Of a stretch of DNA of 64,000 nucleotides, positions 1 to 64,000 are shown one piece after another. This DNA is from an uncultured Selenomonas sp. (GTDB lineage: Bacteria > Bacillota > Negativicutes > Selenomonadales > Selenomonadaceae), in NCBI GenBank assembly GCA_934202005.1, contig CAKPXP010000008.1:11288-75287 (forward strand), read 5' to 3'. A program made the translations under genes and the position numbers. A model generated the notes under the pieces. That model saw nothing but the letters and a program-made list of their open reading frames with translations, searched no databases and was not told where the DNA came from. Within the stretch, counting starts at the first letter, position 1. Every line of letters starts with the position of its first letter.

Positions 1-16
1 GATTGGATGGTAATAT

Positions 17-1465
17 ATGACAGTAAATAAAATATCGCAGAAGTTGTTTCTTATTGGGATATTTTTTATCGCCATTACAATTGCAAATTTTCCTATGCGT
101 TCCGTGATGGTAGTATTGTCTGATGAATTTAGTACGTGCATACTGTTGGGCATGTTCGTATTTCTTTGTCAGGTGATTCATAGGAAAAAAATGTTATTGC
201 CTTATAACGCGTCCTTTGATTTATTCCTTAAGTTCGTCATATACTGTTTGCTTTCTGGAATACTTCTTATTCCGCAGATGGCGGCAAGAACATATAATCA
301 TCAGCTGGTATTGCAAAAATTTGTTTACTATTATATCTTTTTGCTTATTATGTGCATGATGATGATTTTTATCTATAATATTCTGCATACTACTCCTGAA
401 ATATATAAAAAAATAACCCATGTTTTTATGTTTGGATTGGTTTTGCAGTTAGTCTATGCGTGTATTCAATTCCTTAAGCAGATTGGGAATACGCAGGCAA
501 TCAATTTTATTGCACTTACCGGACCATATTTTGGACGAGGCATTGATTCAATGAGTGCTTATTGGCTTAAACTATATGGCCTTACAGAAGAGCCATCTGG
601 TTTGGCTAATTACATGGTGTTTATATTTCCTTGGCTGTTATTTGCTTTTTTGCAGGCATCGCATAGTGAACATCATAAAAGAATCAAACAGGGAAGCTGT
701 TTCCTTATATTCTTTGTGATGATTTTCGTTTTGTTTTTTACTTTTTCCAGGACAGCAATGTTAAGTTTCTTCCTTATGTTATTTATTTCGGCACTTATCT
801 TTCATTCACAAATTATGCATGCGTTCATTCGTAAAAAAATTCAGGTATTTATAAGTGTAGTGGCAGTTGTATCTATACTGTCTATCATTCCGTCATACAT
901 ATCTTCAATATGGGATGCCCCAGTATCGATTGATAGTATGGTGGAAATGACAGTCAACTCTATTTTTTCGGAAGAAGGCAGGCAGTCTAGTGATTCAAAT
1001 ATTACTCGTATAGGAGGAATGGCAGCTAGTGTCCGTATATGGGAAGATAATCCGATCATAGGCTGTGGATTTGGTACTAGCCGATTATATATGGCAGAAT
1101 ACTATCCGGATTGGGCTAAAAATTCATCAGAAGTTGTAGACGGATTAACTGTAGTCGATAATATTTCATATAGCTATAGGGAATTAACATCAGCTGTTTT
1201 ACCACGACTGCTAGCAGAAAATGGAGCTTTGGGAATGATGATATGGCTTTTGTTATGGGGCTATATGATGGTTCACTGTTATAAAATTTATCCTATGGTG
1301 GACTCATATAAGCAGGATATTCTAAAGATAATCTTCCTGATGATAGTAGCAGGATTTATATTATCATTTAATCTTAATTATATCTTTAGCTATGAATACC
1401 TGTTATTTTTACCGATTTACTGGGATATGATGGATAAGCTGGCTGATAAAAAGCCAATACAATGA
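17..1465 (+). CDS. O-antigen polymerase/ligase-like membrane protein (Wzy/WaaL family)
   Basis: A 482-residue, very hydrophobic protein with roughly ten to twelve predicted membrane segments spread over its whole length and a large extracytoplasmic loop at about residues 285-400. The motif FSRTAMLSF near residue 240 resembles the conserved stretch at the start of the Wzy_C (O-antigen ligase/polymerase) domain. Such proteins join undecaprenyl-linked repeat units, or transfer O-antigen to lipid A-core, at the periplasmic face of the inner membrane. The gene is AT-rich compared with the heptose genes that follow, as is common for serotype-specific polymerases. Polymerase and ligase cannot be told apart by eye. 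Polymerase is favoured because the gene sits among repeat-unit synthesis genes. Confidence 0.75.
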   Translation: MTVNKISQKLFLIGIFFIAITIANFPMRSVMVVLSDEFSTCILLGMFVFLCQVIHRKKMLLPYNASFDLFLKFVIYCLLSGILLIPQMAARTYNHQLVLQKFVYYYIFLLIMCMMMIFIYNILHTTPEIYKKITHVFMFGLVLQLVYACIQFLKQIGNTQAINFIALTGPYFGRGIDSMSAYWLKLYGLTEEPSGLANYMVFIFPWLLFAFLQASHSEHHKRIKQGSCFLIFFVMIFVLFFTFSRTAMLSFFLMLFISALIFHSQIMHAFIRKKIQVFISVVAVVSILSIIPSYISSIWDAPVSIDSMVEMTVNSIFSEEGRQSSDSNITRIGGMAASVRIWEDNPIIGCGFGTSRLYMAEYYPDWAKNSSEVVDGLTVVDNISYSYRELTSAVLPRLLAENGALGMMIWLLLWGYMMVHCYKIYPMVDSYKQDILKIIFLMIVAGFILSFNLNYIFSYEYLLFLPIYWDMMDKLADKKPIQ

Positions 1466-1532
1466 TAGGTGAATTGTGAGGACGAATGTGTAATGAAATG
1501 GGTAGATTTTTATAATGGGGGGAGAAGGCTGA

Positions 1533-2564
1533 ATGATTATTACAAAGACTCCGTTTCGCATGTCGTTCTTCGGTGGCGGGACGGATATGAAGGAGTTTTA
1601 TGAGCAATATGGTGGAGCTGTTTTATCGACGACGTTCGATAAATACTGCTATGTGACAGTACGCCATTTGCCGCGCTTTTTCAAGTATACGAGTGAGTTT
1701 GCGTATGCGAATATTGAGCGCGTGACGGATGTGGATCAGATAGAGCATCCCTTGATCCGCAATCTGATGAAGTTCAAGGAGATGCATGAGATTCGTCTGT
1801 CTTATGAGGCAGATCTGCCAGCCCGTACGGGTCTTGGTACATCGTCCTCTTTTGCCGTGGGTATGCTGAATGCGTTCTATGGCATGAAAGGGAAGCGCGT
1901 GGACAAGCGCCGTCTTGCGGATGAGGCTATCTATGCGGAGCGTGTGCTCTGTAACGAGGCTGGCGGTATTCAGGATCAGATAGCGGCAGCTTTCGGCGGG
2001 CTGAACCGTATCGATATGTCGAGGGATGGCTACAAGGTTACGCCGGTCATCATCTCGAATCAGCGCAAGCGCGAGTTCAATGACAATCTCATGCTGTTCT
2101 TCACGGGCTTTTCTCGGTTCTCCTCAGATATCCAGAAGGGAACGAAGAAGAGTATGGCGGATAAGACGAAGCAGCTTCTCGAGATGAAGTCACTGGTCGA
2201 TCAGGCGGAGGATATCCTGACGGATGCTCATAGTGATCTCAATGAGTTCGGTCGTTTGCTCGATTATACATGGAAACTGAAACGTGGCATCTCTGCTGGT
2301 ATCTCGACGGACTCGATTGACGCGATTTACCAAAAGGCCATTGTGGCTGGTGCGACAGGGGGCAAGCTCCTCGGTGCGGGCGGCGGCGGATTTTTGCTTT
2401 TCTATGTGGAGCAGGACAAGCAGCCGCAGGTGATGAATGCGTTGCAGGATTTGCTCTATGTACCGTTCGAGTTCGAGAATGATGGAACACAGGTCGTTTA
2501 TTTCAAGGCTGAGGATTATGAGATTCCTGAGCGTTTCCAAACGGAAGGAGATAGTACGAAATGA
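1533..2564 (+). CDS. hddA: D-glycero-alpha-D-manno-heptose-7-phosphate kinase (GHMP kinase)
   Basis: This 343-residue GHMP-family kinase starts MIITKTPFRMSFFGGGTD, the typical HddA opening. The ATP-binding loop PARTGLGTSSSFAVG lies at about residues 97-110, and a C-terminal GATGGKLLGAGGGGF motif at about residues 270-285. It phosphorylates D-glycero-D-manno-heptose 7-phosphate at C1, giving the alpha-1,7-bisphosphate, in the GDP-heptose branch. The ATG at 1533 follows a strong GGGGGGAGA ribosome-binding site. Its stop overlaps the gmhA start in an ATGA, so the two are translationally coupled. The neighbours gmhA and hddC fix the pathway. Confidence 0.88.
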   Translation: MIITKTPFRMSFFGGGTDMKEFYEQYGGAVLSTTFDKYCYVTVRHLPRFFKYTSEFAYANIERVTDVDQIEHPLIRNLMKFKEMHEIRLSYEADLPARTGLGTSSSFAVGMLNAFYGMKGKRVDKRRLADEAIYAERVLCNEAGGIQDQIAAAFGGLNRIDMSRDGYKVTPVIISNQRKREFNDNLMLFFTGFSRFSSDIQKGTKKSMADKTKQLLEMKSLVDQAEDILTDAHSDLNEFGRLLDYTWKLKRGISAGISTDSIDAIYQKAIVAGATGGKLLGAGGGGFLLFYVEQDKQPQVMNALQDLLYVPFEFENDGTQVVYFKAEDYEIPERFQTEGDSTK

Positions 2565-3208
2565 AGGAGCAGGCAGAAGCACGCATCAAAGAGCTTGTCA
2601 CGCGGTATCCGAGTCTTAGCAGTCTGGAGGAGTCGCTGCGCGAGAGCGCGGAGCGACTGATTCGCTGCTACCGTACTGGTCATAAGATCATGGTCTGCGG
2701 CAATGGCGGCAGTGCGGCAGACGCGCTCCATATCGTGGGCGAGCTCATGAAGGCATTCGTTTGCAAGAGGGCGATTACTGAGGAGTGGCAGGAGAAGTTT
2801 GCGAAACTGCCAAATGGGGCATATATGAGCCGCAATCTGCAGATGGCGTTGCCAGCGATTTCCCTTGTGAGTGAGACAGGATTGCTGACAGCTTATGCGA
2901 ATGATGTGGCTCCGGATATGAATTTTGCGCAGCAGGTATTTGGCCAGGGAAGTGAGGGGGATGTCCTCATTGCGATCAGCACTTCGGGAAACTCGAAGAA
3001 CGTACTCTATGCAGCTGAGGTTGCTAGGGCCAAGTCGATTACGGTCATCGCCCTGACGGGACATGATGGCGGTAAGCTCAGGGACTATGCGGATGTATTG
3101 CTCAATGTGCCGGAAAAGGAAACGTTCAAGATACAGGAACTGCATCTGCCGGTCTATCATGCGCTGTGCCTCGCAGTCGAGGCCGAGTTCTATGGTGGGG
3201 CGGACTGA
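2561..3208 (+). CDS. gmhA: phosphoheptose isomerase (SIS domain)
   Basis: A 215-residue single SIS-domain protein. The motif CGNGGSAADALHIVGEL (about residues 46-62) is the sugar-phosphate-binding loop, and SGNSKNVLYA (about residues 145-154) is the second SIS loop. GmhA converts sedoheptulose 7-phosphate to D-glycero-D-manno-heptose 7-phosphate in the cytoplasm, the first committed step of nucleotide-heptose synthesis. At 215 residues it is longer than E. coli GmhA (192) and resembles the isomerases of GDP-heptose clusters. Start and stop overlap its neighbours (ATGA at 2561, TGATG at 3206), so hddA-gmhA-hddC is one coupled unit. Confidence 0.87.
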   Translation: MKEQAEARIKELVTRYPSLSSLEESLRESAERLIRCYRTGHKIMVCGNGGSAADALHIVGELMKAFVCKRAITEEWQEKFAKLPNGAYMSRNLQMALPAISLVSETGLLTAYANDVAPDMNFAQQVFGQGSEGDVLIAISTSGNSKNVLYAAEVARAKSITVIALTGHDGGKLRDYADVLLNVPEKETFKIQELHLPVYHALCLAVEAEFYGGAD

Positions 3209-3894
3209 TGGAGGCAATCATACTGGCTGGTGGCTTTGGCACGCGGCTGCAGACGGTGGTGTCTGATGTTCCCAAGCCGATGGCCCCCATGAATGATACG
3301 GGGAGACCCTTCCTCAGCGTCTTGCTGGAGAAATTGGCGGCAGATGGGGTGACGCATGTTGTCCTCTCAACGGGCTATATGAGTGAGGTCATCGAGCGAT
3401 TTTTCGGCAATGAGTATGCAGGGGTTCGTATCGATTATTCTGTTGAGGAGACACCGCTTTTTACTGGTGGTGCTGTGAAGCTGGCCCTGTCGAGATGTCA
3501 GGAGGAGACGGTCTTCGTATTGAATGGAGATACGTATTTCGATGTGAAGATGAATGACATGTGCCAGTTTCATGCCGATACAGGGGCGGATTTTACGGTT
3601 GCGGTCAAGAAGATGCATGATTTCGATCGTTATGGTACGGTTGAGGTGCAGGACGGTCGGATTGTATCTTTTCGAGAGAAAAGATACTGCGAGGATGGCT
3701 GGATCAATGGCGGTGTTTATTGTTTGCGTCGGTCGTTGCTGACAGATTTTCCGCTGACAAAATTTTCCTTGGAGAAAGATTTCATGGAGAAGAAACTGAC
3801 TGAAATGAAGATGGCCGCTTTTCCATCGTCGGGATATTTCATTGATATCGGTATACCGGAGGATTATGCGCTGGCGCGGAAAAAGTTTGGATGA
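3208..3894 (+). CDS. hddC: D-glycero-alpha-D-manno-heptose 1-phosphate guanylyltransferase (HddC-like nucleotidyltransferase)
   Basis: A 228-residue NTP-transferase. The N-terminus MEAIILAGGFGTRLQ carries the GGxGTRL nucleotide-binding loop, followed by DVPKPMAPM. VLNGDTYFDV (about residues 95-104) holds the metal-binding aspartate, and EKDFMEKKL and IDIGIPEDYA near the end are typical of sugar-1-phosphate nucleotidyltransferases. It should activate heptose 1-phosphate with GTP to give GDP-D-glycero-D-manno-heptose. The ATG at 3208 was chosen over the longer in-frame extension because it overlaps the gmhA stop and begins exactly at the conserved domain. The guanylyl specificity is inferred from linkage to hddA and gmhA. 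Confidence 0.82.
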   Translation: MEAIILAGGFGTRLQTVVSDVPKPMAPMNDTGRPFLSVLLEKLAADGVTHVVLSTGYMSEVIERFFGNEYAGVRIDYSVEETPLFTGGAVKLALSRCQEETVFVLNGDTYFDVKMNDMCQFHADTGADFTVAVKKMHDFDRYGTVEVQDGRIVSFREKRYCEDGWINGGVYCLRRSLLTDFPLTKFSLEKDFMEKKLTEMKMAAFPSSGYFIDIGIPEDYALARKKFG

Positions 3895-3918
3895 CAAGCA
3901 ACATGGGAGAGCAGAGCA

Positions 3919-4818
3919 ATGAGATTAGGTGTCGTTATTCTCAACTATAAAAGCTATGATGTGACGCTGGATTGTCTTTCCAAGCTGGAGCGGCTGGAGC
4001 AGCTCGATGATATTGTCGTAGTGGATAATAACTCGCCGAATGCCTCATATCAGAGGCTGCAGGCAGCACAGCCGGGACATCGCTGGCATCTCCTGCAGTC
4101 GGGAGAGAACCGTGGATATTCGGCAGGGAATAACGTCGGCATTCGCTATCTCATGGAGCATACAGAGGATGACATCATCGGGATCGTGAATCCCGATGTT
4201 TGTTTTGATGGTGAGTTCCTGCGGCAGATTCGCGGGGCGTTTGCGGCACACGATGAGTATGCCGTCCTCACAGGTGTCCAGCACAGGCGAGACGGTAGTG
4301 TGAGCAATCGGTCATTCTGGCCGGAGCTGACGCGCTGGACGACGATACGTTCCAATCTCTGGTTTCTGAATAAACTCGCGAATCGCCAGACGGAGTATAA
4401 TATGCGCTTTGTTCGTGAGACGTTGTCACAGGCAGCAGGTCAGGATCTCGTCGAGGTTCCTGTGGTGGAAGGATGCTGTTTTTTTATGCGCAGATGTGCA
4501 TGGGAGCAGATCGGTCTGCTCGACGAGCGGATGTTTTTGTTCTTTGAAGAGGATATTCTCGCGTATCGCGTTCATCGTAAGGGATGGAAGATCGGTGTTC
4601 TGCCACAGACGGCGTTCCTCCATGATCACTCAACTACGCTCAAAAGTATCTATTCGAGTCTACAAACGGATCTGTTGCTGCTGAAGTCGCGAGGGAAATT
4701 CTATCGGCATTATTTGTCACGGGGATTTTTGGATGATTTGGCGTACGCGTTGTCGGTGGCTGTTTTTTATTTGGAAAAATGCGCGCTGGTTCCTTACCAT
4801 TGGCTGCGTGGGAAGTAA
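3919..4818 (+). CDS. glycosyltransferase family 2 (rhamnosyltransferase-like)
   Basis: A 299-residue GT-A fold glycosyltransferase. It starts MRLGVVILNYKSYDVTLDCL. VVVDNNSPNAS at about residues 34-44 and RGYSAGNNVGIRYL at about residues 64-77 bind the nucleotide sugar, and GIVNPDV (about residues 91-97) is the DxD-equivalent. VEGCCFFMRR and LFFEEDILAYRV, at about residues 186-225, are typical of the WcaA/rhamnosyltransferase group. It would act at the cytoplasmic membrane on the lipid-linked repeat unit. A GGAGAGCAG-like ribosome-binding site precedes the ATG. Donor sugar and linkage cannot be predicted. Confidence 0.82.
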   Translation: MRLGVVILNYKSYDVTLDCLSKLERLEQLDDIVVVDNNSPNASYQRLQAAQPGHRWHLLQSGENRGYSAGNNVGIRYLMEHTEDDIIGIVNPDVCFDGEFLRQIRGAFAAHDEYAVLTGVQHRRDGSVSNRSFWPELTRWTTIRSNLWFLNKLANRQTEYNMRFVRETLSQAAGQDLVEVPVVEGCCFFMRRCAWEQIGLLDERMFLFFEEDILAYRVHRKGWKIGVLPQTAFLHDHSTTLKSIYSSLQTDLLLLKSRGKFYRHYLSRGFLDDLAYALSVAVFYLEKCALVPYHWLRGK

Positions 4819-4837
4819 TCACAGAGGAGTGACACAA

Positions 4838-5925
4838 ATGGAGAAACTGAATTTCGCCTGTGCCTGGGGATATGGGGATATCAGGCAGAGCTGGTCGGGG
4901 ACGAACTATGGGCTGTATTCGCATCTGCAGAAATACTACGAGGTGGAGAATGTGAATACAGGAATATTTCACCGCGGCTGGCTGACGTTCCCCTTGCGTG
5001 TGGCGAGGAAACTGCACCGCGTGTTTGGCGGTGATGATATGGAAGTGTTGCGGATGCGTATGGCCAATCGTTTTGTGCGAACGCCTGGTGCGACGCTGCA
5101 GTTCGATGAGTGTCCGGCGGTTCATGGGGATGAGCGGCATTATATTTATCAGGATTTGTCCGTAGACTATGTGTTGAAAATGGCGACCTCGCTGCCGGAT
5201 GTGTTTGCGCATAGTGCCTATCAGCATATCCAGATGCCGAGAATCAAGGCGCGTGCCAGGATGCAGAATGCGTTCTACGCCAAGGCGGCGGGTATCTTTA
5301 CGATGGGCAAGTGGCTCGTGAAGGAACTAAAAGAGGACAAAAATATTTCTGTGAAAGACAAGGTATATCATGCAGGGGGGGTATCAACGTAGATGCCTCA
5401 TTAATTGGAAATTATGCACAGCGTCAAGGGAATAAAATCCTTTTCATCGGGCGGGATTTCGAGCGGAAGAACGGGCCTCTGGTTGTGGAGGCATTTCGTC
5501 TGCTGCGCGAGCGTCGGCCGGAGGTGGAGCTGTTCATCGCTGGGCCGGAGCATCTTCAGCTATCGGATGCGGGGATTCATCTGCTGGGCAATCTGCCGTA
5601 CCGTGAGTTGCCGCAGTATTTCAATCTATGCGATGTATTCTGCATGCCGTCGAAGTTCGAGGCGTATGGGCTGGTGTTCCCTGAGGCGCTCACGTTCGGG
5701 CTTCCTTGTATCGGCCGGGATGCCTATGAGATGCCGTACTTCATCGAGGACGGCGAGACGGGCTATCTGCTGCGGAGCGAGAGGAAGGAGGAACTGGCAG
5801 ACCTCATGGATCGGGCGCTTGGCAATCAGCAAATGGCTGCCAATGTTCGTGAGCGCCGGGAGTTCTATGTGCAGGAATATTCCTGGGATACGGTTGCGCG
5901 GCGCATCTATGAGGTGATTGGCTGA
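4838..5925 (+). pseudogene. glycosyltransferase family 4, split by a frameshift in a poly-G tract
   Basis: Two overlapping reading frames together make one GT-B glycosyltransferase of about 362 residues. The first (ATG 4838, ribosome-binding site GAGGAGTGA) carries the N-terminal half and ends at 5392. The second carries the C-terminal half through 5925, with LFIGRDFERKNGP, the CMPSKFEAYGLVFPEAL donor-binding motif and the RIYEVIG end. The frames join if the G run at 5375-5381 has eight G instead of seven (HAGG then INVDAS). As written the first half would give a 184-residue product without the donor-binding domain. The change may be phase variation, a real mutation or a homopolymer error in the assembly. 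Confidence 0.75.
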
Positions 5926-5954
5926 TATTTGGCAATCAATAGGAGGGTTCACAC

Positions 5955-7324
5955 ATGAAAGTCATCATTCTCGCCGGCGGCGGCGGGTCGCGTCTTTTCC
6001 GCTGTCGCGCAAGTCGTATCCGAAGCAGTTCCTGAAGCTGGAGGATGAGCGGTCGCTGCTGGTGCATACGGTGGAGCGGTTCTTGGATTTCGTGGCGCCG
6101 GAGGATGTTCTGGTGGTGACGAATGAGCGGTATCTCTATCATGTGCAGAGCGAGCTCGCGGAGTGCCATGCGGAGGGGGCGCATGTCATCCTGGAGCCGG
6201 TGGCGCGCAATACGGCGCCGGCGATCGCTCTGGCGCTGCGGTTCTGCGAGGAGCGGCTCGGCTGCGATGGGGCAGAGCCGCTGGTGGTGGCGGCGGCGGA
6301 TCATGTGATCCGGCCGCAGGATGTGTTCACGTCGTGCATCGCGCAGGCGGCTGCGGTGGTGCAGGAGGGGGCCGGGTGTCTCGTGACGTTCGGCATCCCG
6401 GCGCGGTCGCCGGAGACGGGGTATGGCTATATCGAGGCGGGGGATTCGGATGGCCGGTCGTTCGCTGTCGAGTCGTTCCAGGAGAAGCCGGATCTTGAGA
6501 CGGCGGAGCGTTATGTCGCGGTGGGGAATTATTACTGGAATTCCGGGATGTTCGCGTTCACGCTGGAGTTTATGAAAGGGGAGCTCGCGCGGCATCAGCC
6601 GGAGATTGCGGCGATCCTCGAGGATGGCTATGATGCGGCGGTGGCGCATTTCGCTGCGATGCCGGAGATCTCGATCGATTACGCGGTGGCGGAGCGGTCG
6701 CAGGCGGTGCGCATGGTGCCGCTGACGTGTTATTGGAACGATATCGGCTCGTGGGACGCGGTGTATGATATCCTGCCGCACGACGCGGACGGCAATGCGG
6801 TGCAGGGCGATGTGCTCGCGCTCGATTGCCGGGACTCGCTGATCATGGGGCACGACCGCCTGATCGCGGGCATCGGGCTCGATGATCTCTTGCTCGTCGA
6901 GACGGACGATGTCATCGTCGTCGCGCGGAAGGGGGCGTCGCAGCAGGTGAAGACGGTCGTCGAGCGCCTCCGCCGGATGGGGCGCAAGGAGGCGGACGAG
7001 CATACGACGATGTACCACCGCTGGGGCACGTCGACGATCATCGGCCAGGGCGTCGGCTACCGGATGAAGAAAGTCCGCGTCCTCCCCGGCCAGGCCATCA
7101 CGATGCAGATGCACTACCATCGCACGGAGCACTGGGTCGTCCTGCGCGGCACGGCCGAGGTCACGCGCGGCGAGGAGAGGACCATGCTCCACGAGCGCGA
7201 GTCTATCTTCATTCCCCAGACGACAAAGCACCAGCTCAAAAACCCCGGCCGCATCCCGCTCGAGATCATCGAGATCCAGAACGGCTCGTATATCGGCGAG
7301 GATGATATCGTGCGGTATGAGTGA
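5955..7324 (+). pseudogene. manC: mannose-1-phosphate guanylyltransferase/mannose-6-phosphate isomerase, frameshifted near the start
   Basis: The ATG at 5955 follows AGGAGG and encodes MKVIILAGGGGSRLF, the nucleotide-binding loop. The frame then breaks at about 5999-6001, where one C is missing. The rest (PLSRKSYPKQFLKLEDE and onward) continues in another frame to 7324. Intact, the protein would be about 456 residues. It would comprise an NTP-transferase domain, with ENDIGSWDA-type YWNDIGSWDAV near residue 260, and a C-terminal cupin type-II isomerase domain with MQMHYHRTEHWVV. ManC makes GDP-mannose for the polysaccharide. Either the gene is inactivated or the missing C is a sequencing error; the rest of the frame is perfectly open. 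Confidence 0.8.
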
Positions 7325-7360
7325 GGGGGACATATAAGACATGTGAGAGCCAGAACACGA

Positions 7361-7408
7361 AGCTACATGTACAAACGTCCACTTTGTGGACATTGTGCGC
7401 CCGTCCTT
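7361..7408 (-). repeat. GTCCAC/GTGGAC palindromic repeat, copy 1
   Basis: An imperfect palindrome whose core is GTCCAC, a short loop and GTGGAC, flanked by GCACAA/TTTGT-type arms, 37 bp after the manC stop. Its reverse complement nearly matches the copy at 60,641-60,690, including the trailing ATGTAGCTT, and shares GGACGGGCGCA with copies at 19.8 and 21.1 kb. Confidence 0.75.
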
Positions 7409-7463
7409 AGAGGATTTCCTGCCAATCGCGCTGCGCCTGCGGCTTGCGTTCTTGGGGCTTTAT

Positions 7464-7509
7464 ATAGTAAACGCACTTTGCAGAAAAATGCAAAGTGCGT
7501 TCATACTAT
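7464..7509 (-). terminator. stem-loop terminator after the toxin-antitoxin pair
   Basis: A long stem (ATAGTA then AACGCACTTTGCA, loop GAAAAA, then TGCAAAGTGCGTT and ATACTAT) lies 4 bp beyond the antitoxin stop on the minus strand. It probably also ends transcription from the manC side. Confidence 0.7.
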
Positions 7510-7513
7510 CCAC

Positions 7514-7792
7514 TCAACGGGCTGCAAATTCGATTTTTAAACGACATCCAAGACCAGAGGCCAAGCGTTTCAAGGTCTTGATGGAGGGATTCGCGTTGCC
7601 GTTTTCCAGTTTGCTGATATCTGCCTGGGCGATACCGGTACGAGCGGCTAACTCCTTCTGCGTAATGCCTTGGCGCTCACGGGCGTCTATCATGGCGCGG
7701 ATAATAGCGAACTCTGGTTCTAAAGCATCGTATTCAGCTTTTAGTTCTGGGTCTTTCAGCTGTTCTTGGAGAAATTCTTTGAATTCGCTCAC
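7514..7792 (-). CDS. HigA-like antitoxin (XRE-family HTH)
   Basis: A 92-residue protein with a helix-turn-helix at about residues 37-75 (GITQKELAARTGIAQADISKLENG). It ends LGCRLKIEFAAR, the usual tail of HigA/xre antitoxins paired with Gp49-type toxins. It should bind and neutralise the toxin encoded just upstream and repress the shared promoter. Its start overlaps the toxin stop by 4 bp. The toxin-first order is typical of HigBA systems. A terminator follows directly. Assignment to the HigA family is by motif and gene order only. Confidence 0.82.
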   Translation of the reverse strand: MSEFKEFLQEQLKDPELKAEYDALEPEFAIIRAMIDARERQGITQKELAARTGIAQADISKLENGNANPSIKTLKRLASGLGCRLKIEFAAR

Positions 7793-8145
7793 TTTGATCC
7801 CATCCTTTCCAGATAATCTTTGCGGTACTTTTTGGCGCGTTCTATTTCGCCCTTGGGCGTCTTCTGTGATTTCTTTATGAAGCCGTGCGTTAAGATGATT
7901 TCATGGTTTATCACGAAGAAGTACATGACCCGAGAAATGTCGCTGCTAACTTTCGCTCGTAGTTCAAATATACCATCATCCAAATGTTTGGAGTAAGGCT
8001 CTCGGAGTTGATTGCCTTTATCCTCTAGTGTTTCGATGGTGCGCAACATTTTAGCGCGCATCTTTTTCTCCAGATCGATGATAAAGGTTTTTGCTGGTTT
8101 ATCGCCGTTGGGGAGAGTGTAAAAGCTTACTTGGAAAGCAGACAT
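7789..8145 (-). CDS. HigB/RelE-like toxin (Gp49 family)
   Basis: A 118-residue RelE-superfamily protein. The segment EDKGNQLREPYSKHLDDGIFELRAK at about residues 40-64 and SRVMYFFVINHEIILTHGFIKKSQKTP at about residues 71-97 match the Gp49/HigB core, where the basic residues near KKSQKTP act in ribosome-dependent mRNA cleavage. It is the first gene of a two-gene operon with a HigA-like antitoxin, driven by a TTGACT/TAATAT promoter. The pair sits between manC and rfbC on the opposite strand to the polysaccharide genes, so it looks like an inserted stability module. Confidence 0.82.
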   Translation of the reverse strand: MSAFQVSFYTLPNGDKPAKTFIIDLEKKMRAKMLRTIETLEDKGNQLREPYSKHLDDGIFELRAKVSSDISRVMYFFVINHEIILTHGFIKKSQKTPKGEIERAKKYRKDYLERMGSK

Positions 8146-8184
8146 TCGTGCTCTTTTTTGATATGTGATAAATCCTATATTTAT

Positions 8185-8213
8185 ATATTAAGCGATGGTT
8201 CCTATCTAGTCAA
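8185..8213 (-). promoter_or_regulatory. promoter of the toxin-antitoxin operon
   Basis: On the minus strand TTGACT (8213-8208) is followed after exactly 17 bp by TAATAT (8190-8185), about 40 bp upstream of the toxin start. The surrounding AT-rich dyads could serve as an antitoxin operator. Confidence 0.55.
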
Positions 8214-8277
8214 GGGGAGTCTAGACGGCGCCGCGGCGATTGGCAACGGATTAAATGATGAATGCGGCGCGCGGATG

Positions 8278-8286
8278 TGATACAAT
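8278..8286 (+). promoter_or_regulatory. extended -10 promoter of rfbC
   Basis: TGATACAAT matches an extended -10 element (TG-N-TACAAT) about 40 bp before the rfbC start. No good -35 box is visible. It suggests rfbC is transcribed separately from the genes upstream. Confidence 0.4.
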
Positions 8287-8329
8287 GGGTAGCATAGAAT
8301 AACGTTACAAATAAAGGAGACGTTTGATC

Positions 8330-8896
8330 GTGAAAGCAACGGAAACGAAACTCAAGGGTGTCTATGTGCTGGAGCCGCAGGTGTTCGGCGATGCGCGCGG
8401 GTGGTTCATGGAGAGCTGGTCGAAGCGCAAGATGGAGGCGGCCGGGATCGCGGTGGATTTCGTGCAGGACAACCAGTCCTACTCGGCGCAGAAGGGCACG
8501 CTGCGCGGGCTGCACTATCAGCTCGACCCGATGAGCCAGGCAAAGCTCCTGCGCGCGACGCGCGGGGCGATCTTCGACGTGGCCGTCGACATCCGCAAGG
8601 GCTCGCCGCAGTTCGGCCAGTGGGTGGGCGTCGAGCTCTCGGCGGAGAACAAACGCCAGCTCTTCATCCCGCGCGGCTTCGCGCATGGATTCATCACGCT
8701 GACGGACGACGTCGAGGTCCAGTACAAGGCGGACAACTACTACGCGCCGGAGTGCGACGGCAACATCCGCTGGAACGATCCCGACATCGGCGTCGCCTGG
8801 CCCATCGAGCCCGTCATCCTGTCGGAAAAGGATACGAAGGCGCCGACGCTCAAGGAGCGCGTGGAGACGTCGCTGAACTTCGTGTATCAGGGGTGA
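8330..8896 (+). CDS. rfbC: dTDP-4-dehydrorhamnose 3,5-epimerase
   Basis: A 188-residue cupin epimerase. It starts KATETKLKGVYVLEPQVF and carries FVQDNQSYSAQKGTLRGLHYQ (about residues 43-63), with the active-site histidine in RGLHYQ. RGFAHGFITL follows at about residues 115-124, and DPDIGVAWPI near the end. It converts dTDP-4-dehydro-6-deoxyglucose to dTDP-4-dehydrorhamnose. GTG at 8330 was chosen over the in-frame TTG at 8324 because of homologue length and the nine-base spacing from AAAGGAGA. rfbA, rfbB and rfbD are not in the window and must lie elsewhere if dTDP-rhamnose is made. Confidence 0.92.
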   Translation: MKATETKLKGVYVLEPQVFGDARGWFMESWSKRKMEAAGIAVDFVQDNQSYSAQKGTLRGLHYQLDPMSQAKLLRATRGAIFDVAVDIRKGSPQFGQWVGVELSAENKRQLFIPRGFAHGFITLTDDVEVQYKADNYYAPECDGNIRWNDPDIGVAWPIEPVILSEKDTKAPTLKERVETSLNFVYQG

Positions 8897-9012
8897 GTGG
8901 CGGAGGGACTGCTTGGTACCGCGCGTGTGATGCGTTCACATGGCCTCACAGTCGACTACAGCGCAAAAGAGCGGCTGAGACATATCAGCATAGCGAGCAG
9001 GGAGGGTACAAA

Positions 9013-10290
9013 ATGAGACTCCAGATCAAGAACTTTGCTGCAATTCGAGAAGCTGATATCCAGTTTGACGGTATTACCGTGATTGCAGGCGAGAATAATG
9101 CCGGTAAGAGCACTGTGGGAAAGATACTTTTCTCTCTGTTCCATGGATTTTATAATATGAAGGAGAAGATTCAGAGCAATCGTTGGCAGGCCATCTCGAA
9201 CAAAATCTCTCAGGATATTGATGAGAACATGAACTTCACAAGTCAGTTGAATGGAGAACTTTCTGACGATAGATGGAGGTATCAACATCATCTTTTTAGG
9301 CAGTTTAAGAAAAAACATCCTCTTAATGAAGAGGAGTGTGTGGCCTTCATAGAAGATTATGTCAAAGATTTAGTGCAAGGAAAACTAAATGATTTTAGTG
9401 ATTTTCGAGCGTCAATTCGAAAGGATATTCGTTCGGTTTTTCAATATACGGATGCACAGATTCGGGATACAGTATTGACATCAGAATTTAATGATGTGTT
9501 TTCTCATCAGGCCAATTCCAAGCGAAATACCGATGCTGCCGATTTGCGACTGACAATAAAAGATAAAGTTGTTCATGTTGGCTTAAAAGATGAAACTTGT
9601 CAGGATGTTTCTTCTGAAATAAAAATCTTACATTCTGCTACCTACATTGATGATCCTTTTATCGTCGATAATCTCGTGGGACTTCATTTTTCTAACTGGA
9701 GAAATATCATGGTCGAGGATTTAAAGATAAAGATGCGGAAGTCCAGGGATATAGATCTTCTTTCTAAGCAGATACGGAAAGATCAAACGAAGGAAATCAT
9801 CAATAAACTTCATCAAGTGATTGATGGAGAATTTATCGAGACACGAGAGGGCCCGGTTTTCCACCAGATGGGCATGACAGATGACCTCTTGTTGCGTAAT
9901 CTATCAACTGGCCTGAAGGCATTCGCCATCATCAAGCGCCTGCTGGAATACCACAATCTCAATGAACAGGACGTTCTGATCCTCGACGAGCCAGAGATCC
10001 ACCTGCACCCAGAGTGGCAGCTCATCTATGCCGAGCTGATCGTGCTACTGCAAAAGGCATTCCACCTGACTGTCCTACTGACCACCCACAGCCCCTATTT
10101 CCTCGAGGCAATCGAGGTATTCTCGGCAAAGCATGGACTGGAGAAAGAGACAAAGTACTATCTGGCCCATAAGCAGGACGGCTACGCGGTCTTTGATGAC
10201 GTGACAGATGATACCGCCAGGATCTACCATCGCCTCGCTGAGCCATTTGATAAACTAGATGCAATAAAGCAGGGCAAAGGATGGTGTTGA
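9013..10290 (+). CDS. AAA/ABC-type ATPase of an ATPase-nuclease pair (RecF/OLD-like)
   Basis: A 425-residue SMC/RecF-type ATPase. Walker A is GENNAGKST at residues 26-34. A central helical region follows, then the signature-like LSTGLKAF (about 295-302), Walker B VLILDEPEIHLHPEW (about 320-334) and the H-loop LLTTHSPYFLEA (about 355-366). It has no obvious C-terminal Toprim domain, so it is not a full OLD nuclease. The ATG at 9013 has the ribosome-binding site GGAGGG; the frame is open far upstream through rfbC, but that part is a shadow. The next gene starts one base after its stop, so the two form an operon. ATPase-effector pairs of this layout are common in phage defence; that role is inferred. 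Confidence 0.75.
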   Translation: MRLQIKNFAAIREADIQFDGITVIAGENNAGKSTVGKILFSLFHGFYNMKEKIQSNRWQAISNKISQDIDENMNFTSQLNGELSDDRWRYQHHLFRQFKKKHPLNEEECVAFIEDYVKDLVQGKLNDFSDFRASIRKDIRSVFQYTDAQIRDTVLTSEFNDVFSHQANSKRNTDAADLRLTIKDKVVHVGLKDETCQDVSSEIKILHSATYIDDPFIVDNLVGLHFSNWRNIMVEDLKIKMRKSRDIDLLSKQIRKDQTKEIINKLHQVIDGEFIETREGPVFHQMGMTDDLLLRNLSTGLKAFAIIKRLLEYHNLNEQDVLILDEPEIHLHPEWQLIYAELIVLLQKAFHLTVLLTTHSPYFLEAIEVFSAKHGLEKETKYYLAHKQDGYAVFDDVTDDTARIYHRLAEPFDKLDAIKQGKGWC

Positions 10291-10291
10291 T

Positions 10292-10840
10292 ATGGCACCC
10301 GAAGAGATCTATCTGAACCATCGTTCGACGCTGAAACAAACCTCCTTTGACAGTGACAACAAAGTCTACATGGTGGAGGATGAGACGATACCCGTCTATG
10401 ATTATGATGATGTGATGGGAGCGTATTCGTCGCGAGAACATCTGCAATATACGCCTTGCTCGAATGATGCGCTGTATGTGGATGATGGGCATATCACCTT
10501 TATCGAGTTCAAGAATGGTAAGGTAAATCCGAAGAATATCATCCAGAAGGCATATGATAGTCTGCTCGTCCTTTTTGATCATGATATGGGCCTGGAGTGG
10601 CGGAGAACTGACTTCTGTGCGAACATCTCTTTTTCCCGACAGAACATCGACCTCATCGTAGTCTGGGATGATCCCGATGATGATCCGAGGACTGCCGCGA
10701 GGAATAAGATCAGCAATCACGTCAGAGGCAAAGGAAAGTTCGGCTTGAGCGAACTGAAACGGTATCTGTATAAAGATGTCCGTGTCATGTCAAAGGCAGA
10801 GTTCCAGCGTGAGTTTATCGAATATTTTTCTACTATTTGA
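10292..10840 (+). CDS. putative PD-(D/E)xK nuclease-like partner of the upstream ATPase
   Basis: A 182-residue protein not assigned to a named family by eye. Residues 58-77 read NDALYVDDGHITFIEFKNGK. The aspartate at 59 and the E72-x-K74 pair have the spacing of a PD-(D/E)xK nuclease core strand pair, and a helix with IIQKAYDSLLVLF follows. The C-terminal third (KFGLSELKRYLYKDVRVMSKAEF) is basic. The start lies one base after the ATPase stop, which argues for a functional pair in which ATP hydrolysis licenses a nuclease. This is an inference from motif and gene order. The reading could also be a non-catalytic partner. Confidence 0.55.
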   Translation: MAPEEIYLNHRSTLKQTSFDSDNKVYMVEDETIPVYDYDDVMGAYSSREHLQYTPCSNDALYVDDGHITFIEFKNGKVNPKNIIQKAYDSLLVLFDHDMGLEWRRTDFCANISFSRQNIDLIVVWDDPDDDPRTAARNKISNHVRGKGKFGLSELKRYLYKDVRVMSKAEFQREFIEYFSTI

Positions 10841-10984
10841 CCGGTGCGCTCATTTACGACGCTGTTGCAGAAATTGAGATGGAGCCACTACATAGAGCCT
10901 TTGAGGTGGATGGCGCACAGGAAGGTGCCGCCTATCTCCACGAGACCGCAAGCACACATTGATTTTGGAGAGATATTGAGATGA
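10841..10984 (+). pseudogene. C-terminal remnant of a displaced polysaccharide gene
   Basis: Immediately after the nuclease-like gene an open frame of 47 codons (PVRSFTTLLQKLRWSHYIEP and on to GEILR) ends at a TGA that overlaps the ATG of the following acyltransferase in an ATGA. That stop-start coupling is the hallmark of a genuine upstream gene whose body has been lost. The tail is basic and aromatic like the ends of many glycosyltransferases, but the family was not identified. It marks the right edge of the ATPase-nuclease insertion. Confidence 0.45.
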
Positions 10985-11325
10985 TTCAGAGATGCATTCG
11001 CATAGGGATTCATGTTTGTCAGCATCTGCACACAAAGGGACTCCTTTGGTCGATGCGGTTCTACTGGGGGCGCCTGCGCACTGTCCTCTACTCACGGCTG
11101 GTCTTTGGCAGATGGGACATCAACGTGGATCCTGATGCACGGGTCAATGGCACGGAGTACATGCAGATCGGCCCACATTTCAGAGCCGGGCGCGGGCTCT
11201 GGCTGGAGGCGATTGACCAGTTCGGCGAGGGCGGGACGGCGCAGCACTTCACCCCACGCCTCGTCATCGGCGACAACGTGAGCCTCAGCGAGTACGTCCA
11301 TATCGGCTGCGTGCATCACCGGTAG
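10981..11325 (+). pseudogene. truncated hexapeptide-repeat acyltransferase
   Basis: The 114-residue frame contains the start of a left-handed beta-helix acyltransferase (LVIGDNVSLSEYVHIGCVHH at the end). Such enzymes are normally about 200 residues, and their repeats would continue beyond this stop. In the next frame GSDIFMG continues the pattern for a few codons before it is lost, so the gene is both frameshifted and truncated at about 11,330-11,345. It would have O-acetylated a polysaccharide sugar. Its breakpoint coincides with the start of the AT-rich cassette. Confidence 0.65.
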
Positions 11326-11469
11326 CGATATCTTCATGGGTAGGTGGACTGAAAGTCTACGGGGGGATTGTTTGCTGTAGAAATAGGCTTCGTAGATAAG
11401 GAGAAGGGGAATACATGATTGCTCAAACTGTACGGGCTGATCTTTTATGATGAGAAATAGGAGATTTTG

Positions 11470-12399
11470 ATGATTAAAAATGCGAACATTGGTGTGGTAT
11501 TAGTTACGTTTAATCGTTTGGAAAAGTTGAAAAAAACGCTAGAGTCTTATGCTGAGCAAACATTGTATCCGCAATATATCATTGTTGTGAATAACGCCTC
11601 TAATGATGGTACAACAGATTTTTTAGCGGAGTGGGAGAATGAGGCATCTCCTTATAAAAGGATTGTTATAAATCTTTCGCACAATCTTGGCGGTAGTGGT
11701 GGATACTATGCTGGTGAAAAAGAAGCGATAAAGTTGTCTGCTAGTTGGATTATGGTTGCAGATGATGATGCGTATCCGTCAGCAGACTACATTGAGGGAA
11801 TGGATTCTTTTATACAATCATACATTGGTGGCCGTTTAGCTGCTGTTTGTGGGAGCGTTGTTGAGAAGGGAAGCTATGCTTTGTGGCATAGACGCTTCAA
11901 ACGTAAGGGATTTTCTTTAGAGTACTCAGAAGTTACGAGACCGGAGGATTATCAGAAAAAAGATTTTGAGGTCTCATATATTTCATATGTAGGCCCTGTT
12001 ATGAATAAGGTCGCTTTACAGGAAGTAGGCTTGGTTGATAAAGACTTCTTCATATGGAACGATGATATCGAGCACATGCAGCGTCTGGGAAAATATGGAA
12101 AGATGTTTTGCGTTCCCCGCTATGAACTTCATCATGATGTCGATAGCCAGAACAGCGCGCTTTCCTGGAAATCGTATTACGGTCTCCGTAACAATTTAGT
12201 CCTTTTGAAACGATATTTTCCGTTACGGTTTCTCATCGTGCTGTCGTTGCTTACGGCAAAAGCAATTTTATGTCCGTTGAAAGGGAAATGTCTGCAAGAA
12301 ATGCGGTTGCGCTTGACCGCGATTAAAGATGGTCTGGTAGGAAATCTAGGTATTCATCCTGTTTATAAGCCTGGATGGTCTTTGAAAAAAAGCGTTTAA
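11470..12399 (+). CDS. glycosyltransferase family 2, galactofuranosyltransferase-like
   Basis: A 309-residue GT-A glycosyltransferase. It has VVLVTFNRLEKLKKTL at the N-terminus, VVNNASNDGT (about residues 37-46) and the metal-binding ADDDAY motif (about residues 97-102). IWNDDIEHMQRL (about residues 195-206) is the acceptor-side motif typical of GlfT2-like enzymes. It lies directly before glf, which makes UDP-galactofuranose, so transfer of Galf is the likely role. ATG 11470 was preferred to the in-frame TTG at 11467 because of the AGGAG six bases upstream. The gene is AT-rich relative to glf. Confidence 0.78.
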   Translation: MIKNANIGVVLVTFNRLEKLKKTLESYAEQTLYPQYIIVVNNASNDGTTDFLAEWENEASPYKRIVINLSHNLGGSGGYYAGEKEAIKLSASWIMVADDDAYPSADYIEGMDSFIQSYIGGRLAAVCGSVVEKGSYALWHRRFKRKGFSLEYSEVTRPEDYQKKDFEVSYISYVGPVMNKVALQEVGLVDKDFFIWNDDIEHMQRLGKYGKMFCVPRYELHHDVDSQNSALSWKSYYGLRNNLVLLKRYFPLRFLIVLSLLTAKAILCPLKGKCLQEMRLRLTAIKDGLVGNLGIHPVYKPGWSLKKSV

Positions 12400-12420
12400 A
12401 GTATACAGGGAGGACTCTTC

Positions 12421-13509
12421 ATGTACGATTATCTGATTGTAGGCAGCGGCCTTTTTGGCGCGGTCTTTGCGCATGAGGTGAAGCGGGCGGGGAAGTCTGT
12501 GCTGGTGTTGGAGCGTCGCGGGCATGTCGGCGGCAATGTCTACTGCGAGGAAAAGGATGGCATCAACATCCACAAGTATGGCGCGCACATTTTCCACACG
12601 AGCTATGAGGAGGTCTGGGCGTATGTCAACCAGTTCGTGAAGTTCAACAACTTCATCAATTCGCCGGTAGCGAACTATCAGGGACATCTCTACAATCTGC
12701 CGTTCAATATGAACACGTTCCGTGAGCTCTGGGATATCGTGACGCCAGCGCAGGCGAAGGCCATCATCGCGGAGCAGCGCCAGGTCATCAAGGGTGAACC
12801 GCGGAATCTCGAGGAGCAGGCCATCTCGCTCGTCGGCACGGATATCTATACGAAGCTCATCAAGGGCTATACGGAGAAGCAATGGGGCCGCAGCTGCACG
12901 GAGCTGCCCGCTTTCATTATCAAGCGCCTGCCGGTGCGCTATACGTTCGATAACAATTATTTCAATGACCGCTATCAGGGCATCCCGGTCGGCGGCTACA
13001 ACAAGCTGATTGATGCGCTGCTCGACGGCATCGAGGTTCGCACAGGCGTTGATTTCCTCAAGGAGCGCGCGCCCTATCAGGCGATGGCCAAGAAGGTTGT
13101 CTATACTGGCTCGATTGACGAGTATTTCGATTACAAGCTCGGCCAGCTCGAGTACCGTGGCCTGCGCTTCGAGACGGAGCGTCTGGAGGAGGAAAACCAT
13201 CAGGGTGTCGCTGTCGTCAATTATACGGAGCGTGAGATCCCCTACACGCGCATCATCGAGCACAAACACTTCGAGTTCGGCACGCAGCCTGTCACCTACA
13301 TCACACGCGAATACCCCGCCGACTGGCATCCGGGCGAAGAAGCCTATTATCCCATCAACAACGAACGCAACCAGAGCCTCTATCAGCAGTACGCAGCCCT
13401 TGCAGAGCAAGAGCCCAATACCATCTTCGGTGGGCGGCTGGCAGAGTATAAGTACTATGATATGGATGACGTGATCAAGAGTGCGTTGTCTATATGGAAA
13501 TCTATCTAA
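12421..13509 (+). CDS. glf: UDP-galactopyranose mutase
   Basis: A 362-residue flavoprotein. The FAD-binding motif GSGLFGAVFAHE lies at residues 8-19 and LERRGHVGGNVYCE at about residues 31-44. YGAHIFHTS (about residues 55-63) and EKQWGRSCTELPAFIIKRLPVR (about residues 152-173) are characteristic. It converts UDP-galactopyranose to UDP-galactofuranose through a flavin-iminium intermediate. The ribosome-binding site is GGAGGA. The gene is clearly GC-richer than its neighbours on both sides, so the cassette itself is a mosaic. It supplies the donor for the adjacent family 2 transferase. Confidence 0.95.
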   Translation: MYDYLIVGSGLFGAVFAHEVKRAGKSVLVLERRGHVGGNVYCEEKDGINIHKYGAHIFHTSYEEVWAYVNQFVKFNNFINSPVANYQGHLYNLPFNMNTFRELWDIVTPAQAKAIIAEQRQVIKGEPRNLEEQAISLVGTDIYTKLIKGYTEKQWGRSCTELPAFIIKRLPVRYTFDNNYFNDRYQGIPVGGYNKLIDALLDGIEVRTGVDFLKERAPYQAMAKKVVYTGSIDEYFDYKLGQLEYRGLRFETERLEEENHQGVAVVNYTEREIPYTRIIEHKHFEFGTQPVTYITREYPADWHPGEEAYYPINNERNQSLYQQYAALAEQEPNTIFGGRLAEYKYYDMDDVIKSALSIWKSI

Positions 13510-13564
13510 AATCAAGATGCCAATATCTTTTAGATTTGTTTACTTTTGATGATAAGGAGCTATT

Positions 13565-14495
13565 ATGTTACAAGCAATAAAAAAACCATTTCGTCCTATC
13601 AAACGCTGGTTGAAAGAAAACAGAGGGAAGACACTGTTTTGAAGATAGGCGTAAAGGCGAAAAAACATTAGTATTGGTTATTGCTGGGTATAAGCCGTAT
13701 TTATATCAAAATGTATTTAGCCGTATAAAGGCTTTTGTACCGGGGGGGGTGGATGTATGTATCGTCTCATCGGGCTTATATGATAAGAGGCTAAGTGAAA
13801 TTGCCTCCAATAATGATTGGTCGTATTTAAGCCTTAAGAGGAATTGTGTCACTTTAGCTCAAAATATAGCAATTCTTTATCATCCTAAAGCTGAGTATAT
13901 TTATAAATTAGACGAAGATATATTCGTGACAAAGAATTCTTTTGATATGTTAAAACAAACATATCAAAGGGTTCGTGATGAAGGTCTCTATGATATTGGT
14001 TTTGTGGCACCATTGATTCCTATAAATGGGTATGGACATCTTAGAATCCTTGATAAATTAGGTATGATAGAGTTCTATGAAAAAAGATTTGAACGTGTAA
14101 AATATGCAAGTTATCCAACTCGCATGGTAGAAAAAGATCCTCGTGTAGCTCGGTTCTTTTGGGGCGAAGGGGGATATATTCCTTCGATAGACGAATTGAG
14201 CGAACGGTTTGGTAATGAAGCTTTTTCATACCGTCCTTGCCCAATACGATTTTCAATAGGGTGCATTCTTTTCTCACGTAAAACATGGCAGGATATGGGG
14301 ATGTGGAATGTTCCGCTTCGTGGATCTGGAATGGGTGCTGATGAAGCACAGATTTGTTCGTACGCCATAGTACAATCTCAAGCAATTATTGTCTCAGAAA
14401 ATACGGTGGTTGGTCATCTGTCTTTTGGACAGCAAAATGAATCGATGAAAGTTTTTTATCAAAACCATCCTGAGATTTTCTCCTTAGGAAAGTAG
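13565..14495 (+). pseudogene. putative GT-A glycosyltransferase with a frameshift after codon 25
   Basis: An ATG at 13,565 with the ribosome-binding site AAGGAG opens a frame (MLQAIKKPFRPIKRWLKENR) that hits TGA at 13,640. If the TTTT at 13,637-13,640 is three T, it runs on as KTLFEDRRKGEKTLVLVIAGYK into the long frame that continues to 14,495. The rebuilt protein is about 309 residues with YKLDEDIFVTKNSF, a DxD-like metal site, and GMGADEAQICSYA. The remaining frame alone could start only at a TTG (13,674) without a ribosome-binding site. The family is not recognised with certainty. It may be intact in the organism if the extra T is an assembly error. Confidence 0.6.
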
Positions 14496-14501
14496 AGTTT
14501 T

Positions 14502-15950
14502 ATGAAAAATAGTGTCCTTAGAAATTACATATACAACTTAAGCTATCAAATTTTGACGTTGATAACACCTTTTATAACTACACCCTATTTGTCACGTGTT
14601 TTGGGCCCTGATGGTATCGGTCTATATAGTTATACAACCTCAATTGTCTCATATTTTATATTGTTAGCATCTATGGGGGTTAGCGATTATGCTCAACGAG
14701 AGATAGCTTATCATCAAAATGATAGGTATATTCAAAGCAGAACTTTTTTTGAAGTACTAGGGATACGAAATGTTCTAGTTGTTATTAGTCTAGTATCATA
14801 TTATTTATTTCTTACACAGGTAGAAAGTGACCATACTATTTACTGGATACAGGCCATTAATATTATTGCGGTCCTGTTTGATATAACATGGTTCTTTCAG
14901 GGCTTAGAAGAGTTTGGGAAGATTGTTGCTCGAAACTTTCTTGTCAGGATAGTAAATATCGTTGCAATCTTTGTCTTCATACACAATCCATCAGATTTGA
15001 ATTTGTATATCTTTTTGATAGGATTTATGAATGTTGTTTCAGGATTGTCGATTTGGCTCTATTTGCCTAAATATCTTGTTCATGTTGAGCGTAAAGATAT
15101 TCGCCCATTTCGTAACTTCCTGATTATTATACAGCTCTTTTTACCACAGATTGCTATTCAGATATATACAGTTTTAGATAAAACGATGATTGGCGTTATC
15201 ACAGCATCTCCAGCGCAGAATGGCTACTATGAACAAGCTGAAAAGATAGTAAAGATGACATTGATGGTAGTTACTTCTTTAGGAACGGTTATGATTCCGA
15301 GGATTGCGTCGTCTTATGCAAATGGCGATATTGCGATGATACGTCATTACATCATGCGATCGTATCGTTTTGTATGGTTGGTTGCTTTACCAATGATGTT
15401 TGGTTTAATCGGGATAATCGATCAAGTTATACCTTGGTTCTTTGGACCTGGATATGGACCTGTTGGCATCCTTGTTAAGGTATTCAGTGGGCTTCTGTTA
15501 GCAATCGGAATCAATAATGTCACAGGTGTACAGTTTTTGATTCCGATAAACAAACAAAATATATTCACACTCACTGTCTTGATTGGCGCGGTATTAAATT
15601 TTGTCTTAAATCTAGTTCTGATACCGATATTCATGTCTTTAGGAGCAGCTATTGCATCAGTAACAGCAGAAACGGTAATAGCACTGGTTCAGTTCCATTT
15701 TGTAAAGGAATATTTTTCTTTAATAGATGTATTATCTATTTCGATAAAATATTTTCTTTGTAGTCTGATAATGTTTTTTGTGTTAGAAATTGTTCAATTT
15801 CTTATGGGTTATCCATCCAGTATTTTGAGTACTATGTCCCTTGTGCTTATTGGGTGTATAATATACGGAATTTTGCTTTTTATATGGAAAGATTCTTTCT
15901 TTTTGGAAACTATGGAGAAAATTCTAGGAAAGGTGCGTGCTAAGTTATGA
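14502..15950 (+). CDS. wzx: oligosaccharide flippase (Wzx family)
   Basis: A 482-residue MATE/MOP-superfamily protein with about 12 to 14 hydrophobic segments. The N-terminus includes LSYQILTLITPFITTPYLSR and DGIGLYSYTTSIVSYF, characteristic of RfbX/Wzx, and GVSDYAQREIAY follows. It flips undecaprenyl-diphosphate-linked repeat units across the inner membrane for the Wzy-dependent pathway. Its stop overlaps the start of the glycyl radical enzyme (ATGA at 15,947), so the flippase and that enzyme are translationally coupled. The gene is strongly AT-rich. Confidence 0.88.
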   Translation: MKNSVLRNYIYNLSYQILTLITPFITTPYLSRVLGPDGIGLYSYTTSIVSYFILLASMGVSDYAQREIAYHQNDRYIQSRTFFEVLGIRNVLVVISLVSYYLFLTQVESDHTIYWIQAINIIAVLFDITWFFQGLEEFGKIVARNFLVRIVNIVAIFVFIHNPSDLNLYIFLIGFMNVVSGLSIWLYLPKYLVHVERKDIRPFRNFLIIIQLFLPQIAIQIYTVLDKTMIGVITASPAQNGYYEQAEKIVKMTLMVVTSLGTVMIPRIASSYANGDIAMIRHYIMRSYRFVWLVALPMMFGLIGIIDQVIPWFFGPGYGPVGILVKVFSGLLLAIGINNVTGVQFLIPINKQNIFTLTVLIGAVLNFVLNLVLIPIFMSLGAAIASVTAETVIALVQFHFVKEYFSLIDVLSISIKYFLCSLIMFFVLEIVQFLMGYPSSILSTMSLVLIGCIIYGILLFIWKDSFFLETMEKILGKVRAKL

Positions 15951-17992
15951 GCATAAAAAAGATGGGCAAGCATGTGATAAAAAAGATTATTTTAACAACA
16001 GATTATGGTCGACGTGCTTTTTTCCTTAGGGAGATTCGAGGAAAAGATATTCGTATGGGGAAAAGTAAAGATAATAAGTGGAAATATTTATTTGAAAATA
16101 TTCATAGAGTACATGTATATACTGGCAAGGACTCCGGTAGGGCGATTGGGAATATGTTAAAACATATTCCCATCGAAGTCAATAAAACCGATAATTTCTT
16201 TTATTACATTGATGAGAAGTCAACATGGGAGCATTCATTCGGACTATATGGTAATACTACCGTAGATTATGATCGTTTGCTAAAAGAATCCCTATCTACT
16301 ATTCGTTTACAAGGTAATGATAGTTATTCGACTAGAAATAGAATCTTTATTGATGCTCTGATTCAGTATGTACATAGAGCTGTAGCAATGATTCGTTCGT
16401 CAGATAATCCTCAAAGAGAATTGATTGAAAAAACTATGTTATCCATGGAAAACCGTCCGGCACAGTCTTTCTATGAATCAATTCAGAGAATCTTGTTCGT
16501 GAATCAAATTCTATGGCAAACTGGCCATATGTTGAATGGCTTGGGGAATCTTGATATGCTTCTCTATCCATACTATAAGCATGATATAGATTCTGGTACT
16601 TTATCTAGAGATCAGGCGTATGCTTATCTGAAAGAGTTTTGTACTATTCTACATCGTAACTATGAATATAAAAGTGCGTGCCTCTTAGGCGATACAGGAC
16701 AGATTATTCTCTTAGGAGGAACTGATGAATCTGGTCGGTATACGTATAATGAATTGACCCATCTCTTTATAAGTGTTATTCAAGAATTGTCATTGCCAGA
16801 TCCTAAAATCTTGCTTAAGGTGGCTCAAGATATGCCTGATTCGCTTTTGGGAGAGGGTGTTGATTGTATGGCTACAGGGATTGGTAGCCCGTTGCTAGCG
16901 AATAGCGATGTCATCATTCCTGCAATGACAAAATATGGATATCAGTTAGATGATGCAAGACATTATGCGGTCGCTGCATGTTGGGAGCCTCTAGTTCCAG
17001 GTAGTATATCTGATGCCAATAATGTCAGATCGTTAAATTATGTGGAACCCCTTTTGCAAGTACTTGATGATTATAACAGTCAATATGATACCTTCGATAT
17101 ACTTTTTGATAAATATAAATCATCCTTAAAATCGTATGTACTCGGAGAGGTTAAGGATGTTGAAGATACTCTTAAGATAAATGAAGATGTTGTGATGTCG
17201 ACCTTTATGAATGATTGCGACCTTCGTAAAAAAGATATTACAGAAGGTGGTGCTCGATATAATAATATTGGCTTCACAGGAGCTGGTCTTGGTTGCGCCA
17301 TCAACTCTTTAATAAATATCCGCGACTATATATTCGCAAAGAAAAAATATACAATAGATGAACTGAAAGTGGCATTGAATAATGATTTCCAGAAGGAATC
17401 AGAGATGCAAAAGACTTTTCAAGATAATCCAAGAAAATATGGTCGTGACATGAGTGATGTGATTGAATTGACACATTCTGTAATTGACACAGTTAATTCA
17501 GTTATCGAAGAATGCAGAAATCCATTGGGGGGGAGGTATAAGTTCGGTGTGAGTGCGCCTTCTTATATCGATTTAGGAAAGATTACAAAAGCTACACCGG
17601 ATGGGAGACATGCAGGACAACCATTTTCTCCGCATATTTCATGTGCAGACGGTGTTGCATACACAGAACTATTGCAGTTTGCAGGGAAGTTAGATTACAC
17701 GGGCTGCAGATTTAATGGTAATGTGACTGATTTTATGATTACACCATCGTTCTTGAAGCAAAATAGAGATAAGTTTATCTTGTTTTTGAAGCAGAGCATA
17801 AAATTAGGTTTTTTCGAAATGCAGATGAATGTAGTAGACAGTAAAACTCTTATTGCTGCTCGGAAGAATCCAGATGCATTCCCTAACTTGATTGTACGTG
17901 TTTGGGGGTTCAGTGCATACTTTAAGGATCTTCCAGATGAGTATAAAGATTTGCTGATTGAACGTGCAGTTAAGGCAGAGATGGCAGCATGA
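15947..17992 (+). CDS. glycyl radical enzyme (pyruvate formate-lyase-like) in a polysaccharide locus
   Basis: A 681-residue glycyl radical enzyme. The C-terminal loop RVWGFSAYF carries the predicted radical glycine at about residue 654, where the family shows RVxGY/FS. The thiyl cysteine is C345 in AACWEPLVPG. The CxE pattern fits eliminase-, dehydratase- or decarboxylase-type members rather than pyruvate formate-lyase, which has two adjacent cysteines. KFGVSAPSY and TPDGRHAGQPFSPHIS (about residues 527-565) are further family motifs. It is shorter than typical members (about 760-850), mainly in the N-terminal part. It overlaps wzx and its activase by 4 bp on each side. The substrate is unknown; an anaerobic sugar or glycan-precursor modification is inferred from context. 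Confidence 0.85.
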   Translation: MSIKKMGKHVIKKIILTTDYGRRAFFLREIRGKDIRMGKSKDNKWKYLFENIHRVHVYTGKDSGRAIGNMLKHIPIEVNKTDNFFYYIDEKSTWEHSFGLYGNTTVDYDRLLKESLSTIRLQGNDSYSTRNRIFIDALIQYVHRAVAMIRSSDNPQRELIEKTMLSMENRPAQSFYESIQRILFVNQILWQTGHMLNGLGNLDMLLYPYYKHDIDSGTLSRDQAYAYLKEFCTILHRNYEYKSACLLGDTGQIILLGGTDESGRYTYNELTHLFISVIQELSLPDPKILLKVAQDMPDSLLGEGVDCMATGIGSPLLANSDVIIPAMTKYGYQLDDARHYAVAACWEPLVPGSISDANNVRSLNYVEPLLQVLDDYNSQYDTFDILFDKYKSSLKSYVLGEVKDVEDTLKINEDVVMSTFMNDCDLRKKDITEGGARYNNIGFTGAGLGCAINSLINIRDYIFAKKKYTIDELKVALNNDFQKESEMQKTFQDNPRKYGRDMSDVIELTHSVIDTVNSVIEECRNPLGGRYKFGVSAPSYIDLGKITKATPDGRHAGQPFSPHISCADGVAYTELLQFAGKLDYTGCRFNGNVTDFMITPSFLKQNRDKFILFLKQSIKLGFFEMQMNVVDSKTLIAARKNPDAFPNLIVRVWGFSAYFKDLPDEYKDLLIERAVKAEMAA

Positions 17993-18750
17993 GCGATAAA
18001 ATTTTAGTAGGGAATATACAGCGCTTCTCATTACATGATGGCCCAGGGATACGTACGACCGTTTTTTTGCTAGGCTGTGGCATCCACTGCCCTTGGTGTG
18101 CAAATCCTGAAAACCTTCTTATGAAGCAACGACACTATCCAGATGCCGAAAGTATATACGGTCGTTATTATACTTCGGATGAATTGCTGAATGAGATTTT
18201 AGCCGACGAGATCTTCTTTGTCGATGGGGGTGGGATAACCTTTTCAGGAGGTGAAGCATTATTATCGGCGCCTCGATTGGTAGATGTTTGGGAAAAACTA
18301 AAAAGACGTTCTATCAATATAGCTGTGGAAACATCTTTATTTGTACCAGAAGAGTATTTATCATTAACAGACGGATTGATAGATTTATATATGGTAGATG
18401 TTAAAATCCTTGTTCCTGAGATGTGTAAGAATATATTAGGTGGCGATATAAATTTATATCGACGAAACTTTTCATGGATTAGGCGCAAAAATAAAAATAT
18501 GATTTTACGTTTTCCTATGGTTAATCCAGATACGATTAATAATGAAAATATAGGACTACTTATTGATTTTTTAAATGAATTCTCTGTGAAAAAAATACAA
18601 ATTTTTCCTATACATAATCTAGGAAAAAGTAAATATCAAAATCTTGGAGAAGTATATCATGAATATGTACCTATAGAAAACGAGAAGGTCGCAGAATTAA
18701 AAGAAAAATTGGCATCTTTAGGGATACAATGTGAGTCTTTAAAAATATAG
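17989..18750 (+). CDS. glycyl radical enzyme activase (radical SAM, PflA-like)
   Basis: A 253-residue radical SAM protein. The motif HDGPGIRTTVFLLGC then GIHCPWCANPE gives the CxxxCxxC cluster at about residues 30-37. FSGGEALLS (about 86-94) is the SAM-binding GGE motif, and DLYMVDVKI (about 130-138) is typical of activases. It abstracts hydrogen from the glycine of the partner enzyme using S-adenosylmethionine. It lacks the extra cysteine-rich ferredoxin insert found in activases of most non-PFL enzymes, so it resembles the minimal PflA type. The ATGA overlap at 17,989 couples it to the enzyme gene. It is the last gene of the AT-rich cassette. Confidence 0.9.
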   Translation: MSDKILVGNIQRFSLHDGPGIRTTVFLLGCGIHCPWCANPENLLMKQRHYPDAESIYGRYYTSDELLNEILADEIFFVDGGGITFSGGEALLSAPRLVDVWEKLKRRSINIAVETSLFVPEEYLSLTDGLIDLYMVDVKILVPEMCKNILGGDINLYRRNFSWIRRKNKNMILRFPMVNPDTINNENIGLLIDFLNEFSVKKIQIFPIHNLGKSKYQNLGEVYHEYVPIENEKVAELKEKLASLGIQCESLKI

Positions 18751-18751
18751 C

Positions 18752-19603
18752 ACCTATACGTCCAAGTACTGGGGTACGCGGGCGGAGGAGCTCAGTACGA
18801 CTTGGTGCAGTGGCCGTATCTATCAGCCGTCGCTGCGAGAGGTGCTGTTCGGCTCGTATCCTGATGCGGATGCATCGGCGAATGTCTATTATGCCAAGGA
18901 GATGCGCTATCCGAAGCAGGGCGGCTACCGTGCTTTCGTGCAGAGGGTGGCTGAGCAGCTGGATATCCGCTACGGCTGGGAGGTCTGCGCGATCGATACG
19001 GAGGCGAAGGTGCTGCATTTCACGAATGGCGAGCAATATGCGTATGATGAGCTCATCAGCACGATGCCGCTGCCGGAGATCCTGCCGCTCGTCTGTGATG
19101 ATGAGCAGGTACTGGAGGAGGCCGCGCAGCTCGCGGCGACGTCGATGGCACTGGTATCCGTCGGGTTCCGCAGGGAGATTGCCCCGCCGGCACTTTGGTT
19201 CTATGTCTATGATGAGGATATCCCGTTCGCTCGCGTGCATTCGCCTAGCATGAAATCTGCCTGGAACGCACCGCAAGGCAAGAGCTCGTTGCAGTTCGAG
19301 GTGTACTATAGCGAGGAGATGCCACTTGCTTATAACGATGGTGAGCTGCAGGAAAAGGTTTTGCAGTCCATGGAACGCATGGGGCTGGCTACGCGGGATG
19401 ATGTCGAGGTCATCGATGTGCGCCATGTGAAGTATGCCAATGTCATCTTCTATCAGGGGATGGAGCAGCACCGCGATGTGGTCTTGCAATATCTCGCGTC
19501 GAAGGGCATTCACTCCTGTGGTCGGTTTGGCAGATGGGACTATCTCTGGAGTCATCAGAGCTTCGTGTCCGGCGTGGAGGCGGTGAAGCGGATTGAAGAC
19601 TGA
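18752..19603 (+). pseudogene. N-terminally truncated FAD-dependent amine-oxidase-like gene
   Basis: An open frame beginning just after the activase stop (TYTSKYWGTRAEELSTTWCS and onward) runs to 19,603. It encodes about 283 residues of the C-terminal part of an NAD(P)/FAD-binding amine oxidase of the kind found in polysaccharide loci, with YPKQGGYRAFVQ and GRFGRWDYLWSHQSF. The N-terminal GxGxxG FAD-binding domain is missing, and no start codon with a ribosome-binding site precedes the homologous part. The first possible internal start is GTG 18,842. The GC-rich composition contrasts sharply with the AT-rich activase ending one base earlier, so this is the right edge of an insertion or replacement. 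Confidence 0.7.
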
Positions 19604-19704
19604 GCTTCCGGCTACATGAAGCCACTGAATCCGCGCGAGAGAGCCACCGAATCCGCGCGCGAGCCACGAGGCAAAGGGCGGCGTGCCAACGTGAGCAGAG
19701 ATAG

Positions 19705-19817
19705 GAAAGCCAGCACTGAGGAGAGTTCCTCGCATGCTAGTATAGGCCGTACCTCTCCACGGGGAGAGATGCGGCCTATGGCTGCTGCGAGAGATGTGTC
19801 TCATAGTGCTGGCTTTT
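19705..19817. other. multi-branched palindromic element
   Basis: An outer stem (GAAAGCCAGCACT at 19,705-19,717 with AGTGCTGGCTTTTC at 19,804-19,817) encloses three inner hairpins. They are GAGGA/TCCTC at 19,718-19,731, a 17-bp stem between 19,742 and 19,779 with loop ACGG, and GAGA/TCTC near 19,790-19,802. It lies in the 350-bp gap between the truncated oxidoreductase and the convergent Rpn gene. Nothing else is seen in the first 100 bp of that gap. It may be a terminator or a structured RNA. Confidence 0.5.
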
Positions 19818-19819
19818 CT

Positions 19820-19861
19820 GCGAGGACGGGCGCACAATGTCCACAAAGTGGGCATTTGTGC
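19820..19861 (+). repeat. GTCCAC/GTGGAC palindromic repeat, copy 2
   Basis: It begins GCGAGGACGGGCGCACAATG and then has the CCACAAAGTGG core and TTTGTGC arm. It follows directly on the outer stem of the structured element, preceded by CTTTTCTGCGAGGACGGGC as in copy 3. Confidence 0.7.
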
Positions 19862-19954
19862 TTTGAGGATGCTGTTTCTGCCGCCTGTGAAAGAGGATCG
19901 GGAGATGGCGGGGCTGTTTCGAGGAAGTCGGTCAGGCGTTTGGGATGCCGCTGC

Positions 19955-20830
19955 TCAGAATGCCAGGCCGTTGTCCTTGGCGATTTGGCGGATTTCCTCG
20001 GGGGAGAGCTGGGTGGAGTTTGTGATGACCCCGAGCGGTATGCCGCACTTGAGCAGTTTCAGCGTGACTTCTTTCATGGCATTGCGCTTGCCACGTGCCT
20101 CACCGCGTGCTTCACCGCGTGCCTCACCGTCTTCCATTGCGACTTCTAGCGCGCGTTTCTGATCCCATTTGAAATTAACCATGTCGAATACCTCGCTTTC
20201 GTTTTTCTGAAAATAATTGGTCATGATGTCGTGGGTTTTACAGTAGGTGATGGCCTGCCTGATTGCGGTTTTGAGCTCGAGTCCCTCGCGGACGCCGTCG
20301 CGGACTTTCTGTACGAATATGCTGTAGCAGCGCAGTTCGTAGCAGGATGCCAGGAGCTTGCTGTCGGGGGAGTAGTTGATGTTGTAGCAGTCGACGACGA
20401 GATCCAGGGTGTCGGTCGGATGGGAGAAGGCGTCTTGGAGATGGAGCTTTTGATGCTCGGGTTCTTCCTGTGCTCCGTTGTAGAATACGTAGAACTCTGG
20501 AGCGGGAATCTTGATGATGCGTGAACGGTAGATGACTTCCTGTGAGTCGATCTGGCGGTTGTAGAGTTTCGCGATGTACCAGAGCATGCGCAAGGGCATA
20601 TTGGGGTTCCACGAGCTTTGGTGTTCCATGAGGATGATGTCGCGACCGCCGATGCGGAAGCTGATGTCGTTCTTGATGTCGTTGAAGAATACACCGCGCA
20701 GGGTCGTGATGGTGATTTCTTTTGGCGTGATGTGGCGGCCGGTCAGCGCTGCGTAGAGGCTGGCCAGCCGCTGTTTGTCGTTGAAGATGTGGCGGAATAG
20801 CGAGTCTTTGAATGTCCGTTTCGCTTTCAT
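19955..20830 (-). CDS. Rpn family recombination-promoting nuclease/putative transposase
   Basis: A 291-residue Rpn/PDDEXK_2-type protein. The N-terminus (KDSLFRHIFNDKQRLASLY) and the segment GRDIILMEHQSSWNPNMPLRMLWYIAKLY (about residues 62-90) form the PD-(D/E)xK-like core, with acidic residues in LMEHQSS. KIPAPEFYVFYNGAQEEPE is a family hallmark. Near the C-terminus three GEAR units are encoded by 12-bp DNA repeats. ATG 20,830 was preferred to the upstream TTG because of GAGG eight bases before it. Rpn proteins are DNA endonucleases, and in E. coli they have been linked to phage defence with an internally initiated inhibitory C-terminal product; whether this gene does so is unknown. Confidence 0.82.
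   Translation of the reverse strand: MKAKRTFKDSLFRHIFNDKQRLASLYAALTGRHITPKEITITTLRGVFFNDIKNDISFRIGGRDIILMEHQSSWNPNMPLRMLWYIAKLYNRQIDSQEVIYRSRIIKIPAPEFYVFYNGAQEEPEHQKLHLQDAFSHPTDTLDLVVDCYNINYSPDSKLLASCYELRCYSIFVQKVRDGVREGLELKTAIRQAITYCKTHDIMTNYFQKNESEVFDMVNFKWDQKRALEVAMEDGEARGEARGEARGKRNAMKEVTLKLLKCGIPLGVITNSTQLSPEEIRQIAKDNGLAF
20095..20130 (-). repeat. three 12-bp tandem repeats inside the Rpn gene
   Basis: Three near-perfect copies of GTGCCTCACCGC (plus strand) encode GEAR repeats on the minus strand. Copy-number change keeps the frame, so the linker length can vary. Confidence 0.75.
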
Positions 20831-20997
20831 GTGCAAGTACCTCGTTGGTTGTGCGGAGCGTTCCCATGGGGGCGGCCGTTGTTTCCGCCTATATTATATC
20901 ATATGCGCGGTGGTGAGAGGTATACTTGGTTGCTTCGTCAGGTCGGCTGGAGGACGCCGCAGCGGCATGGCGGCAGGTAGCAGTGTGTGGCATGACG

Positions 20998-21053
20998 AAA
21001 AGAGGCAGCGCCTCGATGCCAGGTTGCCAGGTATCGGGGCGCTGTCTCTTTTT
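20998..21053 (-). terminator. strong stem-loop terminator after the alanine symporter gene
   Basis: AAAAGAGGCAGCGCC pairs with GGCGCTGTCTCTTTTT around the loop region; T-rich flanks occur on both strands, so it can act in both directions. It lies between the Rpn promoter side and the symporter 3' end. Confidence 0.7.
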
Positions 21054-21054
21054 C

Positions 21055-21096
21055 TGCGAGGACGGGCGCATGATGTCCGCGGGGCGGAGCTTGTGC
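21055..21096 (+). repeat. GTCCAC/GTGGAC palindromic repeat, degenerate copy 3
   Basis: It begins GCGAGGACGGGCGCATGATG as in copy 2, then has a diverged core (TCCGCGGGGCGGA) and the GCTTGTGC arm. It is 30 bp beyond the symporter stop. Confidence 0.55.
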
Positions 21097-21128
21097 CTGC
21101 AGGTTACATAGCCGCTATGGCAGCGACG

Positions 21129-22502
21129 TCAGACATACGGGTTCTTGTCTGCCTTCTGCGGCTGGCTGCGATAGTCCATATATTTCTTTGTCTCCGCGAC
21201 GATGACGCCCGAGAGCGCGATGAGCGCGATGAGGTTCGGGATGGCCATGAGGCCGTTGACGATGTCCGCGAGGATCCAGATGGCTTCGAGCTTGAGGAAC
21301 GCGCCGGAGGCGATGAGCACGATGAAGATGAGCCGGTAGGGCAGCACGCCCTTCGTGCCGAAGAGGTAGATGCAGGCGCGCTCGCCGTAGTAGTTCCAGC
21401 CGAGGATCGTCGTGAACGCGAAGAGTACGAGCGAGAGCGTGAGCAGGCTGCCGCCGATGCTGCCATACGTCGTCATAAACGCGCTGTTCGTCATCGCCGC
21501 GCCCGCGGCGTCGCCCTGCCAGACGCCCGTGAGGACGAGCGCGAGGCCCGTCATCGTGCAGATGATGATCGTATCGATGAACGTGCCCGTCATCGAGATG
21601 AGGCCCTGCTCCGCCGGCCACTTCGTCTTCGCGGCCGCCGCGGCGATCGGCGCCGAGCCGAGGCCGGATTCATTGGAGAAGACGCCGCGCGCGATGCCGT
21701 TCTGCATCGCCATCATGATCGTCGAGCCGGCGAAGCCGCCGACGGCCGCCTGGCCCGTGAACGCATCCTCGAGGATGAGCGCGATGGCCGCCGGCAGCTG
21801 GTCGATGTAGACGACGATGAGTCCGATGCAGATTGCGACGTAGAAGAGCGCCATGAACGGGATGATCTTCGATGCGACGCGCGCGATGGACTGGAGGCCG
21901 CCGATCGTGATCGCCGCGATGAAGAACGTCAGGATCGCGTCCGTCGCCGCCTTCGGGAAGCCGAACGAGAGCTCCACGCTGTCGACGATGGCGTTGACCT
22001 GCGGGAACGTGCCGATGCCGAAAAACGCCACGCCGATGCACGCGAGCGCGAAGAACGTCGCGAGCGGCTTCCATTTCTCGCCCATGCCATTTCGGATATA
22101 GAACATCGGGCCGCCGGCGATCTCGCCTTTCTCGTCGACCGAGCGGTACTTGATCGCGAGCAGGCCCTCGGAATACTTCGTCGCCATGCCGAAGAACGCC
22201 GCCAGCCACATCCAGAAGATCGCGCCCGGGCCGCCGACCTTCACTGCCGTCGCGACGCCGACGATATTGCCCGTGCCGACCGTCGCCGCGAGCGCCACGC
22301 AGAGCGCCTTGAAGCTCGAGACGTCGCCCTCGCCCTTGTTCTGCGCGCGGAAGATCAGCTTGAGCGCGAGCGGCAGGCGGAACACCTGCAAGAGATGTAG
22401 CCGCACCGTCAGGAAGATGCCCGTGCCGACGAGCAGCGTGATGAGCGGCGGGCCCCACATGAACGTATCAATCGCATTGAGTACGGGGATGAGAAATTCC
22501 AT
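21129..22502 (-). CDS. sodium:alanine/glycine symporter (AGCS family)
   Basis: A 457-residue transporter with about ten membrane segments. The family signature appears as ALCVALAATVGTGNIVGVA (about residues 66-84). GPGAIFWMWLAAFFGMATKYSE (about 89-110), a substrate-site region, and GGPMFYIRNGMG follow, with SNESGLGSAPIAAAAA near residue 280. It imports alanine or glycine with sodium at the cytoplasmic membrane. The ATG at 22,502 is preceded by AGGAGG on the minus strand. It diverges from rpiB-glyA, and glyA makes glycine, so the pair is metabolically related. A strong terminator follows it. Confidence 0.92.
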   Translation of the reverse strand: MEFLIPVLNAIDTFMWGPPLITLLVGTGIFLTVRLHLLQVFRLPLALKLIFRAQNKGEGDVSSFKALCVALAATVGTGNIVGVATAVKVGGPGAIFWMWLAAFFGMATKYSEGLLAIKYRSVDEKGEIAGGPMFYIRNGMGEKWKPLATFFALACIGVAFFGIGTFPQVNAIVDSVELSFGFPKAATDAILTFFIAAITIGGLQSIARVASKIIPFMALFYVAICIGLIVVYIDQLPAAIALILEDAFTGQAAVGGFAGSTIMMAMQNGIARGVFSNESGLGSAPIAAAAAKTKWPAEQGLISMTGTFIDTIIICTMTGLALVLTGVWQGDAAGAAMTNSAFMTTYGSIGGSLLTLSLVLFAFTTILGWNYYGERACIYLFGTKGVLPYRLIFIVLIASGAFLKLEAIWILADIVNGLMAIPNLIALIALSGVIVAETKKYMDYRSQPQKADKNPYV

Positions 22503-22976
22503 ACATACAACCTCCTGGAAGATACCGTCCTCATAAAGAGGACAAAAGTTTGCTAAAAATAAGGACAGTCCCTATTGTACCACATACATGGACAGTTGTC
22601 TCGCTATTTCGATACATTTTTTGTAAAAGGGCTGCCCTGAGGTCTCTTGGCGCGCGTGCGGCGCTGCGCTTATGGCGGGACGTGAGCGTCGCGAGAGGAA
22701 CGTCTCCTGGCGCGCGTGCGGCGCAGCGCCGGAAGCGCTGCCTTGGAAGCGCGCGATGGTGCGGCGCGGCCGCGCCGCGAAGATCGGGCAGGATGCTTCG
22801 GGCGGCCGGCCGCGGCGCTGTTTTGCCGAACGCGTGCGGCGGGATTTTCGGGAGGCGGTATTTTTTTGCGCCTAAGTATGCTAAAATAAGAAACAGACTA
22901 CACGTAGGCGCGCCGGCATTTCGGGCATGGTGCGCGCAGCTCGCGTAGCAGAGGCTTGGAAAGGTGGAATGAACGC
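22503..22976. other. divergent intergenic region with symporter and rpiB promoters
   Basis: No gene is visible in these 474 bp. On the minus strand TACAAT (22,579-22,574) is a likely -10 for the symporter. It is flanked by two direct ACTGTCC copies (plus-strand GGACAGT at 22,563-22,569 and 22,590-22,596), a possible operator, and a short GTCCTC/GAGGAC hairpin lies in the leader. Positions 22,640-22,860 are extremely GC-rich, with two copies of a TGGCGCGCGTGCGGCGC motif (about 22,650 and 22,710). TATGCTAAAATAAG near 22,880 is a plausible -10 for rpiB. Confidence 0.5.
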
Positions 22977-23420
22977 ATGCGAATCACGATTGGCAGCGAC
23001 CACGGCGCTGTCGCGTTGAAGGAAGAGGTCAAGATGGTGCTCAAGGAGTACGGCGATATCGAGGTGACGGATGTCGGCACGTTCGGCACGGACGCCGTCG
23101 ACTACCCGGATATCGCCGCGAAGGTCTGCGCGGACGTCGCGAGCGGCAAGTCCGACCGCGGCATCGCGCTCTGCGGCACGGGCATCGGCATCTCGATTGC
23201 CTGCAACAAGATCAAGGGCATCCGCTGCGCGCTCTGCAATGATGTCTATTCCGCGAAGATGTCGCGCCATCACAACGACGCGAACGTGCTCGCGATGGGC
23301 GGGCGCGTGCTCGGATTCGGCCCTGCGGGCGAGATCGTGCGCGCCTGGGTGGAGACCGGCTTCGACGGCGGCCGCCACGAGCGCCGCGTGAACAAGATCA
23401 TGGCACTGGAAAAGGAATGA
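22977..23420 (+). CDS. rpiB: ribose 5-phosphate isomerase B
   Basis: A 147-residue RpiB/LacAB protein. It starts [17 protein letters not shown], with the conserved SDHG phosphate-binding motif. [24 protein letters not shown] (about residues 63-86) contains the catalytic cysteine in CGTGIG, and [13 protein letters not shown] (about residues 99-111) completes the site. It interconverts ribose 5-phosphate and ribulose 5-phosphate. ATG 22,977 with AAAGGTGGA eight bases upstream was chosen over the upstream TTG. It is the first gene of an rpiB-glyA-upp operon. Confidence 0.94.
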
Positions 23421-23440
23421 CTAGGGGAGGACGATCTGAC

Positions 23441-24691
23441 ATGAGCCTTATGGAAAACCTGAAAACCGCTGATCCCGCTGTAGCGGATGCCATCGACAAG
23501 GAACTGAATCGCCAGCGCACGAAGCTCGAGCTCATCGCCTCGGAGAACATTGTCTCCAAGGCTGTGCTCGAGGCGCAGGGCAGCGTGCTCACGAACAAGT
23601 ACGCCGAGGGCTATCCCGGCAAGCGTTATTACGGCGGCTGCGAGTTCGTCGACGTCGTCGAGCAGCTCGCCATCGACCGCGCGAAGAAGCTCTTCGGCGC
23701 GGCCTACGCGAACGTCCAGCCGCACTCCGGCGCGCAGGCGAACATGGCGGTCTTTTTCGCGCTGCTCCAGCCCGGCGATACCGTCATGGGCATGAACCTC
23801 ACGGACGGCGGCCATCTCACGCACGGCTCGCCCGTCAACATGAGCGGCAAGTATTTCCACATCGTTCCCTACGGCGTGCGCAAGGAGGATGAGCGCATCG
23901 ACTACGACGAGCTCGAGCGCATCGCAAAGGACTGCAAGCCGAAGCTCATCGTCGCGGGCGCCTCGGCCTACGCGCGCGTCATCGACTTCGAGCGCATGGC
24001 GAAGATCGCGCACGGCGTCGGCGCGTATCTCATGGTCGACATCGCGCACATCGCCGGCCTCGTCGCCGCCGGCCTCCATCCGAGCCCGGTGCCGTACGCC
24101 GACGTCGTGACGACGACGACGCACAAGACGCTGCGCGGCCCGCGCGGCGGCATGATCCTCTGCAAAGACGCCGAGTTCGGCAAGCAGTTCAACAAGGCTA
24201 TCTTCCCCGGCATCCAGGGCGGCCCGCTCATGCACGTCATCGCGGCGAAGGCCGTCGCGCTCGGCGAGGCGCTGCAGCCCTCGTTCAAGACGTATGCCGA
24301 GCAGGTCGTGAAGAACGCCGCCGTGCTCGCGGACGAGCTCACGAAGGACGGGTTCCGCATCGTCACGGGCGGCACGGACAACCACCTCATGCTCGTCGAT
24401 CTCACGAGCAAGCACCTCACGGGCAAGGAGGCGCAGAATCTCCTCGACGAGGTCAACATCACGGTGAACAAGAACACGATCCCCTTCGAGCCGCTCTCTC
24501 CGTTCGTCACGAGCGGCATCCGCCTCGGCTCCCCCGCGCTCACGACGCGCGGCTTCAAGGAGGCCGATATGAAGGAGGTCGCCGACATCATCGCGCTCGT
24601 GCTCGACTATCCGGAGGACGCGGCGAAGAAGGACGAGGCCAAGCGCCGCGTCGCCGCTCTTTGCGAGAAATACCCGCTCTACGAGGACTGA
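23441..24691 (+). CDS. glyA: serine hydroxymethyltransferase
   Basis: A 416-residue PLP enzyme. [17 protein letters not shown] (about residues 27-43), [20 protein letters not shown] (about 48-67) and [16 protein letters not shown] (about 216-231) are conserved; the lysine of TTTHK binds PLP. It interconverts serine and glycine with tetrahydrofolate, supplying one-carbon units. ATG 23,441 with GGGGAGG ten bases upstream is preferred to the upstream in-frame start. It lies 20 bp after rpiB and 4 bp before upp, so all three are probably co-transcribed. Confidence 0.96.
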
Positions 24692-24695
24692 AATC

Positions 24696-25337
24696 ATGGC
24701 AGAAGAAAAATTAAACGTACATCTCATCGACCACCCGCTCATCCAGCACAAGCTCACGCTCATGCGCCAGAAGACGACGGGCACGAAGGATTTCCGCGAG
24801 CTCCTCGAGGAGATCTCCATGCTCATGGCGTACGAGATCACGCGCAATTTCCCGCTCAAGGACGTCGAGATCGAGACGCCGGTCGCGAAGTGCAAGGGCA
24901 AGATACTCGCGGGCAAGAAGGTCGGCGTCGTGCCGATCCTGCGCGCGGGCCTCGGCATGCTCGGCGGCGTCGTCAACATGATCCCGGCGGCGCGCGTCGG
25001 CCACGTCGGCCTCTACCGCGATCCTGAGACGCTCAAGCCCGTCGAGTATTACTGCAAGCTGCCGAGCGATGTTGCCGAGCGCATGCTCATCGTCGTCGAT
25101 CCGATGCTCGCGACGGGCGGCAGCTCGTCGGCGGCGCTCACGCTGCTCAAGGAAAAGGGCGCGAAGTCCATTACGCTCATGTGCCTCGTCGCGGCGCCTG
25201 AGGGCATCCGCCTCGTGAACAAGGAGCATCCGGACGTGCCCATCTACGTCGCCGCCATCGACGACCATCTCAATGAGAAGGGCTACATCGTCCCCGGTCT
25301 CGGCGACGCGGGCGACCGCATCTTCGGCACGCTCTGA
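24696..25337 (+). CDS. upp: uracil phosphoribosyltransferase
   Basis: A 213-residue type I phosphoribosyltransferase. [21 protein letters not shown] starts just inside the N-terminus. The PRPP-binding loop is [16 protein letters not shown] (about residues 129-144), and [23 protein letters not shown] at the end contains the uracil-binding stretch. It makes UMP from uracil and PRPP. It starts 4 bp after glyA. Linkage of upp to glyA is common in Firmicutes. Confidence 0.96.
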
Positions 25338-25378
25338 CAGATGATTCCCGCAGGACATGGCGGAAGGAGTGTTTCTTC

Positions 25379-26035
25379 ATGAATTTTGTGATCGTCTTGT
25401 CATTTGTCGCGGCGTTGCTCGCGCTCGTGGCGGCGGCGCTCGCGCTCGTCGGCGTGCGCGCCGTGCGCAGCCGGGCCGCTGCGGTGCCGGAGCTGCAGGA
25501 AAAGGTGAAGATCCTCGAGGCGCGCGTGGCGGACTTCGAGAAAAAGCTCACGGAGATGACGCAGCCGCCGCGGCAGGCGCCCGCGAAGAAAGCGCCCGCG
25601 AACCCCTGGGATGATTTCCTCGCCGATTACAATCTGCTCGCCGCGAGCCTCGACGGCCCGCAGCAGGGGCAGGAGGCCTGCGACCGGTTCTTCGCGCTGC
25701 GCAGCCTCAAGGGGCTCATCTGCCTCGATCCCACGGCCAAGCAGGACGACGGCAAGCCCGCGCCGAAGTTCGTCGAGGTCGGCCAGGCCGGCAAGAGCAA
25801 TTTCTGGGCGTGGCCGATGGGCAAGGAGGACGTGCGCTACGTCGTGGTGCCGAATCCGCTCAAGGGCTATACGAAGAGCCTGCACGAAAAATCCGGCATG
25901 AAGGAGACTTTCGCCTCGAATTATACAGACAAGGACGCCGCGCGCATCCAGGTCAAGCTGCCGGCCATCTTCACGGCCGCTGACGGCAAGTGGACGATCG
26001 TCCAGCCCGGCATCGTGAAGCTGCTCGAGGAGTGA
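25379..26035 (+). CDS. membrane-anchored hypothetical protein
   Basis: A 218-residue protein of unrecognised family. One N-terminal membrane segment (VIVLSFVAALLALVAAALAL) is followed by a short coiled-coil-like stretch (about residues 38-60, LQEKVKILEARVADFEKKL). A proline- and lysine-rich linker comes next, then a globular domain from about residue 75 (NPWDDFLADYNLLAASL). The domain probably lies in the cytoplasm because the segment lacks a signal cleavage site. A terminator follows at 26,052. It may be transcribed with upp, 41 bp upstream. No function is proposed. Confidence 0.6.
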   Translation: MNFVIVLSFVAALLALVAAALALVGVRAVRSRAAAVPELQEKVKILEARVADFEKKLTEMTQPPRQAPAKKAPANPWDDFLADYNLLAASLDGPQQGQEACDRFFALRSLKGLICLDPTAKQDDGKPAPKFVEVGQAGKSNFWAWPMGKEDVRYVVVPNPLKGYTKSLHEKSGMKETFASNYTDKDAARIQVKLPAIFTAADGKWTIVQPGIVKLLEE

Positions 26036-26051
26036 GCGGCGCAGGGCAGGG

Positions 26052-26090
26052 GATATTCCCGCATCCAGGCAGGATGCGGGAATATTTTTA
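26052..26090 (+). terminator. stem-loop terminator before the tRNA cluster
   Basis: ATATTCCCGCATCC pairs with GGATGCGGGAATAT around the loop AGGCA and is followed by TTTTATT. Confidence 0.8.
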
Positions 26091-26119
26091 TTGACAAGGC
26101 AGGCCTGGTCTAGTATAAT
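26091..26119 (+). promoter_or_regulatory. sigma-70 promoter of the tRNA cluster
   Basis: TTGACA (26,091-26,096) and TATAAT (26,114-26,119) are separated by 17 bp, 33 bp before tRNA-Glu. Confidence 0.85.
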
Positions 26120-26151
26120 TCCTATCTGTGAGTATCAGCATCGATGCTTGC

Positions 26152-26226
26152 GGCGCGTTGGTCAAGTGGTTAAGACACCGCCCTTTCACGGCGGCTTCAT
26201 GGGTTCGAATCCCATACGCGTCACCA
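26152..26226 (+). tRNA. tRNA-Glu (TTC)
   Basis: A cloverleaf with acceptor GGCGCGT/ACGCGTC, anticodon loop CTTTCAC giving TTC, T-arm GTTCGAAT and encoded CCA. It is the first of three tRNAs from one promoter. Confidence 0.93.
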
Positions 26227-26230
26227 GGAT

Positions 26231-26307
26231 GGCCCGGTAGTTTAGTTGGTTAGAATGCCGCCCTGTCACGGCGGAGGTCATGGGTTCAAGTCCCATTCGG
26301 GTCGCCA
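26231..26307 (+). tRNA. tRNA-Asp (GTC)
   Basis: Acceptor GGCCCGG/TCGGGTC, anticodon GTC in CTGTCAC, T-arm GTTCAAGT and encoded CCA. It lies 4 bp after tRNA-Glu. Confidence 0.93.
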
Positions 26308-26311
26308 GTTT

Positions 26312-26387
26312 GCCTCGGTAGCTCAGTCGGTAGAGCAGGGGACTGAAAATCCCCGTGTCAGTGGTTCGATTCCGCTCTGAGGCACCA
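26312..26387 (+). tRNA. tRNA-Phe (GAA)
   Basis: Acceptor GCCTCGG/CTGAGGC, anticodon GAA in the loop CTGAAAA, T-arm GTTCGATT and encoded CCA. It is the last of the three clustered tRNAs. Confidence 0.93.
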
Positions 26388-26400
26388 TCTGCTTATAAGA

Positions 26401-26422
26401 GTCCGCTTCGGCGGGCTTTTTT
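26401..26422 (+). terminator. rho-independent terminator of the tRNA cluster
   Basis: GTCCGC, loop TTCG, GCGGGC and then TTTTTT, 14 bp after tRNA-Phe. The following 150 bp to the next gene are GC-rich with small hairpins and no visible gene. Confidence 0.88.
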
Positions 26423-26577
26423 CGTACGTATTGCGGAGGAGGCGGCTCTCTGCGTCCGGCGCGGCGGCTTGCCGCGCGCGGCGCGCTGCGCCCCGTGTGC
26501 GGGACGGGCGGCAGGGTGCCGTCTCGCTGCCGCGGCGCCGCTTCCTGCAGGGGATCTGCTGGTCAGGGAGGATAGAT

Positions 26578-27144
26578 ATGGATGCATTCTTGGCGACGTT
26601 CGTCATGATCTTTCTCGCGGAGCTCGGGGACAAGACGCAGCTCATCGTCATGGCGTTCGCCGCGAAGTATTGCTGGCGGCAGGTGCTCGCGGGCATGACG
26701 CTCGGCATCTTCGCCGTGCACGCGCTCGCGGTCGGCGTCGGCAGCTTCGTCGGACAGCTGCTCTCGCCGGAGCGCATGACGCTCATCGCCTCGCTGCTCT
26801 TCCTTTATTTCGGCTATTGGACGCTGCGCGGCGGCGACGAGGCGGAGGAGACGGCGGCGGACTCGTGCTACGGCCCCGTGCTCACGGTGGCGACCTCGTT
26901 CTTCGTCGGCGAGATGGGGGACAAGACGCAGTTCGCGGCGATGACGCTCGCGGCGCAGTGGCAGGCATGGCTGCCCGTGCTCGCGGGCGCGGTGCTCGCG
27001 ATGGTGCTGGCCGATGGGCTCGGCCTCGTCGCTGGCTCCTGTCTCAAGCGCTTCCTCGCGCCGCGCCGCATGCGCCTGCTCTCCGGCGTCATCTTCCTCG
27101 CCTTCGGCGCGGCGGGGCTCGCGCAGCTCTTATTCGCGCGCTGA
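26578..27144 (+). CDS. TMEM165/GDT1 family (UPF0016) cation transporter
   Basis: A 188-residue membrane protein with six hydrophobic segments in two halves. Each half carries the family signature E-x-G-D-K-T: LAELGDKTQLIVMAF (about residues 14-28) and VGEMGDKTQFAAMTLAA (about residues 108-124). Members export manganese, calcium or protons across the membrane, and bacterial members are often manganese exporters. The ATG at 26,578 follows GGGAGGATA. No yybP-ykoY manganese riboswitch is evident upstream. It seems to be a single-gene unit. Confidence 0.88.
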   Translation: MDAFLATFVMIFLAELGDKTQLIVMAFAAKYCWRQVLAGMTLGIFAVHALAVGVGSFVGQLLSPERMTLIASLLFLYFGYWTLRGGDEAEETAADSCYGPVLTVATSFFVGEMGDKTQFAAMTLAAQWQAWLPVLAGAVLAMVLADGLGLVAGSCLKRFLAPRRMRLLSGVIFLAFGAAGLAQLLFAR

Positions 27145-27314
27145 GGCGTGCGGGCAGGAGTCGTCGTTTCCCACGCCGCGGACGCTGGGCGCGGCTCTGC
27201 CGCGCTCTGATGGCGGTACGGGGATTTTTCTTTCCCGTGCCGCCTTTTTTCAGGGAAGTCTGCTATAATGGAACTTAAATAGATGTTGTTTTTCTCGAGA
27301 AAGGATGAAATGCG

Positions 27315-27935
27315 TTGGAGCAGTTTTCAGTGTACTTCATGGAATTCATCGCGGCCTGGGGCTATGTGGCGATCGCGGTGCTCATGGCGGCGGAGAACGC
27401 CTGCATCCCGATTCCCTCGGAGCTGATTTTAGGCTTTGCAGGCTATCTGATTTTCGACGGGCAGCTCGGCTATGCGGCCGCGCTCGCGGCCGGCATGGTC
27501 GGCGGCATGGCGGGCTCGCTCTTTGCCTACGCCGTCGGCCACTACGGCGGGCGCTCGTTCGTCGACCGCTACGGCCGCTATTTCTTCATCAAGAAGCATC
27601 ATGTCGATATCGCGCAGAACTGGTTCGACCGCTACGGGCTCAAGGCGGTATTCTTCAGCCGCATGCTGCCCGTCGTGCGCACGTTCATCTCTCTGCCGGC
27701 GGGCTTCGCGCACGTTGATGGGAAGAAATTCGTGCTGCTGACGTTCGCGGGCGCGCTGCCCTGGACGGCGCTGATCCTCGCGGCGGGCATGATGCTCGGC
27801 AAAAGCTGGCAGGTCATGCTCGCGATCGGGCATGAGGCGAGCGTCGTATTCGTCGCGGTCTGTGCCGTCGTCATCGCTGGCCTCTACCTGCGCCACCGCC
27901 GCCAGAAGGCCGCGGCGCGGCGCGTGGCGGAGTGA
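27315..27935 (+). CDS. DedA family membrane protein
   Basis: A 206-residue membrane protein of the DedA/SNARE-associated family. AAENACIPIPSELILGFAGYL (about residues 23-43), with the acidic residues of the family, and FFSRMLPVVRTFISLPAGFAHV (about residues 112-133) are signatures. Members are thought to be lipid flippases or scramblases, including for undecaprenyl phosphate or phosphatidylethanolamine. The start is taken as TTG 27,315, ten bases after GAAAGGA. An ATG at 27,339 is an alternative that would drop eight residues. A terminator follows at 27,967. Confidence 0.88.
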   Translation: MEQFSVYFMEFIAAWGYVAIAVLMAAENACIPIPSELILGFAGYLIFDGQLGYAAALAAGMVGGMAGSLFAYAVGHYGGRSFVDRYGRYFFIKKHHVDIAQNWFDRYGLKAVFFSRMLPVVRTFISLPAGFAHVDGKKFVLLTFAGALPWTALILAAGMMLGKSWQVMLAIGHEASVVFVAVCAVVIAGLYLRHRRQKAAARRVAE

Positions 27936-27966
27936 GCGCGCGCGCTCGCTGTCCGATCGCTTCCTT

Positions 27967-27997
27967 ACGGCTCCGCAGAGGCGGGGCCGTTTTTTTA
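27967..27997 (+). terminator. rho-independent terminator after dedA
   Basis: ACGGCTCCGC and GCGGGGCCGT form a stem around AGAG, followed by seven T. Confidence 0.85.
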
Positions 27998-28072
27998 TGC
28001 ACGGACGGCTGTTTCGCTGCCATTGTGCAGGTCGTTTGTTCGGAATTGCGGCAATTGTCATCAGCTGTCTCA

Positions 28073-28101
28073 TTGAACTTTGTGGAACAAGTTGTTATAA
28101 T
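28073..28101 (+). promoter_or_regulatory. promoter of the marR-RND operon
   Basis: TTGAAC (28,073-28,078) and TATAAT (28,096-28,101) with an exact 17-bp spacer, 100 bp before the marR start. Confidence 0.8.
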
Positions 28102-28140
28102 GAGGCGTATGGAGTCGGCTTGCTTTTTGGAAGGAGAATC

Positions 28141-28155
28141 GTTGACTGAGTCAAC
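28141..28155. promoter_or_regulatory. putative MarR operator palindrome
   Basis: GTTGACTGAGTCAAC is a perfect 15-bp inverted repeat between the predicted transcription start and the marR gene. Its position and symmetry fit autoregulation by the adjacent MarR protein; this is inferred. Confidence 0.6.
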
Positions 28156-28201
28156 AATGAGGATGCCAGGGAGTGCGGCTCAGTACGGGAGGAGATCGTT
28201 T

Positions 28202-28666
28202 ATGGACTATGTCAGTATCGGACGCTGCTTTACCGTCCTGCACCGCCGCTCGCAGGCGTTCGTGACGGCGGCCTGCGCGCGGCTGCACCTCACATATTCA
28301 GAGTATGTCCTGATGATCCGTCTCTATGACGCGGAGGGGGCGAGCCAGGAGGAGCTCGCGTCGATGCTCTACCTCGACAAGGCGGTCGTGACGCGCTCGC
28401 TCGCCTCGCTCGAGCAGAAGGGCATGGTGCGCCGCGAGCAGGACGGCCGCGACCGGCGCATCAAGCGCATCTATCCGACGGAGTTCGCGCAGACGCAGAA
28501 GACATTCCTGCAGGGCATCATCCGCGCTTGGGTGCGCTACCTCGCGGCCGGCATGGAGCAGGCGGAGGTCGAGACGACGATCCGGGGCTTTCACGATGCG
28601 GCGAAGCGCGCCTGCGAGCTGAGGATTCCGGATGATGTTGCGCGCTGTTTGGAGAAGGGAGAATGA
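28202..28666 (+). CDS. MarR family transcriptional regulator
   Basis: A 154-residue winged-helix regulator. The DNA-binding region is at about residues 45-95: EYVLMIRLYDAEGASQEELA, then LDKAVVTRSLASLEQKGMV as recognition helix and REQDGRDRRIKRIYPT as wing, the classic MarR DxRD pattern. It probably represses the downstream efflux genes and is released by a ligand. ATG 28,202 has GGGAGGAGA eight bases upstream; the longer frame upstream crosses the promoter. Its stop overlaps the start of the membrane fusion gene in an ATGA. Confidence 0.9.
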   Translation: MDYVSIGRCFTVLHRRSQAFVTAACARLHLTYSEYVLMIRLYDAEGASQEELASMLYLDKAVVTRSLASLEQKGMVRREQDGRDRRIKRIYPTEFAQTQKTFLQGIIRAWVRYLAAGMEQAEVETTIRGFHDAAKRACELRIPDDVARCLEKGE

Positions 28667-29745
28667 GCATGAGAGGGAAAAGGCTGACATCTTTGCTGCT
28701 TGTCTGCGGCCTGCTGCTTTTGCTCGCGGGCTGCGGGACGCAGCAGGAGACGGCGAAGCGGCCGCCGCTCGTGAAGACGACGGTGCTCGGCGCCGCGGAC
28801 GGCGCGCAGGCGGATACGTACGCGGGCACGGTGCGCGGCCGCTATGAGACGCATCTCGCGTTCCAGGTCGGCGGGCAGATCCTCGCGCGCAACGTGGATG
28901 TGGGCAGCCGCGTGCAGGCGGGCGATGTGCTCATGGTCATCGACGCGAAGGATGTCGTGCAGAAGGCGAACCAGGGCGACGCGGCTGTCGCGTCGGCGCG
29001 CGCGCAGCTGAGTCTCGCGCAGGCGAATCTCTCGCGCTACAGCGAGCTCTATCAGGAGCAGGCCGTGCCGGCCGCGGTGCTCGATCAGTACCAGACGAGC
29101 TATGACGCGGCGTTCGCGGCGTATCAGAACGCGCTCGCCGAGGCCGCGCAGGGCCACAACGCGCTCGGCTATACGAATCTCACGGCAGGCGCCTCAGGCG
29201 TGATTTCCTCCATCTCCGCGGAGGAGGGGCAGGTCGTCGCGGCCGGGCAGACGGTCATGACGCTCGTGCAGACGGATGAGCTCGAGGTGGAGATCAACGT
29301 GCCGGAGAACCGGCTCGCCGATGTGCCCGTGGGAAAGACGGTCCAGGTGAGTTTCTGGGCGCTCCCCGGGAGCACGGAGGGCACGGTGCGCGAGGTCGCG
29401 CCGATGGCGGACAGCGCCGCGCGCACCTACCGCGTGCGCGTCTCCGTGCCGCAGCCGCCCGCGGGCATGGAGCTCGGCATGACGGCGAGTGTCAACGTGA
29501 CGGGCGAGGATGCGGCGCCGGCCGGGATGAAGCTGCCGCTCGCCGCCATCTATCAGACGGGCGATACGCCGGAGGTCTGGGTGGTCGGCGATGACGAGAC
29601 GGTGCATCTCACGCCCGTCTCCGTGACGCAGTTCGATGCGGATGATGTGCTCGTCGACGGGCTCGACACCGATACCGTCGTCGTGACGGCAGGCGTACAC
29701 TGCCTCGAGGAAGGGCAGAGCGTGCGCACGGAGGCGGACAAATGA
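28663..29745 (+). CDS. RND efflux membrane fusion protein, lipoprotein
   Basis: A 360-residue periplasmic adaptor of the AcrA/HlyD type. The N-terminus has a signal sequence with lipobox LLAGC, giving a lipidated Cys at about residue 24. A biotinyl-lipoyl half-domain HLAFQVGGQILARNVDVGS lies at about residues 64-82, followed by an alpha-hairpin (about 95-145). The second half-domain is at ASGVISSISAEEGQVVAAGQ, and a beta-barrel follows. It bridges the inner-membrane pump and an outer-membrane channel. Start and stop overlap both neighbours by 4 bp. No TolC-like gene is in the window. Confidence 0.92.
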   Translation: MSMRGKRLTSLLLVCGLLLLLAGCGTQQETAKRPPLVKTTVLGAADGAQADTYAGTVRGRYETHLAFQVGGQILARNVDVGSRVQAGDVLMVIDAKDVVQKANQGDAAVASARAQLSLAQANLSRYSELYQEQAVPAAVLDQYQTSYDAAFAAYQNALAEAAQGHNALGYTNLTAGASGVISSISAEEGQVVAAGQTVMTLVQTDELEVEINVPENRLADVPVGKTVQVSFWALPGSTEGTVREVAPMADSAARTYRVRVSVPQPPAGMELGMTASVNVTGEDAAPAGMKLPLAAIYQTGDTPEVWVVGDDETVHLTPVSVTQFDADDVLVDGLDTDTVVVTAGVHCLEEGQSVRTEADK

Positions 29746-32700
29746 GGAATCTCACAGAAGTCTCCCTCAAGAACAAGGTGCTCGTCTGGTATTTCATCCT
29801 CGTGACGGCCATCGGCGGCATCTTCTGCTACAACAAGCTCGGCCGCATGGAGGATCCGCAGTTCACGATCCGCGAGATGGTCGTCTCGGCGGCCTGGCCC
29901 GGCGCGACGGCGGAGGAGATGCAGGAGCAGGTCACGGACAAGCTCGAGAAGAAGCTCCAGGATACGCGCGGCCTCGATCATATCAAGAGCGAGACGCGCG
30001 CGGGCCAGACGGTCATCTATGTCGATCTCGCCGACGATGTGGAGAAGTCCGCCATCCGCGAAATCTGGCATGATGTGCGCAACCTCTGCGAGGATGAGAA
30101 GCGCGAGCTGCCCTCAGGCGTCTACGGGCCGTTCTACAACGACAGGTTCGACGATGTCTACGGCTCCGTCTACGCAGTGACCGGCGACGGCTACAGCTAT
30201 GAGGAGATGCGCGAGGCCGCGGAGAACACGCGCCGCCTGCTCATGCAGGTGCCGAGCGTGCAGAAGGTGGAGCTGCTCGGCGAGCAGGAGGAAAAGGTCT
30301 ACGTCGAGGTGAAGACGGCGAAGCTCTCAGAGCTCGGCATCAGCCCGCAGGCCGTCCTGCAGGCGCTCAAGGCGCAGAACGAGATGACGGCCGCGGGCAA
30401 GCTCGAGACGGCGACGGACAGCGTCTACCTGCGCGTGACGGGGACGTTCGAGGACGTCGACGACATCAAGGCGCTGCCCGTGAGCGCGAACGGGCGCAGC
30501 TTCCGTCTCGGCGACATCGCGACGGTGCGGCGCACGAGCGTCGATCCCGCGCAGCCGAAGATGTTCCTGGACGGCGCGCCGGCCATCGGCATCGCCGTCT
30601 CGATGCAGGACGGCGGCAACATCCTGCAGCTCGGCGACGACCTCAAGAAGGAGATCGCCGCCGCGCAGGAGAACCTGCCTGTCGGCCTTGAGATCCACCA
30701 GGTCTCCGACCAGCCGAGCGTCGTGAACCACTCCATCCACGATTTCGTCAAGACGCTCGCCGAGGCCATCGTCATCGTGCTCGCCGTGAGCTTCCTCTCG
30801 CTCGGGCTGCGCACGGGGCTCGTCGTCGCGGGCTGCATTCCGCTCGTGCTCGCGGGCACGTTCGTCGTCATGTACGCGGCGGGCATCAGCCTGCACAAGG
30901 TGTCGCTCGGCTCGCTCATCATCGCGCTCGGCCTGCTCGTCGACGATGCCATCATCGCCGTCGAGATGATGAGCGTGCAGCTGGAGCTCGGCCACAGCCG
31001 CTTTGACGCGGCCTGCCACGCGTTCCGCGCGACGGCGAAGCCGATGCTCACGGGCACGCTCATCACCTGCGCGGGCTTCATCCCCGTCGCGTTCGCGAAG
31101 GGCATGGCGAGCGAGTTCTGCCAGGCGCTCTTCCCCGTCATCGGCACGGCGCTCCTGCTCTCGTGGATCGTCTCCGTCATGGTCGCGCCGCTTTTCGGCA
31201 CGTATCTCATCCAGACGGAGGTCGTGACGGACGCGAGCGGCAGGCCTGATCCCTATCAGAGCCGCTTCTACCAGTGGTTCCGCCGCGTGCTCGCCGTGTT
31301 CCTCACGCACCGGCGCATCGTGCTCGCGGCGACGGCGGTGCTGTTCCTCGTCTCCTGCTATGCGCTGCGCTTCGTGAAGCAGGAGTTCTTCCCCGCCTCG
31401 CTGCGCCCGGAGATCCTCGTGAACCTCGAGCTGCCGGCGGGCGCGTCCATGGCGGCGACGCAGGCGGCGGCGGACCGCATGAGCGACTACCTCGCGGCGC
31501 ATATGGACGACATCGACAACTACACTTACTATGTCGGGCGCGTCGCGCCGCGCTTCGTGCTCACGGTCGATCCGAAGGCGGACGCGGACAACATCGCTCA
31601 GTTCGTCGTCGTGACAAAGGACACGGCGGCGCGCGAGCGGCTCGCGGGCGCGCTGCGCGAGGCGTTCACGGACGAGTTCTCCGATGTGCGCGGCAGGCTC
31701 CAGTACATCCAGACGGGGCCGCCTGCCGACTATCCCGTGATGGTGCGCGTGACGGGACTCACGGTCGACGAGACGAAGGCGCTGGCGGAGCAGGTGCGCG
31801 CGCGCCTCGCGGCGGATGAGAATCTCACGGATCTCCATTTCGACTGGAGCGACAAGCAGAAGACGCTGCGCATCGCGCTCGACCAGGACAAGCTGCGCGC
31901 GCTCGGCGTCACGAGCCAGGCGGTCGCGCAGACCGTCTACACCGAGGTCACGGGCGCGGCCGGCGCACAGTTCTACGCGGGCGACCGCACGATCGATATC
32001 GACCTGCGGCTCGCGCCGGAGGACCGGCAGAGCCTCGAGCAGATGAAGGCGCTGCCCATCTACCTCGGCCAGGCGGGCTATGTGCCGCTCGGCCAGATCG
32101 CCAAGCTCTCCTATGACGCGGAGGACGGCCTCATAAGGCGCTACGATCTTCGTCCGTCCATCCTCGTCGAGGCGAACGTCAAGAGCGGCACGGCGAACGA
32201 CGCGACGGCGAAGGCGCTCGCGGCGACGAAGGATCTGCAGGCGGCGCTGCCGCCCGGGGCTGCCATCGAGGCGGCCGGCACGCTCAAGGACAGCGACAAG
32301 TCAGTCGCGCATCTCGCGGTGCCGCTGCCCGCGATGGTATTCCTCATCATGACGCTGCTCATGCTCCAGCTCAGGAGCGGCAAGGATATGCTGCTGACAC
32401 TGCTGACGGCGCCGCTCGGCCTCATCGGCGTCGCCTGGGGCATGCTGATCTTCGGCAAGGCGATGGGGTTCGTCGCGATCCTCGGCGTGCTCGCGCTCTT
32501 CGGCATGATCATCCGCAACTCCGTCATCCTGCTCGACCAGATCCAGAAGCATCTCGCGGCGGGGGAGACGCCCTGGGACGCCGTCGTCGACTCGGCGGTG
32601 CTGCGGTTCCGTCCCATCATGCTGACGGCGGCCGCCGCGATCCTCGGCATGCTGCCGCTCATGACGAGCGTATTCTGGGGGCCGATGGCCGTCGCGATCG

Positions 32701-32783
32701 CGAGCGGGCTCTTCGTCGCGACGGTGCTCACGCTGCTCGTGCTGCCGACGATGTACGCGGCGGTCTACCGTGTGCGGCGGTGA
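29742..32783 (+). CDS. RND efflux transporter (AcrB/CzcA superfamily inner-membrane pump)
   Basis: A 1013-residue pump with the usual duplicated layout. The first membrane helix is at about residues 12-30, a large porter loop at about 35-330 and a second at about 550-840. Membrane helices 4-6 hold SLGSLIIALGLLVDDAIIAVEM (about 390-411), with the proton-relay aspartates. C-terminal helices include GFVAILGVLALFGMIIRNSVILLDQI. Sequence features such as LKNKVLVWYFI and the loop ATAEEMQEQVTDKLEKKL place it with multidrug RND pumps rather than metal pumps. It is exported by proton motive force. It is co-translated with the adaptor and probably controlled by MarR. Confidence 0.93.
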   Translation: MRNLTEVSLKNKVLVWYFILVTAIGGIFCYNKLGRMEDPQFTIREMVVSAAWPGATAEEMQEQVTDKLEKKLQDTRGLDHIKSETRAGQTVIYVDLADDVEKSAIREIWHDVRNLCEDEKRELPSGVYGPFYNDRFDDVYGSVYAVTGDGYSYEEMREAAENTRRLLMQVPSVQKVELLGEQEEKVYVEVKTAKLSELGISPQAVLQALKAQNEMTAAGKLETATDSVYLRVTGTFEDVDDIKALPVSANGRSFRLGDIATVRRTSVDPAQPKMFLDGAPAIGIAVSMQDGGNILQLGDDLKKEIAAAQENLPVGLEIHQVSDQPSVVNHSIHDFVKTLAEAIVIVLAVSFLSLGLRTGLVVAGCIPLVLAGTFVVMYAAGISLHKVSLGSLIIALGLLVDDAIIAVEMMSVQLELGHSRFDAACHAFRATAKPMLTGTLITCAGFIPVAFAKGMASEFCQALFPVIGTALLLSWIVSVMVAPLFGTYLIQTEVVTDASGRPDPYQSRFYQWFRRVLAVFLTHRRIVLAATAVLFLVSCYALRFVKQEFFPASLRPEILVNLELPAGASMAATQAAADRMSDYLAAHMDDIDNYTYYVGRVAPRFVLTVDPKADADNIAQFVVVTKDTAARERLAGALREAFTDEFSDVRGRLQYIQTGPPADYPVMVRVTGLTVDETKALAEQVRARLAADENLTDLHFDWSDKQKTLRIALDQDKLRALGVTSQAVAQTVYTEVTGAAGAQFYAGDRTIDIDLRLAPEDRQSLEQMKALPIYLGQAGYVPLGQIAKLSYDAEDGLIRRYDLRPSILVEANVKSGTANDATAKALAATKDLQAALPPGAAIEAAGTLKDSDKSVAHLAVPLPAMVFLIMTLLMLQLRSGKDMLLTLLTAPLGLIGVAWGMLIFGKAMGFVAILGVLALFGMIIRNSVILLDQIQKHLAAGETPWDAVVDSAVLRFRPIMLTAAAAILGMLPLMTSVFWGPMAVAIASGLFVATVLTLLVLPTMYAAVYRVRR

Positions 32784-32813
32784 GAAAATTTTTTCGCTAT
32801 CTGAAAAAATTGC

Positions 32814-32842
32814 TTGACATAACGGCGCATATCCCCTATAAT
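32814..32842 (+). promoter_or_regulatory. sigma-70 promoter of tRNA-Gln
   Basis: TTGACA (32,814-32,819) and TATAAT (32,837-32,842), 17 bp apart, 28 bp upstream of the tRNA. Confidence 0.85.
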
Positions 32843-32869
32843 ATCCATTGTTGACAGCAAACGTCATAC

Positions 32870-32945
32870 AGGGGCATCGCCAAGTTGGTAAGGCACGGGA
32901 TTCTGAATCCCGCATGCGTAGGTTCGAGTCCTGCTGCCCCTGCCA
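32870..32945 (+). tRNA. tRNA-Gln (CTG)
   Basis: Acceptor AGGGGCA/TGCCCCT, anticodon CTG in the loop TTCTGAA, T-arm GTTCGAGT and encoded CCA. It has its own promoter and terminator. Confidence 0.9.
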
Positions 32946-32957
32946 TTTGAAAGCAAA

Positions 32958-32987
32958 AGCACTGCAAGAGATTGCGGTGCTTTTTTT
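32958..32987 (+). terminator. rho-independent terminator of tRNA-Gln
   Basis: AGCACTGCAA and TTGCGGTGCT form a stem around GAGA, followed by seven T. Confidence 0.88.
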
Positions 32988-33081
32988 GCGTTATCAAAAT
33001 GATTTTCTGGCCGCAGGTTGCGCGCCGTGGCGCGGGAGCTGGCTTCAGGCGGGGCTGCGTGTGCGGCTTTGCGGCCGCAGG

Positions 33082-33135
33082 GCAAAGAAAAGCGCGGCGC
33101 GCCGTCCGGTAGGACGGTGCGCCGCGTTTCTTTGC
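33082..33135 (-). terminator. long stem-loop, terminator of the PHP hydrolase gene
   Basis: A stem of about 24 bp (GCAAAGAAA then GCGCGGCGCGCCGTCC; loop GGTA) with T-rich flanks on both strands, 52 bp beyond the PHP stop. The GC-rich 33,000-33,080 stretch next to it shows no gene. Confidence 0.75.
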
Positions 33136-33186
33136 AGGCGTGTGGCGGGAATGGGGGAAGGGGCGGCCCTGCGAAGGAAGCGCGTT

Positions 33187-33894
33187 TCAGCCGATCCAGG
33201 ATTTGAAGGCCTCGGGGTCGCGGTTGATGACGAGTTCCTCGGGGAAGTCACAGGCGGCGAGGAGTTCCTGGCTCCGTTCGTGGGCGCCGACGTCGAGGTC
33301 GATGTGGGCGTCGCTGCCGAGGATGACGGTGGCGCCGTATTTCTTGCAGGCGGCGAGGAGTTCTTTGCCCTTTTCCCATGAGCCCTGGCGGCTGCCGCCG
33401 GGGCGGTAGGAGCTGTTGTTGAGCTCGAGGAGGACGTGGCGGTCCCTGGCGGCGCGCGCGAGGGCGTCGAAGTCGACGGGGTAGCAGGGGTTGTCCGGGT
33501 GGCCGATGATGTTTACGCGCGGGTTTTTCATCGCGCCGATGAGGGCGGCGGTGTTTTCCTCGGTGCTGCCCGGGTCGATGCAGATGTCGTGGAGGCTCGC
33601 GATGGCGTAGTCGAGGTTCTTGAGGCGCTGGGCGGAGAGGTCGGTCGAGCCGGTGTAGTCGATGATGTTGAGCTCCGCGCCCATGCGGAGGTCGATGCCG
33701 TAGGCGTCGCGACGGATGACCTTGAAGTTGCAGAAATAGATTTCGGGGCAGGAGCCTTCCATGCGCGGGCCGTGTTCGGAGATGCCGACGAGGGAGAGGC
33801 CGCGGCGTTTCGCGGCTTCGATCATTTCCCGCAGCGTGCTGTAGGCGTGGCCGCTCGCGATGGTGTGGGTGTGGACGTCGAGGAGGTCGTTCAT
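33187..33894 (-). CDS. PHP-domain phosphatase/hydrolase (YcdX-like)
   Basis: A 235-residue PHP protein. MNDLLDVHTHTIASGHAYST opens with the HxH metal-binding motif, LVGISEHGPRM (about residues 35-45) adds a second histidine, and GAELNI, IASLHD and IGHPDNP supply further ligands. VILGSDAHIDLDVG (about residues 190-203) provides the final DxH. Members related to YcdX hydrolyse phosphoesters with three metal ions. ATG 33,894 starts right at the domain; the longer frame upstream runs through a repeat region. Substrate unknown. Confidence 0.88.
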   Translation of the reverse strand: MNDLLDVHTHTIASGHAYSTLREMIEAAKRRGLSLVGISEHGPRMEGSCPEIYFCNFKVIRRDAYGIDLRMGAELNIIDYTGSTDLSAQRLKNLDYAIASLHDICIDPGSTEENTAALIGAMKNPRVNIIGHPDNPCYPVDFDALARAARDRHVLLELNNSSYRPGGSRQGSWEKGKELLAACKKYGATVILGSDAHIDLDVGAHERSQELLAACDFPEELVINRDPEAFKSWIG

Positions 33895-33971
33895 GGTAGG
33901 AGGATCCTTTCTTTTTTTGAAAATATAGTTGTGTGGTTTTGGTTCGAGGCGGACGGTTGTTCGAGGCGGAC

Positions 33972-34363
33972 GAGCGGCAGGCATTGGCCGACTCACTCCG
34001 CGCGGAGACTCTCGGCTGCAAGGTGGTGGGAGGCAGGTCGCACGGCGTGCGTGCAGCCAAATATGCTCCGCGCTGCGTTCGCTGTCCAACGCCTGCCGCT
34101 CTGGGCGGAGTGTGTGGCGGGAATGGTTCGAGGCGGGCGAGCTTTCGAGGCGGAGCGGGCGGCGGGTACAGGGCGACTCACTCCGCGCGGAAACTCTCGT
34201 CAGCATACATTGCGCCCCCAAGAAGCAAGCCCGGAGGGCGCAGCTGATTGGCATGGGCGCAAGTACGCCTAGTCGCGCTCGGCGCGACCGGCGCGGGATT
34301 GGTGCGCCCTGCGTGCTTCCGAATAGGTTTCGCGCTGCGTTCGCTGTCCGATGCCTGCCGCTC
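33972..34363. repeat. tandem pair of large stem-loop repeats
   Basis: Two related units (33,972-34,101 and 34,153-34,363) fill the 500-bp gap between the PHP and GNAT genes. Each begins with a GAGCGG-type arm and CGACTCACTCCGCGCGGA and ends with CGCGCTGCGTTCGCTGTCC followed by GCCTGCCGCTC. The ends are inverted copies of each other (GAGCGGCAGGC versus GCCTGCCGCTC). The inner parts differ. No gene is evident here. Confidence 0.6.
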
Positions 34364-34401
34364 TGGCCTGAGTTCGAGGTGGGAGTGGTTCTAGGCCGCG
34401 C

Positions 34402-35004
34402 TCATTTTCCCAGGACGGCGTCTTTTTTGGGGGACTGGAGGTCGGGGAAGGGGCAGATGGGGGTGGGAGGTGTTGGGTGCGGGGCGAGGAGTTTTTCCAT
34501 CCAGACCATGTCGTACCAGCGGCCGAATTTCGAGCCGCTGTCATGGAAACGGCCGACCCATTCGTAGCCGAGGTGTTTGTGGAAGTCGACGCTGTTGGTC
34601 GTGAGGTAGGGATCGTCGTCGGTCTGGGGGTAGCCGATGCAGACGTTGAGGTTGAGGACGCCCATGTCGCGCAAGAGGTCTTCGAGGGTGTGGTAGAGCT
34701 GGCCGCCGATGCCTGCGCGGCGGGCGTCCATGCGCAGGTAGATGGTCATTTCCGCCGACCAGTCGTAGGCGGCGCGGCCGATGAAGGGGTGGGCGTAGGC
34801 GTAGCCGAGGAGGTCGCCGCCGCGCTCGGCGACGAGGTAGGGGTAGCGCGTCAGGACGTTTTCCATGCGGCGCAGCATGGCGGTGGCGGTCGGCGCCTCG
34901 CATTCAAAGGAGATGGCGGTCTGCTCGACGTAGGGGCGGTAGATGGCGGCGAGGGCGCGCGCGTCCTGCGGGCGGGCGATGCGGATGGTGAGTGGTGTTG
35001 TCAT
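34402..35004 (-). CDS. GNAT family N-acetyltransferase (phosphinothricin acetyltransferase-like)
   Basis: A 200-residue acetyltransferase. IRIARPQDARALAAIYRPYVE at the N-terminus and ISFECEAPTATAMLRRM are typical of the Pat/MnaT group. EMTIYLRMDARRAGIGGQLYHTL (about residues 84-106) contains the acetyl-CoA-binding RRxGxG motif, and NSVDFHKHLGYEWVGRFHDSG follows. Members acetylate small amines such as methionine sulfone, sulfoximine or phosphinothricin. The C-terminal 25 residues are proline-rich and probably not conserved. It lies alone on the minus strand. Confidence 0.88.
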   Translation of the reverse strand: MTTPLTIRIARPQDARALAAIYRPYVEQTAISFECEAPTATAMLRRMENVLTRYPYLVAERGGDLLGYAYAHPFIGRAAYDWSAEMTIYLRMDARRAGIGGQLYHTLEDLLRDMGVLNLNVCIGYPQTDDDPYLTTNSVDFHKHLGYEWVGRFHDSGSKFGRWYDMVWMEKLLAPHPTPPTPICPFPDLQSPKKDAVLGK

Positions 35005-35188
35005 GGGGAACCTCCTTATGGGGATGCTGAAAGACGAAATGTTCCAGATGCGTGCAGATGGGGACTGAGGTTTTTATCGGTGCTCTTTTGCTGATGAAAG
35101 GGGCGGCGTGGATGCGCTGCGCGATGGTGCGTGCGGACTGCTTGATGGCAGTTGCGTGCGATCGTCGGAGAGGCAGCGTCCCGGGGGA

Positions 35189-36367
<1,179 letters not shown>

Positions 36368-36472
36368 AGCATCTCCGATCTTGTTTCGTTTGCAACGCAC
36401 GCGTCAGGCAGCGCGTTCTCGTGGAAAATCTCGTGGTCATTCTCCGCCGCCGACGGCGCGGAACAACAAAGA

Positions 36473-36496
36473 GCGGGACGCGCAGGCGCGTCCCGC
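36473..36496 (-). terminator. perfect stem-loop between nhaA and the 160-bp repeat
   Basis: GCGGGACGCG, loop CAGG, CGCGTCCCGC; on the minus strand it is followed by TCTTTGTTGTT, so it probably ends the upstream signalling gene's transcript. Confidence 0.6.
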
Positions 36497-36509
36497 GATG
36501 GCCATTTTA

Positions 36510-36668
36510 GGAATCACTGATTCATTCGGTACCCTGCCTTTGCGTATCTGCACTGTCCTCTCGCCCTCGACCATCCTCAGCGTAGCTATGCTACGCCTTC
36601 GGCTTGCCTCCTAGAGAGATACAGCGCATCTACGCAAATTCAGGGCACCTCATTTAATCAGCGCTTCC
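36510..36668 (-). repeat. approximately 160-bp palindromic MITE-like element, copy A
   Basis: The ends are inverted (GGAATCACTGATTCATT on the left and, read inward, GGAAGCGCTGATTAAATGA from the right). The whole element folds on itself around a GTAGC-TAT-GCTAC centre near 36,588. It shares both arms with the copies at 60,107 and 63,924. It carries no gene. Confidence 0.8.
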
Positions 36669-36743
36669 TTTTTATTTTATGCTAGAATGGCCGTTTCTGC
36701 AATATGACGAGAGGGGGAACGTTTGCCCGGGAGGCGTGCGCCT

Positions 36744-39464
36744 TCAGCGAAGGTGCGTCTCGAGGAAGCGCTCGAATTCCTCCTGCGGCATGGGTTTCGC
36801 GTAGAGGTAGCCCTGGCCGCAGGCGCAGCCGAGGCGGCGCAGGAGCGCCTCCTGCGCTGGCGTCTCGATGCCCTCGGTGAGGACGTGCATGCCGAGGCTG
36901 CGGCCGAGCTGGATGACGCTTTCGAGGATGGCGGCGGCGCGCGGATCTCTCTCCGCCGCGAGGAGGATGGAGCGGTCAATCTTCATCGTGTCCATCGTGA
37001 GCGCCTGGAGCATGGCGATGGAGCTGTAGCCCGTGCAGAAATCGTCCATAGAGGTCGCGTAGCCGTAGGCTTTGAGCTCGTCGATGATATGGCGCGCGTT
37101 CGTGCGCGCCTCTTTCGTCTTGAAATCGATGAAGGCGGTCTCGGTGAGCTCGAGGTCGATGAGACTGCGGGGCAGGCGGTAGGCATCGGCGGTTTCCTTC
37201 ATCTTTTTCAGGTAGTCGCCCTCGCTGAGGTGGAGCGCCGACTGGTTGACGGAGATGGGGACGACGGGGCGCTGGCGGCGCAGGCGGTCCTCGAGGAAGC
37301 GCGCGACGTGACCGAGCATGTAGTAGTCGAGGCGGATGGCGAGGCCGATGCGTTCGAAGTAGTCGATGAAGCGCCCGGGCGTGAGCAGCCCGAGCTCAGG
37401 ACTCTGCCAGCGCACGAGCGCCTCCGCACCGACGAGCTTTTTCGTCGCGAGGTCGTATTTCGGCTGGTACCAGACGGCGAACTCCTGCCGGGCGAACGCC
37501 TTGGGCGCGAGCTCGTCGAGATGCTTGTTTCAGAGGAACCGGTCGTGCATGGCCTGGTCGAAGAGGACGAAGGGCAGGTCGTGTTCCCGGGCGTAGTTCA
37601 GACTCGCGATGCTCTCGCCCAGGAGATGGGAAACGTTCGTCATGTTTTGCCGCGTGATAGGGAGAAAGCTCATGTGGTAGCGCACGCGCGTCACGACGCC
37701 GCCGAGCGGGACGGAGGAGAAATGCTCTGGGATGGCGGCAGCGGCCGCCTCTGGCGTCATGCGCTCAGGAAGCGCGCAGAGGACGATGAGGCGCGTGCGG
37801 TCGGTGCTGATGGCGTAGTTCTTGAACCAGGGGAACGTCGCATGCGCGCGGCGCGAGATGTCGGCGAAGCTCTTGGCGAGGAGATTGAGCGCGAAGGTCG
37901 CGCGCAGGTAGTCGAACTGATGCACGCAGATGCCCGCGAGGTAGAGGCGGCCGCCCTTGAGGGCCGCGCTCTCCGCGCGGATGGCCCCCGGCAGTATCTG
38001 CTCGAGCCAGCGCTCGTTGCAGAGACCTGTCACCGCCTCATGGTAGGCGAGGCGCGTGATGGCGGCGAGATGGCTGCGGCGCACGTAGAGCGTGAGGATA
38101 ACGGCCGCGAGCAGCAGCAGGAACAGCGCGGTGATGACGAGGAAGCTCTCCTGCGGATAGCGGTAGAGCAGGGAGGCAAGCGGACTCTTGTCGCTGGCGA
38201 CGGAGGTCTCCTCGTTGATGGCGCTCTGGACGGCCGCGGGATCGAGGTGCGCGATCTCTTTGTTGAGGATGCGCACGAAGATGGGGTCGAGGCGGTCGCT
38301 GACGGCGAGAGAGGTGCCGTGCGAGAAGACGACGTTGTTTTCCGCCATGAGGCGGTAGAAGAGGCCGTTATAGAGCAGCGCGTTGGCACTCACTGACTTG
38401 ACGAGCGCGAGGTCGGCACTTCCGTCGTTCACAGCCGCGAGGCACTGGGCGTCCGTATCGTAGTAGGAAATCTGCTCCGCGGGGAGGGCCTGCCCGCGGC
38501 GGCGGACGGTCACATAGCTGGATATGAGGTAGGGATTCGTGATATGGACGCCGTGCTGGCGCGCCCAGTTGAAGTCGGAATAGAAGTCGAGCATGACGTC
38601 GGCCCCGCCGTCGTCGAGCTGGGCGAACTTCTCAAAGTAGGAATAGGGCATCTGCTGGGGGAGGCGAAGGCGGTGAAATGATTGTGCTCCGCAAGATACG
38701 CCTTTTCCTCCGGCGTGAGGAAGAGCGGTGCGCGGTCACGGCCTGCCTGCTGTTCGAGCAGGGGACGCAGATTCGGCGTGACGGTGAGCATCTCGTCGAT
38801 GGCGCGGTCGAGCTGCGCGCAGAGCGCCGCGTTCCCCGGTGCGTAGGTGAGATGGCTCGCGAGCAGGCGCAGGTGGCCAGCGGGCTGCGTGCCCGGATGC
38901 GGGTGGAAGGAGTCGTTCGTGATGGCGTCGACCTCGCCCTTGGCTGTGGCATCATCCATCGCGGGGAGGCTCTGGAAGGGGACGAGCGTGTAATCCCCGT
39001 CGGGGGAAGAAGCGCGCGAGGGAGGCGCGCAGCGCCTGCTCCGTATGGAGCTTGGCGAAATAGGCGATGCGCGGCGTGTCCGCGAGGTCGCGCTGCGCGT
39101 GATCTGAGAGGGAGAGCTCGAGCGCGGGGCGCGCGATGTCGTGGCGGCTGTAGAGGAGGTCGGAAAAGGGCGTCCCCGAGCTGCCGACCAGGATGTCGAC
39201 GTCGCCCGCGCGCAGGCGGTCGAACTCCTGCCCGAGCGGCAGCTCGACGTAGTCGAAGCGGCAGCCGGCGTAGAGCGAGAGCTCCTCGAGGTAGGCGTAG
39301 CCGGAGCCGCGGTAGCTGCCGTCCTGCGCGCGCGTGAAGAAGCCGGGCGTCGGCGTGTAGCCGACGCGGTAGACCGGCACGGCGGCGCGGGCCGGCAGAG
39401 CGGCGGCGAGGAGAAGGAGGAGCGCGAAGAATGCGCGGAGAAACTTGCTCATGTAGAACGCCAC
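36744..39464 (-). pseudogene. SBP domain-GGDEF-EAL signalling protein, broken in three places
   Basis: Read from 39,464, a signal peptide and a type 3 solute-binding domain (VYRVGYTPTPGFF and LAGDVDILVGSSG-like residues) are followed by a second binding-domain lobe and a membrane helix near 38,100. Then come a degenerate GGDEF domain and an EAL domain (VRWQSPELGLLTPGRFIDYFE, IDLELTET, SMDDFCTGYSS, MLTEGIET-like VLTEGIET). The EAL reads ELTE rather than EAL. The frame breaks at about 39,002-39,006 (one extra C on the minus strand) and at about 38,655-38,659 (one C missing). A TGA stops it at 37,530 between RFL and NKHLDEL. Intact it would have about 906 residues. The GGDEF signature is absent, so it would be a sensor phosphodiesterase. 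Confidence 0.78.
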
Positions 39465-39528
39465 ACCCTTTCAAACAAAGTGGAACATCTATTTTATATT
39501 TCGCGGAAGGTCGGCGGATTCCTGCCTA

Positions 39529-39557
39529 TTGACAAAGGAAAAGAAAATGCCTACAAT
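39529..39557 (+). promoter_or_regulatory. promoter of the suf operon
   Basis: TTGACA (39,529-39,534) and TACAAT (39,552-39,557) with a 17-bp spacer. A 25-bp stretch with AATCC/GGATT ends (39,567-39,591) follows and could be a repressor site; that part is speculative. Confidence 0.75.
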
Positions 39558-39656
39558 GAAATCATCAATCCCGAGTATTTTTATAAGGATTCGCGCGGAC
39601 GCGCGTCCGGCAGCTGATGAGCATCAGGTGTGCAGAGATAAAAGGAGAGTTTCAGC

Positions 39657-40412
39657 ATGAAAGAGAATCTTTTAGATATCAAGGGCCTCCACGCGGGCGT
39701 CGAGGGCAAGGAGATCCTCAAGGGGCTTTCGCTCACGGTCGGCAAGGGCGAGGTGCATGTCATCCTCGGGCCGAACGGCTCGGGCAAGTCGACGCTCATG
39801 AACGTCATCATGGGCCATCCGAAATACGAGGTCACGGCGGGCAGCATCGCGTTCGAGGGCGAGGACATCACGCAGCTCAAGACGTTCGAGCGCGCGCGCA
39901 AGGGACTCTTCCTCTCGTTCCAGACGCCGGAGGAGATCCCGGGCATCTCGGTCGAGAACATGATCCGCACGGCGAAGCAGGCCGTCTCGGGCGAGCGCGT
40001 GAAGCTCCTCCCGTTCCGCAGGAAGCTCAAGGCCATGATGGAGGAGCTCAAGATCAAGCCCGAGTACGCCGACCGCTACCTCAACGTCGGTTTCTCCGGC
40101 GGCGAGAAAAAGCGCAACGAGATCCTGCAGTTGCTCATGCTCGAGCCGAAGCTCGCGCTGCTCGATGAGACGGACAGCGGCCTCGACGTCGACGCCGTGC
40201 AGATCGTCAGCGAGGGCGTCGCGAAGTTCCACAATGAGGACAACAGCTGCCTCATCATCACGCACAACACGCGCATCCTCGAGAAGCTCACGGTCGACCG
40301 CGTGCACGTGCTGATGAACGGCACGATCGTCGAGGAGGGCGGCGCGGAGCTCATCGAGGAGATCAACCGCCGCGGGTTCACGCATATCCTCGGCGAGAGC
40401 GGGGAGGCGTGA
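39657..40412 (+). CDS. sufC: Fe-S cluster assembly ATPase SufC
   Basis: A 251-residue ABC ATPase. Walker A GPNGSGKSTLMNVIMGH lies at about residues 37-53, the Q-loop at SFQTPEEIPG, the signature NVGFSGGEKKRNEILQ (about 142-157) and Walker B LALLDETDSGLDVDAV (about 166-181). SufC binds SufB and SufD and drives cluster building on the SufBCD scaffold. It is the first gene of sufCBDSU; the ribosome-binding site is AAAGGAGAG. SufB starts 4 bp downstream of its stop. Confidence 0.96.
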   Translation: MKENLLDIKGLHAGVEGKEILKGLSLTVGKGEVHVILGPNGSGKSTLMNVIMGHPKYEVTAGSIAFEGEDITQLKTFERARKGLFLSFQTPEEIPGISVENMIRTAKQAVSGERVKLLPFRRKLKAMMEELKIKPEYADRYLNVGFSGGEKKRNEILQLLMLEPKLALLDETDSGLDVDAVQIVSEGVAKFHNEDNSCLIITHNTRILEKLTVDRVHVLMNGTIVEEGGAELIEEINRRGFTHILGESGEA

Positions 40413-40415
40413 GCC

Positions 40416-41822
40416 ATGGCAAAGAAAAAGACATTTGTCGAGGACATCGAGCGCACGCTCTATGACATCCGCAACGAGGACCACTCCGTCTACAAGAGCG
40501 AGAGCGGCCTCACGCCGGACATCATCCGCGATATCTCGCGCCGCAAGCACGATCCCGCCTGGATGACGGAGTTCCGGCTGAAAGCCCTCGACACCTACAA
40601 CCATATCGGCCTGCCGACCTGGGGGCCGGACATCAGCGAGCTCGACATGGACAAGATCGTCACCTACGTCCAGCCGGACGCGAAGATGACGGGCAACTGG
40701 AAGGACGTGCCGGAGGACATCAAGGATACGTTCGACCGCCTCGGCATCCCCGAGGCGGAGAAGACGTCGCTGGGCGGCGTCGGCGCGCAGTACGACTCCG
40801 AGGTCGTCTATCACTCCATCCAGGAGGACATGGTGAAGCAGGGCGTCATCTACACGGACATGGAGACGGCCATCCGCGAGCATGAGGACCTCGTGAAGGA
40901 ATATTTCATGAAGCTCGTGCCGCCGAAGGATCACAAGTTCGCGGCGCTCCACGGCGCCGTCTGGTCGGGCGGCTCGTTCGTCTACGTGCCCGCGGGCGTC
41001 CATGTCAAGATGCCGCTGCAGAGCTATTTCCGCCTGAACGCGGCGGGCGCCGGCCAGTTCGAGCACACGCTCATCATCGTCGAGCCGGGCGCGAGCCTCC
41101 ATTTCATCGAGGGCTGCTCCGCGCCGAAATACAACGTCACGAACCTCCACGCGGGCTGCGTCGAGCTCTACGTCAAGGAGGGCGCGCGCCTGCGCTACTC
41201 GACCATCGAGAACTGGTCGCGCAACATGATGAACCTCAACACGAAGCGCGCGCTCGTCGAGAAGGACGGCATCATCGAGTGGGTATCGGGCTCCTTCGGC
41301 TCGCACGTCTCGTGCCTCTACCCCTGCTCCATCCTGCACGGCGAGAACGCGCGCTGCGAGTTCACGGGCGTCACGTTCGCCTCCAAGGGGCAGGACCTCG
41401 ACACGGGCGCGAGCGTCATCTGCGCCGCGCCGCACACGAGCGCGAACATCAACACGCGCACCATCTCCAAGGCGGGCGGCAAGGCGACCTACCGCAGCGC
41501 CGTCAAGGTCACGAAGAACGCGCCGTACGCGAAGTGCTCCGTCAACTGCGAGTCGCTTATGCTCGATAACGAGTCGCGCAGCGATACGCTGCCCGTCATG
41601 GACATCGAGGGCGATGCGGCGGAGGTCGGCCACGAGGCGAAGATCGGCCGCATCAGCGACGAGGCGATCTTCTACCTCACGAGCCGCGGCATCGACGAGG
41701 ACGAGGCGCGCGCGATGATCGTGCGCGGCTTCGTCGAGCCGATCGCGAAGGAACTGCCGCTCGAGTACGCCGTAGAGATGAACAATCTCGTCAACATCGA
41801 GCTCGAAGGCACGATGGGCTGA
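40416..41822 (+). CDS. sufB: Fe-S cluster assembly scaffold SufB
   Basis: A 468-residue SufB. WMTEFRLKALDTYNHIGLPTW is near the N-terminus. FVYVPAGVHVKMPLQSYFR (about residues 189-207), TIENWSRNMMNLNTKRAL and the basic core with repeated beta-helix strands follow. It ends VEMNNLVNIELEGTMG. The conserved cysteines include those in EGCSAPKYN and KCSVNCESLM. It is the scaffold on which SufC and SufD assemble the cluster. It lies between sufC and sufD in one operon. Confidence 0.96.
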   Translation: MAKKKTFVEDIERTLYDIRNEDHSVYKSESGLTPDIIRDISRRKHDPAWMTEFRLKALDTYNHIGLPTWGPDISELDMDKIVTYVQPDAKMTGNWKDVPEDIKDTFDRLGIPEAEKTSLGGVGAQYDSEVVYHSIQEDMVKQGVIYTDMETAIREHEDLVKEYFMKLVPPKDHKFAALHGAVWSGGSFVYVPAGVHVKMPLQSYFRLNAAGAGQFEHTLIIVEPGASLHFIEGCSAPKYNVTNLHAGCVELYVKEGARLRYSTIENWSRNMMNLNTKRALVEKDGIIEWVSGSFGSHVSCLYPCSILHGENARCEFTGVTFASKGQDLDTGASVICAAPHTSANINTRTISKAGGKATYRSAVKVTKNAPYAKCSVNCESLMLDNESRSDTLPVMDIEGDAAEVGHEAKIGRISDEAIFYLTSRGIDEDEARAMIVRGFVEPIAKELPLEYAVEMNNLVNIELEGTMG

Positions 41823-41834
41823 GGAGGAACATAT

Positions 41835-42674
41835 ATGAACGAACAGGAACTCTTCTCCCAGATCCCCATGCGCACCTGGCGCTGGCTGGGAGTCAATGAT
41901 ATCAAGGAACCGGCGGGGCTCGCGGGCGAGCCGCACCGCCACCAGATCGTCGCGCAGCCGGGCGCGAGCGACGAGGTCACGCTGGAGCTGCGCGAGAGCG
42001 GCCGCCACGAGGTGCAGGCGCACGTCGGCAAGGGCGCGCGCCTCCATCTCACGGCCCTGCAGCTCGCGGCGGAGGACGTGCCCGTGACCTGCCGCATCAA
42101 GGTGCTCGTCGACGAGGGCGGGCTCTTCTCCTACACGGGCGTCGAGGCCGGCGCGAGCGAGACGGCGGCCGAGCTCACGGTGCATCTCGCGGGCGACGAC
42201 GCGCGCGCGGACGTCTGGTCGTTCTATTTCGGCGACGGCGACCGCAAGCTCGACCTCAACTACATCATCCGCCAGTCCGGCAAGCGCACGGACGCGAACA
42301 TGCAGGTGCGCGGCGCGCTGCTCGGCAAGAGCGACAAGAGCTTCCGCGGCACGCTCGACTTCATCGAGGGCGCGAAGGGCTCCGTCGGCCGCGAGAACGA
42401 GGAGGTCATGCTCCTCTCTGACGGCGTCAGGAACCGCAGCGTCCCCATCATGCTCTCGCACGAGGACGATGTGGACGGCCATCATGCCGTCGCCGTCGGC
42501 AAGATGGACGAGGAGAAGCTCTTCTACCTCATGAGCCGCGGGCTCGACCTCGCCGAGGCGCGCCGCCTCGTCGTCGAAGCCGCGTTCCATCCCGTCCTCG
42601 ACCGCATCCCCGAGGCAAAATACCGCGAGGAGATCGAGGCATATCTGACAAGGAGGCTGCTTGCCAATGGCTGA
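41835..42674 (+). CDS. sufD: Fe-S cluster assembly protein SufD
   Basis: A 279-residue SufD-type paralogue of SufB, shorter than E. coli SufD (423). The beta-helix core runs from about residue 50. GKRTDANMQVRGALLGKSDKS (about residues 154-174) and the conserved C-terminal ISHEDDV-type LSHEDDVDGHHAVAVGKMDEE, with YLMSRGLDLAEARRLVV, identify it. It completes the SufBCD complex. Its stop overlaps the sufS start by 8 bp. The missing N-terminal region is usual for this lineage; this is an inference. Confidence 0.9.
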   Translation: MNEQELFSQIPMRTWRWLGVNDIKEPAGLAGEPHRHQIVAQPGASDEVTLELRESGRHEVQAHVGKGARLHLTALQLAAEDVPVTCRIKVLVDEGGLFSYTGVEAGASETAAELTVHLAGDDARADVWSFYFGDGDRKLDLNYIIRQSGKRTDANMQVRGALLGKSDKSFRGTLDFIEGAKGSVGRENEEVMLLSDGVRNRSVPIMLSHEDDVDGHHAVAVGKMDEEKLFYLMSRGLDLAEARRLVVEAAFHPVLDRIPEAKYREEIEAYLTRRLLANG

Positions 42675-43902
42675 CGCACAGGAATTCCTCAAAGACTTTC
42701 CGCTCCTCCACACGGAGATGAACGGACGCCCCATCGCCTACCTCGACAACGGCGCGACGACGCAGAAGCCGGAGCAGGTCATCAAGGCCATCTGCGGCTA
42801 CTACGGCGGCTGCAATGCGAACCCGCACCGCGGCGCCTACGCGCTCTCCGTCGAGGCGACGGAGATCTACGAAAGCGCGCGCAAGCGCACGGCGGCGTTC
42901 ATCGGCGCGAAGCGCCCCGAGGAGATCATCTTCACGAAGAACGCGACCGAGGCGCTCAACCTCGTTGCATACAGCTACGGCCTCACGAACCTCAAGAAAG
43001 GCGACGAGATCGTCATCACCATCGCCGAGCACCACAGCAACCTCGTGCCGTGGCAGCACGTCGCACATGCGACGGGCGCGGCGCTCAAGTACATCTACCT
43101 CGCGCAGGACGGCAACCTCAGCGATGAGGACATCGAGACGAAGATCACGGAGCGCACGAAGCTCGTCGCCTGCACGCAGGTCTCGAACGTCCTCGGCCTC
43201 AAGAACGATGTGAAGAAGATCGCCGCCAAGGCCCACAGCGTCGGCGCCGTCTGCGTCGTCGACGGCTCGCAGAGCGTCGCGCACCAGAAGGTCGACGTGC
43301 AGGAGATCGACGCGGACTTCTTCGCCTTCTCCGGGCACAAGATGCTCTCGCCGATGGGCATCGGCGTGCTCTACGGCAAATACGACCTGCTCGACGCCAT
43401 GCCGCCGTTCCTCATGGGCGGCGACATGATCGAGTACGTCGAGGAACAGCAGACGACGTACGCCGAGCTGCCCGCGAAGTTCGAGGCCGGCACGCAGAAC
43501 GTCGGCGGCGCGGCGGGCCTCACGGCCGCCATCGACTACCTCGAGGGCATCGGCTTTGCGCGCATCGAGGCCATCGAGAAGGATCTCGTCGACTACGCGC
43601 TGCCGCAGCTCCGGGAGCTCCCCTTCATCGAGCTCTACGGCTGCGACACCAAGCGCGGCAACAAGACGGGCATCATCGCCTTCAACGTCAAGGACGTCCA
43701 TCCGCACGACGTCGCGACCATCCTCGACAGCACGGGCGTCGCCGTGCGCGCGGGCCATCACTGCGCCCAGCCGCTCCACCGGTACCTCGGGCTCAACGCG
43801 AGCTGCCGCGCGAGCTTCTACCTCTACAACACGCGCGAGGACGTCGACCGCTGGATCGCCGCGCTCAAGAAAGTCAGGGGGGTGCTCGGCTATGGGGCTT
43901 GA
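42667..43902 (+). CDS. sufS: cysteine desulfurase SufS
   Basis: A 411-residue type II PLP cysteine desulfurase. Conserved parts include YLDNGATTQKPEQVI (about 23-37), FTKNATEALNLVAYSYG and EHHSNLVPW. DFFAFSGHKMLSPMGIGVLYG (about 217-237) carries the PLP lysine in GHK, and RAGHHCAQPLHRYLG (about 359-373) holds the persulfide cysteine. It supplies sulfur from cysteine. ATG 42,667 was preferred to the upstream TTG; it overlaps sufD, and its stop overlaps sufU by 11 bp. Confidence 0.96.
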   Translation: MADAQEFLKDFPLLHTEMNGRPIAYLDNGATTQKPEQVIKAICGYYGGCNANPHRGAYALSVEATEIYESARKRTAAFIGAKRPEEIIFTKNATEALNLVAYSYGLTNLKKGDEIVITIAEHHSNLVPWQHVAHATGAALKYIYLAQDGNLSDEDIETKITERTKLVACTQVSNVLGLKNDVKKIAAKAHSVGAVCVVDGSQSVAHQKVDVQEIDADFFAFSGHKMLSPMGIGVLYGKYDLLDAMPPFLMGGDMIEYVEEQQTTYAELPAKFEAGTQNVGGAAGLTAAIDYLEGIGFARIEAIEKDLVDYALPQLRELPFIELYGCDTKRGNKTGIIAFNVKDVHPHDVATILDSTGVAVRAGHHCAQPLHRYLGLNASCRASFYLYNTREDVDRWIAALKKVRGVLGYGA

Positions 43903-44323
43903 GGAGATCTACACGGAGCTCGTGAGCGAGCACAGCAGGAGCCCGGAGCACCGCCACGCGCTCCCGGGCGCGACCTGCTCCCTCAAGGGGCACAACCCGA
44001 GCTGTGGCGACGAGATCACGCTCCAGCTCAAGGTCAAGGACGGCGTTGTCGAGGACGCCGCGTTCACGGGCGTCGGCTGCGCCATCAGCCAGGCCTCGAC
44101 CGACATGATGGTCGACCTCATCCGCGGCAAGCGCGTCGAGGAGGCGCGCGCGCTCGCGCAGAAATTCATCGGCATGATCAAGGGCGAGATCACGGACGAG
44201 GCGGAGCTGGAGGATCTCGATGAGGCCCTCGCGCTCAAGGGCGTCAGCCACATGCCCGCGCGCGTCAAATGCGCCGTGCTCGCCTGGCACACGCTCGACG
44301 AGGCGCTCAAGGACGAGAAGTAA
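43892..44323 (+). CDS. sufU: SufU-type sulfur-transfer/scaffold protein
   Basis: A 143-residue SufU. GHNPSCGDEITLQLKVKDG (about residues 33-51) has the first zinc cysteine and aspartate. FTGVGCAISQASTDMMVDLI (about 60-79) has the second, and RVKCAVLAWHTLDEAL (about 122-137) the third. It accepts sulfur from SufS in Gram-positive-type Suf systems, where SufE is absent. It is the last gene of the operon. A minimal copy of the palindromic repeat lies right after its stop, and a terminator at 44,364. Confidence 0.94.
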   Translation: MGLEEIYTELVSEHSRSPEHRHALPGATCSLKGHNPSCGDEITLQLKVKDGVVEDAAFTGVGCAISQASTDMMVDLIRGKRVEEARALAQKFIGMIKGEITDEAELEDLDEALALKGVSHMPARVKCAVLAWHTLDEALKDEK

Positions 44324-44350
44324 GGAAGTACTGAATGAATCAGTGATTCC
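44324..44350. repeat. minimal form of the 160-bp palindromic repeat
   Basis: A 27-bp imperfect palindrome with GGAAGTACTGAATGA and TCAGTGATTCC halves, equal to the two end arms of the large element joined without its middle. It starts one base after the sufU stop. Confidence 0.6.
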
Positions 44351-44363
44351 GTAAGGAAATGCC

Positions 44364-44399
44364 ATAAAAGGCGCTGCCCGGCGGGGCGGCGCCTTTTAT
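44364..44399 (+). terminator. terminator of the suf operon
   Basis: ATAAAAGGCGCTGCCC pairs with GGGGCGGCGCCTTTTAT around GGC; T-rich on both flanks. Confidence 0.8.
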
Positions 44400-44467
44400 G
44401 ACGGAGAAACTGCTGAGGAATGCCGGGGCAACGCATTTCCTCCGTGCTTCCTTGCGCGAAACTATGC

Positions 44468-44473
44468 TATAAT
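44468..44473 (+). promoter_or_regulatory. -10 box of the penicillin-binding protein gene
   Basis: TATAAT in the context TGCTATAATG, about 37 bp before the TTG start. The -35 is not clear. Confidence 0.5.
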
Positions 44474-44509
44474 GTATCTGCAATTTTTATCAGGAAGGGA
44501 GTTTCCTCT

Positions 44510-46492
44510 TTGCAGAACGAGAGAAAAGACATCCGGCGCGGCATCAGGGCGGCGCTCTACGTGATGCTCGCGGCCATGACCATCGTTGTCCTGCGCTACG
44601 CCTGGCTGCAGCTCGTCGAGGGTGACAAGCTCGCAGCGCGCATGCGCGCGCAGGTGGGGCAGGAGTTCCGCACGCAGTCGCCGCGCGGCCCCATCCTCGA
44701 CCGCAACGGCCGCGAGCTCGCCGTGAGCATCATGACGAAATCGCTCTTCATCGATCCGAGCCAGGCGCAGAAAAAGGACACGGCGGCGCTCGCCGCAGGG
44801 CTCGCGCCGCTCATCGGCAAGACGCCGGAGGACGTCGAGGCCGCCGTAGAGAAGGGCGGCGGCTTCGTCTGGCTCAAGCATTTCCTCACGCAGGACGAGT
44901 ACGAGGCGGTGCGCGCCTGGATGCGCAAGGAGGAGTATACGGACTGCCTCGGCTTCATCGACGAGGCGAAGCGCTACTATCCGAGCGACGCGCTCGCCGC
45001 CAACGTCGTCGGCTTCGTCGGCGCGGAGGACAAAGGCCTCGACGGCATCGAGCAGGCCTATGACAGCCTCATCAAGGGCGAGGTCACGGAGGACTTCCTC
45101 TACACGGACAGCCGCGAGCGGCCCATCCTCGACTCCATCTTCAAGCGCCATCCCTACCGGGGCAGCCGCTGCAAGACCATCGAGCTCACGCTCGACAGCT
45201 CCATGCAGTTCATCGTCGAGCAGGAGCTCGACCGCGCGATGGCGGAGAACAGCCCGCAGGGCGTGACCTGCGTCGTCATGGACCCGAAGACGGGCGACGT
45301 GCTCGCGATGGCCTCGCGGCCGAGCTACAACCCCAACCGCTACGCGGACTACCCGGCGGAGACCTGGAAGAACCGCGCCGTCTCGTTCATCTACGAGCCG
45401 GGATCGACCTTCAAGTCCGTCGTGGCGGGCGCCGCGCTGCAGGAAAGGGTCGTCTCGCCGAACCAGGTCTTCGTCGACCCGGGCTACGTCATGGTCTCCG
45501 GGCGCCGCATCCAGAACTGGAACGGCGCGAGCTTCGGCACGGTGACGTTCACGGACGTCGTGAAGCAGTCGCTCAACACGGGCTTCGCGCAGGTCGGCCT
45601 GCGCCTTGGCGCGGAGAACCTCATGAAATACGCGAAGCTCTTCGGCTTCGGCGAGCCGACGGGCATCGGCCTGCCCGGCGAGGAGGGCGGCATCCTCTTC
45701 GACCCGAAGGACATGCGCGCCTCCGACATCGCGACGACGGCCATCGGCCAGAGCATCGCTGTGACGCCGCTGCAGCTCGTGCGCGCGATGGCCGCTATCG
45801 CAAACGACGGCGTCGTGCTGAAGCCGCATATCGTGAAGTCCATCAAGAACGCGGACGGCTCCACCTACATGGAGACGCAGCGCGAGGAGGTCGGCCGCGC
45901 GCTCGAGTCCGCGACGGACAAGACGCTCGTCGGCCTCCTCGAGCAAGTCGTCGCCTCCGGCGGCGGCAAGAAAGCGGCCGTCAAAGGCTACCGCATCGCG
46001 GGCAAGACGGGCACCGCGCAGAAGATCCGCCCCGACGGCACGGGCTATATGGAGGGGCGCTACATCGCCTCGTTCTGCGGCTTCGCGCCCGTCGAGGACC
46101 CGCAGGTCGTCGTGCTCGTGCTCATCGACGATCCCGGCACGGGGAACTTCTACGGCGGCCAGATCGCGGCGCCGGTCGCGCAGCGCATCTTCGCGCAGCT
46201 CCTGCGCTACCTCAAGGTCGAGCCGTCGACCGATCCCTTCGCCGACATGGAGAAAAAGGAGCGGCAGAAGCCGCGGCCCGCGCCCGCGGCCGGCTACGAG
46301 GGCGAAGTGCCGACGGGCATGATCGTCATGCCGGACTTCTCCGGGCTCTCCATCCGCGCGGCCGCGTCCCGGGCGGCGCAGGCGGGCCTCCAGTTCGAGA
46401 GCCGCGGCTCCGGACAGGCCGTCGGCCAGAGCGTCCCGCCGAACACACTCGTCGAGCAGGGAACGCGCGTCATCGTGAGCTTCTCGCCCTGA
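44510..46492 (+). CDS. penicillin-binding protein 2 with PASTA domain (SpoVD/FtsI type)
   Basis: A 660-residue class B transpeptidase. One N-terminal membrane helix (about residues 10-30) precedes the dimerisation domain starting SPRGPILDRNGRELA. The catalytic site comprises EPGSTFKS (SxxK, about residues 302-309), KQSLNTG (SxN, about 358-364) and IAGKTGTAQK (about 500-509). A single C-terminal PASTA domain (about 595-660) starts VMPDFSGLSIRAAAS. It cross-links peptidoglycan in the periplasm, probably at the septum. TTG 44,510 has AGGAAGGGA nine bases upstream. It lies alone, away from a dcw cluster, which leaves its precise role open. Confidence 0.92.
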   Translation: MQNERKDIRRGIRAALYVMLAAMTIVVLRYAWLQLVEGDKLAARMRAQVGQEFRTQSPRGPILDRNGRELAVSIMTKSLFIDPSQAQKKDTAALAAGLAPLIGKTPEDVEAAVEKGGGFVWLKHFLTQDEYEAVRAWMRKEEYTDCLGFIDEAKRYYPSDALAANVVGFVGAEDKGLDGIEQAYDSLIKGEVTEDFLYTDSRERPILDSIFKRHPYRGSRCKTIELTLDSSMQFIVEQELDRAMAENSPQGVTCVVMDPKTGDVLAMASRPSYNPNRYADYPAETWKNRAVSFIYEPGSTFKSVVAGAALQERVVSPNQVFVDPGYVMVSGRRIQNWNGASFGTVTFTDVVKQSLNTGFAQVGLRLGAENLMKYAKLFGFGEPTGIGLPGEEGGILFDPKDMRASDIATTAIGQSIAVTPLQLVRAMAAIANDGVVLKPHIVKSIKNADGSTYMETQREEVGRALESATDKTLVGLLEQVVASGGGKKAAVKGYRIAGKTGTAQKIRPDGTGYMEGRYIASFCGFAPVEDPQVVVLVLIDDPGTGNFYGGQIAAPVAQRIFAQLLRYLKVEPSTDPFADMEKKERQKPRPAPAAGYEGEVPTGMIVMPDFSGLSIRAAASRAAQAGLQFESRGSGQAVGQSVPPNTLVEQGTRVIVSFSP

Positions 46493-46511
46493 GATGTCCG
46501 GGCTTCCCATA

Positions 46512-46549
46512 CAGCAAAGGCCTGCCGCTGCTGCGACAGGCCTTTGCTG
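46512..46549. terminator. bidirectional stem-loop terminator
   Basis: CAGCAAAGGCCTG pairs with CAGGCCTTTGCTG around a 12-base loop between the convergent penicillin-binding protein and PTS genes. Confidence 0.75.
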
Positions 46550-46576
46550 ACGGCGGGAAGCCACTGCTTTCCGTTG

Positions 46577-46939
46577 TTATTTCTTGTAGAACGTGATATG
46601 GATGCCGCTCGCGAGCACCGGCTGGCCTTTGCCCTTGAGGATGACCTGTCCGGGCATCGAGCCCTCGGCGTTGAAGACGAGGGTGCAGTGGCCCTCCTCC
46701 TTGAGGTTGTTGTTCACATCGCTGCCGACGCTCATGATCGTGAACTCTGAGGATCCGACGCGGAGCTTGTCGCCCTTCTTGATCTCGCCTGCGAGCAGGC
46801 CGCCGGAGTGCTCGACCACCATATCGGAGAGATTCGGGCGGATGCCCTCGTCGAGCAGGATGACGCTCTTGTTGTTCTCGAGGAACGTGCGGGCGAGGCC
46901 GCCGATGGCCGTGATCGTGACATCGTATTTCGTTTCCAT
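46577..46939 (-). CDS. PTS glucitol/sorbitol-type EIIA component
   Basis: A 120-residue protein matching the SrlB/GutB family. METKYDVTITAIGGLAR opens it, GEIKKGDKLRVG and FTIMSVGSDVNNNLKEEGH lie in the middle, and the conserved GHCTLVFNAE (about residues 85-94) follows. EIIA components receive phosphate from HPr on a histidine, here probably H in VVEHSGGLL near residue 40. No matching EIIB or EIIC is nearby, so it is an orphan. ATG 46,939 was chosen over the longer frame. A TATAAT box on the minus strand lies near 47,020. Confidence 0.8.
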   Translation of the reverse strand: METKYDVTITAIGGLARTFLENNKSVILLDEGIRPNLSDMVVEHSGGLLAGEIKKGDKLRVGSSEFTIMSVGSDVNNNLKEEGHCTLVFNAEGSMPGQVILKGKGQPVLASGIHITFYKK

Positions 46940-47131
46940 ATTGTCGTATGACTCCTTTCCATCAGGCTGCGTGCACGCCGCCTGCAAGCTTTCATTTATC
47001 GGATGAAATCATAACTATTATATCATAGATTTCAGCTTTTTTGACCGCCTTCCGGCAGGATTCTTGTTCCGTATCCTGGTGATGAGAACAGAAATTTTCG
47101 CGGAAACAAGGAAAATGCCCGTGGCATCGCG

Positions 47132-47137
47132 TATAAT
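47132..47137 (+). promoter_or_regulatory. -10 box of the 47.2-kb hypothetical gene
   Basis: TATAAT in GCGTATAATAGAC, 58 bp before the ATG. Confidence 0.45.
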
Positions 47138-47194
47138 AGACAAAGAGATACGAAAACGCGCCGGCGATGACCGGACTGTGGAAAGGAGCGCGGC

Positions 47195-47896
47195 ATGGGC
47201 AAGAAGCTATCCATCCTGAAATACGGCCTGCTCGCCGCCGTCGTCCTCGGGACGGCGGGGGCGGCGGGGCATTTTGCCGCGCGCCATTATCAGGCGACGC
47301 TCGCCATCGTGCAGCAGCGGCAGGCGGCGAAGCAGGCGGTGCGGCAGGAGGCCCGGGAGGCGCGCGTCCAGCGCGAGAAAAGGGCGAAGCCCGCGCAGCC
47401 GGCGGACGCGACGGCTGCGGATACCAAGGACGGAACGGCGGAGGGCCTCACGGCGGATATGCGCGTGAAGGACATCGGCAACGGCCGCACGCTCTACAGC
47501 TACGATCCGCCGACGCAGGACGGCATCTACATCGTGCCCTACCTCGTCAAGAAGGGCGACCAGGCCATCCTCTACCTCTCCGTGCGCCATCTCGGGCAAC
47601 AGTCCATCGGCTTCGTCGGCGTCGATGTGCAGACGGGCTCCTCGACGGTGTTCCAGATCCGCGCGGAGGAGCCCGTCGCGATGGAGCGCCGCGAGGGCGG
47701 CATTGTCGAGCAGTTCGACCAGCCCGTGAACGCCCGCACGCTGCAGGCGCTGCGCACCATTGGCGAGAGCTACGGCGGCGCGCATATCTCGGTGCCCATC
47801 GCGGGCGGCTCGAACGACGACCGCATGCTGACGGCGATGGAGTGCCTGCGCTGCAAGAACATGGTCGAGCTCTTCGAACTCTGGCGCCGCCGCTGA
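47195..47896 (+). CDS. membrane-anchored hypothetical protein
   Basis: A 233-residue protein of unrecognised family. An N-terminal membrane segment (YGLLAAVVLGTAGAAGHFAA) is followed by a charged, probably coiled-coil stretch (about residues 34-65, rich in R, E, K, Q). A low-complexity linker leads to a folded domain from about residue 88 (VKDIGNGRTLYSYDPP) with several beta strands. Two cysteines near the end (CLRCKNM) could bind a metal or form a disulfide. A terminator at 48,032 closes the unit. No function is proposed. Confidence 0.6.
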   Translation: MGKKLSILKYGLLAAVVLGTAGAAGHFAARHYQATLAIVQQRQAAKQAVRQEAREARVQREKRAKPAQPADATAADTKDGTAEGLTADMRVKDIGNGRTLYSYDPPTQDGIYIVPYLVKKGDQAILYLSVRHLGQQSIGFVGVDVQTGSSTVFQIRAEEPVAMERREGGIVEQFDQPVNARTLQALRTIGESYGGAHISVPIAGGSNDDRMLTAMECLRCKNMVELFELWRRR

Positions 47897-48031
47897 GAGG
47901 CGGCTGCGCGCAGCACGCTGCCCGGCATCGAGATGTTTGATGTGAGTTTTTGATTGATTGTGTGAGATTAACCCTTCCGTGAACTGAATTTCATAAAATG
48001 TACTTTGTGCCGCCGTGCGGGCAAAGTGCCG

Positions 48032-48064
48032 AAAAGCCGCGAAACTATTGAGCCCGCGGCTTTT
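48032..48064 (+). terminator. rho-independent terminator
   Basis: AAAAGCCGCG and CGCGGCTTTT form a stem around a 13-base loop after the hypothetical gene. The rest of the 48,065-48,158 gap holds the malH leader. Confidence 0.75.
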
Positions 48065-48104
48065 CTGTGCTAGGATGAGACCTGTCAGAAGGAAAGATGA
48101 ATGA

Positions 48105-49505
<1,401 letters not shown>

Positions 49506-49554
49506 TCTCGCCTCTTTCAATTTTCACTTCATATAGAACCCCCAAACTCAAAAC

Positions 49555-49590
49555 CCGTTTCCTCTCAGGAGGAAACGGGCTCTTTTTTTG
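49555..49590 (+). terminator. rho-independent terminator after malH
   Basis: CCCGTTTCCTC, loop TCAG, GAGGAAACGGG, then CTC and seven T. Confidence 0.9.
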
Positions 49591-49687
49591 CGGGGATTGC
49601 TCTGAATGGATTCATTTTTGCGCGTGTCTTGCGCTCCGCACTGCGCGGCGCTGACTCCCTTGGCTGGAAGTGCTGGCGACCTGGAGG

Positions 49688-50104
49688 TCACTCTTCTTCA
49701 AGCACGCAGCGGTGGGGAACGAGCTTCATCTTCTTCTGCGCTGCGGGCAATCCGTCTGGCGTACTGTGCCAGGAAGGATCGCTGAAGTCGGGCACGGCGA
49801 TCAGCTCGGGAGAGCGGTAGAGGACGCTCTTGACCTTGCCGTCCTGGTACTCCGTAATGCGGAGCGTGCCGTCAGGGAGTAAGCGGCGCACCGTCTCCGT
49901 CGAGAGATCCCCGCGCAGTTTTGTGGTCGCCTCTTCCCTGGCGCACGGCGCGGCATCGCGCAGGATACCAGCCGCGCGCGCCCGCGCCTCCTCGCGGATG
50001 CCGCTGAGGACGGAGGCGAACGACACCGCGGTTGGCACGCCGCTGCCGGTTTTCGTCATCGCGCCTATCGTCTGGGGCGCTGCGTGAACTTCCTGCATTT
50101 TCAT
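49688..50104 (-). CDS. hypothetical protein, possibly flagellar/secretion-related
   Basis: A 138-residue protein with no recognised family. A polar N-terminus (MKMQEVHAAPQTIGAM) precedes a helical part (about residues 25-60, FASVLSGIREEARARAAGIL). A short beta region with LLPDGTLRITEYQDGKVKSVLYR lies near the C-terminus. It has no signal peptide or membrane segment. ATG 50,104 has AAAGGAG eight bases upstream on the minus strand. The name is left open; the secretion idea rests only on general look and is weak. Confidence 0.5.
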   Translation of the reverse strand: MKMQEVHAAPQTIGAMTKTGSGVPTAVSFASVLSGIREEARARAAGILRDAAPCAREEATTKLRGDLSTETVRRLLPDGTLRITEYQDGKVKSVLYRSPELIAVPDFSDPSWHSTPDGLPAAQKKMKLVPHRCVLEEE

Positions 50105-50266
50105 ACTACGCACTCCTTTCTCATCTGCTTACTTAGCATATCGGAGGAAAGAGGAGAGAAGTTAAGAAACCGCTTCATAGATGCGCTTGGCATATCTCAA
50201 GATTTTCACTGGCGCGTGAAATCGCGGCACCAAAAAAGCCAGACCCAAGGCCTGGCATGATATTCA

Positions 50267-50342
50267 TGGTGGAGACGAAGGGGCTTGAACCCTCGACCTC
50301 TCGGATGCGAACCGAACGCTCTCCCAACTGAGCTACGTCCCC
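50267..50342 (-). tRNA. tRNA-Ala (CGC)
   Basis: Minus-strand cloverleaf with acceptor GGGGACG/CGTCTCC, which contains the alanine identity pair G3:U70. The loop TTCGCAT gives anticodon CGC. T-arm GTTCAAGC and encoded CCA are present. Confidence 0.9.
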
Positions 50343-50706
50343 GTGAACAATCAATAGTATAACGCGATTGGAGAAAAGATGCAAGCCTTTTTTGAAAAAA
50401 TCAGCAAGAAATTTCAGCGGCAGTGCAGCCGCATGGAACTGTTCCCTTTTGGCGGCGGGCGTTTTTGGGGCAGCGCGATGGGGAGGAGGGCGGAGATTTT
50501 GTGCGCTGCGCAGGGGGCGTGGAAGGAAATCACGGGACAAGCGGAGGAAATACGTCGCGCTCATTAATGAAATTTATCCATCTATATATGTAAGATAATG
50601 GAATTTCTCGCCGCAACAGCGTATAATAGAATTGTATCGAAGGATTTCGGCAAGAGGGGAATTCTTTGCGCGCCGGAAGGTGGCGCACAGAAGGGGAGGT
50701 AACAAC
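50343..50706. other. intergenic region with the hydrogenase promoter
   Basis: No convincing gene is seen in these 364 bp. TATAAT at 50,622-50,627 in GCGTATAATAGAATTG is a likely -10 for the hydrogenase operon, 80 bp before hyaA. The -35 is weak. AGGGGAGGT (50,692-50,700) is the hyaA ribosome-binding site. Confidence 0.5.
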
Positions 50707-51807
50707 GTGGAAAAACGGGAGAGTATGTGGGAGCGCTATCTGAGAAAGGGCATGAGCCGGCGCAGCTTCCTCAAGGGCTGCGTGGCGCTCACGACGCTCA
50801 TGGGGCTTTCGACGGACAAGCTGTCGGAGGTCGTCGAGGCGGCGGAGACGAAGCCGCTGCCGGTGGTCGTCTGGATTCACGGCCACGAGTGCACGGGCTG
50901 CGATGAGTCGTTCATCCGCTCGGGCGCACCGCTCGCGAGCGATGTCGTGCTGTCGCAGATTGATCTTGAGTACGACCATCTGCTCAGCGCTGCGTCCGGC
51001 GAGCCGTTCGAGCAGCATCTCGAGGAGATCATGAAGAAGTACAAGGGGCAGTATATCCTCGCGGTCGAGGGCGCTGTCTGCACGGGCGATAACGGCGTCT
51101 ACTGCATGTCGGGCGGCCGTCCGTTCGTGCGCACGCTGCAGGAGGCCGCGGCGGGCGCGATGGCCATCATCGCCTACGGCACCTGCGCGGTCTCGGGCGG
51201 CATCCAGAGCGCGAATCCGAACCCGACGGGCTCGGCGGGCATCAACCCGTTCGTCGGCAACACGCCGGTCGTGAATGTGCCGGGCTGCCCGCCGATCCCC
51301 GAGGTCATGACGGGCGTGATCATGCATCTCGCGCTCTTCGGCACGCTGCCGCCGCTCGACGGCGAGGGCCGTCCGAAGCAGTTCTACGGCAACCGTATCC
51401 ACGATACCTGCTACCGCCGCCCGTTCTTCGACGCTGGCATGTTCGCGGAGAACTTTGACGACGCGGGCGCAAAGGCGGGCTGGTGCCTCTACAAGCTCGG
51501 CTGCCGCGGCCCGGAGACGTACAACTCCTGCGGCAACCTGCGCTGGTTCCAGGGCATGAGCTACCCGATCCAGTCGGGCGCGCCCTGCATCGGCTGCAGC
51601 AACGCGAATTTCTGGGACGATGAGCCGTTCACGAAGCGCCTGCCCGGCTACGGCAAGCTCGGCAACGCGGACAAGATCGGCCTCGCGGTCGGCGCGCTCG
51701 CGACGGCAGGCGTCGCGGCGCACGCGGCAGGCTCGATCATGCAGAAGCATAAGCGCGATCAGGCCGAGGCGGCGCAGCGCGCGAAGGATGAGCAGGACAA
51801 GGCATAA
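50707..51807 (+). CDS. hyaA: [NiFe] hydrogenase small subunit
   Basis: A 366-residue small subunit with a Tat signal (SRRSFLKG at about residues 18-25). The proximal cluster motif is HECTGCDESFIRS, with GTCAVSGGIQS and PGCPP. Medial and distal clusters lie in the C-terminal part (CRGPETYNSCGNL, CIGCSNANFW), followed by a membrane helix near 345. The extra cysteines of oxygen-tolerant Hyd-1 are absent (G in CTGC, G at the second site), so it is probably the oxygen-sensitive type. GTG 50,707 follows AGGGGAGG. The C-terminal tail is highly charged. Confidence 0.94.
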   Translation: MEKRESMWERYLRKGMSRRSFLKGCVALTTLMGLSTDKLSEVVEAAETKPLPVVVWIHGHECTGCDESFIRSGAPLASDVVLSQIDLEYDHLLSAASGEPFEQHLEEIMKKYKGQYILAVEGAVCTGDNGVYCMSGGRPFVRTLQEAAAGAMAIIAYGTCAVSGGIQSANPNPTGSAGINPFVGNTPVVNVPGCPPIPEVMTGVIMHLALFGTLPPLDGEGRPKQFYGNRIHDTCYRRPFFDAGMFAENFDDAGAKAGWCLYKLGCRGPETYNSCGNLRWFQGMSYPIQSGAPCIGCSNANFWDDEPFTKRLPGYGKLGNADKIGLAVGALATAGVAAHAAGSIMQKHKRDQAEAAQRAKDEQDKA

Positions 51808-51826
51808 GGGAGCAGGTGGAAGATAA

Positions 51827-53746
51827 ATGAAACATGTAGTAGTAGATCCGATCACGAGAATCGAAGGCCATCTGCGCGCGGAGGTTACGGTGGACGAGAG
51901 CGGCAAGGTCACGGACGCCGTCTCCTCCGGCACGGCCTGGCGCGGCCTCGAGCTCGTCATGCACAACCGCGATCCGCGCGATGCCTGGGCGTACATCCAG
52001 CGCATCTGCGGCGTCTGCACGACGGCGCACGCGCTCGCCTCGGTGCGTGCCGTGGAGGACGCGCTGCAGATCCGCATCCCGAAGAACGCGAACTACATCC
52101 GCAACATTATGGCGGCGACGCTGACGGTGCAGGATCATCTCGTCCATTTCTATCACCTCCACGCGCTCGACTGGGTGAGCCCCGTCGAGGCACTCGCCGC
52201 GGATACCATCGCGACGGCGAACCTCCAGAACAAGGTGCTCGAGACGTACAAGCTCCCGTTCCGCACGCCGAACGCGAGCGTGACAGAGGCTTACGAGCAC
52301 GATTTCCCCGCGGCGACGCCGCAGTATTTCGCCGAGATCCAGGGCAAGGTCAAGGCCATCGTCGAGAGCGGCCAGCTCGGCATCTTCGCCGCGAACTGGT
52401 GGGATCACCCGGACTACAAGCTGCTGCCGCCTGAGGTGCATCTCATGGCGGTCGCGCACTACCTCGAGATGCTCGACAAGCAGCGCGAGCTCGTGACGCC
52501 GCACGTCATCTTCGGCGGCAAGAACCCGCATCCGCACTATGTCGTCGGCGGCATGCCGTGCTCCATCTCCATGACGGACGGCAACGCGCCCGTGAACGCG
52601 GCGCGTCTCTCCATCGTCGACCGCGCGATCAACATGGGCCGCACGCTCGTCAACAACTACTATCTGCCGGATCTGCTCGCCATCGGCACGGCCTACGTCA
52701 AGGCGGGCCGCGTCGACGGCGGCGGCCTCGCGGGCGAGCGCGTGCTCGCCTACGGCTCCTATCCGCTCGAGCCGAACAAGGGCACGACGAACGGCGATTT
52801 CTTCAATAATCTGCTCGTGCGCTGCAACGGCGTCGTCGAGAACTTCAAGGGCGGCGCGAAGAGCGCGAAATTCACGGAGATCGCAGCGGAGGATATCACA
52901 GACCCCGCGGTCTTCACCGAGGGCGTCGAGCACTCTTGGTACACGTATCCCGACGAGCAGCAGGACGCGGATCTCCATCCGTGGTCTGGCGTGACGAACG
53001 CGCAGTACACGGGCCCGAAGGTCGGCACGGCGACCGAGTGGAAGGAGCTCAACGAGCAGGGCAAATACTCCTGGCTCAAGACGCCGAAATGGCGCGGCAA
53101 GCTCTGCGAGGTCGGCCCGCTCGCGCGCTATATCATCATCTACACGAAGGCGCAGCAGGGCCTGCTCGCCGCGCCGACCTGGGCGGAGCAGATGATGCTC
53201 GACCAGATCGACGCCGTCTCGAAGGTGCTCGGCCTCGCGCCTGAGGTCTGGCTGCCGACGATGGTCGGCCGCACGGCCGCGCGCGGCCTCGACTGCCAGC
53301 TCGATGCCGAGATCAATAAATTCTTCTTCGACAAGCTCATCGCGAACGTTAAGTCTGGCGATACCGAGGTCGTCAACAACGAGCACTGGAACCCGGACAC
53401 CTGGCCGCAGAAATGCAAGGGCGTCGGCCTCTACGAGGCGCCGCGCGGCGGCCTCGCGCACTGGGTCACGATCAAGAACGACAAGGTCGATAACTACCAG
53501 TGCGTCGTGCCGACGACGTGGAACGCCTGCCCGCGCGACGACAAGGCGGGCCACGGCGCCTACGAGCGCGCGATGATGGACACGCATGTCGCCATCCCCG
53601 ACAAGCCGCTCGAGATCGTCAAGGTCATCCGCTCCTTCGACCCCTGCATGGCATGCGCGACGCACATGTTCAACGCCGAAGGCGAAAAGATCAGCGTCGT
53701 GACGACGGATCCCACCTCCGGCACGCATGTCGAGCCGCGCAAGTGA
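51827..53746 (+). CDS. hyaB: [NiFe] hydrogenase large subunit
   Basis: A 639-residue large subunit. RICGVCTTAHALAS (about residues 61-74) holds the first nickel cysteine pair, and DPCMACATHMF (about residues 606-616) the second. The 26 residues after the conserved histidine are the C-terminal extension removed by the maturation protease encoded downstream. DPITRIEGHLRAEVTVDE is the standard N-terminal motif. It carries the NiFe(CN)2CO site that splits hydrogen. It starts 20 bp after hyaA. Confidence 0.96.
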   Translation: MKHVVVDPITRIEGHLRAEVTVDESGKVTDAVSSGTAWRGLELVMHNRDPRDAWAYIQRICGVCTTAHALASVRAVEDALQIRIPKNANYIRNIMAATLTVQDHLVHFYHLHALDWVSPVEALAADTIATANLQNKVLETYKLPFRTPNASVTEAYEHDFPAATPQYFAEIQGKVKAIVESGQLGIFAANWWDHPDYKLLPPEVHLMAVAHYLEMLDKQRELVTPHVIFGGKNPHPHYVVGGMPCSISMTDGNAPVNAARLSIVDRAINMGRTLVNNYYLPDLLAIGTAYVKAGRVDGGGLAGERVLAYGSYPLEPNKGTTNGDFFNNLLVRCNGVVENFKGGAKSAKFTEIAAEDITDPAVFTEGVEHSWYTYPDEQQDADLHPWSGVTNAQYTGPKVGTATEWKELNEQGKYSWLKTPKWRGKLCEVGPLARYIIIYTKAQQGLLAAPTWAEQMMLDQIDAVSKVLGLAPEVWLPTMVGRTAARGLDCQLDAEINKFFFDKLIANVKSGDTEVVNNEHWNPDTWPQKCKGVGLYEAPRGGLAHWVTIKNDKVDNYQCVVPTTWNACPRDDKAGHGAYERAMMDTHVAIPDKPLEIVKVIRSFDPCMACATHMFNAEGEKISVVTTDPTSGTHVEPRK

Positions 53747-53761
53747 GAAAGGAGCTGTCTC

Positions 53762-54481
53762 ATGGCAGAAATTCATCAGATGAAGGAAGTCCGGCGCAAG
53801 GAGTTCTATCTCTTCAGCCCCTTCCTGCGCGTCTTCCACTGGATCATGGTCACGATGATCCTCGTGCTCTTCGGCACGGGCATCATCATCGCGACGCCGT
53901 TGCAGTCGATGAACCTCGAGCCGGCGTATTCGACGACGTACATCGACCTCGTGCGCGACATCCATTTCGTCGCGGCGTTCGTCTTCTGCGCCTCGTTCGT
54001 GCTGCGCATCTACGGCTTCATCATCAACCGCGGCGACCGGTTGTTCCCGCGGTTCTGGAAAGGCTATTTCTACGCGCAGACGCTCGACGTCATCAAGCAC
54101 TACATGCTCGTGCAGCCGAACCACCAGTCGTTCCTCAGGAACCCGCTCGCGCGCATGTCGTACCTCATGCTCTACGGCCTCGTCGCCGTCGAGATCTGCA
54201 CGGGCTTCGCGATGTACTACATGACGGAGCCTGAGAGCTACGTCGCACGTGCGTTCGCCTGGGTGAACGTTGTCTGCGGCAACGAGATGGTGACGCACCT
54301 CGTGCACCACTACGTCGCCTGGGGCATCATCCTCTTCGCCATCGGCCATCTCTACATGGTCATCCGCTCGGAGTTCATGGAGGGCGAGTCCGAGGTATCG
54401 AGTATGTTCTCGGGCAGCAAGTTCCTCGTGCACTACCCGGCGGACGCCGGCGATGTCGATCCCGACGCGGAAAAGGCATGA
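53762..54481 (+). CDS. hyaC: Ni/Fe-hydrogenase b-type cytochrome subunit
   Basis: A 239-residue membrane cytochrome with four hydrophobic segments. Its histidines lie in FLRVFHWIMVTMIL (about residues 20-33), DIHFVAAFVF and TLHV/LVHHYVAWGIILFAIGHLYMVI (about 180-201). These ligate two haems b. It anchors the hydrogenase and passes electrons to quinone. It starts 16 bp after hyaB. YFYAQTLDVIKHYMLVQ is a typical cytoplasmic-loop segment. Confidence 0.94.
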   Translation: MAEIHQMKEVRRKEFYLFSPFLRVFHWIMVTMILVLFGTGIIIATPLQSMNLEPAYSTTYIDLVRDIHFVAAFVFCASFVLRIYGFIINRGDRLFPRFWKGYFYAQTLDVIKHYMLVQPNHQSFLRNPLARMSYLMLYGLVAVEICTGFAMYYMTEPESYVARAFAWVNVVCGNEMVTHLVHHYVAWGIILFAIGHLYMVIRSEFMEGESEVSSMFSGSKFLVHYPADAGDVDPDAEKA

Positions 54482-54506
54482 TCGCGAGAGGTCATGCGGC
54501 ATTTGC

Positions 54507-54551
54507 TGCGAGGGCGATGCACGGCGTCCGCAGAGGAGACGTTTGTGCGTT
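54507..54551 (+). repeat. GTCCAC/GTGGAC palindromic repeat, degenerate copy 4
   Basis: It begins TGCGAGGGCGATGCACGGCG like copy 5 (AGGGCGATGCACAATG), then has TCCGCAGAGGAGA as core and CGTTTGTGC as right arm. It lies in the gap between hyaC and the small metal-motif gene. Confidence 0.55.
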
Positions 54552-54582
54552 GCGTTTTTAGAACATTGGAGGAGGTCTTTCC

Positions 54583-54825
54583 ATGTGTAAGGAATGCGGC
54601 TGCGGCGAGACGAACGGCAACACGCGCCTGCAGTTCACGGTCACCGGCTATACGGACGAGAGCGCGAAGGACGTCGAGCGCGCGCTCTTCGGCCTGCCGG
54701 GCGTGCTGTTCGTCCACATTCATGCGCACGACGGCGCGACGACCGTCGATTACAGCCCGAAAAAGACGAAGCTCACGGACATCCTGGGCGTATTTTCAAA
54801 GCGCGGCCTCGAGGCGGCGCTCTGA
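54583..54825 (+). CDS. HMA-like small protein with HypB-type N-terminal metal motif
   Basis: An 80-residue protein. It starts MCKECGCGETNG. This CxxCGCG pattern is the high-affinity nickel site at the N-terminus of many HypB proteins, such as the MCTTCGCG of E. coli. The rest (LQFTVTGYTDESAKDVERAL, then LPGVLFVHIHAHDGATTVDY) looks like a ferredoxin-fold HMA domain, though the usual CxxC is replaced. In this operon HypB itself lacks the motif, so this protein may serve as its nickel-binding part. It lies between hyaC and hypA. The function is inferred. Confidence 0.72.
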   Translation: MCKECGCGETNGNTRLQFTVTGYTDESAKDVERALFGLPGVLFVHIHAHDGATTVDYSPKKTKLTDILGVFSKRGLEAAL

Positions 54826-55007
54826 GAAGCCTGAGGCTGGCTTCCCATCATCCGTGTGACGGAGAGAGGCTGACGCACGAGTGGCTGCACTCCTGCGCGG
54901 CCTCTTTTCTTGTGGGTGACGCAGAACGGCGATGCGAGCGGGGGACATACTGCCCGCAGCGCGCTGCGCACTGGTTCTATGCGGGCAGGCGCCCGGGAGG
55001 TGAGGAA

Positions 55008-55349
55008 ATGCACGAAATGTCGATTGCCGAGGGCATCTATGACATCGTCCGCGACTACGCGGAGCAGAACCACGCGACGAAGGTCCGCGAGGTCGGTCTG
55101 CTGCTCGGCGAGATGGCGGGCGTCGAGCAGGAGTCGCTCGCGTTCTCCTGGCGCGTCCTCACGCAGGGCACGCCCGCGGAGGGCGCCGCGCTCAAGATCC
55201 GCAGCGTGCCGCTCATCGGCCGCTGCTCGAAATGCGGCAAGGAGTTCCACATCGAGCACTATGACTTCTGGTGCCCGGAGTGCAAGGACGGCGTGCTCAA
55301 GACCATCTCGGGACGTGAGATGCAGGTAGAATATCTGGAGGTAGACTAG
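55008..55349 (+). CDS. hypA: hydrogenase nickel incorporation protein HypA
   Basis: A 113-residue HypA. It opens with MHEMSIAEGI, whose MHE binds nickel. The zinc site is CSKCGKEFHIEHYDFWCPEC (about residues 73-92), two CxxC pairs. It delivers nickel to the large subunit together with HypB. The ATG at 55,008 has GAGGTGAGG upstream. The 180 bp before it hold no clear gene. Confidence 0.94.
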   Translation: MHEMSIAEGIYDIVRDYAEQNHATKVREVGLLLGEMAGVEQESLAFSWRVLTQGTPAEGAALKIRSVPLIGRCSKCGKEFHIEHYDFWCPECKDGVLKTISGREMQVEYLEVD

Positions 55350-55351
55350 AC

Positions 55352-56035
55352 TTGGAAATCAAGGTCATCAAGAACATCCTCGGCGAGAACGACCGCTACG
55401 CGGCGGAGAACCGCGCGCTCTTTCAGGCGAAGGGCGTTTTCGTCGTCAATTTCATGGGCTCGCCGGGCGCGGGCAAGACATCCGTGCTCGAAAAGACGAT
55501 GGAGCGGATGCGGGGCGAGCTCTCGATGGCGGTCATCGAGGGCGACCTCTTCACGAGCAAGGACGCGGAGCGCATCGACCGCCACGGCGTGCCCGTCATT
55601 CAGATCAATACGGCGGGCGGCTGCCACCTCGACGCGAACATGGTGCAGAAGACCGTGCGGGAGATGGATCTTTCAGCGCTCGACCTGCTCGTCGTCGAGA
55701 ACGTCGGCAACCTCGTCTGTCCCGCGGAGTTCGCGCTCGGCGAGGACGCGCGCGCCGTCGTGCTCTCCGTGACGGAGGGCGATGACAAGCCGATGAAATA
55801 TCCGCTCATGTTCAAGGAGAGCGAGATCGCCCTCATCAACAAGATCGACCTTGCGCCCTACTGCAATTTCGATATCAAGAGTGCGCGCGGCGACATCTCC
55901 ATGCTCCATCCGGGCATCGAGATCGCCGAGCTCTCCTGCACGACGGGCGAGGGCGTAGACGCCTGGTGCGACTGGCTGCGCCGCGGCGTCGCCGCGAAGA
56001 AAGCGGCCTGCGGAGGTGCGCGCGATGGCAGATGA
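55352..56035 (+). CDS. hypB: hydrogenase nickel incorporation GTPase HypB
   Basis: A 227-residue SIMIBI GTPase. The P-loop is FMGSPGAGKTSVLEKTM (about residues 34-50). EGDLFTSKDAERI, QINTAGGCHLDANMV, VENVGNLVCPAEF (about 111-123) and LINKIDLAPYC (about 150-160) are conserved, and the Cys and His of GGCHLD bind metal. It lacks the N-terminal CxxCGCG and the histidine-rich stretch. TTG 55,352 is used, with TGGAGGT upstream. It lies 2 bp after hypA and overlaps the protease gene by 11 bp. Confidence 0.95.
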   Translation: MEIKVIKNILGENDRYAAENRALFQAKGVFVVNFMGSPGAGKTSVLEKTMERMRGELSMAVIEGDLFTSKDAERIDRHGVPVIQINTAGGCHLDANMVQKTVREMDLSALDLLVVENVGNLVCPAEFALGEDARAVVLSVTEGDDKPMKYPLMFKESEIALINKIDLAPYCNFDIKSARGDISMLHPGIEIAELSCTTGEGVDAWCDWLRRGVAAKKAACGGARDGR

Positions 56036-56588
56036 GAGCGGACTCTTCGCCGCCGAGACGACCGTCCTCGGCGTCGGCAACGTCATCCTGCGCGACGAGG
56101 GCTTCGGCGTGCGCGTCGCGGAGTACCTCGATACGCACTATGACTTCCCCGAGAGCGTGCAGGTCGTTGACGGCGGCACGCTCGGCATCGAGCTCACGCA
56201 GTTCGTGACGGGCACGCGCCGCCTGCTCGTCATCGACTCCATCAACGGGCACGCGGCACCGGGCACGGTCTTCCGCTTCGAGGGCGACGCGGTCATGGAG
56301 CATTTCCAGGACAAGATCTCGGCGCACGAGGTCGGCATCCAGGACGTGCTCGCGCTCCTCGCCGTGACGGGGAAGAAGATCCCCGAGGTCGTCGTCATCG
56401 GCGCGCAGCCCTACGACGTCGAGGCGGGCGTCGAGCTCTCCGAGAAAATGCGCGCGCTCGTGCCGGAGATGGCGCAGTGCGCGCTCGCGGAGCTCGCCGC
56501 CTGGGGCATCGAGCCCGCGGAGAAGTGCGGCGGCAGCGTCGACTACACGGCCGTCGCCGAGGCGGCCGCGCGGGAAAGAGAAGGATAG
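56025..56588 (+). CDS. hyaD: hydrogenase large-subunit maturation protease (HyaD/HybD type)
   Basis: A 187-residue peptidase. TTVLGVGNVILRDEGFGVRVAE (about residues 13-34) contains the Glu and Asp nickel ligands of the family, VDGGTLGIELTQFV (about 49-62) another, and ISAHEVGIQDVL (about 92-103) the histidine ligand. It cleaves the C-terminal extension of HyaB after nickel insertion. The ATG at 56,025 overlaps the end of hypB. The C-terminal 30 residues are less conserved. Confidence 0.92.
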   Translation: MADESGLFAAETTVLGVGNVILRDEGFGVRVAEYLDTHYDFPESVQVVDGGTLGIELTQFVTGTRRLLVIDSINGHAAPGTVFRFEGDAVMEHFQDKISAHEVGIQDVLALLAVTGKKIPEVVVIGAQPYDVEAGVELSEKMRALVPEMAQCALAELAAWGIEPAEKCGGSVDYTAVAEAAAREREG

Positions 56589-56659
56589 GAAATGCTGGGA
56601 AAGCCTGCGAAAGGAGGCCTTTTTCCGGCCGCTTGACCATACATCAGGAGGAATCGGAT

Positions 56660-56899
56660 ATGTGTCTGGCAGTACCTGCCAAAATCATAGCAATCAAGGA
56701 CGCGCTCGCGAAGGTCGAGCTCGGCGGCGTGACGAAAGACATCTCGCTCATGCTGCTGCCCGAGGCGAAATGCGGCGACTACGTGCTCGTGCACGCGGGC
56801 TTCGCGATGCAGATCGTCGACGAGCGCGAGGCCGAGGAGACGAACGCGCTGCTCGCGGAGATGCACGGCGCGCCGCGCACCGTGGAGGCGCTCTCGTGA
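56660..56899 (+). CDS. hypC: hydrogenase assembly chaperone HypC
   Basis: A 79-residue HypC with the essential N-terminal MCLAVPAKI; Cys2 binds the iron ligand precursor with HypD. GDYVLVHAGFAMQIVDEREAEET (about residues 38-60) is the standard second motif. The ribosome-binding site is AGGAGG. Its stop overlaps the GTG start of hypD in a GTGA. Confidence 0.95.
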   Translation: MCLAVPAKIIAIKDALAKVELGGVTKDISLMLLPEAKCGDYVLVHAGFAMQIVDEREAEETNALLAEMHGAPRTVEALS

Positions 56900-57999
56900 C
56901 GCGCGCGGAGGAGCGGGCGGCGGCACAGGAGCTGCTCGCGGAGATCGAGCGCCAGAGCGTGCGGGCGGGGCGGCCGCTGCGCTTCATGGAGGTCTGCGGC
57001 ACGCACACCGTCTCCATCTTCCGCGCGGGATTGCGCCAGATGCTCCCCGCGGGTGTCGCGCTCGTCTCCGGCCCCGGCTGTCCCGTCTGCGTGACGCCGG
57101 ACGACTACATGGACAAGGCCATCGCCTACGCCGCGCGCGAGGATGTCATCCTCGCGACGTTCGGCGACATGCTCAAGGTCCCGGGCTCCGCCTCGAGCCT
57201 CGCAGAGGCCGAGGCGGAGGGCGCAGACATCCGCATCGTCTACTCGCCGCTCGACGCGCTCGCGATCGCGCGGGAGAACCCGGAGAAGAAAGTCGTCTTC
57301 CTCGCGGTCGGCTTTGAGACGACCGCGCCCACGGCCGCGGCGCTCGTGCTCGCGGCCAAGGGCGCGGGCGTGAAGAATCTCTTCCTGCTCTCCGCGCAGA
57401 AGCTCGTGCCGCCCGCGCTGCGCGCGCTTATGGACGACCCCGCCGTGCGCGTCGACGGCTTTTTGCTGCCGGGTCATGTCGCCGTCGTCACGGGCACGGA
57501 CATCTTCTCCTTTGTCGCGGCGGACTACCATCTGCCCGGCGTCGTCGCGGGCTTTTCGCCGCTCGCCATCCTGCGCGCGCTCACGCGTCTTGTGCAGCAG
57601 GCGGCGGCAGGCGAGGCGCGCATCGAGAACGAGTACGAGAGCGTCGTGCGCCGCGAGGGGAGCCGCGAGGCCCAGCGCTTCATGCGCCTCGTCTACGAAC
57701 CCGTGGACGCGCGCTGGCGCGGCATCGGCATCATCCCGCGCTCGGGGCTGCGCATGCGCGACGCCTTCGCCGTCTACGACATCGAGCGCGTGCTGCCCCT
57801 CGAGGTTCCGGAGCCGCGCACGCGCCCCGGTTGCCGCTGCGGCGAGGTGCTGCGCGGCATCGTCACGCCGCCGGAGTGTCCTCTTTTCGGCAAGGCCTGC
57901 GTGCCGACGCACGCCGTCGGCCCCTGCATGGTCTCTGTCGAGGGCGTCTGCGCGGCCTGGTACAAATACGGACAGGGGAGGTTCGTCTATGGCAAATGA
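56896..57999 (+). CDS. hypD: hydrogenase formation protein HypD
   Basis: A 367-residue Fe-S protein. FMEVCGTHTVSIFRAG (about residues 33-48), SGPGCPVCVTPDDYMD (about 60-75), VGFETTAPTAAALV and LLPGHVAVVTG carry the conserved cysteines and core. The cluster cysteines lie in GCRCGEVLRG, PLFGKACVPTHAVGPCMVSVEG near the end. HypD holds the Fe(CN)2CO unit with HypC. The GTG start overlaps hypC; its 3' end overlaps hypE. Confidence 0.95.
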   Translation: MTRAEERAAAQELLAEIERQSVRAGRPLRFMEVCGTHTVSIFRAGLRQMLPAGVALVSGPGCPVCVTPDDYMDKAIAYAAREDVILATFGDMLKVPGSASSLAEAEAEGADIRIVYSPLDALAIARENPEKKVVFLAVGFETTAPTAAALVLAAKGAGVKNLFLLSAQKLVPPALRALMDDPAVRVDGFLLPGHVAVVTGTDIFSFVAADYHLPGVVAGFSPLAILRALTRLVQQAAAGEARIENEYESVVRREGSREAQRFMRLVYEPVDARWRGIGIIPRSGLRMRDAFAVYDIERVLPLEVPEPRTRPGCRCGEVLRGIVTPPECPLFGKACVPTHAVGPCMVSVEGVCAAWYKYGQGRFVYGK

Positions 58000-58996
58000 A
58001 AAAATCACCCTCGCGCACGGCGCGGGCGGCAAGATGAGCGCCGCGCTCATGCGGGATGTCATCCTGCCGGCCTTTGACAATCCCGTGCTCGACGTGCTCC
58101 ACGACGGGGCGAAGCTCGCGACGAGCGGCCGCCTCGCCTTTACGACCGACTCCTACGTCGTGCGCCCGCTCTTCTTCGCGGGCGGCAATATCGGGAAGAT
58201 CGCCGTCTGCGGCACCGTCAATGACCTTGCGATGACGGGCGCTGTGCCGCGCTACCTCTCGTGCGGACTCATCCTCGAGGAGGGATTCCCCGTCGAGGAT
58301 CTCCGGCGCATCGTGCGCACCATGCGCGAGACGGCGGACGCTGCGGGCGTCGCCATCGTTACGGGCGACACGAAGGTCGTCGAGCACGGCAAGGCCGACG
58401 GCATCTTCATCAACACGGCGGGCGTCGGCGAGCTCATCGCGGGCATCGACATCGCGCCGCAGAACGTGCGCCCGGGCATGAAGGTCCTGCTCTCCGGCTG
58501 CATCGGCGACCACGCGGCCGCCATCCTCGCGGGGCGGCACGGGCTCGAGATCCCCGAGAGCCTCACGAGCGACTGCGCCCCGCTCGCGGGCCTCACACAG
58601 GCCGTCCTTGCCGCCGCGCCCCATACCGCCGTCCTGCGCGATCCCACGCGCGGCGGCGTTGCGGCCGTCCTCAACGAGATCGCCGCAGCCGCGCAGGTCG
58701 GCGTCCTCATCGACGAGGACGCCCTGCCCATCCGCGACGCTGTGCGCGGCATCTGCGACATGCTCGGCTTTGACCCGCTCGACCTCGCGAACGAGGGCAA
58801 ATGCATCGCCTTCGTCCCCGCGGCAGAGGCCGACGCCGCGCTCGCCGCCATGCGTGCGCACCCCTACGGCAAAGACGCGTGCCTTATCGGCGAGACCACC
58901 GAGGAGGCTCCCGGCCAGGTCGGCCTGCGCACCGCCCTCGGCGGCATCCGCATCGTCGATCTCCCGCTCGGGAGTCTCGTGCCGCGTATCTGCTAA
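57989..58996 (+). CDS. hypE: hydrogenase expression/formation protein HypE
   Basis: A 335-residue PurM-like ATPase. TLAHGAGGKMSAALMRDVI (about residues 6-24) and FTTDSYVVRPLFFAGGNIGKIAV (about 48-70) form the ATP site. It ends VPRIC, and the terminal cysteine receives the carbamoyl group that becomes cyanide. It is the last gene of the operon. HypF, which supplies the carbamoyl group, is not in the window. A strong terminator follows. Confidence 0.96.
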   Translation: MANEKITLAHGAGGKMSAALMRDVILPAFDNPVLDVLHDGAKLATSGRLAFTTDSYVVRPLFFAGGNIGKIAVCGTVNDLAMTGAVPRYLSCGLILEEGFPVEDLRRIVRTMRETADAAGVAIVTGDTKVVEHGKADGIFINTAGVGELIAGIDIAPQNVRPGMKVLLSGCIGDHAAAILAGRHGLEIPESLTSDCAPLAGLTQAVLAAAPHTAVLRDPTRGGVAAVLNEIAAAAQVGVLIDEDALPIRDAVRGICDMLGFDPLDLANEGKCIAFVPAAEADAALAAMRAHPYGKDACLIGETTEEAPGQVGLRTALGGIRIVDLPLGSLVPRIC

Positions 58997-59044
58997 GCGA
59001 TACGCTGAAACCGCTGCGCGCTCAGTCCTGCAGCGAAAGACATC

Positions 59045-59104
59045 AAAACGGCTGTCAGATGAACCGCCCGCCTTATGGCAGGCAGTCATCTGACAGCCGT
59101 TTCC
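59045..59104 (+). terminator. terminator of the hydrogenase operon
   Basis: AAACGGCTGTCAGATGA pairs with TCATCTGACAGCCGTTT around a 22-base loop, 50 bp after hypE. Confidence 0.75.
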
Positions 59105-59162
59105 TTTCCCGCGTCCGTCGCGGGCGAGTTCTGGCTTTCGGCCGTATGTTTTCGGTGTATTC

Positions 59163-60106
59163 TCAGGTGAGAGACTTTCTGCGGTCGCTTCCCTCGATCC
59201 CCAACTCAGTGAGGAGATGCTGCCGATAGGAAGCATCCGACGAGGCGCGTGCGAGATCATCGTATCGCTTCTCTGCCAGCAAGGCGCGGTTCAGGGCCGC
59301 GAGGGTATCCATTCCCTTTTTCTGCCCCTCAGCAAGTCCTTCTCTGCGTCCTTCTCTGCGTCCTTCTTTGCGTCCTTCCCTGTGTCCTACTTCGCGTCCT
59401 TCCTTACGTCCCTCTTCTCTTCCGAGGCGACGGTTGCCGAGGACGTCGTTGTTATAGTCGAGGATGGCGGACTCCCTCGCGAGGTATTCCTGATAGGACT
59501 TGTCATTCATCACATAGCACTCCGAGGCCGTCATCGCCTCCTTGATGGCCGGTGAGCTCATCGCGAGTTCCTCCTTTCCCTCCTTGTCGAGCTGGTTCGC
59601 GAAATACGCCAGCCAGCGCTCGACGCGCGACATCTTTTTGATTTCCTTCGATTGATACTTCGGAATCTCGAGGAAATGCAGCTCGAGATCATCCGTAAGC
59701 TGATGGTGCGTCTCCGGGTTCATGATGACGTATTTCGCGTGCGGATTCTCCTGCGGCAGGAAGTTGTAGCGCAGGATGTTGATGGAAATGGCTGGCTTGA
59801 GCTGGCCGTAGCCCTCACCCGCCTTGAGCGCGTCGAAATGCAGGTACATGTGCGCCCAGTAGAAAAGCGTCCGCTTCTCCATGTTCAGGTGGTTGACGAC
59901 CTGCATCTCGATGTCGACGCGCGTGCCATCGTTTAGGATACCGAACACATCGAGGCGGCCGAGCTTCTCCGACTCGCGCAGCGGCGCGAACTCCACGTTC
60001 CGGTACTCCAGGTCGATGAACGCCGCGTCACCCTCGCGGCCGAGTACGTCATTGATGAACGCGAGCGTCACGTTCTTGCGCTCCGGCCGGCCAAAGACAA
60101 ATTTGA
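59163..60106 (-). pseudogene. Rpn family nuclease-like gene truncated at its start by a repeat
   Basis: The open frame encodes about 300 residues of an Rpn/PDDEXK_2 protein (FLKFVFGRPERKNVTLAFIN, then GTRVDIEMQVVNHLNMEKR and RVERWLAYFANQL). Homologues begin some 10-15 residues earlier than this. At 60,107 the homologous sequence runs into the 160-bp palindromic repeat, where an in-frame TAA occurs before any start. A GTG at 60,071 could still start a shortened product of 302 residues. The C-terminal part has GR[KR]EG repeats encoded by 12-bp units around 59,335-59,420. The 166 bp to the hypE side hold only the terminator. Confidence 0.7.
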
Positions 60107-60267
60107 GGAAGCGCTGATTAAATGAAGTGCTCCGGATTTACGTGGATGCGCTGTATCTCGCTAGGAGACAAACCGCAGGCGTAGCCGAAGCTACGCTGAG
60201 GTTGGCAGGGCGACGAGAGGACAGCGCAGACGCGTGAAGACGGAGTGCTGAATTAATCAGTGCTTCC
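60107..60267 (+). repeat. approximately 160-bp palindromic MITE-like element, copy B
   Basis: Ends GGAAGCGCTGATTAAATGA and, inverted, GGAAGCACTGATTAATTCA. The arms stay complementary through GATGCGCTGT/ACAGCGCAGA up to a GTAGC-CGAA-GCTAC centre (60,181-60,195), so the whole unit is one hairpin. It separates the truncated Rpn gene from a truncated acetolactate synthase gene. No protein is encoded. Confidence 0.82.
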
Positions 60268-60536
60268 TTAACGACAAGAGCTACGGCCTCATCAAATGGA
60301 AGCAGATGATGCAGTACGGCGAATCTCTTTATGTGGATTTTGACAATCCGGATTTCGTCAAATTCGCAGAGAGCATGGGGGCGATTGGTTGGCGCGTCGA
60401 GCGGACGGAGGAACTTCGCCCGATGCTCGAGCGCGCGTTCCAGCAGGAAAAGCCTGTCATCATTGACTGTCCGATTGACTACGGGGAGAATATGAAACTC
60501 ACGGAGCGACTGAAGCACCTCATGCAAGAACTTTGA
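60268..60536 (+). pseudogene. C-terminal remnant of an acetolactate synthase (TPP enzyme)
   Basis: The frame begins directly at the repeat's edge (LNDKSYGLIKWKQMMQYGES) and encodes about 89 residues. It contains the NDKSYG stretch that ends the thiamine-diphosphate-binding motif, and then the family's C-terminal region to LKHLMQEL. The first 450 or more residues of a normal AlsS/IlvB-type protein are missing. The first ATG (60,306) lacks a ribosome-binding site. The fragment is probably silent; it marks a DNA rearrangement at the repeat. Confidence 0.75.
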
Positions 60537-60603
60537 GGAACGAATGCAGTTGCTCATGGCGCAGCGTGATGGCGAGAGAAATTTGCGCGATGCTTGAAAT
60601 GTG

Positions 60604-60634
60604 AGGAGACGGCTGGAAAGAGGTGTCTCCTTTT
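60604..60634 (+). terminator. stem-loop terminator after the acetolactate synthase remnant
   Basis: GGAGAC and GTCTCC form a stem around a loop of about 14 bases, followed by TTTTATTG. Confidence 0.6.
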
Positions 60635-60640
60635 ATTGTA

Positions 60641-60690
60641 AGGGCGATGCACAATGTCCACGAAGTGGACGTTTGTGCATGTAGCTTTGC
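60641..60690 (+). repeat. GTCCAC/GTGGAC palindromic repeat, copy 5
   Basis: The best-formed copy: arms GCACAA and TTGTGC enclose GTCCAC-GAA-GTGGAC, flanked by AGGGCGAT and ATGTAGCTTTG. Nearly identical to copy 1 in reverse orientation. Confidence 0.8.
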
Positions 60691-60713
60691 GTGGTGTTCA
60701 TCGTATGACAGGC

Positions 60714-60756
60714 AAAAAGCGCCCCTGAAAAGACGGAGATGTCTTATTCAGGGGCG
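60714..60756 (-). terminator. terminator of the panB operon
   Basis: On the minus strand CGCCCCTGAA and TTCAGGGGCG form a stem followed by CTTTTTGCC, 22 bp beyond the panB stop. Confidence 0.82.
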
Positions 60757-60777
60757 GTGAGGGATTGTGCGATTGTA

Positions 60778-61590
60778 TCAACCCTTTGCAGGCGCGCTGA
60801 ACGCGTGCGCCGCGTCGGGGAACGCGCCGGACTTGACTTCGCGGTCGTAGGCGGCGAAGGCTTCTTTCATCTCTTTGCCGAGCTCCGCGAAGTGCTTGAC
60901 GAATTTCGGCGTGTAGTCGCTGAACATGCCGAGCATGTCCATGTAGACGAGGATCTGCCCGTCGCAGGTGTCGCCCGCGCCGATGCCGATGGTCGGGATG
61001 GAGAGCTCTTTCGTGATGCGGGCGGCGAGATCCGCGGGGATGCACTCGAGGACGACGGCGAAGGCGCCCGCGCGCTCGACGGCTTTCGCGTCCGCGAGGA
61101 GCTTTTGGGCGGCGTCTTCGCTCTTTCCCTGGACGCGGTTGCCGCCGAAGGCGTTGACGGACTGCGGCGTCATGCCGAGATGGGCCATGACGGGGATGCC
61201 GGCGGCGGTGATGGCGTCGATCTGCGCGCAGACGGCCGCGCCGCCCTCGAGCTTCACGGCGTTCGCGCGGCCCTCCTTCATGAGGCGGCCGGCGTTCTCG
61301 ACCGCCTGGGAGGCGGAGACCTGGTAGGACATGAATGGCATGTCGATGACGACCATCGTGTCGTGGCAGGCGCGCGCGACGGCGCGGCCGTAGGTGATCA
61401 TGTCCTCCATCGTGACGGAGAGGGTGTCTGGGTAGCCGAGCATGACGTTGCCGAGCGAGTCGCCGACGAGGATGGCGTTGATGCCCGCGGCCTCCTCGAG
61501 CTTGGCGGTCGTGTAGTCGTAGCAGGTCAGCATGGAGATTTTCTCGCCGGCGGCTTTCATCTTGGCGAATGTCTTGACGGTGTTTTTCAT
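60778..61590 (-). CDS. panB: 3-methyl-2-oxobutanoate hydroxymethyltransferase
   Basis: A 270-residue Pan[21 protein letters not shown] (about residues 18-37), [18 protein letters not shown] (about 40-57), [12 protein letters not shown] and [16 protein letters not shown] (about 133-148) are conserved. The catalytic Glu lies in [13 protein letters not shown]. It makes ketopantoate from alpha-ketoisovalerate in pantothenate synthesis. ATG 61,590 is chosen because AAAGGA has better spacing than for the ATG at 61,599. It follows the DUF2520 gene by 5 bp. panC and panD are not in the window. Confidence 0.95.
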
Positions 61591-61595
61591 TGGAC

Positions 61596-62471
61596 TCATC
61601 CTTTCCCGAGACGGCGTGCCGTCTCTGCTTCGAGAAATTCCTTGATGGACGAGTCATCGCGCTCCGGATGGCGTGCGCCTGCGAGCGGCAGGAGCTTCGC
61701 GGTGAGGAGGAGGTAGAGGAACTGATCCTCGCGCGTGTCGAGCGAGGCGAGGTGGGCGCGCAGCGTGCCGAGGTCGCCGCGCTCGACGGGGCCCGTCAGA
61801 GCGTCCCTCGCGCCCGCGGCCGCGACGCTGCGGGCGTTGCCGAGAAAGAGCGGGGCGAGCGCCGCGTGCGCGGCAGCCTCGGAGAAGCCGCACTGCGCGA
61901 GCAGCGTCTCGCCCGCGGCGAAGAGCGCGCAGACGAGGTTGCTCACGGTCGCGGCGGCGAGGTGGTAGCGTGCCTTGTCCTCCCCTTGGATGATCTGCAC
62001 GTGGAGCCCTGCCCGCTCGAGCAGGCTGCGCAGCGCAGATCGCCTCTCTTCCGGCCCTTCCAGGGTAAAAAAACAATCCGCCAGCTCGCGATAGGACCGG
62101 TAGCGGTCGCTGATGGCGAGCAGCGGATGAACGGAAAAGCCAGAGGCTCCTTTTTGCTCGATGCCTGGGAAAGCGGCGGCTGCTGTGAGCGCGCCGCTTG
62201 CGTGGCAGAAAATCTTTCCCCGGATATCCCCGCGGGCGAGCGCCTCGTAGGTGGGGCGGATGCTCCCGTCGGGGACGGTGAGGAACAGCACATCGCTCTT
62301 CGAGAGGACGCCTGCGGCGTCCTCGTAGACATTCGATGAGGTGAACGCGGCGGCTTCGCGCGCGGATCGGATGCTGCGGCTGTAATAGCCTGTAACTTCG
62401 ATGCCATGCGCGCGGAAATATTTGCCGAGGGTGAAACCGGCCTTGCCTGCGCCGATGAAACCAATGTTCAT
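61596..62471 (-). CDS. Rossmann-fold/DUF2520 NADP-binding protein
   Basis: A 291-residue protein with an N-terminal Rossmann fold: [21 protein letters not shown] holds the GxGxxG dinucleotide motif. [16 protein letters not shown] (about residues 58-73) follows, with HASGALTAA, then a helical DUF2520 domain (about residues 130-290). The family resembles ProC and ketopantoate reductase (PanE). It is co-transcribed with panB, so it may do the PanE step; this is inferred. ATG 62,471 is used, with AAAGGAG nine bases upstream. Confidence 0.85.
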
Positions 62472-62745
62472 ACACATCACTCCTTTCGTGATGTGCTGCT
62501 CCGGGGGAGAAAAATAGTACAGTTTCCTTCGCGGAATACCGTCCATCCTTATTAGCCTAGCACAGGGCAGGGGGCGCGTCAATGAGGAAGCGCGGCTTCG
62601 TATGGACAGTATATCCCCAGGCGCAGCGCGCTTGGCGGGGCGTGCTTCCGGCGGGCGCAGGATGCCCGCGAAATGGAGGCTTGCGCGCTGCGCATTGCAT
62701 GATGCGGGGCGGCGGCCTCCTCTTTTGCGGCAGCGCCTGCTGTGC

Positions 62746-62751
62746 TATAAT
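62746..62751 (+). promoter_or_regulatory. -10 box of the gamma-carbonic-anhydrase-like gene
   Basis: TATAAT in GTGCTATAATGAG, 50 bp before the ATG at 62,801. The remaining 62,520-62,745 gap is GC-rich without a visible gene. Confidence 0.5.
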
Positions 62752-62800
62752 GAGCTTGTTTGGATTTGAACTTGCTTTGACTTGTTAGGAGCGATGCGGT

Positions 62801-63358
62801 ATGTATACTCTTCCGAATGATGGTTATATGGGCAAATTTCCCGAGATTGACGCGGAGGCGTTTGTGGCGCCGGGCGCGGTGGTTCTCGGCGATGTGAAGA
62901 TCGCGAAGTACGCGAGTCTCTGGCCGGGCGCGGTCGTGCGCGGCGATGTGAGCTATATCCGCATCGGCGAGGCGTCGAATGTCCAGGATGTCGCCTGCCT
63001 GCATGTCGCGGATGAGGGGCCGTGCATCATCGGTGACTATGTGACGATCGGCCACGGCGCCATCGTGCATGCCTGCACGGTAGGAGACAACGTGCTCATC
63101 GGCATGAACGCGACGGTGCTCACGGGCGCGAAGATCGGCAGCGGCTCGATCATCGCGGCGGGCGCGCTCGTCAAGGAGAACGCGGTCATCCCGCCGAACT
63201 CGCTCGTCGTCGGCGTGCCGGGCGAGGTGAAGAAGCAGATCAACCGCGTCGAGGCCATCCACGCGCAGGCGGTCAAGTACAAGACGGCCTGGGCGCTCGG
63301 CTACGGCGTCGCGCCGCATATCGGCGGCGAGCTCTATCACGGCGAGCAGATTGTCTGA
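62801..63358 (+). CDS. gamma-carbonic anhydrase-like hexapeptide-repeat protein
   Basis: A 185-residue left-handed beta-helix protein (YrdA/PaaY type). FVAPGAVVLGDVKIAKYASLW (about residues 21-41), GAVVRGDVSYIRIGEASNVQDV (about 43-64) and CLHVAD hold the hexapeptide repeats. The zinc-type histidines lie in HVAD, TIGHGAIVHACTVGD (about 82-96). VGVPGEVKKQINRVE (about 143-157) is a C-terminal hallmark. Many such proteins are of unknown activity; some are carbonic anhydrases. The ribosome-binding site is AGGAG. Confidence 0.9.
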   Translation: MYTLPNDGYMGKFPEIDAEAFVAPGAVVLGDVKIAKYASLWPGAVVRGDVSYIRIGEASNVQDVACLHVADEGPCIIGDYVTIGHGAIVHACTVGDNVLIGMNATVLTGAKIGSGSIIAAGALVKENAVIPPNSLVVGVPGEVKKQINRVEAIHAQAVKYKTAWALGYGVAPHIGGELYHGEQIV

Positions 63359-63411
63359 GCGGCAGGCGCCGCCTGGGTGCGGCTGCGGAGAAAAGAGAAA
63401 GGTGGAGCAAG

Positions 63412-63828
63412 ATGGAAGAACGGGCAGAGAAAGCCGTCGCCTTGATGAAAGGCGGCTATAATTGCGCACAGGCGGTGGCCTGTGCCTTTGCCGAGGAGGC
63501 AGGTGCGGACAAAGCGACGATCTTCCGCATCGCGGAGGGCTTCGGCTCCGGCATGGGAACCATGCAGGGCGTCTGCGGCGCGCTCGTGGGGGCCGTCATG
63601 CTCGCGGGCCTCTCGCGCAGCACGGCGCATCTCGAGCACCCGGACTCGAAGCCGCAGACCGCGGCGCTCGCGCGCACGCTCATGAAGGCATTCGAGCAGG
63701 AGGCAGGCGCCATCTACTGCAAGGATCTCAAGGGCGTGGCGACGGGAAAGCCGCTGCTCTCCTGCCACGACTGCGTGCGCCTCGCCTGCCGGCTCGCGGC
63801 GCGAGAGGTCTTTCCGGGGAAAGCGTAA
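63412..63828 (+). CDS. C_GCAxxG_C_C family protein
   Basis: A 138-residue protein matching the family named after its cysteines. KGGYNCAQAVACAFAEEAG (about residues 13-31) gives the first, MQGVCGALVGAVMLAG (about 50-65) the GCxxG-like pair, YCKDLKG the third and SCHDCVRLACRLAA (about 115-128) the C-terminal cluster. It is a probable redox or metal-binding protein, and the function is not known. The ribosome-binding site is AAAGGTGG. It follows the gamma-carbonic-anhydrase-like gene by 53 bp and may share its transcript. Confidence 0.88.
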   Translation: MEERAEKAVALMKGGYNCAQAVACAFAEEAGADKATIFRIAEGFGSGMGTMQGVCGALVGAVMLAGLSRSTAHLEHPDSKPQTAALARTLMKAFEQEAGAIYCKDLKGVATGKPLLSCHDCVRLACRLAAREVFPGKA

Positions 63829-63923
63829 CGGTGCAGTGGCAGGCGGGCGCGTGGAGTTTTGTGGAGCAGTTTGGCTGTTTGGTGCCTGCTTCAGGGGGAA
63901 TCCTATCAGGAAATATTCTTTAG

Positions 63924-64000
63924 GGAACCGCTGATTAAATGAGGTGCTCCGGATTTACGTGGATGCGCTGTATCTTTCTAGGAGACAAACCGCAGGCGTA
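63924..64000 (+). repeat. approximately 160-bp palindromic MITE-like element, copy C, cut by the window end
   Basis: The left half of the element, starting GGGAACCGCTGATTAAATGA, matches copy B at nearly every position up to CCGCAGGCGTA. The right arm lies beyond the window. Confidence 0.78.

Follow-up and report, generated by a model that had tools for sequence, protein, structure and literature searches.

A glycyl radical enzyme (GRE) encoded next to a wzx flippase gene in 64,000 nucleotides of DNA from an uncultured Selenomonas sp. (the whole of this stretch is referred to as the window) belongs to a separate clade of short GREs whose linkage to surface-glycan loci is strong and, in our judgement, very probably real. 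The initial annotation of the window had proposed an anaerobic radical step on a glycan building block; our analysis supports this proposal and extends it to a recurrent and distinct GRE branch residing in glycan clusters. At the level of sequence, a dedicated role in glycan assembly is suggested by intact catalytic motifs, the overlap with wzx, the isolation of the clade and the fact that all readable neighbourhoods are glycan loci.

The window locus and its glycyl radical enzyme

Features of the locus are collected in Table 1. The Wzy-like gene is the upstream part of the same glycan region as the GRE, and the window Glf would supply UDP-galactofuranose. Both 4-bp ATGA overlaps described in the initial annotation, one between wzx and the GRE gene and one between the GRE and activase genes, were found, suggesting that the three genes are translationally coupled.

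Table 1. Coordinates of the genes and gene overlaps in the window
Feature	Coordinates	Strand	Details
Oligosaccharide repeat-unit polymerase-like (Wzy-like)	17-1465	+	TIGR04370 34.3 bits, below cut-off 40
GT2 glycosyltransferase	11467-12399	+	PF00535; top NCBIfam match GlfT1, 72.7 bits, below cut-off 330
UDP-galactopyranose mutase (Glf)	12421-13509	+	PF03275 273.3 bits
GTx4, GT-A-fold glycosyltransferase without Pfam family, recurrent partner	13674-14495	+	
Wzx-type flippase, directly 5′ of the GRE	14502-15950	+	PF01943 108.2 bits
ATGA overlap, wzx stop/GRE start	15947-15950	+	
Glycyl radical enzyme (GRE), 681 aa	15947-17992	+	Cys345 thiyl, CxE Glu347, Gly654 radical; glycan-linked short clade
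ATGA overlap, GRE stop/activase start	17989-17992	+	
Radical SAM GRE activase, 253 aa	17989-18750	+	TIGR02494 above cut-off; one CxxxCxxC

The window cassette has a GC content of 0.393 versus ~0.57 on both flanks, and by this contrast it looks acquired. The shift in GC lies at ~18750. Right after the activase, positions 18751-19603 hold the C-terminal remnant of an amine-oxidase-like (PRK07208-type) gene with its N-terminal half missing; no counterpart of this right-flank remnant turned up among 60 relatives in a search run without a positive control, and the resident allele was not seen there. Inside the cassette, Glf (12421-13509) has a GC3 of 0.744 versus 0.30-0.39 in its neighbours, so that the cassette is itself a mosaic. 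The frame of the GTx4 gene (13565-14495) differs near its start from that of P0121 (97% identical, 312 aa), the open part being 273 aa from 13674. A GT4-type glycosyltransferase at 4733-5925 is possibly split across two overlapping ORFs, Glycos_transf_1 being matched only by the second (5311-5925). The best matches of three genes at 1533-3894 are to HddA, GmhA-type isomerases and HddC, which belong to GDP-D-glycero-D-manno-heptose synthesis, each match being under its equivalog cut-off. After RmlC in the glycan region, an AAA_21/AbiEii-like ATPase is followed by a 182-aa protein without a family (8401-10840), possibly a defence-like pair.

The GRE is complete, as had been claimed: a script placed C345 and E347 in a CWE motif and G654 in RVWG. 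Its PFL-like and C-terminal Gly_radical domains both exceed curated Pfam cut-offs (PF02901, 235.7 bits, 1.6e-69, cut-off 24.3; PF01228, 46.6 bits, 5.3e-12, cut-off 22.2), which places the protein in the GRE superfamily. The thiyl Cys345 and the radical Gly654 are each kept in 105/105 rows of alignment A1, the profile of which was used to search further genomes (a clade-level match being 677 bits or more). Glu347 of the CxE motif is kept in 104 of these 105 homologues, P0050 being the exception, and this is in line with the elimination or dehydration type of chemistry read from the motif at the outset. The short length noted for the protein is real and common to the whole clade; despite it, residues 33-681 of the AlphaFold model (mean pLDDT 94.7, pTM 0.93) align to full-length GREs in a structure comparison. 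Intact motifs and a confident model are compatible with a catalytically competent enzyme. Structural matches to PflD, diol dehydratases and CutC lie within a Z spread of less than 2 units, so that structure does not single out a sugar substrate; the best PDB sequence match is 8id0.

The window GRE reaches no NCBIfam equivalog cut-off (bits/cut-off: HypD 207.5/1100, CutC 181.9/1050, HpsG 181.1/1000, HpfG 177/1000, IAD 143.3/1100, HPAD 141.4/1150, PFL 55/994.2) and scores 266.1 of 678.2 bits with the subfamily model TIGR01774. Matches to isethionate sulfite-lyase and benzylsuccinate synthase are of general sequence and fold only. Against PHROGs, the GRE matched only low-scoring families of unknown function, and the activase matched radical SAM families.

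The overlapping downstream gene encodes the cognate activase, which has a Radical_SAM domain with a C30-x3-C34-x2-C37 motif, only 5 Cys in total and no ferredoxin-type motif, and which scores 209.7 bits with TIGR02494, the general GRE-activase subfamily (cut-off 174.35). Its description as PflA-like stands in part: the nearest PDB sequence is PFL-AE (8fo0, 6.5e-22), but the NCBIfam PFLA equivalog is missed (128.1 of 231.75 bits) and TIGR02494 is the only such model passed. CxxxCxxC is present in 41/41 clade activases and CxxCxxC in 0/41 (counted at 200-400 aa), whereas the latter motif occurs in 11/12 activases of the sister clade described below; it is also found in 12/17 other activase-like proteins. 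In 31 of 44 non-window clade loci the activase ORF, taken from its first possible start, begins no more than 60 bp from the end of the GRE, usually overlapping it. The activase of L001 is in two pieces, with intact copies elsewhere, and a 746-aa ORF in L086 (11911-14151) matches both a GT2 reference and the activase profile, a possible fusion.

A rare and patchy clade of short enzymes

The GRE clade is rare and patchy. A protein search that scored 7,994 candidates yielded 355 relatives with E <= 1e-3, of which the best 120 range from 100% to about 40% identity, and 27 loci came from scanning genome contigs. Among 100 relatives of the window's genome, 66 have some GRE match; the best one listed has 31% identity over residues 160-678 within a 793-aa frame, partial segments reach 39%, and no clade-like GRE is among the matches listed. 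Searches with A1 gave clade-level matches in 11/397 genomes from the family of a Lachnospiraceae-titled centre, 8/287 from the order of a Clostridia-titled centre, 3/395 from the class of a Tenericutes-titled MAG (a class that also holds a Bacilli-titled MAG) and 1/299 of a phylum sample, the single one being the centre itself; these rates lean upward because the centres were chosen for holding the gene.

Mobile or viral spread of the GRE was considered and set aside: one scan of viral contigs gave 17 pattern matches with 0 confirmed by tblastn, and plasmids (120 records) and phages (22 records) gave only matches below 60% identity, the 8 listed of each being at 22-28%. One contig holds two clade GREs ~10.7 kb apart (L124, 7827-9854; L125, 5988-8021). 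Interrupted clade GREs are seen in L018, L022 and L063, with intact copies elsewhere, and the GRE of L088 lies within a 988-aa ORF.

In a tree of 98 rows, a single branch (SH-aLRT 100) separates the 51 glycan-clade rows from all others, and their stem measures 1.52 changes per column. Seventeen sister rows group together (99), and the union of the glycan and sister groups, supported at 99, excludes the 30 other GREs. These others include PflD, YbiW, three HypD, two CutC, E. coli PflB and a pair of rows that we call PFL since they cluster with E. coli PflB; NCBIfam cut-offs are the basis of the CutC and HypD labels. E. coli PflD and YbiW sit among other long GREs, outside the glycan and sister group. 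A second tree, built with another alignment and another model and leaving out four rows (three PFLs and the long row L052), gave 100 for the glycan clade, 100 for the sister clade and 100 for their union of 68 rows. A tree had been suggested from the start as a check; ours, which held no isethionate sulfite-lyase or benzylsuccinate synthase sequences, place the GRE in a separate clade and not with PFL, CutC, HypD, PflD or YbiW rows. The long stem of the clade may hide a change of reaction. L122 is a deep member with a long branch, and where it belongs inside the clade is uncertain. The sister rows (L072, L076, L080-L082, L095-L104, L123 and L126) are mostly Lachnospiraceae with short GREs and no name; they were picked on their profile scores (358-452 bits, plus one each at ~372 and ~376), ahead of any reading of their context.

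The clade offers a short list of clade-specific residues, together with a minimal gene set. At R181, Q191, H236, N358, H563, N592 and D595, at least 50 of the 51 glycan rows agree, and no sister, other or named row has these residues; K242 is a further glycan-clade position, also present in 3/10 named rows. Shared by the glycan and sister rows are two tryptophans, W346 of CWE and W653 of RVWG (68/68, against 0/20 other and 0/10 named GREs), as well as D249, K287, A344 and N359 (68/68) and N103 (67/68), all five of which are absent in 20/20 other and 10/10 named GREs. Q252 and Y540 are common to both groups, yet they are also found in 8/20 and 3/20 other GREs. H194 was rejected as the counterpart of glycerol dehydratase H281, since HMMER pairs it nearby, MAFFT shifts it, and the position is Arg in 4/51 rows.

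Glycan neighbourhoods of clade loci

We annotated 45 clade loci over a range of 8.5 kb using HMMs built on genes of the window and the L loci, the majority of which Pfam had identified, and counted the 36 loci whose two flanks each reach 3 kb or more. Glycan genes (GT2, Wzx, Glf, GTx4 or WbsX) lie within 8.5 kb in 36/36 counted loci and in the visible part of the nine loci with short flanks (L002, L003, L007, L013, L019, L021, L025, L026 and L119), giving 45/45 for a set of readable neighbourhoods that excludes 12 of the 51 clade rows, P0002-P0013, the window's nearest relatives. The same genes were found in 0/11 sister and 0/13 other GRE loci (0/24 controls), a comparison in which the neighbour HMMs, seeded from clade loci and the window, could favour matches there, and in which the 13 other loci were annotated by these HMMs only, the independent Pfam scan covering 20 sister-neighbour proteins. 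One of 12 sister and two of 15 other loci had been dropped, and L154 was unused. Fisher's test of clade versus control loci, treated as independent, gives p 2.8e-17, which is only a guide because of kinship among the loci (L117 nearly duplicates L118, and L124 lies on the same contig as L125). Thus, the survey proposed in the initial annotation reveals a recurring polysaccharide linkage.

The activase is present in 35 of the 36 counted loci, GT2 in 33, Wzx in 20, GTx4 and R140 in 13 each, Glf in 11, a CTP-transferase-like gene in 6, WbsX in 5, TIM in 2 and LicD in 1. In most clade loci the GRE gene lies against a wzx, GT or activase gene, either overlapping it or separated by a short gap. Within window-like groups, Wzx is next to the GRE in most loci; a further group, rich in Lachnospiraceae, has R140 (130-175 aa) just 5′ of the GRE and no Wzx in view. 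Five R140 proteins that were scanned gave only sub-threshold PglD_N/NAD-binding matches in some and none in two. The deep member L122 has the order GT2-GLF-WZX-GRE-ACT, which is that of the window minus the extra GT.

Glf was seen within 8.5 kb at 18/45 clade loci and not at 27/45. The 18 comprise one subclade in full (13/13 of its tree rows), three fragment loci outside the tree, the window and L122. Genome-wide, Glf is found in 22/24 clade genomes versus 181/200 family controls, which is not above the family baseline. Galactofuranose as a universal substrate was rejected, given that Glf is near only part of the clade loci.

Unannotated neighbours were clustered by similarity, which may split distant members. 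Beyond the activase, GTs, Wzx, Glf, R140 and the CTP-transferase-like set (6 loci), no neighbour cluster occurs in more than 5/45 loci, and the idea of a dedicated partner enzyme for the GRE was discarded on this ground. Ten cluster representatives comprise eight glycan-type proteins (DUF4422 presumably being one such type), one AAA/PD-(D/E)XK protein and one without a family. At L008 (13983-19391), L009 and L010, the genes 3′ of the GRE and activase encode cytidylyltransferase-like proteins, one of which has a weakly methyltransferase-like portion, and TIM barrels similar to xylose isomerase; they may form another pathway to an unusual sugar.

The Pfam scan of sister neighbours (20 proteins, 6 of 12 loci) found no glycosyltransferase or flippase. 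Sugar-catabolism genes occur in 4/6 scanned loci (L095, L099, L103 and L104): regulators of the rpiR-SIS and LacI types, components of ABC transporters, kinases (one FGGY, one ADP-PFK/GK-like), aldolases (DeoC and class II), aldo-keto reductases, a zinc alcohol dehydrogenase and a protein resembling gluconolactonases. One protein matched a biotin-lipoyl model only and three had no family; the single gene scanned at each of L101 and L102 (2/6 loci) is a DNA methyltransferase. By analogy with the anhydrohexitol route of YbiW/PflD, the sister clade may break down sugars or polyols through a route that includes an aldolase.

Proposed reaction, alternatives and comparison with known enzymes

GREs are oxygen-sensitive radical enzymes, and known examples such as PFL, CutC, HypD, diol dehydratases, HPAD, anhydrohexitol lyases and class III RNR serve catabolism, fermentation or nucleotide reduction. 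In literature titles and abstract openings, with subscription papers sparsely covered, we found no GRE of surface-glycan synthesis. We favour, with somewhat better than even confidence, a GRE dedicated to surface-glycan assembly, an anaerobic C-O eliminase (dehydratase-type) that edits a sugar before export by Wzx. The substrate is likely a sugar, a reading preferred over other products because of the sugar-catabolism genes at sister loci, and the enzyme probably alters a chain sugar under anoxia.

GRE catalysis proceeds from a SAM radical through a glycyl radical, a cysteine thiyl and a substrate radical to loss of the beta-oxygen with Glu as the base. In the window enzyme, the activase and SAM would under anoxia put a radical on Gly654, which would generate the thiyl radical on Cys345; this would take H from a hydroxyl-bearing sugar carbon, and with Glu347 as the base the neighbouring (beta) oxygen would leave, either as a hydroxyl (dehydration) or as the ring oxygen (as in YbiW/PflD). 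A nucleotide sugar or an undecaprenyl-linked sugar at the cytoplasmic face may be the substrate, turned into a deoxy-keto, deoxy-aldehydo or ring-opened unit that Wzx would then export. The GRE and activase may travel as a cassette between glycan loci. Since no other modifying enzyme recurs widely, the GRE product would be used directly by a transferase or finished by a housekeeping enzyme; the absence of a recurring partner is odd for a deoxysugar pathway needing one.

More tentatively, at a little under even confidence, we suggest a new reaction class, in which a GRE would dehydroxylate or ring-open a nucleotide- or undecaprenyl-linked sugar in the cytoplasm with no redox cofactor, the Galf 5,6-diol being the candidate substrate in Glf loci. 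With the glycyl radical route and no redox cofactor, surface-glycan structure would then depend on the absence of oxygen. Elimination at the exocyclic Galf diol in Glf-bearing loci is a guess: this diol is a terminal 1,2-diol like that of glycerol and would give a 5-deoxy-6-aldehydo furanose. If true, radical elimination would be added to the bacterial routes to rare sugars, surface glycans of gut and rumen anaerobes would be tied to oxygen, and glycans beyond the known sugar-nucleotide pathways could be explained.

Most characterised GREs are CxE eliminases of small substrates, and the window enzyme could instead supply a non-sugar substituent for the glycan, e.g., from glycerol phosphate, ribitol phosphate, choline or an amino acid. 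LicD-type genes near L003, L005, L013 and L018 and cytidylyltransferase-like genes near L008-L010, L012, L024 and L027 would fit such a supplier. We consider it unlikely given that these genes are so infrequent in the counted loci (1/36 and 6/36, respectively), that neither was found near the window GRE, and that sister loci point to sugars. The acquired look of the window cassette and the catabolic look of sister neighbours agree with a sugar-scavenging or sugar-degrading enzyme that sits in glycan loci merely through frequent recombination there. This is improbable in view of the glycan clusters at every counted clade locus, the close packing of the GRE with wzx, GT or activase genes in most of them, and the absence of any recurring kinase, aldolase or transporter cluster among the neighbours examined.

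We give little credence to a decaying or horizontally stranded locus whose GRE is non-functional in its host: the deviating GTx4 start frame, the truncated amine-oxidase-like gene on the right flank and the broken GRE copies at L018, L022 and L063 could be taken as signs of decay, whereas GRE, activase and wzx have open, overlapping frames, and C345, E347 and G654 are preserved, as is CxxxCxxC in the activase. Some relatives bear the source name formate C-acetyltransferase, which would suit a PFL-like enzyme feeding acetyl-CoA or formate to glycan acylation, but A344-C345 and E347 stand in place of Cys-Cys and the PFL equivalog score is far below its cut-off, making such an enzyme highly improbable.

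The favoured sugar eliminase has relatives to be compared with. Sugar-acting GREs exist: according to PMC12441222, where Ma et al. are cited, YbiW and PflD cleave anhydrohexitol 6-phosphates. The PDB titles of 8id0 and 8id7 name anhydrohexitol-phosphate ligands. PflD and YbiW, which open the rings of 1,5-anhydromannitol- and 1,5-anhydroglucitol-6-phosphate, are catabolic, have 765-810 aa, lie on separate tree branches and share 23-26% identity with the window GRE over the structural alignment; the motifs are AVAACWEPL and RVWGFS in the window GRE versus SVVGCVELS and RVAGYS in PflD. B12-independent glycerol/1,2-propanediol dehydratases (1r8w, 5i2g) are alike in having CxE, with C345-W346-E347 falling on GCVEP of 1r8w (C433 and E435). 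They differ in that D447 of GWHD, presumably the substrate-binding aspartate, aligns by HMMER with Asn359, which is Asn in 51/51 clade rows, and the N-terminal region is shorter in the window GRE. In alignment with E. coli PflB, the Cys-Cys pair of PFL contrasts with A344-C345 plus E347. PFL-AE (8fo0, 3c8f), which we take to be a minimal radical SAM activase without a ferredoxin-type motif, resembles the window activase in this make-up; it differs in serving another GRE type, and the window protein falls below the PFLA equivalog cut-off. The sister short GREs (663-706 aa, except one 784-aa ORF) share CWE, RVWG, N103, D249, K287 and N359 with the window GRE and differ in their activase motif and in R181, Q191, H236 and D595, which are found in 0/17 of them.
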